From NCBI GenBank assembly GCA_035314825.1, contig DATFYX010000086.1, positions 1 to 33,417 on the forward strand: 33,417 nucleotides of DNA, read 5' to 3'. The position numbers and the translations under genes were made by a program. Source of the stretch: Candidatus Eremiobacteraceae bacterium. Lineage in GTDB: Bacteria; Vulcanimicrobiota; Vulcanimicrobiia; Eremiobacterales; Eremiobacteraceae. This document shows, in pieces, positions 1 to 33,417 of the stretch (position 1 is its first letter; every line of letters begins with the position of its first letter). The notes below the pieces were generated by a model, which worked only from the letters and a program-made list of their open reading frames with translations, did no database searches and was not told the DNA's origin.

Positions 1-588
1 GGCGCTCCGGCCGAGCGCGCAGCGATACGTGTTCGCGTAGGGCAGATGATAGACGCCGGGCAGCAGCGGACCGAAATGCCGGCGAAACTTGACCTTGCTC
101 GAACCAAGCGAAATAGCCCCGGTCGTGCGGCCGTGGAACGACCCTTCGAAGGCGATGATGTTCTGGCGCTTCGTGTGTGCGCGCGCGAGCTTGATCGCGC
201 CCTCGACGGCCTCGGCGCCGGAGTTGGTGAGGAACGTCCGCTTCGCGCCGGGTCCGGGGGCGAGCTTGGCCAGCCGTTCGCACAGATCGGAGAACTGGGG
301 GTAATAGAAATCGGTCGAGCAGATGTGCAGGAACTTGCGCGCCGTCTCCTCGATCGCTGCGACCACTTTGGGGTGCGAATGGCCGGTCGCCGCCACGGCG
401 ATGCCCGCCATGAAATCGAGGTAACGGTTGCCGTCGACGTCCTCGATCATCGCGCCCGCGCCGCGCTCGACGACAAGGGGATACTCCTTGATGTACGAGG
501 GCGACGAGTATTGCTTGTCCTTCGCGATCACCGCCTCAGCCTTGGGACCCGGCGGCGGCACGAGGATCTTCGGATAGCTCTTTGCCAT
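1..588 (-). CDS. Class III aminotransferase, GabT type (3' end outside window)
   Basis: This is a pyridoxal-phosphate enzyme of the class III (omega) aminotransferase family, and 4-aminobutyrate or acetylornithine aminotransferase is the likely kind. The ATG at 588 opens a frame that stays open for 196 codons to the window edge, so the PLP lysine and C-terminus are not visible. Family marks that can be read include YLDFMAGIAV with the following GHSHPKV segment, the TNSGAEAVEGAIKLAR cofactor-phosphate loop near residues 122-137 and FEGSFHGRTTGAISL just after it. These are the usual N-terminal half motifs in the usual order. It lies downstream of a small lipoprotein gene with a 101-base gap that contains two hairpins, so it is probably not tightly coupled to it. 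The substrate cannot be fixed from this half. With the P5C dehydrogenase and the second class III enzyme nearby, amino-acid or GABA/ornithine breakdown is a reasonable inference. Confidence 0.88.
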   Translation of the reverse strand, partial: MAKSYPKILVPPPGPKAEAVIAKDKQYSSPSYIKEYPLVVERGAGAMIEDVDGNRYLDFMAGIAVAATGHSHPKVVAAIEETARKFLHICSTDFYYPQFSDLCERLAKLAPGPGAKRTFLTNSGAEAVEGAIKLARAHTKRQNIIAFEGSFHGRTTGAISLGSSKVKFRRHFGPLLPGVYHLPYANTYRCALGRSA

Positions 589-609
589 GTGGTTCTCCGC
601 GGACGCAGA

Positions 610-636
610 ATGAAGCCCGCACTAAGCAGGCTTCAT
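610..636. terminator. Hairpin between the lipoprotein and GabT-type genes
   Basis: atgaagcc (610-617) and ggcttcat (629-636) form a perfect 8-base stem, with an inner GC/GC pair of dinucleotides around an actaa loop. On the plus strand it is followed by the T-rich tatcttcgtttctt; on the minus strand, where the genes lie, no U tract follows. It sits 22 bases upstream of the GabT-type start codon, so it may end readthrough from the lipoprotein gene or affect the leader of the next one. Confidence 0.3.
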
Positions 637-667
637 ATCTTCGTTTCTTAGACCGCGGAACCTCTGC

Positions 668-684
668 GCCGAATATTATTCGGC
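668..684 (-). terminator. Hairpin just downstream of the lipoprotein stop codon
   Basis: A perfect 7-base stem with a 3-base loop (gccgaat att attcggc) lies 6 bases past the stop codon at 690-692. No run of U follows on the minus strand, so it is not a classical intrinsic terminator. It could stabilise the transcript 3' end or be a small dispersed palindrome. Confidence 0.3.
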
Positions 685-689
685 TGTGG

Positions 690-1421
690 TCAGTAGTAGA
701 TGTTCGCGACGAAGTTCTCGTAGGAGCCCGGTGGGCAAGGCGGCGGTGGGCGATGCGGCGGGGGAAAACAGAAGTGGACGATCCGTCGGATCGAAAATCC
801 GCTGGGATCATTGAATGTCAGCGTCTGCCCGCTGACCGATGCGTTCATGAGTGTGGTGCCGGAGCAGCTCGGCGGCGTTCCAACGGTCCCGCCGTACGAG
901 CATGCCGCCAAGACGAACGACTTTCCCCATGTCGTCACGGTCGCTGGCAGCGTCACGACGACTTGCAAACCCGAGCCGAACGTGCCGCCGCCGATGAAGC
1001 CGGTCGGAGAGAGAGTCAGCGACAAGACTTCGGTGCTGGTCCCAGGCGGCGCCGGAGGTCCGGTGCTCGCGTCCGGCACGTCGACTTGCATGCTCACCTT
1101 GTCGAACGGACCCGTGATCGGATAGCTGTTCGACGGAACGGTGACGGAGCCGGCGAATCCGCAGACAGCCGGCAGCGCGACCATTTGGCTCTGCGCCTGG
1201 TTCGTGAACGCGAACGAATTCTTGCCTGAGCACGCGGCAGGCGGGTTCGTCGGCGCTGCAGTCGGCGGAGCCGTCGGAGGCATGGTCGGCGCGATCGTCG
1301 CTAGCGGTGGACCGCCTTGCGGATTGGGCGTTCCGGGTATCGCCGAATTCGTCCCGCAGCCTGTACCTACGAGCACCGTGACCACTACGAGAGCAAAGCC
1401 TAGAACAAAGCGTGTAAGCAT
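690..1421 (-). CDS. Small proline/threonine-rich lipoprotein, unknown function
   Basis: I do not recognise a functional domain. The 243-residue product starts with a basic n-region, a hydrophobic stretch from about residue 4 to 19 and a lipobox-like LVGTGC with Cys22, so a lipid-anchored envelope protein is likely, although Gly at -3 is not ideal. Residues about 28-63 form a low-complexity Pro/Thr/Ala linker. The rest looks like a small beta-rich extracytoplasmic domain with several cysteines, and a Pro-rich patch (FPPPHRPPPP) lies near the C-terminus. The ATG at 1421 is chosen because GGAGG sits 8 bases upstream; the frame could extend five codons to a TTG at 1436, but that codon overlaps the ribosome-binding site. 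The gene appears monocistronic, with a plausible promoter and an inverted repeat just upstream and hairpins after its stop. Confidence 0.72.
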   Translation of the reverse strand: MLTRFVLGFALVVVTVLVGTGCGTNSAIPGTPNPQGGPPLATIAPTMPPTAPPTAAPTNPPAACSGKNSFAFTNQAQSQMVALPAVCGFAGSVTVPSNSYPITGPFDKVSMQVDVPDASTGPPAPPGTSTEVLSLTLSPTGFIGGGTFGSGLQVVVTLPATVTTWGKSFVLAACSYGGTVGTPPSCSGTTLMNASVSGQTLTFNDPSGFSIRRIVHFCFPPPHRPPPPCPPGSYENFVANIYY

Positions 1422-1456
1422 CGAGATGTCCTCCAAGAAAGGAAGCGCATCTCGAT
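1419..1456 (-). promoter_or_regulatory. Inverted repeat spanning the lipoprotein gene's translation start
   Basis: Positions 1420-1428 and 1448-1456 are perfect 9-base inverted repeats (atcgagatg and catctcgat) separated by 19 bases. On the minus strand the inner arm includes the first two bases of the start codon at 1421, and the spacer contains the GGAGG ribosome-binding site (1430-1434) together with a CUUCC stretch that could pair with it. If transcribed, the structure would control access to the start. If transcription begins near 1448, as the promoter-like sequence suggests, the outer arm is not in the RNA and the repeat could instead be a protein-binding operator. Which applies cannot be decided from sequence alone. 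Confidence 0.45.
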
Positions 1457-1482
1457 TCTAGCGCGTTCGCTTTACGGTTAAA
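1455..1482 (-). promoter_or_regulatory. Putative sigma-70-like promoter for the lipoprotein gene
   Basis: Read on the minus strand, TAGAAT (1455-1460) matches the -10 consensus at five of six positions. TTTAAC (1477-1482), 16 bases further upstream, is a weak -35 match. The start site would fall near 1448, about 27 bases before the ATG. The stretch is AT-richer than its surroundings. Support is by motif only. Confidence 0.35.
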
Positions 1483-1510
1483 TCCGCAGAAATACGCAGA
1501 ACGGCGCCGT

Positions 1511-3097
1511 TTAGACCATCCGCGTGCGCGACTGCTCCCGCATGAACTGCTCGACGTAGTACGGTCCGCAGCCGCCCTTGCCCGTGATGCCCGAGCCCTT
1601 CCAGCCGCAGAACGATTGCACGCCCGGCCACGCGCCGGTGGTGGCCCCGGTGCGCCGGTTCACGTAGAGCACGCCCGCTTCCATCTCGTTGAAAAAGCGT
1701 TCGATCTCTTTATCGTCTTGCGAGAACAGCCCACCCGTCAGCCCGAGCTTCGAGCGATTGGCCTCTTCGAGCGCGCGCTCGAACGACGGCACGGTGCCCA
1801 CGGCCAGGAACGGCAAGAACAGCTCGCGCTGATACAACTCGTGTTCGAGCGGCAATTTGACGATCGTCGGCTTGACGTAATTCCCTTTGCCTAGCCGCTC
1901 GCCGCCAAGGCGCTCGCCGCCGGCCAGCATCGTGCCAGCCTTGCGCGCGCTTGACGCCGCCTCGTCGAACTTGCGCGTGGCCGCCTCGTTGATGACGGGG
2001 CCGAACCACACGTCGCGCTCGGTCGGATCGCCGATCACGATCTTGCTCGTCTTGTCGAGCAGCATCTCGATGAACGTGTCGGCCACGCGCTCGTCGACGT
2101 ATACGCGCGAGCATGCGCTGCACTTCTGCCCTTGATAGCCGAACGCCGAACGCATGACGCCGTCCGAGGCGGCGTCCAGGTCCGCGCTCGCCGCGACGAT
2201 CGCCGCGTTCTTGCCGCCGAGCTCGCCCAGCACGGGCTTCGCATACACGCCGCTCGCGCCGACTTCGCGCAGGATCTGCATGCCGACTTCTTGCGAACCG
2301 GTGAACGCGACGCCGTCGATGCCGGCATGGCGCAGCAGCGGTTGGCCGACGCCCTCGCCCGATCCGTAGATCAGATTGAACACGCCCGCCGGAACGCCCG
2401 CGTCGTGATAGGCCGCGGCGAGCTTCGAGCCCGTCAGCGACGCCATCACCGAAGGCTTGAGCACGACCGCATTGCCCGCCAGCATTGCGGCGCTCGACAT
2501 GCCGGTCGCCAATGCGAGCGGGAAATTGAAGGGCGAGATAACCGCGAAGACGCCGTAGGGCCGCAGCGCGTCCTGCGTCTGCTCGTTTGGAGAGAGTTGG
2601 CCCAGCGGGCGCATGTAGCCGTTCGCGCCTTCGACCTGGTCGGCGTAATAGTCGATGAGATCGGCGGCCTCTTCGGCGTCGCCGAGCGACTCGATGCGGT
2701 TCTTGCCGACCTCGATGCTCATGACCGCCGCGATCTCGTAACGGCGCTCGCGGATGTTCTCCGCGGCGCGGCGCATGATCGCGAGGCGCTCGCGCCACGG
2801 CATCGCGCCCCAGCGCTTCTGCGCGGCGCGCGCCGCAGCCACCGCGGCGTCGATCTGCGCGGGGCTGGCGCTATAGAACGCGCCGATTCGCAGGTCTCGA
2901 TCGATCGGGCTGTGCCATTCGAGCGCCGTGCCCTCTCCCTTTATCTTCGCGCCGTTGACGAACGGGTGATGGACGGCGCCGAGCTCGCCGCGCACCGCGC
3001 GCAGTGCGGCATCGAATCCGGCATGGATCTCGTCCATATTCCCGCCGACGCCTGAATACGTGATCTTCGGCTGCTTGCGCGGTGCTTGAACGCTCAT
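1511..3097 (-). CDS. rocA: L-glutamate gamma-semialdehyde (P5C) dehydrogenase
   Basis: An NAD-dependent aldehyde dehydrogenase that oxidises glutamate gamma-semialdehyde (from pyrroline-5-carboxylate) to glutamate, the last step of proline and ornithine/arginine breakdown in the cytoplasm. The 528-residue length fits the single-domain P5CDH branch. Visible marks are SPFNFP (Asn191), GELGGKN with the general base Glu292, and QGQKCSACSR with catalytic Cys326; that Cys context is typical of P5C dehydrogenases. The C-terminal EQFMREQSRT also matches this branch. The ATG at 3097 has GAGGAG six bases upstream, and that ribosome-binding site overlaps the stop codon of the preceding aminotransferase, so the two genes are likely translationally coupled. 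A short duplicated GGERLGGERLG segment lies near residue 398. P5CDH activity is inferred from family motifs; a related semialdehyde substrate is possible. Confidence 0.9.
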   Translation of the reverse strand: MSVQAPRKQPKITYSGVGGNMDEIHAGFDAALRAVRGELGAVHHPFVNGAKIKGEGTALEWHSPIDRDLRIGAFYSASPAQIDAAVAAARAAQKRWGAMPWRERLAIMRRAAENIRERRYEIAAVMSIEVGKNRIESLGDAEEAADLIDYYADQVEGANGYMRPLGQLSPNEQTQDALRPYGVFAVISPFNFPLALATGMSSAAMLAGNAVVLKPSVMASLTGSKLAAAYHDAGVPAGVFNLIYGSGEGVGQPLLRHAGIDGVAFTGSQEVGMQILREVGASGVYAKPVLGELGGKNAAIVAASADLDAASDGVMRSAFGYQGQKCSACSRVYVDERVADTFIEMLLDKTSKIVIGDPTERDVWFGPVINEAATRKFDEAASSARKAGTMLAGGERLGGERLGKGNYVKPTIVKLPLEHELYQRELFLPFLAVGTVPSFERALEEANRSKLGLTGGLFSQDDKEIERFFNEMEAGVLYVNRRTGATTGAWPGVQSFCGWKGSGITGKGGCGPYYVEQFMREQSRTRMV

Positions 3098-3102
3098 GAC
3101 AT

Positions 3103-3110
3103 TCTCCTCA
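3103..3110 (-). promoter_or_regulatory. Ribosome-binding site of rocA overlapping the upstream stop codon
   Basis: On the minus strand, the aminotransferase stop TGA (3108-3110) runs directly into GAGGAGA, giving TGAGGAGA six bases before the rocA ATG at 3097. The stop codon is part of the Shine-Dalgarno sequence, an arrangement that favours ribosome handover between the two genes. Confidence 0.7.
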
Positions 3111-4517
3111 ATCGACAGGAACCGTGGCGGTGTATGGAGCGGTCGAATTCATTCGACCGTTGTTCGTGGACGCCGTGTCGGCGCGCACGACCTCCGCGAT
3201 GGTAGTGCGCAATTTCTCGACCAGCTCGTCGATCTGCGCTTCAGCGATGGTCAGCGGCGGCGCGATCATCACCAGGTCTCCGTTGATGCCGTCCGCATGG
3301 CCGACGTTGGGCCACAGCACAAGGCCGTTATCTCTCGCGCGCGCGATGATCCGTTCGACGAATTTGCGCTCGCGCGCGAACGGCCGCTTGGTCGCGCGAT
3401 CCGCGACGAATTCCACCGCCGCGAGCATGCCGATGCCGCGCACGTCGCCGACGACGCCTGCGCTCGCCGCATCATCCTGCAGCGCGCGCAGCGATGACTG
3501 CAGGTAGCCGCCGACCTCGTGCGCGCGGCGCACCAGCTCGTGGCGCTCGATGTAGCGCAGCACGGCCAGCGCGGCCGCGCTCGAGAGCGCATGATGCGAG
3601 TAGGTCTGGGCGTGGACGAGGCCGCCGAACTTGCCGCGCGCGAGCGTGTCGACCAGCGAACGCTTGGCGAGCATGGCCGAAAGGGGAGCATAACCGCCGT
3701 TGAGCCCTTTGCCGAGCGTGATGATGTCGGGCACGATCGGCTTGCCCGCCGCGTCGCTGAAGTGTTCGAGCGCGAAGAATTTTCCGGTGCGGCCGACGCC
3801 TGTGAGCACTTCGTCGGCGACGAACAGCACGCCATAGCGATCGCATATCTCGCGGATGCGCGCGTAGTAGCCTGGAGCCGGCACGGAAGCGCCGGTCGAC
3901 GAACCGCCGATCGGCTCTGCGATGAACGCCGCGACGTTCTCCGGGCCGGCCTCGAGGATCGCGGTCTCCAGCGCGTCGCCGGTCATGGCAGGATCGTCAT
4001 CGCCTTCTGCCCGGTACGGATACGGAGCGTCGATCATCATCACGTCGACCAGCCACGGCGCATAGACGGCGCGATAGTGCGGCCGGGCTGAGGCCGAGAG
4101 CGCGAGCAGCGTGTTGCCGTGATAGCCCGGCGTGCGTGCGATGACGACCGTTCGATCGGGGTCGCCGCGCTCGACGTGGTATTGGCGCGCGAGTTTGAGC
4201 GCCGCCTCGACCGCTTCTGAACCGCTGCACAGGAAATAGGCACGATCGACGCCGGCCGGCGCTTTAGCCGCTAGGGCGTCGGCCAGTTCTTCGACCGGCG
4301 GTGTCGTGAACGCCGTGCCGTTGACATAGGCGACGGTCGATGCTTGCTTCGCGATGGCGTCGGCGATCTCGCGAACGCCATGGCCGATGGATGCGACCAT
4401 CGCGCCGCCGCTGCCGTCCAAATACTGCTTGCCGGCGCTATCGTACAGATAGACGCCTTCGGCGCGCACGATGGTCGGCGGCGTGACGCCAAGCTTTCTA
4501 TAGAAGACGTGGCTCAT
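3108..4517 (-). CDS. Class III aminotransferase (aspartate aminotransferase family, omega type)
   Basis: A PLP-dependent aminotransferase of fold type I class III. The 469-residue protein from the ATG at 4517 begins MSHVFYRK and has all expected blocks in order: SGSEAVEAALKLAR (98-111), GYHGN (131-135), FVADEVLTGVGRTG with cofactor-binding Asp235, and TLGKGLNGGYAPL with the Schiff-base Lys270. The frame is open 26 codons further upstream to 4595, but that stretch is low-complexity Arg/Ser/Pro overlapping the flippase gene, so 4517 is preferred and leaves a 20-base overlap. It sits between the flippase gene and rocA; pairing with a semialdehyde dehydrogenase suggests the two act in sequence on an amino acid whose amino group is removed to give an aldehyde. 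The substrate is not determinable. The C-terminal tail is odd: residues 454-461 are encoded by a palindromic repeat that recurs in larC. Confidence 0.85.
   Translation of the reverse strand: MSHVFYRKLGVTPPTIVRAEGVYLYDSAGKQYLDGSGGAMVASIGHGVREIADAIAKQASTVAYVNGTAFTTPPVEELADALAAKAPAGVDRAYFLCSGSEAVEAALKLARQYHVERGDPDRTVVIARTPGYHGNTLLALSASARPHYRAVYAPWLVDVMMIDAPYPYRAEGDDDPAMTGDALETAILEAGPENVAAFIAEPIGGSSTGASVPAPGYYARIREICDRYGVLFVADEVLTGVGRTGKFFALEHFSDAAGKPIVPDIITLGKGLNGGYAPLSAMLAKRSLVDTLARGKFGGLVHAQTYSHHALSSAAALAVLRYIERHELVRRAHEVGGYLQSSLRALQDDAASAGVVGDVRGIGMLAAVEFVADRATKRPFARERKFVERIIARARDNGLVLWPNVGHADGINGDLVMIAPPLTIAEAQIDELVEKLRTTIAEVVRADTASTNNGRMNSTAPYTATVPVD
3135..3160 (-). repeat. Palindromic repeat copy 1, in frame within the aminotransferase tail
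   Basis: The core is cggtcgaat - tc - attcgaccg (140-148, 149-150 and 151-159 after 3000), a 9-base perfect stem. The 26-base unit matches 7675-7700 at all positions except the two central bases. On the minus strand it encodes Gly-Arg-Met-Asn-Ser-Thr-Ala-Pro (residues 454-461), eight residues before the stop. Confidence 0.75.
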
Positions 4518-5850
4518 CGAGCAGAACCGCTTCGTCGGAGAGGGGGGCGGCTGCCTGCGGCGCGCCGCGCAGCGTCGCTGCGATGTATGCGACAATGATG
4601 GGCAGCAGCGCGAGATTGACCAGCCCGGCGATGCCGATGAGTCGCGGACCGGTGGTGCCGAACGCGGCCATGAGCGCCGCCTCGAGGACGACCGCGCCCA
4701 CGAGCACCGGCGTGCAGCGATAGCTGCCGACCGCCTGCAGATATGAGATGCCGAGCGCGTCGACCGCGAGCAGCGCTTGCGCCGCGCCGTACTCGCGCAG
4801 CAGAAATTGCGCCTGCACGAACGCGGGCCCGAACGTGATGCCGAGCAACTGCGCGGGCAGCAACGCCGCGATCGCGAATCCGGCCGCCGAGAGCAGCACG
4901 CCCGCGCCGAACGTCAATGCGAGCAGCCGCTGCAGCAATTCGCGGCTCACGTGTTGCGCGGCGGCCGCCTTGGGGGCCATGACCAGCGCGATCATGCCGA
5001 CGCCGAACGGGATCGTGCGCGCGATGATGCCGGCCGCACCGTACAGGCCTGCGTCGGTGCCCGAGAGATGATGCTTGGCGAACAGCTGGTCCATGAAGAG
5101 CAGCAAGAGGACGCAGGCCGAGATCCACAACAGCGAGATCGCGCGCCCGCCCAGCTCGAGGTGGTCGTGCTCCGGCTGCTCGCTCGAGTCGGAGCGCGTC
5201 GTGATGAGCGGCAATGCGACGACGGCGAGCCCCGCGACTGCGCCGACGACGAAGCCGCTGATCGCACCGAGCACCGCCATGCCGGCAGTGACCATCGCCA
5301 GCGCAGAGACGAGCTTGATCGACATCTCGGCGATCATGGAGCCGGAGAAGAGCCAGAAGCGATGTGCGCCTTGCGCCGCGCCGCGAAAAAAAGCGCTGAA
5401 GATCGCGATCGCGAGATATGCTGCGAACGCGAACCACAGCGGCGGTTGCACGATGTGCAGGTACGGACCGGACAGCAGCCCGATGCCGAGCGCGATCGCG
5501 GCGACGGCCAACGCGGCCCCGAACGCAGCCGGCGCGACCGAGCGGACGAATAGGCCCACGCCGGTTACGCGCCGCAGCGCCCACAGCCGTGCCGTGTCCT
5601 GCATGGCGACGATGCCGAGCGGTCCGCCGAACACGCCGAAGATGGTCGCGGCGGCGGCCAGCGTCGCCAGCGTGCCGTAGTCCTCTGGACCCAGGCGGCG
5701 CGATATCAGGAAATGATAGAGATAATTGAAGGCGTTGGCGATGAACGAGCCGCCGATGATGACGGCGGCGTCGCCGCCGATGCGGCGCAACGAAAACGCG
5801 GAGGCGGCGTCGTGGCTCGCGGGGGGTGCGAGCTTGGCCTGCTCAGACAC
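4498..5850 (-). CDS. Polysaccharide flippase, Wzx/MATE-like (MOP superfamily)
   Basis: A polytopic inner-membrane protein that would flip lipid-linked sugars across the membrane. The 450-residue product from the GTG at 5850 starts VSEQAKLAPP and has a short cytoplasmic N-terminus, then about 12-14 hydrophobic segments. The first repeat shows the typical NAFNYLYHFLISRRLGPEDYGTL pattern (first helix, basic loop, G-P-x-x-Y-G). The GTG overlaps the larE stop by 8 bases; 67 further open codons upstream read as Arg/Ser/Ala-rich sequence antisense in character to larE and are rejected. It lies between larE and an aminotransferase, so it is in the same probable transcript as the cofactor genes although its role is envelope-related. 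No glycosyltransferase is adjacent, so the substrate is unknown. It is distinct from the MurJ homologue at 15403-17022. Confidence 0.82.
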   Translation of the reverse strand: MSEQAKLAPPASHDAASAFSLRRIGGDAAVIIGGSFIANAFNYLYHFLISRRLGPEDYGTLATLAAAATIFGVFGGPLGIVAMQDTARLWALRRVTGVGLFVRSVAPAAFGAALAVAAIALGIGLLSGPYLHIVQPPLWFAFAAYLAIAIFSAFFRGAAQGAHRFWLFSGSMIAEMSIKLVSALAMVTAGMAVLGAISGFVVGAVAGLAVVALPLITTRSDSSEQPEHDHLELGGRAISLLWISACVLLLLFMDQLFAKHHLSGTDAGLYGAAGIIARTIPFGVGMIALVMAPKAAAAQHVSRELLQRLLALTFGAGVLLSAAGFAIAALLPAQLLGITFGPAFVQAQFLLREYGAAQALLAVDALGISYLQAVGSYRCTPVLVGAVVLEAALMAAFGTTGPRLIGIAGLVNLALLPIIVAYIAATLRGAPQAAAPLSDEAVLLDEPRLL

Positions 5851-6676
5851 CCGAGCTTCCGACGTTTTCGTTGAGACTGCCGGTGCGATAGCCGCGCGGA
5901 TCGATCTCGACGCGCTCGTAGCCGACGTCGCGCAGCGCGCGCGCGACGTTCCCGCGGCGTTCTTCAAGGCGCGCGATGTCGGCGCGCGGCACTTCGACGC
6001 GCGCGAGCGCACCGAAGTGGCGCACGCGAACGGTCGGGAAGCCGCTGGCACGCAGGTAGCGCTCGGCGAGATCGATGCGCCGCAGGTCGTCGTCCTCGAT
6101 GCGCGTGCCGTACGGCACTCGCGACGAAAGACATGGTGTCGCCGGCTTTTGCCAGACCGGCAGATCGAGCGCTCGCGCGAGCGCGCGCACGTCCGCTTTG
6201 GTCAGATTGGCTTGTGCGAGCGGGCTGCGCACCGCGTGAGCGAGCGCGGCGCCGCGGCCCGGCCGGACGTCGAGCGCGGACGCGCCGTCGTCGGCGTTGG
6301 CTCCATCGACGACGTGGTCGAAGCCGCGTTCGCGCGCGAGATGCGCGAGCCGGCCGAACAGTTCATCTTTGCAATAGAAGCAGCGGTTCGCCGGGTTGGC
6401 GCGGTACGCGGGATTCTCGAACTCGTGCGTCTGCAGCGTCTCGTGCCGGATGCCGATGCGCGCCGCCAATGACCGCGCGGCCTCGAGTTCGCCTTGCGCC
6501 ACGGAAGCGGACACGCCGGTCACGGCAAGCGCGCGGTCGCCCAGCTCGCTGCGCGCGATCGCCGCAAGCAGCGCTGAGTCCACACCGCCGGAGTAGGCGA
6601 CGATCGCGCTGCGCAGCCCGCGCACGCTCGCGCGCAGGTCGCGCTCGCGCGACGCTAGGCTTGGAGCTTGAGCCAC
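5843..6676 (-). CDS. larE: ATP-dependent sacrificial sulfur transferase LarE
   Basis: LarE converts the two carboxylates of pyridinium-3,5-biscarboxylate mononucleotide to thiocarboxylates, after AMP activation, in synthesis of the nickel-pincer cofactor. The 277-residue length is normal. Visible are the PP-loop SGGVDS (29-34), the conserved NRCFYCKDELF block (Cys99, Cys102) and WQKPATPCLSSR, where Cys182 lies at the position of the cysteine that gives up its sulfur in the Lactobacillus enzyme. I see only one Cys in that last block, which suggests the sacrificial type rather than an iron-sulfur type. The start is a GTG at 6676 that overlaps the larC stop by 22 bases. The C-terminus overlaps the flippase start by 8 bases. 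Together with larB and larC this makes a complete LarB-LarC-LarE cofactor set. Confidence 0.92.
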   Translation of the reverse strand: MAQAPSLASRERDLRASVRGLRSAIVAYSGGVDSALLAAIARSELGDRALAVTGVSASVAQGELEAARSLAARIGIRHETLQTHEFENPAYRANPANRCFYCKDELFGRLAHLARERGFDHVVDGANADDGASALDVRPGRGAALAHAVRSPLAQANLTKADVRALARALDLPVWQKPATPCLSSRVPYGTRIEDDDLRRIDLAERYLRASGFPTVRVRHFGALARVEVPRADIARLEERRGNVARALRDVGYERVEIDPRGYRTGSLNENVGSSGV

Positions 6677-7911
6677 TCGTCGACCTCGGTTTCGATCGTG
6701 CGCATCACGTCGCCCAGCGCCATGCCGCTGCGGCGCGCGATGGCTGCGCAGTCGTCATACTCGGGCCGCGCGCGTCGGCCTGACGGCGTCGCAACGACTT
6801 TGACGCGCACGAGACCGAGCGATGTGGTCACGCTTTCGCTGGAGCGCGGCAGGGTGACGCGCGTGACCGGCCAGCGGCGCACGCCGATGGTCGTCGTCTC
6901 GGCGAGCAGTGCGGCCGCAACCGACTCGGATCGCTGTGCCGGCGCCAACGCGGCGAGCAGCGTGCCGGGCCGCCCCTTCTTCATCTGCGCCGCTTGCGTC
7001 CACACGTCGAGCGCGCCGGCGGCGACGAGTCGTTCGGCGACGTGCGCGTAGAGCTGCGGGTTCATATCGTCGATGTTGGTCTCGATCTGCACGACATCGC
7101 CCTCATCAGCCTGTAGTAGCGGGTTCTCGGAACCCGCTCTCTCGCCGATCGAGACACGCAGCACGTTGGCGAACGGAAACTCCGATCGCCCAGCGCCGTA
7201 TCCGATGTGGTCGATCGTCATCGGCGGGCGCAGCGCAAAGCTCGCGAGGCCGGTGAGGATCGCCGCGCCGGTAGGCGTGACCATTTCCGCGTCGAGATCG
7301 ACCGCGTACGTCGGCACGCCGCGCAGCAGGTCCAAGGTCGCAGGCGACGGCGACGGCATCGCACCGTGCGCGCCGTGAACCGTGCCGCGGCCGCAGGGCA
7401 GCGGCGAGCAGTAGACCGCGTCGATGCCGAGCAGGTGCAGGCCCAGCACCGCGCCTGCGACGTCGACGATCGCGTCCACTTGGCCGACTTCGTGAAAGGC
7501 GATCTCGTCGACGGGCATTCGGTGCACGCGCGCTTCGGCCGCGGCGAGACGCTCGTAGATCGCGATCGCTTTCGACTCGACCTGCGCCGGATAGCGCGCG
7601 GCGCGGATGATCTCGAGCACGTCGGCCAGCGAACGATGCGGATGCCCCTCATGATGGTGCGCATTCTCGACCTTTGGAGCGGTCGAATCTATTCGACCGT
7701 ACTCGATGTCCTCACCCGGCACGTCGACGTCGAGATACAGCGCGCCGATGCCGCGTTTATGGACCGCTTCGGTTTTGATCTTCCAGCCGCGCACCGGTAG
7801 GCGGCGCAGCTCGCGCTCGAGCGCGTCCACGCTCAGACCCGCGTCGACGAGCGCGCCGAGGATCATGTTGCCGCTGGCGCCGCCGAACGCGTCGAAGAAC
7901 GCGATACTCAT
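6655..7911 (-). CDS. larC: Nickel insertion protein LarC (single, unsplit gene)
   Basis: LarC inserts nickel into the dithiocarboxylate pyridinium nucleotide using CTP, the last step of nickel-pincer cofactor synthesis. The 418-residue protein starts at the ATG at 7911, overlapping the larB stop as ATGA. Family blocks in order are FFDAFGGASGNMILGAL (5-21), a His-rich loop AHHHEGHPH (84-92) likely to handle nickel, AFHEVGQVDAIVD (138-150), GRGTVHGAHG (174-183) and ETNIDDMNPQ (277-286). In some lactobacilli larC is read by a programmed frameshift; here it is one frame. Two oddities stand out: residues 72-79 come from a palindromic repeat also found in the neighbouring aminotransferase, and residues 258-265 are encoded by a second, different hairpin. 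Both lie in predicted loops. Confidence 0.93.
   Translation of the reverse strand: MSIAFFDAFGGASGNMILGALVDAGLSVDALERELRRLPVRGWKIKTEAVHKRGIGALYLDVDVPGEDIEYGRIDSTAPKVENAHHHEGHPHRSLADVLEIIRAARYPAQVESKAIAIYERLAAAEARVHRMPVDEIAFHEVGQVDAIVDVAGAVLGLHLLGIDAVYCSPLPCGRGTVHGAHGAMPSPSPATLDLLRGVPTYAVDLDAEMVTPTGAAILTGLASFALRPPMTIDHIGYGAGRSEFPFANVLRVSIGERAGSENPLLQADEGDVVQIETNIDDMNPQLYAHVAERLVAAGALDVWTQAAQMKKGRPGTLLAALAPAQRSESVAAALLAETTTIGVRRWPVTRVTLPRSSESVTTSLGLVRVKVVATPSGRRARPEYDDCAAIARRSGMALGDVMRTIETEVDEWLKLQA
7118..7138 (-). repeat. Second palindrome inside larC
   Basis: agcgggttc - tcg - gaacccgct is a perfect 9-base stem with a 3-base loop. On the minus strand it encodes part of Arg-Ala-Gly-Ser-Glu-Asn-Pro-Leu (residues 258-265), just before the conserved ETNIDDMNP block. 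I found no second copy in the window, so mobility is not shown. Confidence 0.45.
7675..7700 (-). repeat. Palindromic repeat copy 2, in frame within larC
   Basis: cggtcgaat - ct - attcgaccg with the same tggag left flank and trailing t as the copy at 3135-3160; 24 of 26 bases agree. It encodes Gly-Arg-Ile-Asp-Ser-Thr-Ala-Pro (72-79), the same frame and orientation as copy 1, immediately before the His-rich nickel loop. Confidence 0.75.
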
Positions 7912-8678
7912 CCGGCGCTTTCGCGCTCCGAGACGGCGAGATGGTTGATGCGCGACGCGACGCAGGCCGCGCCGAACCCGTTGTCGATGTTGACGACGGC
8001 GACGCCACCCGCACACGCGTTGAGCATGGTCAGCAGCGCGGCGAGCCCGCCGAACGACGCGCCGTAGCCGACGCTGGTAGGAACCGCGACGACCGGCCGA
8101 TCGGTCAACCCTGCGACCACGCCCGGCAACGCGCCGTCCATCCCTGCGACTGCGACGATCGCGTGCGCCGTGCGCAGCGCGCCGACGTGGCCAAGCACGC
8201 GATGCAGTCCGGCGACGCCGACGTCGTCGATGCGCGCGACGGCGTTCCCCATGATGTCGAGCGCACACGCCGCCTCAGCGGCGACGTGGCGATCGGACGT
8301 GCCGGCGCTCACCACGCATACCAATCCGACACGCACCAGCGGTTCGCGCTCGAAGATGATCGCGCGCGCTGCGTCATCATAGCGAGCATCGGGCACCTGT
8401 GCGCTCACCGCTGAAAAGTCGCTGGTTGTCGCGCGCGTGGCGAGAAACCGGCCGCTCGATGCTGCCAGCCGCGCGGCGATCGCGGCGATCTCGTCAGCAC
8501 GCTTGCCCGGGCAGTAGATCACCTCGGGAAAGCCGGTTCGTTCGGCGCGCAGGTGGTCGAGCGTGACCGACGGCAGATCGCTTGCGCCAGCGCCCTGCAG
8601 GTGCGCAAGCGCTTCATCGACCGAGACGGCGCCCGAGCGCAGCGCGTCGAGCAGCCCGCGCAGTGTGTCTTCCATCAT
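7908..8678 (-). CDS. larB: Pyridinium-3,5-biscarboxylic acid mononucleotide synthase LarB
   Basis: LarB carboxylates nicotinic acid adenine dinucleotide and releases AMP, giving the biscarboxylated mononucleotide that LarE then thiolates. The 256-residue protein has the PurE-like core typical of the family: GFPEVIYCPGK (49-59), VVSAGTSD (122-129), VAGMDGALPGVVAGL (177-191), and LNACAGGVAVVNIDNGFGAA, with Cys222 in the position of the cysteine that bonds to the substrate pyridine ring. The N-terminal 45 residues form the usual helical extension. Two adjacent ATG codons (8678 and 8675) can both serve as starts. It is the first lar gene after the phosphoesterase gene, 35 bases downstream, and its stop overlaps the larC start by 4 bases. 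A larA-type racemase or epimerase, the usual user of the cofactor, is not in the window. Confidence 0.93.
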   Translation of the reverse strand: MMEDTLRGLLDALRSGAVSVDEALAHLQGAGASDLPSVTLDHLRAERTGFPEVIYCPGKRADEIAAIAARLAASSGRFLATRATTSDFSAVSAQVPDARYDDAARAIIFEREPLVRVGLVCVVSAGTSDRHVAAEAACALDIMGNAVARIDDVGVAGLHRVLGHVGALRTAHAIVAVAGMDGALPGVVAGLTDRPVVAVPTSVGYGASFGGLAALLTMLNACAGGVAVVNIDNGFGAACVASRINHLAVSERESAG

Positions 8679-8713
8679 GACCTGCTTTGTGGCGCGCGGG
8701 AGCGGCGCCTCTC

Positions 8714-10075
8714 TCAGATCGGATCGGGCGGTTTAAGGCTTTGCGGCTGCCGCAAGAAATCGGCCGGGCTCATAAACGTCTTGGCCGGCTGCAACGGACT
8801 CACCGACTGCGAAAAGTCAAAGCAATCGGAGAGCTCATCTGCTCGAGCGTCTGCGGTGCCGAGCGTCGGCACGCCAAAGGTGGCTTCGGTGAAGTGCAAG
8901 ATGCTGCCGAACTCATGTTGCACGTGAGAGACGTAGCCATGGCGCGCATACGGCGACACGACGATCAACGGGACCCGGAAGCCCAGTCCCATGACGTCCA
9001 CTTGCGGGGGCGGAACGTGATCGTACCAGCCGCCCCAATCGTCCCACACGACGAGGATCGCTGTGTCCTTCCAATAAGGGCTTGCGCCGACCGCGTCGAC
9101 GATCGAAGCGACCCATTGCGGCCCGGTGTTGCTGCTCGCCAACGCGTGATCGGAATTGACGAACTGCGGCACTACCCAGCTCACCTGCGCTAAGTTGTTG
9201 TCGGCGATATCCGTCAGCACAGTCGTTTCAGGCGTGACGATGTTGCCCGTCCAGTCGGCGCCGTAACGGATGTGGCGGATGGCGTCATAAGCGTCGAAGA
9301 AATACACCGACACCGGTGTATAGTAGCGCCAGGTGACATGCGCGGCATCCAGTTCGTCGCCGAGCGTCTGATAGTCGAAACACGGAAAGATGCCGGCAGT
9401 CTCATTGCCATTGGCGTCCAGCTGCGGGGCCAGCGTGCCTGCCGCCGCGTCGCAGCCCCACACGGAGCCGCTTGGCACTTCGGCGACGTTGTCGGATTGC
9501 CCGGCGATGAGATACTGATGGGCCGGGAAGCTGGGACCACTATTGGAGGCGAACATGCGGTCCCCCAGCGTGAACTGCTTGGCGAGCGTCCAATACGGCA
9601 CGGTCTCGGACTGCGGGAGATACGAATAGGCATAATTCGGCGGTCCGGGCGTCGCACAGTAGCCGCCGCATGCTCCCGTGTAGGTGCCCTCTGCGTTAAA
9701 ATTATCCATTCTGCCATTGTCATATGCGGCCTTGAAAGACACGTGGAAGTGACCAACGTCGAGACCGCCGCCAGCGAAGGGGCGAGGTGTGAGCGGCAAC
9801 GGGCCCGCCTTCGTCTGGCCTACCGACACCGTGTCGGCGCCGGGGAAGCCGTTGAACATGTCGTCAAAGCTTCGGTTTTCTTGGACGACTATGATCACGT
9901 GTTTGATGATGCCAGCATCGTTGATCGGCGTGTAGCCGGTACCGCTCGGCGGGCTTGGAATGGAGGCGTGATTGCATGCGACGACTGCGCTCGCGCAAAG
10001 CGCCAATGAGACTGCACAGGCGGTTCGCATCCACGAACCGCGTTTTTGCGGCCTGCTCAACGTTGTATCCCCCAT
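8714..10075 (-). CDS. Phosphoesterase-family lipoprotein (acid phosphatase / phospholipase C-like)
   Basis: A secreted member of the phosphoesterase superfamily (Pfam PF04185 type), which includes bacterial phospholipases C and acid phosphatase AcpA. From the ATG at 10075 the product has 453 residues: a basic n-region (QKRGSWMR), a hydrophobic core and VVAC with Cys34 as a lipobox, so it is probably anchored outside the cytoplasm. Catalytic-type motifs are [10 protein letters not shown] (63-72), [11 protein letters not shown], a [14 protein letters not shown] block and [24 protein letters not shown] near the end, matching the metal-binding His/Asp/Glu pattern of the family. The start is uncertain; ATG codons at 10030, 10075 and slightly upstream are possible and none has a good ribosome-binding site at the right spacing. 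The much longer open frame to 11548 is antisense to the next gene. Substrate is not determinable. Confidence 0.85.
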
Positions 10076-10213
10076 GCCCTCAAGAAAGCGACGCATGCGG
10101 GTCATACGGACGCGCGGCGCCCGCTCCTGCTTGCGGCCGTCAGAAACGCTGAGATAGCTTTGTCCGGGGGAATCCGCCACCGTACACGCAGAACCACGGG
10201 TGGGAGGGTTCGC
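10076..10213. promoter_or_regulatory. Divergent intergenic region between phosphoesterase and aminotransferase genes
   Basis: The 138 bases separate two divergent genes and must hold promoters for both. I see no strong -10/-35 pair, no riboswitch fold and no repeat. It is slightly less GC-rich in the part near 10140-10165. Nothing more can be supported. Confidence 0.4.
10202..10208 (+). promoter_or_regulatory. Ribosome-binding site deciding the aminotransferase start
   Basis: GGGAGGG lies five bases before the ATG at 10214. The reading frame continues upstream to 10046 through sequence that is antisense to the phosphoesterase gene; this Shine-Dalgarno sequence argues for 10214. Confidence 0.75.
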
Positions 10214-11455
10214 ATGTCTTTGGCCGCCCCGTCGAATCCAGGCGCCGACACCCACGTCTTTCGTTACGCGGAGCGCATGGGCCGCCTCAAAGCCAGCGCC
10301 ATCCGTGAGATCCTCAAGGTCACCGAGCTGCCCGACGTCATCTCGTTCGCGGGCGGCCTTCCCGCACCCGAATTGTTCCCGGTCCGCGAATTCGCGCGCG
10401 CCTGCCAAGAGGTTCTCGATACCGACGGCGCCGCGGCGATGCAGTACAGCGTGACCGAAGGCTACACGCCGCTGCGCCAATGGATCTGCGACTATCTGCG
10501 CGCGAGCATCTCGATCGAGTGCGAACCGCATCAGGTGCTCATCATCAGCGGCTCGCAGCAAGGTCTCGACCTCATCGGCAAAGTGCTGCTCGACCCGGGC
10601 GATTACGTCGTCATCGAGAATCCCGCTTATCTCGGCGCGATCCAAGCCTTCGACGCGTATCAAGCGCGCTATCTGAACGTCGCCTCCGACGATGACGGCA
10701 TGCGCACCGAGGATCTCGACCGGCTGCTGCGCCAAGCGCCGGCAAAGCCCAAGCTCGTCTATCTCGTGCCCAATTTCGAGAACCCGACCGGCGTCACGCT
10801 GAGCTTGCGCCGCCGTCACGAGCTGATCCAGATCTGCGCGGAGCACGGCATCCCGATCTTCGAAGACGATCCGTACGGACGCTTGCGCTACTCCGGCGAG
10901 GCCTTGCCGTCGATCATGGCGCTTGCCAGAGGCCGCAATACGATCTACATGAGCACGGTCAGCAAGATCATCGCCCCCGGCATGCGCGTCGCGTGGCTCG
11001 TGCTGCCCGATGCCGGATTGTACGAGCGCGTCGTGCCCGCCAAGCAGGCGGCCGACTTGCATACGTCCAGCTTCACGCAGCGCGCGGTCTATGCGTACGC
11101 GCGCGTGCCCGGGCAGGTCGAGCGCCATATCGCCGAGATGCTGCCGGTCTACCGGCGCCGCCGCGACCTCATGCTTGAGACGCTCGCGCGGGCGATGCCC
11201 GCGGGCTCGTCGTGGACGCATCCTGACGGCGGTCTTTTCTTGTGGGCGCGCGTGCCGGCGGGCGTCGACACGCAAGAACTGCTCACGCATGCGGCGGAGA
11301 AGAAAGTCGCCTTCGTGCCCGGAGCGCCGTTCTGGGTGAACGTAGACGTGCGCAACACCATGCGCTTGAACTTCAGCAACGCGTCCGAGGATGCGCTCGT
11401 GACCGGGATCGAGCGGCTCGGAGACCTGGTGAAAACGCATCTGGCGAAACGCTAG
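10214..11455 (+). CDS. PLP-dependent class I/II aminotransferase (2-aminoadipate/LysN-like)
   Basis: A fold-type-I aminotransferase of the branch that includes 2-aminoadipate transaminase LysN, kynurenine/aminoadipate aminotransferase II and the catalytic part of MocR regulators. It has no N-terminal DNA-binding domain, so it is an enzyme rather than a regulator. The 413-residue protein shows [16 protein letters not shown] near residues 38-53, [42 protein letters not shown] (PLP-ring contact region), [13 protein letters not shown] and [15 protein letters not shown] with the Schiff-base lysine in TVSK, then the C-terminal Arg motif MRLNFSN. A strong ribosome-binding site fixes the start. It is the first gene of a plus-strand run with an outer-membrane protein and an epimerase. 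Its amino-acid substrate cannot be read directly; branched or aromatic amino acids are alternatives to aminoadipate. Confidence 0.88.
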
Positions 11456-11552
11456 CGGCGCCGCTTTTCCCTTTCTGCTCATCGCGCTGTTAGCGGCGAG
11501 GCCCGCGGACGCCGGCGAGCAGCGACAGACCGTCTCCATTTCAGGCACCGCG
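11439..11552 (+). other. Signal-peptide-coding in-frame extension of the LptD-like gene, without ATG/GTG/TTG
   Basis: The frame of the next gene is open back to 11433, after a TGA at 11430-11432. It encodes a short basic start, a hydrophobic core [11 protein letters not shown] and an Ala-x-Ala type cleavage site (PADA then GEQ), a convincing secretion signal. No ATG, GTG or TTG occurs in it. An ATC at 11439, six bases after GGTGA (11428-11432), is the best-placed candidate start codon and overlaps the end of the aminotransferase gene. A rare start codon or an assembly error would both explain this. Confidence 0.55.
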
Positions 11553-13046
11553 GTGCGCTTCTACGCCTCGCACCTGCTGCTCGATGCGACCGGCGCCGCG
11601 TACATCGACGACGGAGTCGTGCACGTCAGCGCCGACCACATCACGCTCGATCTGCGCGCCAAGCGCTACCTCGCTATCGGCAACGTCGTGGTCACGCCCG
11701 CAGTCGCGCAAACCGCGCCCGGTTCTGTGCACAGCGTGCGTGGCGACGTCTTTGGCGAGGACTTCGCCAAGAGACAAGGTCTGCTCGTCGCGCTCGATGA
11801 GCCTCCCGTGCGCCACGTCGTGCAAGCCGGAGTCATCGGCGGTGAGCCGCCGCCAAGCGCGCAAACGGCGGAGCCGCTGACCGTTCCCGATTTCGGCGGC
11901 GAAACGCCGTTCGCGGTGGCGGCGCGTGCGGTGGCGCACGTGGGCGCCGACGTGCGGCTGACCAAGGTCAAGGTCGCGTTGCCGGGCGCGCGCAGCCTTC
12001 CGTTGCCGTCATACGTCTACACGTACTCGTCCGATCCCGGCTACGCGATCAGCAACCTCGCGGGCGCGAGCGAAGACGTGCCGCTGTACTTCGGCAGCAC
12101 GCGCGACTCGGTGCAGGGCATCCACTTCATCTACCGGCAGGACATCAAGTTCGGTTTGGGCTTCGACCAGCGGATCATCGACACGCCGCGCGGTTACGCG
12201 ATCGGGTCGCTCTCGCCGCTCTTCGGCAACCAGAAGACATTCAATTTCACCTGGCAAGACCGCATCAACGCACACACCCAGCAATCGCTCACGTCGACGA
12301 GCATCCAAGGCATCGGCACCATCAATTCGTACGACGTCAGAGACGGCGTGCACCGCTCGTTCTTCGAGCTCACCGGTTCGCAGTATCATCAATCGTTGGG
12401 CGCCCTGCTCGCGTGGCAGAGCTACGACGAGGCCCTGGCCAAACAAGGCGTGTTCTCGAACTTGCTCTTCCATTTGCGCTCGGAGGTCGGCACCACCCAC
12501 ACGCCGATCACACCCGGCTACTCGCCCTTCCCGACCGACATCTTCTTGCCGCAATGGTACCAGCATGTCGGCTTCGAGGCGTACGTCGCCACCAGGCCGC
12601 TCGCGCTGGGTCCTGGCACGACGCTCAACGCGTCGGCGGACGACCGCTTCTTCCACGACACGCTGCCGCATCTGGAGAGCATCCAAGCCTACGCGCTGAA
12701 TGTGACGCAGCGCGTCAACCGATTCGTCACGTTGAGCGGCGGCATCCTCGACACGCCGATCCATGACGGGTACCCGAGCATCGACGCCGGATACGCGAGC
12801 CACTTCACCGCGGAGACGGCGACCTTCCAATACAATCACGACGGTGTTTTCTCGCTATTGGTGACCGGCTCGCATGGAACCGGTTCGACGCAACTGCCCG
12901 CCGGCGTGGTCGTGACCCCGTGGGTCGTCGGCGCTGACGTCAGATTCCGCGTCAACCGCTCGCTCTCGCTCGAGCTCGGCAGGTCCTACTATTTCGGGTT
13001 CGAAGGTCAACGCTTCGGAACGATCACGTTTCAGCTTTTCCCATAG
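11553..13046 (+). CDS. LptD/OstA-like outer-membrane beta-barrel protein
   Basis: This resembles the LPS-assembly protein LptD (OstA/Imp), with a small N-terminal OstA/LptA-like jellyroll domain followed by a beta-barrel. Evidence for the first part is [23 protein letters not shown], the pattern of LptA/OstA strands (A-D-x-I-x-x-D, then G-N-V). Next comes [19 protein letters not shown], like the plug-to-barrel transition where LptD has P-x-x-Y-L-P. The remaining 330 residues alternate polar and aromatic residues in short strands and end in FQLFP, with a near-terminal Phe suited to barrel assembly. Only the GTG at 11553 is a canonical start, but it falls inside the first beta-strand and drops the signal peptide encoded upstream, so translation very probably begins earlier. 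It is shorter than proteobacterial LptD. It implies an outer membrane; a lipid-export role is inferred, not shown. Confidence 0.75.
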
Positions 13047-13049
13047 AGG
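13045..13049 (+). promoter_or_regulatory. Ribosome-binding site deciding a TTG start for the epimerase
   Basis: AGAGG overlaps the preceding stop codon (TAG, 13044-13046). It is seven bases before the TTG at 13057 but only one base before the TTG at 13051. The spacing therefore selects 13057, which gives the standard N-terminus MKILVTGGAGYIG. Confidence 0.6.
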
Positions 13050-13056
13050 CTTGTCG

Positions 13057-14163
13057 TTGAAGATCCTCGTGACTGGTGGTGCCGGCTACATCGGCGCCGT
13101 GCTCTGCGAGCAGCTGCTCGCGGCCGGCCATCAGGTGCGCGTGCTCGACCGCTTGTACTGGGGCTATACGCCGCTAGAGCACCTGCGCGGGCGCGTCGAG
13201 ATCGTGCACGAAGACGTCCGCGCGATCAATCCGAGGGTCCTCGACGGGATCGACGGCGTCGCGCACCTCGCTGGCCTTTCGAACGATCCCACGGCCGAAT
13301 ATAATCCCGACGCGAACTGGCAGATGAACGCCGATGCGACCGCGCACCTCGCGGTCGCATGCAAGCAGCGCGGCATCACGCGCTTCACCTTCGGATCGAG
13401 CGCTTCGATCTACGACGGTCTGGGAGACGGCCTATTCGACGAGACCGCGCCGGTCAAGCCGCGCGGTGCATACTCGCTGTCCAAATTCGCGGCAGAACAG
13501 TCGCTGCTGAGCATCGCCGACGCGGATTTCGCCCCCGCCATCTTGCGCCAAGGCACGGTGTACGGCTACAGCCCGCGCATGCGCCTCGACCTGGTCGTCA
13601 ATACGTTCATCAAGGACGCGCTCTTGCGAGGAACGCTGTTCCTGCACGGCGGCGGCTGGATGTGGCGGCCGCTCGTCGACATCACGGATGTCGCACGAGC
13701 GCACGTGCTCTGCCTTAGCGCTGACCCTGCGGACGTCGGCGGCCAGATCTTCAACGTCGTACATGGCAATTTCCAGATCCGCCAGCTCGCGATGCTGGTG
13801 GCCGGCTCGCTCTTGCTGCACGATAAGACCGTTCGGCTCGAGGACGCGCCGCTGCCGAAGATCAACCGCGACTACCGCTGCGCCAACGGCAAGCTCACGG
13901 AGAAGCTGGGTTTCACGCCGCACGTGACCGTGCTCGAGTCGATCGAGCGCATGCTCAAGGCGTTGCCGCTGCAGGATCCTTCGGAGCTGGCGCATCCGCG
14001 CTACTACAACATCAAATGGATGACGCTGCTCGAGGAGATCCTGTCCACGCACGCGGGCGAGCGCTCGATCTGGGATGTGGTGCCGCTCGATGCGGCCGTC
14101 GGCGCTAGGGCGCCTTCATCACTCGACGGACCAAGCCCATCCAAAAGCCTTCGGTCGCTCTGA
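13057..14163 (+). CDS. NAD(P)-dependent epimerase/dehydratase (extended SDR)
   Basis: A nucleotide-sugar-type epimerase, dehydratase or reductase of the extended short-chain dehydrogenase family. The 368-residue product shows the Rossmann dinucleotide-binding GGAGYIG (7-13), HLAGLSNDP after the fourth strand, FGSSASIYD with the catalytic Ser/Thr region, and the YSLSK active-site pair (Tyr139, Lys143). The C-terminal substrate-binding half has the usual WRPLVDITDVARAH. It starts just after the LptD-like gene and appears co-transcribed with it. The 3' end overlaps the convergent DUF5069 gene by 59 bases, and the last 30 residues (rich in Ser, Pro and Lys) fall in that overlap and past the conserved fold. 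A surface-sugar role is inferred from neighbours; the exact substrate is not identifiable. Confidence 0.85.
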   Translation: MKILVTGGAGYIGAVLCEQLLAAGHQVRVLDRLYWGYTPLEHLRGRVEIVHEDVRAINPRVLDGIDGVAHLAGLSNDPTAEYNPDANWQMNADATAHLAVACKQRGITRFTFGSSASIYDGLGDGLFDETAPVKPRGAYSLSKFAAEQSLLSIADADFAPAILRQGTVYGYSPRMRLDLVVNTFIKDALLRGTLFLHGGGWMWRPLVDITDVARAHVLCLSADPADVGGQIFNVVHGNFQIRQLAMLVAGSLLLHDKTVRLEDAPLPKINRDYRCANGKLTEKLGFTPHVTVLESIERMLKALPLQDPSELAHPRYYNIKWMTLLEEILSTHAGERSIWDVVPLDAAVGARAPSSLDGPSPSKSLRSL

Positions 14164-14527
14164 ACGGAGCGATGAGCACGAACCACGGCCCGTGCGCCAC
14201 GTAATCCTCGTCGCGATCGATCAGCCCGATGATCCACGGATGACGCGCCGGAAGTAGTCTCGACCACCGCTGTAATCGCTCTTCGTCAAAGCCGCGCTGC
14301 CGCAACTCCTCAAGCACGCCGGCGTCGTCCGGATTCGCAGCGACGATATCGGCGAACTGGCTTGTCGTCAGCCCCAGTCTGCGCAACATGCCGATGTCGA
14401 CCGGCGAGTGGCCGAACAAATACGCTCCGAGCTCTCCGCGCTGCGCCATACGCGCCTTGTCGATGAGCCGGGGCAACCAGCGGATGCCGTCGAGCGTCTC
14501 GGTCCAGCGCCGCGGCCTACTTGACAT
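14105..14527 (-). CDS. DUF5069 domain-containing protein
   Basis: A 140-residue soluble protein that I match to the DUF5069 family by its start: a leading tract ending LPRLIDKARMAQRGELGAYLFGHSPVD (residues 18-44), followed by helical sequence including TSQFADIVAANPDDAGVLEEL. The family has no established function that I know of. The ATG at 14527 overlaps the rmlD stop by 11 bases, which suggests that it is the last gene of the murJ-rmlD-DUF5069 transcript. Its C-terminal 20 codons are antisense to the end of the epimerase gene. No signal peptide or membrane segment is seen. Confidence 0.75.
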   Translation of the reverse strand: MSSRPRRWTETLDGIRWLPRLIDKARMAQRGELGAYLFGHSPVDIGMLRRLGLTTSQFADIVAANPDDAGVLEELRQRGFDEERLQRWSRLLPARHPWIIGLIDRDEDYVAHGPWFVLIAPFRATEGFWMGLVRRVMKAP

Positions 14528-15383
14528 GGCCCTTCGCTTTCAAGTAATCGCTCAGCGCTTCGCGCCACGGCCGCGCCTTGAGGCCAAGCGCGCCGAGTTT
14601 CTCGCTGGTCATCGCCGAGTAGGCGGGCCGGCGCACACCCATCGGCAGATCCTTGATCCGGATCGGCTCCGCACGCACCCGCATGCGGCATTGCGCGAAG
14701 ATCTCGTCGGCGAACTCGCGCCACGAAACCGCACCCTCGTTGGAAAGATGATAGGTGCCGGTGGGCGCCTTCCGTTCCAAGAGGTCGAGCAGCAAAGCAG
14801 CGGCGTCTGCGGTGGAGGTCGGCGACGAGACGATGTCATCGACGACGCGCGGGCTCTCGCCGCGCTGGCCCTGCACCAACATCGTCTCGACGAAGTTACC
14901 GCCTTTGCCGCGGTTGCCTGCGACACCGAACAGGCTGCTCACGCGCATGATGTAGTGCTGTTTGTTGAGGCGCACCAGCGCTTCGCCGGCGGCCTTGCTC
15001 GACCCATAGACGGAGAGCGGCAACGTCGGGTCGCTTTCGACGTACGGGGTCTTCTTGGTGCCGTCGAAGACGTAGTCGGTGCTGATGTACACCGGTGTCG
15101 CGCCGCGGGCGGCGGCCGCCAATGCCGCATGGTATGCGCCGTGCACGTTCACCTCGACGGTCGCTGCCGGCAGCAGCTCGCAATCTTCGGTCTTGTTCAT
15201 GGCCGCGGTGTTGACGACGGCGTCACCCGGGCCGATGTCCGCCAGCGCACGGTCGAGCGAAGCGCGGTCGCGCACGTCGCAGTCCTGGTGTGATAGCGCG
15301 ATGACCCCAAGTCGGCGCTCGCGAGCGAGCCGCACCAGATCGCTGCCGAACTGCCCGGGCGCACCGATGACGGCTATCTTCAT
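14517..15383 (-). CDS. rmlD: dTDP-4-dehydrorhamnose reductase family protein
   Basis: RmlD reduces dTDP-4-dehydro-L-rhamnose to dTDP-L-rhamnose with NAD(P)H, the last step of activated rhamnose synthesis. The 288-residue length from the ATG at 15383 is typical. Motifs are MKIAVIGAPGQFGSDL with GxxGxxG, HQDCDVRDRASL, VVNTAAMNKTEDCE, YISTDYVFDGTKKTPYVE (a hallmark of RmlD) and the YGSSK active-site pair. The rest of the rhamnose pathway (rmlA, rmlB, rmlC) is not in the window, so it is either elsewhere or this enzyme reduces another 4-keto sugar. The gene lies 19 bases after murJ and overlaps the DUF5069 gene. The frame extends upstream to 15719 only as antisense-type sequence inside murJ. Confidence 0.85.
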   Translation of the reverse strand: MKIAVIGAPGQFGSDLVRLARERRLGVIALSHQDCDVRDRASLDRALADIGPGDAVVNTAAMNKTEDCELLPAATVEVNVHGAYHAALAAAARGATPVYISTDYVFDGTKKTPYVESDPTLPLSVYGSSKAAGEALVRLNKQHYIMRVSSLFGVAGNRGKGGNFVETMLVQGQRGESPRVVDDIVSSPTSTADAAALLLDLLERKAPTGTYHLSNEGAVSWREFADEIFAQCRMRVRAEPIRIKDLPMGVRRPAYSAMTSEKLGALGLKARPWREALSDYLKAKGHVK

Positions 15384-15402
15384 ATGGAGAGGTTCGGCGC
15401 GC

Positions 15403-17022
15403 TCACCGCTGCGCAGCGGCAGACGCAGCGCGCCGCTCGACGTATTCAGCACCCATCGCGAGCAGCATCGCGAGTTCGCGGACGCGCAGCGCGGTGCCGA
15501 CAGCGAGGAAGACGACGCCGCCGACCAGGATGGCGACGGCGAGCGTCGTCGCGTGCTGGAACAGCGTGCCGGCATCGTGCCAGAGCAGCCGGTGCACGAG
15601 CCAGGCCGCGGCGGCCATCGCGCCCGATGCGATGCCGACGCGCAGGATGCATGAGCCGATGAGGTCGCCGCCTTCGTCGACGGGTCCGATGCGGCGATGC
15701 AGCAGCCAGAACAGCACAAGAGCCTCGGTCAACGACGACATCGAGTTCGAGGCCGCCAGACCATTGACGCCATAGGGCCCGACCAGCAGTGCCGAGAGCA
15801 CGACGTTTTGCGCCATCACGCCGATCGCCACGATCACGGGCGTGCGCGAGTCGCGCATCGCGAAAAAGCAGCGCGTGAGCACGATGCTCGCGGCGATGCC
15901 GAGGAGGCCGACCGCGTAGTATTGCAGCGCGCCGGCGGTGCGCACGACGTCTCCATAGGTGAACGCGCCGCGCTCGAAGAGCACGCTCAGGATCGGCTGC
16001 GCGAGCACGATGAGTCCAGCCGCCGCGGGGATCGTGATGAGCGCGGTCATGCGCAAGCCGGTCGATGCGGTTTGGCGCAGCGCGGCGGTCTCGCGCGTCG
16101 CGAACTGCGCCGACAGGATCGGGAAGATGACCGTTGCGATCGCCACGGCGAACAACTGCTGCGGGAAGCCGACGAGTTTGGTGGCGTAGTTCATCGCGGC
16201 GATCGCGCCGGCCGGCAGGTGCGAGCCGAAGTACTTGTCGACCAGCAGGTTCACTTGGCCGACGGCGGAGCCGACGATGATCGGCCCTAAGATCACGAAC
16301 AGCGCGCTGATGCCCGGGTGTTTGAGATCGATGACCGGCAGGTAGCGGTTGCGCCGCAAGAAGCTCGGCACTTGCACGAGCAGCTGGGCAACGATTCCCG
16401 CGGCGGTGCCGAAGACCAGCGCGTAGATGCCGTACTGGTTGAAGAACAGCAGCACCCCGAGAATCGTCAATACGTTGAGCGCAATACCTTGGAGCGCCGC
16501 TGCTCGATAGCGCTGCTGTGCGTTGAGCACCGCCTGGAGCACGCCGGCGATCGACGTCGCGATGATCGTCGGCATCAAGATGCGCGTCATGCGGACCGTC
16601 ACGGCCGCATGATCGGGCGAGAAACCGTTCGCGACGAGCTTGACGATCCACGGGGCCGCGAGCCACCCGAGCGCAGCGCAAGCGACCAGTAGGATGAGCA
16701 GCACGTTGATGACGGTGCTTGAGAGCCGCCACGCTTCGCCTTCGCGCTTCGAGGCGAAGTAATCGCTGAAGACGGGCACCAGCGCGCTTACCAGCGCACC
16801 GTTGAAAACGCCGAACACCAAGGTGGGGATGATGGCCGCGACGATGAACGCGTCGTACTCCCACGCCTCGCCGAAGTACTTCGCGTTGACGACCTCGCGC
16901 GCGAAGCCGAGGAGCATGCTGGCAAGCGTCGCGAGCATGACGGCAAGGGTCGACGCCGTGACGTGGGCCGACGGTCTGTTTAGAAAGCTCTGAGAAGGCT
17001 CCGCAACCTTCGCGACTGCCAT
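15403..17022 (-). CDS. murJ: MurJ/MviN-type lipid II flippase
   Basis: An integral inner-membrane protein of the MOP superfamily that would flip lipid II for peptidoglycan synthesis. The 539-residue protein has about 14 transmembrane segments. The N-terminal third is diagnostic: LGFAREVVNAKYFGEAWEYDAFIVA, then PTLVFGVFNGALVSALVPVFSDYF, matching the MurJ pattern with its charged residues in helix 1-2 and the G-A-L-V-x-A-L-V-P-V-F block. Other pieces are VLNAQQRYRAAALQGI and TRCFFAMRDSRTPV, both typical. The start is uncertain: ATG at 17022 gives the usual short N-terminal tail, ATG at 17088 adds 22 basic residues; neither has a clear ribosome-binding site. It is first in a run with rmlD and the DUF5069 gene and is divergent from a glycosyltransferase gene. 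The long C-terminal cytoplasmic tail is only about 30 residues. Confidence 0.9.
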   Translation of the reverse strand: MAVAKVAEPSQSFLNRPSAHVTASTLAVMLATLASMLLGFAREVVNAKYFGEAWEYDAFIVAAIIPTLVFGVFNGALVSALVPVFSDYFASKREGEAWRLSSTVINVLLILLVACAALGWLAAPWIVKLVANGFSPDHAAVTVRMTRILMPTIIATSIAGVLQAVLNAQQRYRAAALQGIALNVLTILGVLLFFNQYGIYALVFGTAAGIVAQLLVQVPSFLRRNRYLPVIDLKHPGISALFVILGPIIVGSAVGQVNLLVDKYFGSHLPAGAIAAMNYATKLVGFPQQLFAVAIATVIFPILSAQFATRETAALRQTASTGLRMTALITIPAAAGLIVLAQPILSVLFERGAFTYGDVVRTAGALQYYAVGLLGIAASIVLTRCFFAMRDSRTPVIVAIGVMAQNVVLSALLVGPYGVNGLAASNSMSSLTEALVLFWLLHRRIGPVDEGGDLIGSCILRVGIASGAMAAAAWLVHRLLWHDAGTLFQHATTLAVAILVGGVVFLAVGTALRVRELAMLLAMGAEYVERRAASAAAQR

Positions 17023-17129
17023 GACCGTCAGGGTTCGGACCCGCGGCGGCGCCTGCCTACCGCGCAGGGCGGTGTCGCGTTGCGACATAACTACGCGCCT
17101 GGGGCAAAGCCGGGGGAACGGCCGACGAT

Positions 17130-18176
17130 TTGACCACACAACGGTTCGTGGTCGTGATACCCGTGGCGCGGTATCACGAACGCCTAGCGCGATGTCTGGA
17201 AGCGTGCTCGCGATTGACGTACGAGCCGCGCACTATCTGCGTGGTCTCCGACGACCCGCTTGAGCTTCCGCACGATCAGCATTTCATCAACGTCGTCACC
17301 GGCGCCGGCGGACTGACCGGTCCGGGCGCCAAGCGCGACCTCGCGACTCTCGCGTGCCCTGATGCCGGCGTCTACGCCTATCTCGACGATGACGCGTATC
17401 CTCCACCGCAGTGGCTCGATGAAGCCGCCGCCGTATTGGATCAACACCCGGATGCAGCAGGGGCCGGCGGCCCTGGGTTGATGCCCGACGATCAGACCTT
17501 TTGGGAACGAGTGAGCTCGGCCGTGCTTGGGTCACCCGCGGGTAGCGGTCCCTTGCGCTTCCGATTCGTATTGGAAGCCGCGCGCGACTGCGACGATTTT
17601 CCCGCCTATGATATGTTCGTGCGCCGGCCGTGGCTCACGTCCGTCGGCGGGTGGGCGACGAACTGGTACGGCGGTGAGGATACGACGCTGTGCGCGCGGC
17701 TTGCCGATCGAGGCGGTTTGCTGCGCTACGACCCGCGCCTTTTCGTCTTTCACTACCGCCGGCCGTTGTGGCCGGCGCACGCGTGGCAGATCTACAACGT
17801 CGGACGCTCGCGCGGCTGTTTCATACGCGCCAAGGACTCGCGCTCGAGGCGGCTCGCCTTTGCCGGCCCGTTCGCGTTTCTGGCCGGCGTGCTCGGCTTT
17901 GCGCTGCTGCCCTTCTCCGGAGTGCCGGTCGCAGTGGCGCTTGGCGCAGCGGCGTGCGCGTACACGGCGCTCGCGCTGCTGGGGAGCACGCCGTCGGACG
18001 ATTGGCGGGTACGGCTATTGACTCCGTTGGGCCTTATCATCCATCATGCGGCGTATGCGGCCGGTCTGACACTCGGGCTTCTCACTGGGAAGCGCACGGT
18101 GCGCGGAGAGGACATCACGCGATCCGCGTCTTGGTCGACCGAACGGTCTCCCACGCCGAATTCCGGACCGGGCTAG
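17130..18176 (+). CDS. Family 2 glycosyltransferase with C-terminal membrane segments
   Basis: A GT-A fold family-2 glycosyltransferase. The 348-residue product begins at a TTG (17130) with VVVIPVARYHERLARCLEA, the standard first strand. YLDDDAYPPP (near residue 88-97) carries the nucleotide-sugar and metal-binding Asp residues. GGEDTTLCARLADRGG is the acceptor-site E-D motif of the family. After residue 240 there are two or three hydrophobic segments (AGPFAFLAGVLGFALLPF and ALGAAACAYTALALL) so the protein is membrane-associated. A G-rich stretch upstream (gggggaacgg) may be the ribosome-binding site. The last 20 codons overlap the convergent glycosyltransferase gene by 62 bases and look poorly conserved. 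Donor and acceptor are not identifiable. Confidence 0.83.
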   Translation: MTTQRFVVVIPVARYHERLARCLEACSRLTYEPRTICVVSDDPLELPHDQHFINVVTGAGGLTGPGAKRDLATLACPDAGVYAYLDDDAYPPPQWLDEAAAVLDQHPDAAGAGGPGLMPDDQTFWERVSSAVLGSPAGSGPLRFRFVLEAARDCDDFPAYDMFVRRPWLTSVGGWATNWYGGEDTTLCARLADRGGLLRYDPRLFVFHYRRPLWPAHAWQIYNVGRSRGCFIRAKDSRSRRLAFAGPFAFLAGVLGFALLPFSGVPVAVALGAAACAYTALALLGSTPSDDWRVRLLTPLGLIIHHAAYAAGLTLGLLTGKRTVRGEDITRSASWSTERSPTPNSGPG

Positions 18177-18981
18177 GCAGGCTGCTCGAAATCGTATACA
18201 TCAGGGCCCAGCACGCGGCGCGCGCGGGCTTGCGCGCCGCGGTCGCCAAGACGGCGCTTGCGAGTACGTGGAAGGGAGTCGCCTCGACCCCGTAGCCGCG
18301 CCGTAGTTGGCGTTCTCCCTCGAGCACGCGCCGCGAGACGCGCCAGTAGTCGGCAAACGTCGTAGCGGGGTTGAGCTGACAGCGGGCCTCGGGGACGTAC
18401 ACGATCGTCCCTCCTTTGCGGAAGATGTGCATCGCGAGGTAATGGTCATCGTTGATGATCTCGGGTGGAAGCTCGGCGTCGGCAATCGTGTCGCGGGCGA
18501 AAGCGAGGAGATGTCCTACCGCATAGTGGCGGAGATACTCGCCGGCCTTGAGCCGCTCGATGACGGCAAAGGCGAAGGACGATGCCAGTGCCGGCACGGT
18601 GATTCGCCTGAGCAGCGGCTCTTGTGCGCCGACCGCTAGGGACGCCCCGCTCTCGATCGCATCGGCTAAGAGCCGGATTGCGCCGTCGCAGACGCGCACA
18701 TCCGCGTTGATGCGCAGTATCGCGTCGCCCCGTGCGGCCTTCAGCAGATGTGTGACTGCGCCGGCGCAGCCGACCCGCATGGTGCCGCGGATGACCCGAA
18801 CCCTGGGCGCACGGGTAGCGATCTCCTCGACGATGGTCGCCGTTTGATCGGTCGACATATCGTCGTAGACTACTATTTCGGTCAATGCGTGCACGCCAAG
18901 GTCCGCTGCGAGCAGCGACTCGAGCAGAGGGCCGATGTTGGCGGCCTCGTCGCGCGCCGGGATCAAGATACTGATATTCAT
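18115..18981 (-). CDS. Family 2 glycosyltransferase
   Basis: A second GT-A family-2 glycosyltransferase, 288 residues from the ATG at 18981. Conserved parts are MNISILIPARDEAANIGPLLESLL (the first strand and helix), VVYDDMSTDQTATIVEEI, RINADVRVCDGAI where N-A-D replaces the usual D-x-D, and IINDDHYLAMHIFRKGG with the acidic acceptor motif. The D-x-D being N-A-D is a variant also known in other family-2 enzymes, so activity is not ruled out. It is transcribed away from the large GT-C-like gene starting 58 bases to the right, and its 3' end overlaps the plus-strand glycosyltransferase. No clear membrane anchor is visible apart from weak hydrophobic stretches near residue 150 and 265. Confidence 0.82.
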   Translation of the reverse strand: MNISILIPARDEAANIGPLLESLLAADLGVHALTEIVVYDDMSTDQTATIVEEIATRAPRVRVIRGTMRVGCAGAVTHLLKAARGDAILRINADVRVCDGAIRLLADAIESGASLAVGAQEPLLRRITVPALASSFAFAVIERLKAGEYLRHYAVGHLLAFARDTIADAELPPEIINDDHYLAMHIFRKGGTIVYVPEARCQLNPATTFADYWRVSRRVLEGERQLRRGYGVEATPFHVLASAVLATAARKPARAACWALMYTISSSLPSPVRNSAWETVRSTKTRIA

Positions 18982-19038
18982 ACAGTGCCGCAAAGCGCCG
19001 AGAGTATTCGATGTGCGCCGACACGAACCCATCGGTCC

Positions 19039-22000
19039 GTGCGCCGTATCGACTGGTACCTGGTTCTCTTGTGGTCGCTCGTCCTCATACCCGCGGCTTG
19101 GATATTCCGAGACTGGCTGTTCTCGCTGCGGACGATCGCCTTCGCGGACTGGCCATATCTCGCACCGCAGACGATGGCAGACTTTTGGCCTATGCGCGAG
19201 GGCTGGATCGCATACAACGGCGTCGGCTTTAGTTCCGCCGCGTCACTGCCGGGCTTCCTACTGGATGTACTGTGCGGGCTCGCCTCGCTCGCGCACATCC
19301 CATTCGAAGTTTTCGAGCGCGCCGTCTATTTCGTGCCGGCGTTCATCATCTGCCTCGCGGGAACGTACGCGCTCACGCTTGAGCTGACGCACAGCAGAAC
19401 CGCGGCGATCGTCGCGAGCGCCTTCTCGATCTTCAACGGCTACGGCCTGCGCATCTTGGGGCTCGGCCAGGTGTCGATATTCGTCGCGGCCGGCCTGCTG
19501 CCGGTGTTCGCCTTGCTCTTCATCAAACTCATGCGTGGGGTCACGCCTCCCCGCGTCGCCGGTATGATCGCCGTCTTCGGAGCGATGTTGGCGTACGATC
19601 TTAGAATCGCATACGTCGCCGTGCTCGTCGGGCTCATGATGGGAGCCGGCTATCTCGCGCTCCAGCACCTGCGCGCATTGCCGTCGTTGGCGGGCATAGG
19701 TGGATCGATCGTCGCGGCCGTCCTGTTCGTGCATGCGGCGTGGGTGCTTCCCTCGCTATACTACCACAAGCTCGAGCCGAAGCTGCCCCCAGGATTTGAT
19801 GCGCGCGGCTGGTTCGACGTGCTCAGCTATTTCACGCTGCCCGAAGCGCTGACGCTGTACCATCAATGGAAGATGCCCGGCTATGGGACCGCCTACCCGC
19901 CGGTGCTTCCGTATATCGTCTTGTTCGCGCTTGCGCTCATGCCGATATTGCTGCGTCCTCGGCGACCGTGGGTCGTGGGGCTTACCGGCATGGCGTTGCT
20001 GTTCGCCATGCTCATGAAAGGCGCACGCCCACCGTTCTCAGAGCTAAGCACGTGGATATTCCGGCACGTGCCCGGCATGTACGGCTTCCGCGACCCAAGC
20101 AAATTCGCTGGCGTCATCGTCTTCGCGGAGGCGGCGCTGATCGGCTACGCGACGGTCCTGCTCGGAGGCGTCTTCCCGCGCTTCGCGCGCGTCTTTCCAA
20201 TCGCCGCGATCGCGCTGGTCCTCGCCGCGCACGGCTATGCTTTCTCGCGCCAGATCGGCGGGGCGATCCGCGCGCGCGACGTTCCACCCGAGTATACCGA
20301 GCTCATAGAATATATCACCAACGATACGCGCTTCTCACGCGTCGTATGGATGCCGCGACGCGCGACGTTTCACGTGCGAACGCGCGAGCATCCGATTGTC
20401 GAAGCGCTGGCCGACCTTCCCGGTCCGCTCTACTATTACACCAACAATAATGAAGACAACACGTGGGGGCTAGGCTGGATCGAGCAGCCGTATTCAGGCT
20501 GGCTCATGCGCGATCTAGACGTCGGGTATTTCGTCGTTCCGGACGAGAGAATCGACGACCAGGCATTCGCCGCCGGCTGGACGCCGCGCGCCCATGTCGC
20601 GACCTCGCTCGACCGCTTGCCGTGGCTCGCGTTCGACCGCAAGTTCGGCGGCATCGACGTGTACCGCGTGAAAGATCCGCTCCCGCTGGTGACGGGGTCT
20701 AGCGCCGCGATTCTCATGCGCGATGCCTCGCCGGCCGACCTGCGGCACTTCAAGAACGCAGCGCTTCCGGAGGGCGCGCTTGACGCGCCGACATTGACCC
20801 TTTCCTCTTCCGCTAGCCCGCCGCCGGACGTCGTTGACGTCGACCTAGGCGACTCGACGCCCGGCGCACGCACCTCGTCGCATCTATGGTACGGAGGTGA
20901 CGCGCTTGCCGTGCTCGCGTATGGTGCGACCGATATCGGCCTCGTCGGCGCCGAACGTGCGGCGGATGGCGGGCTCACGCTTTCAGCCGCTCGAGGTTTT
21001 TTCCCGAGCGACAGCATGATCGCGCAGCCCGCGGCCGGTCCTTCATCGGTGGTGACGCTCTCCACGCGCGTCAAACCGTCCGGCGGCGTCTCGCGATTTT
21101 CGCTGACGATCTACTGTGCCGAGGACCAGTGGACGGGAATGGGTTGTGCAGATGGGTATGCTCTCGAATGGGCCCGCGACGCGCGCCTCGTGCGATATCG
21201 TTATGGGAAGCCGACGGTACTGGCGGTATCGCAGCTGCCGCTGCGCGACCAGCAATGGCATGACATCAGATTGACCATCAGCCACCCGGACATCGGTACG
21301 CAGCTGCTCAGCGCGACGCTCGACGGCAGCACCGTCGCACATGCCGACACGGGCGATCAAATCGTCTATCGAGGTCGTGTGGCGATCACGACCACCGGTG
21401 GCGACGTCGAGCTGGGCGGCGCGCCGGCGATCGCCGGTGAGTGGCCGGCACCGATCTTCGACTCGTTGCAGCCGACCCTGGCACGCGAGAGCTTCACCGT
21501 GACCGAACCTGTGGAGCTGTCGCCCTTCCCCATAGGCGCCGCGTCGCCGATCGCCCGCGTTCCGCTGCTTGACGCCAATATCTCCGTAGGAGCGAGCGCA
21601 TCCTCACGCACGCCATGCGGCGCGCCGGCTGGCGCGCTGATCCGGCCGCCATTCGAGGCGCCACTGTTCGGCAAACCGCTGCTTGAGTGGCGGAAACTTG
21701 ATGGACCCGCCCCCTCGTGGATCGGCCTCGTTCTCCGCGACGGACAAGGCGAGGTATCATGCGTCGTCCTGCCGATCGAGCCGCAGACCCGTACCGTCGA
21801 TGTCCAATCGTACATCGCGCTCGAAAACGCGGCAGGGCAGACTGACGCCGCCCGCGCGCGTCCCAATGCCTCATCGTTGATGATCGCGTATCCGCATCCG
21901 GCGCCGGCCGACGATTTCATACTGACCGGCATCGCGCTCGCAGTTGCGCCTGCCGGCGCGCACGAGTCGCTTCATCTCTCGCTAGACATCGAGCGAAGCG

Positions 22001-22791
22001 CGCTCAAGTCAGACGTCGTCTTCGAAAACAACGTTCGCATTGCGGCCCCCGCTGGCCGGCTCGTCGCTGCGTGCGCGGCGCTGCCGGCTTCGGCGTTGGA
22101 CTTCGCTGTGCCGGGCAGTCGATGGACAGCGCGCGCTCCCATGCTGCTCATGGGAGCGCGGGAGATCGCCGGTGTTGACCTTGCGCGCGCGGACGAGCTC
22201 GCGCAGACGCCTTCATACCTGGTCGGCATCGCCCCCCCGCAACGACCTGATGAGGTCGCGCAAGTCGTCACGCGATTGAGCGCGGCGTCGCCCCTTCAGG
22301 CGGGCACGTGCACCTACCGTCCGCGCGACCACGCGCAAACCCCGGAGATCCGCATCGACGACCGGATCTACGATGCGGGGCGCAAGCTCACGCCTGGAGC
22401 GCACGTCATCCGCACAAGTGATGCCCCGTTGCCGCCGCGCGCATCCGGCCTATTGCTCGCGACCCCGACGCTGTTGCACGTCCGCTCAATTCCCGTCACC
22501 TTTGCACAGCTCGAGGGTCTGCATTATCGCGCCGAGGTACCGTCAGCGCCGGCATGGATCGTGTTCCGCCAGGGTTACGACGCCGGGTGGGTCGCGCGCG
22601 CGCGGGGCGGAGCGTTGCTCCACTTGCCCGCCGACGACGTGTTCAACGCCTATTACGTCGACCGGCCCGGGACTGTGGACATCGAGTATGCGCCGCGCAG
22701 GCTCGCGGTCGCCGGCCAGAGCATCTCAATCGTGAGCGCCACCCTGCTGACGATCTATCTTCTATCTCTGCTGTGGAAGCGACGGAGCTGA
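19039..22791 (+). CDS. Very large GT-C/YfhO-like membrane protein with a LamG-like domain (paralogue 1)
   Basis: A predicted membrane glycosyltransferase of the GT-C superfamily, 1250 residues from the GTG at 19039. The first helix (7-22) is followed by an outside loop with AFADWPYLA (Asp37-Trp38), the usual place of a GT-C catalytic Asp. Ten or more hydrophobic segments follow to about residue 420, with FRDPSKF at 350-356. The C-terminal two thirds are extracytoplasmic. Residues about 655-800 resemble a LamG/concanavalin-like sandwich (SRFSLTIYCAEDQW, then WHDIRLTI and GRVAITTTGGDVELGG). A YfhO-like segment (GYDAGWVARARGG, then DIEYAPRR) precedes a final helix and a KRRS tail. The start is uncertain: a GTG at 18985 is also in frame. 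It resembles arabinofuranosyltransferase AftD and YfhO in layout only, and no exact family is claimed. Confidence 0.75.
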   Translation: MRRIDWYLVLLWSLVLIPAAWIFRDWLFSLRTIAFADWPYLAPQTMADFWPMREGWIAYNGVGFSSAASLPGFLLDVLCGLASLAHIPFEVFERAVYFVPAFIICLAGTYALTLELTHSRTAAIVASAFSIFNGYGLRILGLGQVSIFVAAGLLPVFALLFIKLMRGVTPPRVAGMIAVFGAMLAYDLRIAYVAVLVGLMMGAGYLALQHLRALPSLAGIGGSIVAAVLFVHAAWVLPSLYYHKLEPKLPPGFDARGWFDVLSYFTLPEALTLYHQWKMPGYGTAYPPVLPYIVLFALALMPILLRPRRPWVVGLTGMALLFAMLMKGARPPFSELSTWIFRHVPGMYGFRDPSKFAGVIVFAEAALIGYATVLLGGVFPRFARVFPIAAIALVLAAHGYAFSRQIGGAIRARDVPPEYTELIEYITNDTRFSRVVWMPRRATFHVRTREHPIVEALADLPGPLYYYTNNNEDNTWGLGWIEQPYSGWLMRDLDVGYFVVPDERIDDQAFAAGWTPRAHVATSLDRLPWLAFDRKFGGIDVYRVKDPLPLVTGSSAAILMRDASPADLRHFKNAALPEGALDAPTLTLSSSASPPPDVVDVDLGDSTPGARTSSHLWYGGDALAVLAYGATDIGLVGAERAADGGLTLSAARGFFPSDSMIAQPAAGPSSVVTLSTRVKPSGGVSRFSLTIYCAEDQWTGMGCADGYALEWARDARLVRYRYGKPTVLAVSQLPLRDQQWHDIRLTISHPDIGTQLLSATLDGSTVAHADTGDQIVYRGRVAITTTGGDVELGGAPAIAGEWPAPIFDSLQPTLARESFTVTEPVELSPFPIGAASPIARVPLLDANISVGASASSRTPCGAPAGALIRPPFEAPLFGKPLLEWRKLDGPAPSWIGLVLRDGQGEVSCVVLPIEPQTRTVDVQSYIALENAAGQTDAARARPNASSLMIAYPHPAPADDFILTGIALAVAPAGAHESLHLSLDIERSALKSDVVFENNVRIAAPAGRLVAACAALPASALDFAVPGSRWTARAPMLLMGAREIAGVDLARADELAQTPSYLVGIAPPQRPDEVAQVVTRLSAASPLQAGTCTYRPRDHAQTPEIRIDDRIYDAGRKLTPGAHVIRTSDAPLPPRASGLLLATPTLLHVRSIPVTFAQLEGLHYRAEVPSAPAWIVFRQGYDAGWVARARGGALLHLPADDVFNAYYVDRPGTVDIEYAPRRLAVAGQSISIVSATLLTIYLLSLLWKRRS
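22132..22160 (+). repeat. Perfect 12-base-pair hairpin inside paralogue 1
   Basis: cgcgctcccatg and catgggagcgcg are exact inverted repeats around the loop ctgct. It encodes Ala-Arg-Ala-Pro-Met-Leu-Leu-Met-Gly-Ala-Arg, an almost mirror-symmetric peptide, in the extracytoplasmic part of the protein. No second copy was noticed. Confidence 0.55.
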
Positions 22792-23171
22792 TGCGCGCGG
22801 TCGCCGGCCTGATCGCTCTCACTGCGCTTGCTCTTGTCGCGCTCGTCGCCGTGCGCGCGTTAGGGGCCGGCCATGAGAGCGGCGCGATGCAAGCAGCGCA
22901 AACTGTAGCAGCGTTCGTCGCGGCGCTGGCGGGTGCCATCTGGCTGCGGTGCGACGACGCGCTAACGCGAAGCGCGATCACCGTCGGCGGCATCTTGGTC
23001 TGCGCCGGCTTTGCTCTGTACGAGGCATCGCAAGGACTCTATGACGTAGCCGCGCTTCCGCTCGCCAGCGCGGGGACTTACGTGCTGCTGGCGGGATGCG
23101 CCACTGCGACCTATACGTTGATTGCAGGGATACCGGAAGGCCAGCGGCGAGACAGCAGCATCCATGAGTGA
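22791..23171 (+). CDS. Small four-helix membrane protein, unknown
   Basis: I do not recognise a family. The 126-residue product is nearly all hydrophobic, with four likely membrane segments at about residues 3-25, 35-52, 63-80 and 87-113, and a short polar C-tail (PEGQRRDSSIHE). The ATG at 22791 shares one base with the stop codon of the large gene before it (TGATG), with GGAG five bases upstream, and the gene's own end overlaps the next start by 8 bases. Its place between a giant GT-C-like protein and a glycosyltransferase fusion suggests an accessory membrane subunit, for example a GtrA-like or EamA-fragment-like helper that moves lipid-linked sugar, but I see no specific motif. An in-frame GTG at 22773 is a possible earlier start. 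Confidence 0.7.
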   Translation: MRAVAGLIALTALALVALVAVRALGAGHESGAMQAAQTVAAFVAALAGAIWLRCDDALTRSAITVGGILVCAGFALYEASQGLYDVAALPLASAGTYVLLAGCATATYTLIAGIPEGQRRDSSIHE

Positions 23172-25137
23172 GGCACTCCCGCGCTACTCAATCATCATTC
23201 CGGCGCATAACGAGCAGGACCGCATCGGACCGGTCGTGAGCGATTATCTCGGGTCATTCCAGGACTCCGAGCTGATCGTCGTGCTCAACGGCTGCACGGA
23301 TGCGACGCAGGAACGGGTTCGCGCGGCGTGCGACGGCCGCGGCGACGTCCGTCTCATCGCGCTGCCGCTGGCCGTGGGAAAGGGCGGCGCGGTGCGCGCC
23401 GGTATGATGGTCGCGCGCGCGCCGATCGTCGGGTTTGTCGACGCCGACGGTTCGACGTCGGCGACGGAGATGCGCCGGCTGTGCGAAGCGCTGGGCGACG
23501 CTGACGGGGTGATCGGATCGCGCTGGCTCGAAGCGTCGGTGGTGCGGGTGCCGCAGACCCGCCTGCGGCGTTTCGCGAGCCGGACGTTCAACGCGCTCGT
23601 ACGCGTGATGTTCGGCCTGCCGTTTTCCGACACGCAGTGCGGCGCCAAGGTGTTCCGCGCAGACGCACTGCGCCCGATCCTCCATCGCCTCGAGACGGCG
23701 AATTTCGCGTTTGACGTCGATCTGCTCTTACTGCTGTCGCAGTCGCGTCGACGCATCGTCGAGATGCCGACCGTCTGGGAAGACCGGACGGGCTCAAGCT
23801 TGCGCGTCGTGCCGAGCTCGATGCTCATGCTCGCAGCGCTTGTGCGCCTGCGCTTGCGCCACTCTCCATTTCATCCGTTCGTGCCGTGGCTCGACCGCGT
23901 CGTGCCCACAAAGCCGCTGCGTATGCGCGACCATTTGCGGATACTGATCCTGAACTGGCGCGACATCCGCCACCCGCAAGCAGGCGGAGCAGAGCTTTAT
24001 CTGCATGAGATCGCTCGGCGCCTGGTTGCACGCGGTCAAACCGTCGCCTGGCTCACGTCTGGGTTCCCTGGCGCGCCGCGTCACGAGGTCATCGACGGCG
24101 TCTCCATCACGCGCACCGGCAATGCGCTCACCGTGTACCTCGCGGTGCCGCTCGAGTATCTGCGCTCCTGCATCGACCGCTTCGACCTCATCATCGATTC
24201 CGAGAACGGCATCCCGTTCTTCTCGCCGATGTTCTCGTTGAAGGCGAAACTGTGCGTGATGTACCACGTGCATCGCGAGGTCTTCTTGACGCAGCTGCGA
24301 CCGCCGCTGTCGTGGCTGATGGCGTGGATCGAGACCCGCGTGATGCCCTTCGTCTATCGCCACGTCACGTTCGTCACGATCTCGGAGAACACGCGCGACG
24401 AGATGCAACGCTTGCGCCTGACGCGCCGCCCCATCTTCGTGGTACCGAGCGGCGTGGACCACCTTCTACAGCCCGGGACCAAGGCGGCTCAGCCCACGAT
24501 CCTCTATCTCGGCCGCCTGAAGCCGTATAAGCGTATCGATCTGCTCATGCGCGCGTTTGCGCGCCTCCGTGCACAAGTGCCAGGGGCGCAGTTGCGGATC
24601 GCCGGGCGGGGAGAGGATGCGGCGCGGCTTCGCGCCCTCGCTGACGAACTGGAGCTGAGCGGATCGGTGACTTTCGAAGGCTTTGTCGACGAAGATCACA
24701 AGCGCGAGCTGCTGCAGCAAGCGTGGGTCTTTGCGACCGCATCGTTGGTGGAAGGATGGGGCATCTCGGTGATCGAGGCCAACGCCTGCGGCACGCCCGC
24801 CGTGGCGTTCGACGTCCCAGGTTTGCGCGAGGCGATCGTCGACGGCGTCAGCGGTATCATCGTGCCGGACCATGGCACGCTGGTCGAGGATCTTGCGGAC
24901 GCACTTGCCGCCATCCTGACCGACACAAAGCGCCGGGAAGCGCTGACGTGCGGCGCCGTCGAGCGCGCCGCGACCTTTTCATGGGATGCGGCGACAGATG
25001 CGCTGCTCGCCATCATGTCGCACCAATTCGTCGAGGGTGATTCCGGCGTGGTTCTCAACGAGGGCGTGTGGCATCTCCCGCAACCGCCCGCGGACGACGG
25101 AACGCAGGCGTCGGAACCTTCGCGGACCATTCGTTGA
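23164..25137 (+). CDS. Fusion glycosyltransferase: GT2 (polyprenyl-P-sugar type) plus GT4
   Basis: Two catalytic domains in one 657-residue protein. Residues 1-250 form a GT2 domain: YSIIIPAHNEQDRIGPVV, GKGGAVRAGM, FVDADGSTSATEMRRL, and SDTQCGAKVFRADAL, the last being typical of dolichyl- or polyprenyl-phosphate glucosyltransferases (ALG5-like). A second domain follows from about residue 258 (LRILILNWRDIRHPQAGGAELYLHEIARRL) and is GT4: ILYLGRLKPYKRIDLLMRAF, then EGWGISVIEANACG with the two Glu residues eight apart. The first domain would make a lipid-phosphate sugar, a GT-C donor; the second would transfer a sugar from a nucleotide donor to a lipid-linked chain. There is no transmembrane helix in the first domain. 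The start overlaps the small membrane gene by 8 bases and the stop shares a base with the next start (TGATG). Confidence 0.87.
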   Translation: MSEALPRYSIIIPAHNEQDRIGPVVSDYLGSFQDSELIVVLNGCTDATQERVRAACDGRGDVRLIALPLAVGKGGAVRAGMMVARAPIVGFVDADGSTSATEMRRLCEALGDADGVIGSRWLEASVVRVPQTRLRRFASRTFNALVRVMFGLPFSDTQCGAKVFRADALRPILHRLETANFAFDVDLLLLLSQSRRRIVEMPTVWEDRTGSSLRVVPSSMLMLAALVRLRLRHSPFHPFVPWLDRVVPTKPLRMRDHLRILILNWRDIRHPQAGGAELYLHEIARRLVARGQTVAWLTSGFPGAPRHEVIDGVSITRTGNALTVYLAVPLEYLRSCIDRFDLIIDSENGIPFFSPMFSLKAKLCVMYHVHREVFLTQLRPPLSWLMAWIETRVMPFVYRHVTFVTISENTRDEMQRLRLTRRPIFVVPSGVDHLLQPGTKAAQPTILYLGRLKPYKRIDLLMRAFARLRAQVPGAQLRIAGRGEDAARLRALADELELSGSVTFEGFVDEDHKRELLQQAWVFATASLVEGWGISVIEANACGTPAVAFDVPGLREAIVDGVSGIIVPDHGTLVEDLADALAAILTDTKRREALTCGAVERAATFSWDAATDALLAIMSHQFVEGDSGVVLNEGVWHLPQPPADDGTQASEPSRTIR

Positions 25138-27422
25138 TGCTTCGCTCACGTGAGCTTCTGGCGGTCGCGGCAGCCGCCGCGGTGTTCTGTGCGATCGCGT
25201 ACCGGTCGTTTCTCTATTCCCCGGGCACGCCGAACTTCGCGCACGATTGGGCGTGGTCGCCCGTGGCCGCACAGATCGTCGATCTGTTCCATTCGCGGAC
25301 AAGCTTCTCGCGGCTCGATTCGCTCGGCGGCCCGAACACCGATGTGGCGGCCTATCCGGCGCTTTTCCTTGCGGCGCTTCCGGCGCCGCTTCTCGGCAGC
25401 AGCGCGGCTCTCAAGTTCTTCCTTCTCTGGACGACCATCGCAGCGGCGGTGGGGGCCGCAGCGCTAGCGCGGCTCTGCGGCGCCGATCGCGCGAGCGCAG
25501 TCCTCATCGGATTAGCCTACGCGGCCGGCCCATATGCGTTCAATAAGATCGTCAGCGGACAGGTGACGGTCTGGCTCGCCTATGCGGCACTGCCCTTCGC
25601 ATTGTGGGCGATCACGTCAGCGCGGGATCGCAATATTCTGTTCACGGCCGGCGCAGTCGCGCTACCGCTCGCGCTGATAGCGCCTCAGTTGCAGATATTC
25701 GCGGTGTCGTTGGTCGCACTTATCGCGGCCGGCGCGGTACTCGCAGGTCTGCGAGGCGCACTTGCGGCGTGCGCGGCTGGCCTGCTGGCCGCCGCCACGC
25801 AAGCGCCGCTGGCCCTCGAGCTGCACAACGCGTTGGGTGCGGATGTGTACGGCCAGTTCTTGGCGCGCAGTCCATGGGAACTGATCCAAAGTCCGCCGCT
25901 TCGGCTCGCGCTGCGACTTGATGGCTACTTCACGCAATCCTACGCGCTCGCGACCATCGGCCTCCATCACGCCGCCGCCGTCGCCTGCTACGCGTTCGCC
26001 GCGCTGGCATGGCTTGGGCTTTTCGTGCGCCCCGGTTCGCGGCGAGCCGGCTGGATCGCCGCAGCGGGCGCGGCATCCATCCTCGCCGTCGTGTGCTCCT
26101 ATCATCTACCATGGAAAAGCGTGGCAGACAATATCTTCCTGAACGTTCCGGCTGCCACCGTCTTCCGCGAGCTATACGACCTGATCGCGCTGCTGGCCGT
26201 CGCCTACGTCATCGGCGCCGCGCGTGCCACCGGTATCACATTCGTCCGGTTCGCAGTCTGGGGCGCGACGTTGCTCGTGATCGCGGTCGGCTGCTTAGCC
26301 CGGTACGACACGGTGCTCGGTGCCAGCGACCTGCGCCCGCACGTCACCGCATTCGATGCATTGGCTGCGATGCCGGGCGACGACCGGATCTGGCCCGTGC
26401 CCAACGGCCGCTTCCTGAAGGCCACTGCGCGCGACGCAGGCGGATTCGATCCGTTCTTCGGCCGCGCGGGCGCTCATCCGATCGTCGAGGAGTACTTCCC
26501 GACCGGGCCGGTAGCCGTCGCGCGTATGCTGCCGCTCGGGTGCGCGGGGCCGCTCCTGCGCGCGATGCGCGTGCGCTATATCTGGCAGCGGCTTGACCTT
26601 GCGCGCTCCGCTGAGGCTGTGTCGCCGGTGGGGCCACTGAGATCGCCGATGTGCGCAGGCGCTTTGCGCGCGACGCGCGTCTACTCGAGCCCCACCGATT
26701 CGCTCGAGCAGATCGATGCGGTGCCCGCAGCGCACCGCACGATCGACAACGTCGACATCGTGCCCGACGATTGGCTCGACGGATTGACGTCATTGGGCGG
26801 CGGGCACGACTTCGTCTTCGCGCGCGACGCGCGCGCGCTCGGCGTACACGAGTCTGAGATTGAGCCGCCACTCGATGACCGCCGCTTCGTCGACCCCCAC
26901 GACGGGCCGGTCACGGCGAGCCTTTTCGGCGGCACGGGCGTTGCGTTCGTCGAGCTTGCAGGCGGCGCCAGCATCGTCGCTGCGCCGGCACTTGCGCACA
27001 TCCAGGTGAGCCCCTCGGCGAGGTTTGTCTACGACCGCCGCGCCGCCCGGTACAAACTCGCGTTGTGCGAAGAATCGTTTGACTGCGTCGAAGGCGGCAG
27101 CTTCGCGTTGTTCGGGCCGGCGTTGCGCGATCCAACCGTGCAGACGCGGGCGCTCTCGCTCGGCAGCGATCGCATGCTCGTCGTCGACACGCAATTCGAT
27201 CCGGCGCTGCGTGCGCGGGCCGGCGGCCGCGATCTTCTCCATGTCCGCGTCGACGGTTATGCCAACGGGTGGCTCGTGCCGGCCGGCGATGAGAGCGACG
27301 TCGCGATCTCCGACGGAAGAGTTGGAGGGCTTGTGGCAGCCTGGACGCTTGCGGTTGTCGCCTGGCTTTGCATCGCGGCAGCTCTGGCGGGTGGTGCGCT
27401 GCGCGCTCGAGCGGCGGCATGA
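25137..27422 (+). CDS. Large GT-C/YfhO-like membrane protein (paralogue 2)
   Basis: A 761-residue polytopic protein, the smallest of three look-alikes. It starts with one helix (7-25), then an outside loop with NFAHDWAWSP, where Asp37-Trp38 falls at the same residue number as in paralogue 1. Multiple helices continue to about residue 400, with VFRELYDLIALL at 342-353 in place of the FRDPSKF motif. The remaining part is a soluble extracytoplasmic domain that ends in a YfhO-like DGYANGWLVPAG and one last helix (AAWTLAVVAWLCIAAAL) with a basic tail. The ATG shares a base with the stop of the glycosyltransferase fusion. The loss of Pro, Ser, Lys in the middle motif suggests a different acceptor or a changed role. 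Sugar transfer outside the membrane is inferred from layout, not from a known family. Confidence 0.72.
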   Translation: MLRSRELLAVAAAAAVFCAIAYRSFLYSPGTPNFAHDWAWSPVAAQIVDLFHSRTSFSRLDSLGGPNTDVAAYPALFLAALPAPLLGSSAALKFFLLWTTIAAAVGAAALARLCGADRASAVLIGLAYAAGPYAFNKIVSGQVTVWLAYAALPFALWAITSARDRNILFTAGAVALPLALIAPQLQIFAVSLVALIAAGAVLAGLRGALAACAAGLLAAATQAPLALELHNALGADVYGQFLARSPWELIQSPPLRLALRLDGYFTQSYALATIGLHHAAAVACYAFAALAWLGLFVRPGSRRAGWIAAAGAASILAVVCSYHLPWKSVADNIFLNVPAATVFRELYDLIALLAVAYVIGAARATGITFVRFAVWGATLLVIAVGCLARYDTVLGASDLRPHVTAFDALAAMPGDDRIWPVPNGRFLKATARDAGGFDPFFGRAGAHPIVEEYFPTGPVAVARMLPLGCAGPLLRAMRVRYIWQRLDLARSAEAVSPVGPLRSPMCAGALRATRVYSSPTDSLEQIDAVPAAHRTIDNVDIVPDDWLDGLTSLGGGHDFVFARDARALGVHESEIEPPLDDRRFVDPHDGPVTASLFGGTGVAFVELAGGASIVAAPALAHIQVSPSARFVYDRRAARYKLALCEESFDCVEGGSFALFGPALRDPTVQTRALSLGSDRMLVVDTQFDPALRARAGGRDLLHVRVDGYANGWLVPAGDESDVAISDGRVGGLVAAWTLAVVAWLCIAAALAGGALRARAAA

Positions 27423-30025
27423 GGCTGTTCGCGCTCCGGCGCGCCGACGCGCTGGCGCTTGCCCTGCTTGCCGCAGTCGTCTTGGCCATCCACTGGCGTT
27501 GGTTCTTGCCCGGTGTGATCACCGATCAGGATTGGCGGGTGTACTCCGCGGCGCAGCTGCATGCGTTGTTCCCATCGCCCAGCGTGTTCGACCTCACCAT
27601 GAATCTGGGCGCCGACAATCGCGATTCGATCAACTTCTATCCGATGATCAGCCTCATGGCGTTAATCGCACGCCTGGGCGCCTCGCCAGGCCTCGCGGTC
27701 CGCCTCGTCGTGATGTTCCCCACCATCGTGTTGCTCGCGGCCGGCGGTTACATCTTCGCGCGTACCTACGTGACTAGCGTGTTGGCGAGCTGGTTGGCCG
27801 GGGCGTTCTACGCTTGCAACGCCTATGTCGACGTCATCATCGGACGCGGGCAGATGACCGTTGCCGAGTCCGCTGCGTGGTCGGCGATCGCGCTTGCAGC
27901 GTGCGTTCGCGCGGTCCGGCCCGGTGGCCGCGCACGCGACGCCGCGCTGGCGGCGCTGTGTCTGGGATTGGCATTCGTGTGCGACGTGCGGATCGCGCTG
28001 CTCGCGTGTACGGCCGCGATCCCGCTGTGCGCGATCGAGCTGCGACGCGATTCGCTGGCCGGACAGCTTGCGCGCGGAGCGGCGATCGGCGGGGCGCTCG
28101 CGCTGCTGCTGTTGTATACACTTATCCCGACGCTGGCCTCCCACTTGCAGTTCTCGCCGCCATCGGACTTCGGCGATGCCGGTTGGCTTTCGCGCCTGAG
28201 CTTCACCTCGCTCGCGCAAGCGCTCACCTTCGACCATCCGCTGTGGTACGACAACGCCGTGCACACGTGGCGCTGGAAGTTCGCGATCTTCCTCGTACCC
28301 GTGGTGGTCGGATTCTGGGTGATGCTGCGCGATCCGGAGCAGCGGCCGCGCGCCGGCGTCATGCTCGCGCTTGTCGCGGCCGGAGCGGTGTTTGTGGCCG
28401 GCACGCTCACCTGGTTCGGTCCAGTGTACGTCTGGCTTTTCATGCACACGTGGTATGTGCATCTGTTCCGCGACCCGTCGAAGTTCACCGTCTTGATGCT
28501 GCCGGGCTACGCGCTCGCATTCGGCACCGGCGCGGCCGCTATCGTCGCATGGATGCCGCGGCGCTGGATGCAGGCGGTGGCCGTCGCCGCATTCATCGTG
28601 CTCGCGCTGTGGCCGTCGCGACCGATCTTCACCGGTGCGCAGACGCAGCTCTATTGGCCCAAGCAACCCGCTGCCGATGAAACGCTCCTCGCGCAGACCC
28701 TGAGCGCCGATCCGATTCCGTCGCGCGTGCTGTGGACACCCATTCCGGATCGATTCATACCGCCCGATGATCGGCACCCGGCAATCGACGCGCTCTGGTT
28801 CGCGCAGATCGCCGTCGATGGTGTCAGCTCGTTGTCCGACAGCCAACGGCTCGCGCGAGCGCTGCGCTCGCTGGGCATCGGCTATGTGGTGGTGCTGCGC
28901 AACGAGAGCGCATCGCTCGCCTATCCGCCCACGTACGTCGCGTATCGGACCATCCGGACCTACGCGGCGCTCGGCGCGTTCGGCGTGCCGCTGTTCGACG
29001 GCCCTGCGCTGAGCGTGTTCAAAGTCGGCGGGGTGATGCGCTTTTCCGCCGACCCGGCGCTGGCAGGCCTGCGCGTCAATGCTCTGCAGATCCCGTCCGT
29101 GCGCGACGGTGTGTCGGCAGGGCCCGTCCTGAGAGCTCCCGTCCGCATGACGGCGCGCGGCGCCGTTTCCGGTGCATGGCTCGTCCCCGTGCCGTCAGGC
29201 GTCCGCGGTGCGCGCGATCCAGCGCTCGTCGCGGCGCGTCCGCCGCGCGATACTTTGTTCGCGTCGAAAGGCGCGCTTCGCCTGGACGGCCTCGTGCCCG
29301 AACGAGAAGGCGCTGTCGTCGTCGATCCGTACGGCGCCCTGCTGGATGTACCGGATTGGACCGGGTACGTCGACGTCGGTATCCGGGTCAGGCGCGTCGG
29401 CGCGGCGCGTCCCTACCTCTTACTGAGGACGCAGGACAGAGCGTTCGGCTACGAGATCCGAGGAGTTTCGCGCCCGGGTGACTATCACGTCATGCTGCCG
29501 GCCGAAGACGTTCCGCGCACCGTTCGTGTGCGCGCGAGCCCACCCGCGGACATCAGCATCGAATCGTCCGCTTTTGTGCCGGCCAGTTATCACGGCTTGA
29601 TCGACCCGGCTGCATTGGCGCGCGCGCGGCCGACTCGAACAATCTCCATCCTCATACCGCTGGCCGCTGCGGTCGCGGCGGACGGCGCACACGACACCTT
29701 TACGACTCTTCCGTTGCAGACCGTCCGTCAGTTTCCAGCAATGCTGGCCGGATCGGGGCGAGTCTCGGGCACGCTCGCAGGGCCTATGTCGGCGTCGCCG
29801 CTCTGGTCGACGGCTCCAGCACCCGATGCTCGCGCGGCCCGCGCGCCTTCGCGCAGCCTCGGCGACTTCGCAGCTGCAGATCTGCCGCCTGATGCTGCCG
29901 GCGTGACCTTCGAGTACTCGGTCGATCGCCAGTTGGCGTTAGGCGAGATCCTCTCGCTGCTCGCAGCGCTCGGTCTGATCGCATGCATCATGTTCGATCC
30001 AGGAGCGCGCCGTGCGGGCGAGTGA
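27419..30025 (+). CDS. Large GT-C/YfhO-like membrane protein (paralogue 3)
   Basis: An 868-residue polytopic membrane protein, starting at an ATG that overlaps the previous stop by 4 bases (ATGA). Helix 1 is followed by VITDQDWRVYSAAQL with Asp38-Trp39, aligned with the Asp-Trp of the two related proteins. About ten further helices follow. The motif VHLFRDPSKFTVLMLPGY puts FRDPSKF at residues 350-356, exactly as in paralogue 1. After about residue 400 a long extracytoplasmic domain follows; the last helix is GEILSLLAALGLIACIMF and the tail is basic and short. Residues 540-720 look like beta-rich sequence. No exact family is claimed. Tandem placement and matching landmarks make ancient duplication with paralogues 1 and 2 the simplest reading. 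Confidence 0.75.
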   Translation: MRLFALRRADALALALLAAVVLAIHWRWFLPGVITDQDWRVYSAAQLHALFPSPSVFDLTMNLGADNRDSINFYPMISLMALIARLGASPGLAVRLVVMFPTIVLLAAGGYIFARTYVTSVLASWLAGAFYACNAYVDVIIGRGQMTVAESAAWSAIALAACVRAVRPGGRARDAALAALCLGLAFVCDVRIALLACTAAIPLCAIELRRDSLAGQLARGAAIGGALALLLLYTLIPTLASHLQFSPPSDFGDAGWLSRLSFTSLAQALTFDHPLWYDNAVHTWRWKFAIFLVPVVVGFWVMLRDPEQRPRAGVMLALVAAGAVFVAGTLTWFGPVYVWLFMHTWYVHLFRDPSKFTVLMLPGYALAFGTGAAAIVAWMPRRWMQAVAVAAFIVLALWPSRPIFTGAQTQLYWPKQPAADETLLAQTLSADPIPSRVLWTPIPDRFIPPDDRHPAIDALWFAQIAVDGVSSLSDSQRLARALRSLGIGYVVVLRNESASLAYPPTYVAYRTIRTYAALGAFGVPLFDGPALSVFKVGGVMRFSADPALAGLRVNALQIPSVRDGVSAGPVLRAPVRMTARGAVSGAWLVPVPSGVRGARDPALVAARPPRDTLFASKGALRLDGLVPEREGAVVVDPYGALLDVPDWTGYVDVGIRVRRVGAARPYLLLRTQDRAFGYEIRGVSRPGDYHVMLPAEDVPRTVRVRASPPADISIESSAFVPASYHGLIDPAALARARPTRTISILIPLAAAVAADGAHDTFTTLPLQTVRQFPAMLAGSGRVSGTLAGPMSASPLWSTAPAPDARAARAPSRSLGDFAAADLPPDAAGVTFEYSVDRQLALGEILSLLAALGLIACIMFDPGARRAGE
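30001..30005 (+). promoter_or_regulatory. Ribosome-binding site of the GT4 gene inside paralogue 3
   Basis: AGGAG lies six bases before the GTG at 30012, within the last codons of the preceding gene. It supports the GTG start and a 14-base gene overlap. Confidence 0.65.
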
Positions 30026-31268
30026 CGCGCGCGTTCTCTTCGCGCCGGCGCACTATTTCACGGGCGCAGACGTCGGCGGCAGCGAATTTTGCTGGCCCTA
30101 CCAGATCATCGCGCACGTCGCGCCGCGCGTGTGCGCTGCCGACGTCGTCCTCGGCGAGCTGCGCAACGGCTCGTTCGGCCCGAACGTCGCCGTTCACGAG
30201 GTGCTGCCGGTCGCCCGCCAGCATTTGTTCTCGGTGGGCACGGCGGCAGCGTTCATGTCGGGCTACTGGCGCAGCGCTCTCGCGATCACGCGGCGCGACG
30301 TGCCCGACATCCTCCACCATGTCCTGCCCTTCTCGCCGATCACGTTCAACCCGCTCATCCTATTCCGCCACACGCCGCTGGGCGTGCCGGCGCGCACGCG
30401 CATCGTGATCGGTCCGGTGCAGATGCCGCACGATGAAATGCTTGGCGGCACCGCTGAGGACATCGGGTCGCTGTATCGCCGCGAGTTCGACGCGCCCGTC
30501 CAGGCGATGCGCGGTGCACGCCGCCGCCGATTGATCGGTGCGCTGACACACCGCCTGTCCGACCGCTGCCTCAACGCGGCACACGCAGTGGTGGCGATCA
30601 CCGATGAGACAAGAGCCTATCTGCAGGCGCGCGGGATACGATCGCCGATCACCGTTATCCCGGCCGGCATCGACTACCGCCGTTTCGACGTGGTCGACCG
30701 CTCCGCTCGCACAACTCCGTTCACGCTGCTGTCCGCTTCGTATTTCGTGCAGCGCAAGGGGATCGATCTGCTGCTGCGCGCGGTCGCACTCGCGCGAACA
30801 CGCGCTGAGGTGCGTCTGATCCTCGCCGGGGACGGCCCGCAACGCGCGAACCTGATCGCGCTGCGCGACGATTTGGACCTGGGCGATGCGGTGCAATTCG
30901 CCGGATTCTTGGACGAGAACGCGCTGCGCGCGCAATACGCGGCCGCTGACGCGCTGGTAAGCATGTCGTGGTCCGAGAGTTTCGGCATGTCGCTGCTCGA
31001 AGCCATGGCGACGGGCATGCCGTGCATCTCGACAGCCAACGCCGGCGCTCGAGCGCTGATCGAGGACGGCCGCACCGGCCTACTAGCGCCGCTCGGCGAT
31101 GCGGAGAGATTCGCTGCGGCGATCGAGCAGCTCGCTTCTGATCGCGTTCGCGCGCAGGCGCTTGGCCTGGCCGCGCGCGCGTCAGTCGAGTCGCGCCATG
31201 ATTGGACGTCGATCGGCGCCGCATACGTGGCGCTGTACGAAAGCCTGCTCGACACGACGCCGCGCTGA
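30012..31268 (+). CDS. Family 4 glycosyltransferase (GT-B fold)
   Basis: A 418-residue retaining glycosyltransferase using a nucleotide-sugar donor in the cytoplasm. The N-terminal domain begins VRASDARVLFAPAHYFTGADVGGSEF with the glycine-rich acceptor-side loop. The C-terminal donor domain has VIPAGIDYRRFDVVDR, LLSASYFVQRKGIDLLLRAV, LILAGDGPQRANL and the ESFGMSLLEAMATG motif with the two Glu residues eight positions apart. The GTG start is supported by AGGAG six bases upstream. The 44-base gap to the next gene contains no ribosome-binding site of note and is the only real spacer in the operon after 22791. Chain-lengthening of a surface glycan is the likely use; the sugar is unknown. Confidence 0.87.
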   Translation: MRASDARVLFAPAHYFTGADVGGSEFCWPYQIIAHVAPRVCAADVVLGELRNGSFGPNVAVHEVLPVARQHLFSVGTAAAFMSGYWRSALAITRRDVPDILHHVLPFSPITFNPLILFRHTPLGVPARTRIVIGPVQMPHDEMLGGTAEDIGSLYRREFDAPVQAMRGARRRRLIGALTHRLSDRCLNAAHAVVAITDETRAYLQARGIRSPITVIPAGIDYRRFDVVDRSARTTPFTLLSASYFVQRKGIDLLLRAVALARTRAEVRLILAGDGPQRANLIALRDDLDLGDAVQFAGFLDENALRAQYAAADALVSMSWSESFGMSLLEAMATGMPCISTANAGARALIEDGRTGLLAPLGDAERFAAAIEQLASDRVRAQALGLAARASVESRHDWTSIGAAYVALYESLLDTTPR

Positions 31269-31312
31269 CGCGCCAGCCAGGGTTGGACGCGCGGCGCGCT
31301 AAAGCCGTCGCC

Positions 31313-32632
31313 ATGCACACGATCGGCGTCATCGGTTCCGGGTATGTCGGCCTGGTGACCGGCGCGTGTCTTGCCGAGCTCGGCAACTCAGTGATGTGCG
31401 TCGACGTGGACGCCGCGCGCATCGAGACGCTCACCGGTGGCCGCCTTCCCGTCTTCGAGCCGGGCCTCGCAGAACTCGTCGAACGCAACCGCCACGCAGG
31501 CCGGCTTGAGTTCAGCGCCGACATCACCAAAGCCGTTCGCGGCCGCGATGTGATCTTCGTCGCCGTCGGCACGCCCGCCAGCGCGAACGGCGGACTGGAT
31601 GTCAGCGCGGTTCGTGCGGCGGCAGCCTCCATCGCGCGCGCGCTCGACGGACCGAAGATCGTGGTCAACAAATCGACGGTGCCGGTCGAGACGGCCGGCC
31701 TGGTCAGGGAGATCATCGAGCAGACCAAGACCGCAGCTTTCGACGTCACCGTGGTCTCCAATCCTGAGTTCTTGCGCGAGGGTTCGGCTATCTCCGATTT
31801 CATGGATCCCGACCGCATCGTCATCGGCTCGTCGGATGCGCGCGCCGAAGCGGTCATGCGCGAGCTGTACAAGCCGCTCGATGCGCGCATCATCGTCGTG
31901 GACGAACGCGCTGCAGAACTGATAAAGCTCGCAGCCAACGCGTTCTTGGCGCTCAAGCTGTCCTATGTCAACGAGATCGCGCAGATCTGCGACGAGGTCG
32001 GAGCTGATATCGAAGACATCGTCGCAGGTGTCGGCAGCGACTCGCGCATCGGCGAGACATACCTGCGCGCCGGACTGGGCTTCGGAGGCTCGTGCATCCC
32101 GAAAGACGCGCGCGCGCTCCACGATCTGGCCGCGTCGCACGGCATCGATGCGCATATGCTCGCCGCCGCCCTTGACGTCAACCGCGGGCAGATCGGACTG
32201 ATCGTGGAGCGGCTCGGTCAAGCGCTCAACGGACTGGATGGGCGCGCCGTCGCCGTGCTCGGCCTCGCGTTCAAGCCGGAAACGGATGACGTCCGCGAAT
32301 CGCCCGCTGTGGCGCTTGCGAGCGCCCTCGTCAACGCCGGCTGTGAAGTACGCGTGCACGATCCCGCAGCAGTCGGGCAAGCTCGCGCCGCGCTCGGCGC
32401 ATCGGTCGACTACGCCGCTTCGTGGCAAGATGCGGTGCGAGATGCCGACGCCGTCGTCGTCGCCACTGACTGGAACGAGTACAAGCAGCTCGATTTCTCG
32501 GTGATGCGCGCGCGCATGCGCGGACGCGTGATCGTCGACGCGCGCAACATCTACGATCCGGCGCAGCTCGCGGACCAAGGGTTCACGCACATCGGCGTCG
32601 GCCGCGGCCGAAAGGGCCGGCAGAGAGCCTGA
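31313..32632 (+). CDS. ugd: UDP-glucose 6-dehydrogenase
   Basis: Ugd oxidises UDP-glucose to UDP-glucuronate with two NAD per turnover. The 439-residue protein shows the Rossmann GSGYVGLVTGACLAELG (8-24), FEPGLAELVERN, FVAVGTPASANGGLD, NKSTVPVETA, NPEFLREGSAISDF, and the catalytic block LGFGGSCIPKDARAL with Cys261 and the following Lys. The C-terminal UDP-binding half has GLAFKPETDDVRESPA, also typical. The gene follows the GT4 gene by 44 bases and its stop codon overlaps the start of the UDP-glucuronate decarboxylase by one base, so product is handed directly on to UDP-xylose. The frame extends upstream to 31202 over the end of the GT4 gene, but ATG at 31313 gives the standard N-terminus. 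Confidence 0.95.
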   Translation: MHTIGVIGSGYVGLVTGACLAELGNSVMCVDVDAARIETLTGGRLPVFEPGLAELVERNRHAGRLEFSADITKAVRGRDVIFVAVGTPASANGGLDVSAVRAAAASIARALDGPKIVVNKSTVPVETAGLVREIIEQTKTAAFDVTVVSNPEFLREGSAISDFMDPDRIVIGSSDARAEAVMRELYKPLDARIIVVDERAAELIKLAANAFLALKLSYVNEIAQICDEVGADIEDIVAGVGSDSRIGETYLRAGLGFGGSCIPKDARALHDLAASHGIDAHMLAAALDVNRGQIGLIVERLGQALNGLDGRAVAVLGLAFKPETDDVRESPAVALASALVNAGCEVRVHDPAAVGQARAALGASVDYAASWQDAVRDADAVVVATDWNEYKQLDFSVMRARMRGRVIVDARNIYDPAQLADQGFTHIGVGRGRKGRQRA

Positions 32633-33417
32633 TGAGAGCGATGGTGACGGGCGCCGCCGGCTTCGTCGGCTCGCACTTCGTCGATCGACTGATCCAAGAG
32701 GGTTGGGATGTTGTCGGAGTGGACAACCTTCTCACCGGCGACCGCACCAATCTCGAACACGCGCGACGCAATAGCTCGTTTCAGTTCGTCGAAGGCGATG
32801 TCACTGCACCCGGCTTTGCAGACGGCGTGCTGGCACCGGCACGCCCCGATCTGATCGCGCATCTCGCCTCGCCGGCCAGCCCGGTGGACTACGCCGCCCA
32901 TCCGCTTGAGACGATGAACGCGAACTCAGCCGGCACCGATGCATGCGCGCGCGCCGCCATGCAGTGCAAGGCCCGGCTGCTGTTCGCATCCACCTCCGAG
33001 ACGTATGGCGATCCGCTCGAACATCCGCAGCGCGAGAGCTATTGGGGCAATGTCAATCCGATCGGCCCGCGCTCGCCGTATGACGAATCGAAGCGCTTTG
33101 GCGAGGCGCTCGTGATGGCGTACATCCGCTCGCGTGGACTGCGCGCGACGATCGTGCGCATCTTCAACACATACGGGCCGCGCATGCGCGCGCATGACGG
33201 GCGCGTGATCCCCGCGTTCGTGGATCAGGCGCTTCACGGCCAAGCGATGAGCATCTACGGAGATGGTTCTCAGACGCGGTCGTTCTGCTATGTCAGCGAT
33301 CTGGTCGACGGTCTGTTCAAAGCGGCGACGTCGGAGCGCGCGCTGGGCGAAGTGATAAACCTGGGAAATCCTCGCGAGTACACGGTGCTCGAGGTCGCGA
33401 AGCTTGTGAGCCGGCTG
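32632..33417 (+). CDS. uxs: UDP-glucuronate decarboxylase (UDP-xylose synthase), 3' end outside window
   Basis: An extended SDR that decarboxylates UDP-glucuronate to UDP-xylose. The 262 visible codons reach the window end in frame. Marks of this branch are VTGAAGFVGSHFVDRL, HLASPASPVDYAAHP, FASTSETYGDPLEHPQ followed by ESYWGNVNPIGPRSPYDESKRFGEAL, with the Y-x-x-x-K active-site pair in the last segment. The Y-W-G-N-V-N-P-I-G-P-R stretch is specific to UXS rather than the 4-epimerases or dehydratases. The C-terminal SQTRSFCYVSDLVDGL is also standard. It starts one base inside the ugd stop codon. Whether the UDP-xylose is used as such or epimerised to UDP-arabinose cannot be told from the window. 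Confidence 0.92.
   Translation, partial: MRAMVTGAAGFVGSHFVDRLIQEGWDVVGVDNLLTGDRTNLEHARRNSSFQFVEGDVTAPGFADGVLAPARPDLIAHLASPASPVDYAAHPLETMNANSAGTDACARAAMQCKARLLFASTSETYGDPLEHPQRESYWGNVNPIGPRSPYDESKRFGEALVMAYIRSRGLRATIVRIFNTYGPRMRAHDGRVIPAFVDQALHGQAMSIYGDGSQTRSFCYVSDLVDGLFKAATSERALGEVINLGNPREYTVLEVAKLVSRL

What the first reader, a model, noticed from the sequence alone, without database searches (positions are those of the whole stretch)
19039..30025. Three giant GT-C-like membrane proteins in one operon with shared landmark residues
Proteins of 1250, 761 and 868 residues share one layout: helix 1, an outside loop with Asp-Trp (residues 37-38, 37-38 and 38-39), about ten helices, an FR-(D/E) motif (350, 343 and 350), a large outside domain and one last helix. 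FRDPSKF occurs at 350-356 in two of them. The operon also has a GT2-GT4 fusion able to make lipid-linked sugar, a small membrane protein, a GT4 enzyme and UDP-GlcA/UDP-Xyl synthesis. A multi-enzyme machine building a pentose or uronate glycan on the outer face of the membrane would fit. I do not recognise this exact gene set as a described system.
Basis: partly seen in the sequence, partly recalled or inferred. Interest (0 to 1): 0.72.

Follow-up and report, generated by a model that had tools for sequence, protein, structure and literature searches.

The report
AftD-like membrane glycosyltransferase trio in Eremiobacterota
This uncultured soil bacterium carries three large, related membrane enzymes, distantly kin to the enzymes that build the tuberculosis cell wall, which probably add sugars to a surface glycan outside the inner membrane; versions of the set recur across its whole bacterial class, but the glycan is unknown.

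Summary
Three intact ORFs (1250, 761 and 868 aa) lie at the stated places with the stated landmarks. They are homologous: BLASTP links all three pairs, and profile comparison aligns the EL1 Asp-Trp and the FR motif. AlphaFold models of GTC1 (residues 1-620, pTM 0.81) and GTC2 (low confidence) both match GT-C enzymes in the PDB, with mycobacterial AftD first. Twelve of 32 GTC1-type relatives match Pfam GT-C_AftD, although the window's own proteins match no Pfam family. The window belongs to Candidatus Eremiobacterota. GTC1-type genes occur in 53, and GTC2-type in 70, of 117 genomes of the class; 17 of 24 genomes with strong hits to both carry them within 15 kb. A coupled polytopic membrane protein usually follows GTC1. 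Best reading: an AftD-like multi-component transmembrane glycosylation locus, in which a polyprenyl-phosphate-sugar synthase (GT2 half of the fusion) supplies donors and the GT-Cs transfer sugars to an envelope glycan at the periplasmic face. UDP-GlcA and UDP-Xyl enzymes are present, but UGD lies in only 9 of 52 related loci, so a pentose or uronate product is not established. The Asp is the family feature, the Trp is not. New variant of a known kind.

The parts
19039..22791 (+). GTC1: 1250-aa AftD-like GT-C membrane protein; catalytic-type Asp37 (DW), FRDPSKF 350-356, large periplasmic region with a weak laminin-G-like stretch (719-800), C-terminal beta domain and last helix
22791..23171 (+). 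SMP: 126-aa, 4-helix membrane protein overlapping the GTC1 stop; candidate partner or lipid-sugar flippase (no family match)
23164..25137 (+). GT2-GT4 fusion, 657 aa, no TM helix: N-half resembles polyprenyl-phosphate glycosyltransferases (ArnC, DPMS, PpgS), C-half GT4
25137..27422 (+). GTC2: 761-aa GT-C membrane protein, divergent member of the class-wide GTC2 family (D37-W38, FRELYD 343-348)
27419..30025 (+). GTC3: 868-aa GT-C membrane protein of the GTC1 type (D38-W39, FRDPSKF 350-356)
30012..31268 (+). GT4 glycosyltransferase, 418 aa
31313..32632 (+). UDP-glucose 6-dehydrogenase (TuaD-like UGD)
32632..33417 (+). UDP-glucuronate decarboxylase (UXS), cut by the contig end
   Evidence: UXS1 8e-77, next family 6e-39
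18115..18981 (-). GT2 glycosyltransferase, divergent from GTC1; membership of the system uncertain
17130..18176 (+). GT2 glycosyltransferase with two C-terminal helices (MftF-like); membership uncertain
15403..17088 (-). MurJ, the only strong MurJ match in the genome; syntenic with GT-C loci in relatives, probably housekeeping

Best explanation
The three proteins are paralogous GT-C (GT-CA-type) glycosyltransferases of the AftD/MmpA-like group, forming an extracytoplasmic glycosylation locus. Inferred order of events: (1) cytoplasmic enzymes make nucleotide sugars (UGD and UXS give UDP-GlcA and UDP-Xyl). (2) The GT2 half of the fusion loads a sugar onto a polyprenyl phosphate; the GT4 half and the GT4 enzyme build further sugars on a lipid or glycan inside. 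(3) A flippase, possibly the 4-helix protein coupled to GTC1, turns the lipid-sugar to the periplasmic side. (4) GTC1, GTC2 and GTC3 each bind a lipid-phosphate-sugar. The Asp after TM1 acts as base or nucleophile, and the invariant Arg of the FR motif sits at the site, perhaps holding the phosphate. (5) The sugar is passed to an envelope glycan gripped by the large periplasmic domains. Shown by computation: homology, GT-C fold, conserved Asp and Arg, neighbours. Inferred: activity, donor, flippase, acceptor and order. The sugar is unknown.
For: Foldseek against PDB: GTC1 model first AftD 6wby E=5e-7, TMq 0.56; all seven matches at E<=0.001 and all of the first nine (AftD, AglB, STT3/OST, AftA, PglB, ArnT) are GT-C enzymes. 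GTC2 model first AftD 6w98 E=1.3e-6. Sequence link: 12/32 GTC1-type members match PF11847 GT-C_AftD (best 1.1e-16) and 11/32 match MmpA. GTC1 and GTC2 of the window match MmpA at 2.8e-8 and 2.1e-5. Catalytic Asp at the tip of JM helix 1 is the defining residue of GT-CA enzymes (PMC12041299); here Asp37, invariant in GTC2 orthologues and nearly so in the GTC1 type. Conserved gene pairing: 17 of 24 genomes with strong hits to both have them within 15 kb. A GT2 related to the fusion's N-half is in 30 of 52 loci, and three loci carry the fusion itself. GT2 half resembles ArnC and DPMS. UGD and UXS identified.
Against: No biochemistry; no ligand in the models. The GTC2 model is of low confidence (pLDDT 59). 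MmpA, a family relative by sequence, has a reported transport phenotype rather than a transferase activity. No GtrA-type flippase in the operon. Window GTC2 differs at many positions fixed in its orthologues. The N-half of the fusion lacks TM helices and is only a weak match to any one characterised enzyme.
Confidence: 0.72

Rival explanations
1. Non-catalytic, MmpA-like use of the fold: the proteins are scaffolds or carriers that hand a glycolipid or lipid-linked glycan across or off the inner membrane, their periplasmic domains binding the cargo.
For: The only NCBIfam hit of GTC1 and GTC2 is MmpA, needed for trehalose-lipid transport in C. glutamicum (PMC8698533). Window GTC2 departs at 34 near-fixed columns.
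Against: The EL1 Asp and the FR Arg are retained in all three. Twelve homologues match AftD, an arabinofuranosyltransferase. MmpA's own biochemical activity has not been established.
Confidence: 0.13
2. Oligosaccharyltransferase-like: the GT-Cs move a whole Und-PP-linked oligosaccharide to a protein or lipid, as PglB/STT3 do, rather than single sugars from polyprenyl monophosphate.
For: AglB, STT3 and PglB are among the structural matches. In genus g12 the locus holds an initiating phosphoglycosyl transferase (PF02397) and MurJ.
Against: AftD ranks first for both models. A polyprenyl-phosphate-type GT2 is the most recurrent neighbour (30 of 52 loci). The window has no PF02397 gene; the genome's only one lies on another contig.
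Confidence: 0.1
3. Specifically a pentose or uronate glycan system (a narrower form of the best explanation): UDP-Xyl or UDP-GlcA is loaded on the polyprenyl phosphate and the three GT-Cs assemble or decorate a xylan- or uronan-like chain.
For: UGD and UXS follow directly in the operon and recur in several relatives (9 of 52 loci have UGD). The nearest structure is a pentosyltransferase.
Against: Most related loci lack UGD; the most conserved version has aminotransferase and dehydrogenase genes. Known pentofuranose systems use a phosphoribosyl synthase of the UbiA kind; none lies here, and the two UbiA genes of the genome are on other contigs (PMC11127046).
Confidence: 0.3

Closest known systems
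AftD (mycobacterial arabinofuranosyltransferase, PF11847, PDB 6W98/6WBY)
   Same: Best structural match of both models; GT-C domain first, then large periplasmic region; relatives of GTC1 match its Pfam model
   Different: Window proteins themselves miss the Pfam model; one last helix where AftD has five C-terminal helices (as described in PMC8698533); no decaprenyl-arabinose pathway gene recognised in the operon
MmpA (NF053599; NCgl2761/Rv0226c)
   Same: Sequence similarity over residues 102-455; same TM domain
   Different: MmpA is about 500 residues with a smaller extracytoplasmic domain; score 33 bits against a cut-off of 210; role reported is trehalose-lipid transport
Three-component / multi-component transmembrane glycosylation systems (CsbB-GtcA-YfhO; GtrA-GtrB-Gtr)
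   Same: Lipid-phosphate-sugar-synthase-like GT2, small polytopic protein and GT-C in one locus
   Different: No YfhO (PF09586) or GtrA (PF04138) match in the operon; three GT-Cs in one operon; GT2 is fused to a GT4 and has no TM helix
GT136 pentofuranosyl systems (Citrobacter youngae ORF12, PMC11127046)
   Same: GT-C with a periplasmic beta-rich domain acting on a flipped lipid-linked donor
   Different: No polyprenyl-phosphoribose synthase or PRP phosphatase seen here; sequence relation to GT136 not tested

Membership tests
GT-C (GT-CA) fold glycosyltransferases | Polytopic GT-C fold matching solved GT-C enzymes | tested here: met
   GTC1 model pTM 0.81, all 7 PDB matches at E<=0.001 are GT-C; GTC2 likewise with lower model confidence; GTC3 by homology only
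GT-C (GT-CA) fold glycosyltransferases | Catalytic Asp in the first extracytoplasmic loop after TM1 | tested here: met
   Asp37/37/38, 26/26 in GTC2 orthologues, nearly all GTC1-type; catalytic role not tested
AftD | Match to PF11847 over the gathering score | tested here: not met
   Window proteins: no match; but 12/32 GTC1-type relatives match at E<=0.01, best 1.1e-16, so kin, not a member
AftD | C-terminal set of five TM helices after the carbohydrate-binding modules | tested here: not met
   One C-terminal helix in each protein; AftD layout as described in PMC8698533
AftD | Carbohydrate-binding modules in the periplasmic part | tested here: inconclusive
   Laminin_G_2 at E=0.2 in GTC1 719-800; GTC1 beyond residue 620 was not modelled
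AftD | Arabinofuranose transfer from decaprenyl-phosphoarabinose | not testable with these tools
   needs biochemistry
MmpA | NF053599 equivalog cut-off 210 bits | tested here: not met
   32.8 and 23.3 bits
YfhO | PF09586 match | tested here: not met
   none in the genome, controls positive
Three-component glycosylation system | GtrA-type flippase | tested here: not met
   SMP has no PF04138 match; the genome's GtrA is on contig C64
Three-component glycosylation system | GT2 making polyprenyl-phosphate sugar | tested here: inconclusive
   GT2 half resembles ArnC, DPMS and PpgS; activity untested
GT136 pentofuranose system | UbiA-type polyprenyl phosphoribose synthase in the locus | tested here: not met
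   UbiA genes only on contigs C31 and C2

The most novel reading that the evidence does not exclude
Eremiobacteria make a class-specific envelope glycan with a dedicated, paired set of AftD-like GT-Cs (GTC1 and GTC2) plus a coupled 4-helix membrane subunit that works as a new kind of lipid-sugar flippase: an arabinogalactan-like assembly line in an LPS-type diderm outside the Actinomycetota.
Probability: 0.22. Interest if true: 0.72.

Novelty: new variant of a known kind. Interest (0 to 1): 0.45.

Why it matters
It widens the AftD-like GT-C group, known from the mycobacterial cell wall, to a diderm candidate phylum, and names a class-wide unannotated family (GTC2, no Pfam match in 27 members) with invariant residues ready to mutate. 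A cultivated member of the phylum exists (Vulcanimicrobium), so the glycan could be analysed. The conserved GTC1-membrane-protein-GTC2 gene order gives a concrete candidate for the unknown flippases of such systems.

Tried and rejected
YfhO membership (no PF09586 in the genome). Direct sequence search of PDB with single proteins and profiles gave only chance hits, so structure comparison was needed. SMP as GtrA, rejected by Pfam. SMP as one homologous family across genera: phmmer finds homology only within genus g12, so only the position is conserved. MurJ as a dedicated flippase, made unlikely because it is the genome's only strong MurJ match. UXS named by NCBIfam was ambiguous and was settled by PDB search. 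Relatives through genome contigs gave 11 loci, ten titled Eremiobacterota and one an unnamed MAG. Outside the class only one marginal GTC2 hit in the phylum. Spread beyond the phylum was not tested. Literature search for GT-C or AftD-like systems in this phylum found nothing relevant.

Full report
What is there. The window is contig C86 (G000:C86:1-33417) of a 2.55-Mb, 97% complete genome. Named relatives of its proteins come from Candidatus Eremiobacterota, apart from one record titled only 'bacterium'. The three ORFs stand at the stated coordinates with the stated landmarks and no internal stops. Around them on the + strand run SMP (22791-23171), a GT2-GT4 fusion (23164-25137), a GT4 (30012-31268), UGD (31313-32632) and UXS (32632 to the window end). 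Genes overlap by a few bases, which fits one operon. Upstream lie two GT2 genes, MurJ and an RmlD-like reductase.

Common origin. BLASTP joins all three pairs (1e-12, 9e-6, 7e-5). Profile comparison of GTC1/GTC3-type with GTC2-type gives 98.7% probability over 425 columns, with the DW loop and the FR motif in register. The tail (beta domain and last helix) is shared by GTC1 and GTC2 and is not detectable in GTC3. A tree of 88 relatives separates a GTC2 side from a GTC1 side (98%). GTC1 and GTC3 of the window fall in one 14-row GTC1 group (99%) but are not each other's nearest rows. Window GTC2 is a long branch outside the core GTC2 orthologues (quick search, long branches uncertain).

Fold. 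The GTC1 model (residues 1-620; pLDDT 76.5, pTM 0.81) matches AftD first (6wby, E 5e-7, TMq 0.56), then AglB, STT3, AftA, PglB and ArnT. The weaker GTC2 model (pLDDT 59, pTM 0.65) also matches AftD first (E 1.3e-6). Sequence supports this through intermediates: no window GT-C protein reaches a Pfam cut-off, but 12 of 32 GTC1-type relatives hit GT-C_AftD (best 1.1e-16) and 11 of 32 hit MmpA. MmpA itself was reported to share partial homology with the AftD N-terminus (PMC8698533).

Landmarks. GT-CA enzymes carry an essential Asp at the tip of the first juxtamembrane helix; in AftB this Asp is essential and two Arg residues are proposed to hold the leaving phosphate (PMC12041299). Here Asp37 fits the first. 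It is kept in all GTC2 orthologues and nearly all GTC1-type proteins, with a one-residue register shift in one genus. The Trp is fixed only in GTC2. The FR Arg is invariant (32/32, 27/27). Giving it the phosphate-holding role is inference; I had no coordinates to measure distances.

Neighbourhood. GTC1-type genes are in 53 of 117 genomes of the class and GTC2-type in 70 of 117. In the phylum sample outside the class, only one genome gives a marginal GTC2 hit. Of 24 genomes with strong hits to both, 17 have them within 15 kb; several of the rest lie on short contigs. In genus g12 the usual order is: deoB, phosphoglycosyl transferase (PF02397), MurJ, polyprenyl-P-type GT2, GT9, GTC1, small polytopic protein, GTC2, DegT aminotransferase, Gfo/Idh oxidoreductase, GT2, epimerase-type gene (families identified on one representative, L090). 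The gene after GTC1 overlaps or nearly touches it and encodes a polytopic membrane protein in most loci: 3-4 helices in five including the window, 7-10 helices with internal repeats in most of genus g12, 13-15 helices in others. These proteins match no Pfam family. Thirty-eight of 52 loci carry two or more GT-C genes.

Donor side. The GT2 half is nearest ArnC, glucosyl-3-phosphoglycerate synthase and dolichol-phosphate-mannose synthase among solved structures and AglJ/PpgS among NCBIfam models. UGD is TuaD-like. UXS is firmly identified (UDP-glucuronate decarboxylase 8e-77, next family 6e-39). So UDP-GlcA and UDP-Xyl can be made here, but only 9 of 52 related loci have UGD. I therefore keep the sugar open.

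Acceptor side. The genome has LpxC and two Wzy_C-family proteins, and the cultivated member of the phylum is Gram-negative with an LPS-covered outer membrane (PMC9758169). An LPS O-chain or another envelope polysaccharide is the natural candidate; nothing here decides it. The window's MurJ is the only strong MurJ match in the genome, so it is probably the lipid II flippase rather than part of this system.

Verdict. Parts, fold and conservation are well supported; function is inferred from family knowledge. [quoted passage not shown] It is not a member of AftD, MmpA, YfhO or GtrA by their own cut-offs.

Noticed in passing
22791-23171 and L090:10343-11188, L092:9834-10226, L109:7491-7925: The gene after GTC1 is mostly a start-stop-overlapping polytopic membrane protein; in genus g12 it ranges from 4 to about 10 helices by internal repetition, as if a dimer-forming unit had been fused in tandem. 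Outside that genus only the position, not the sequence, is conserved.
   Followed up: partly
25137-27422: Window GTC2 differs at 34 columns that at least 25 of 27 aligned GTC2 proteins share, yet keeps D37, W38, R344 and E345; the two same-genus genomes have ordinary GTC2 genes, and no GTC1-type gene was detected in them.
   Followed up: partly
L018:1532-3493, L027:8711-10675, L105:11088-13130: In several relatives the partner after GTC1 is a 640-680 aa protein with 13-15 helices and no Pfam match; possibly a polymerase or flippase.
   Followed up: no
23164-25137, L025 and L124: GT2-GT4 fusion proteins occur in three of the 52 loci only (window, L025, L124).
   Followed up: no
11553-13046: 497-aa protein without any Pfam or NCBIfam match, next to a sugar epimerase.
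   Followed up: no
8714-11440: 908-aa phosphoesterase-family protein (PF04185).
   Followed up: no
L025:8961-10787: A PQQ/BamB-type beta-propeller protein lies inside a GT-C locus of a relative, directly after a GT2.
   Followed up: no
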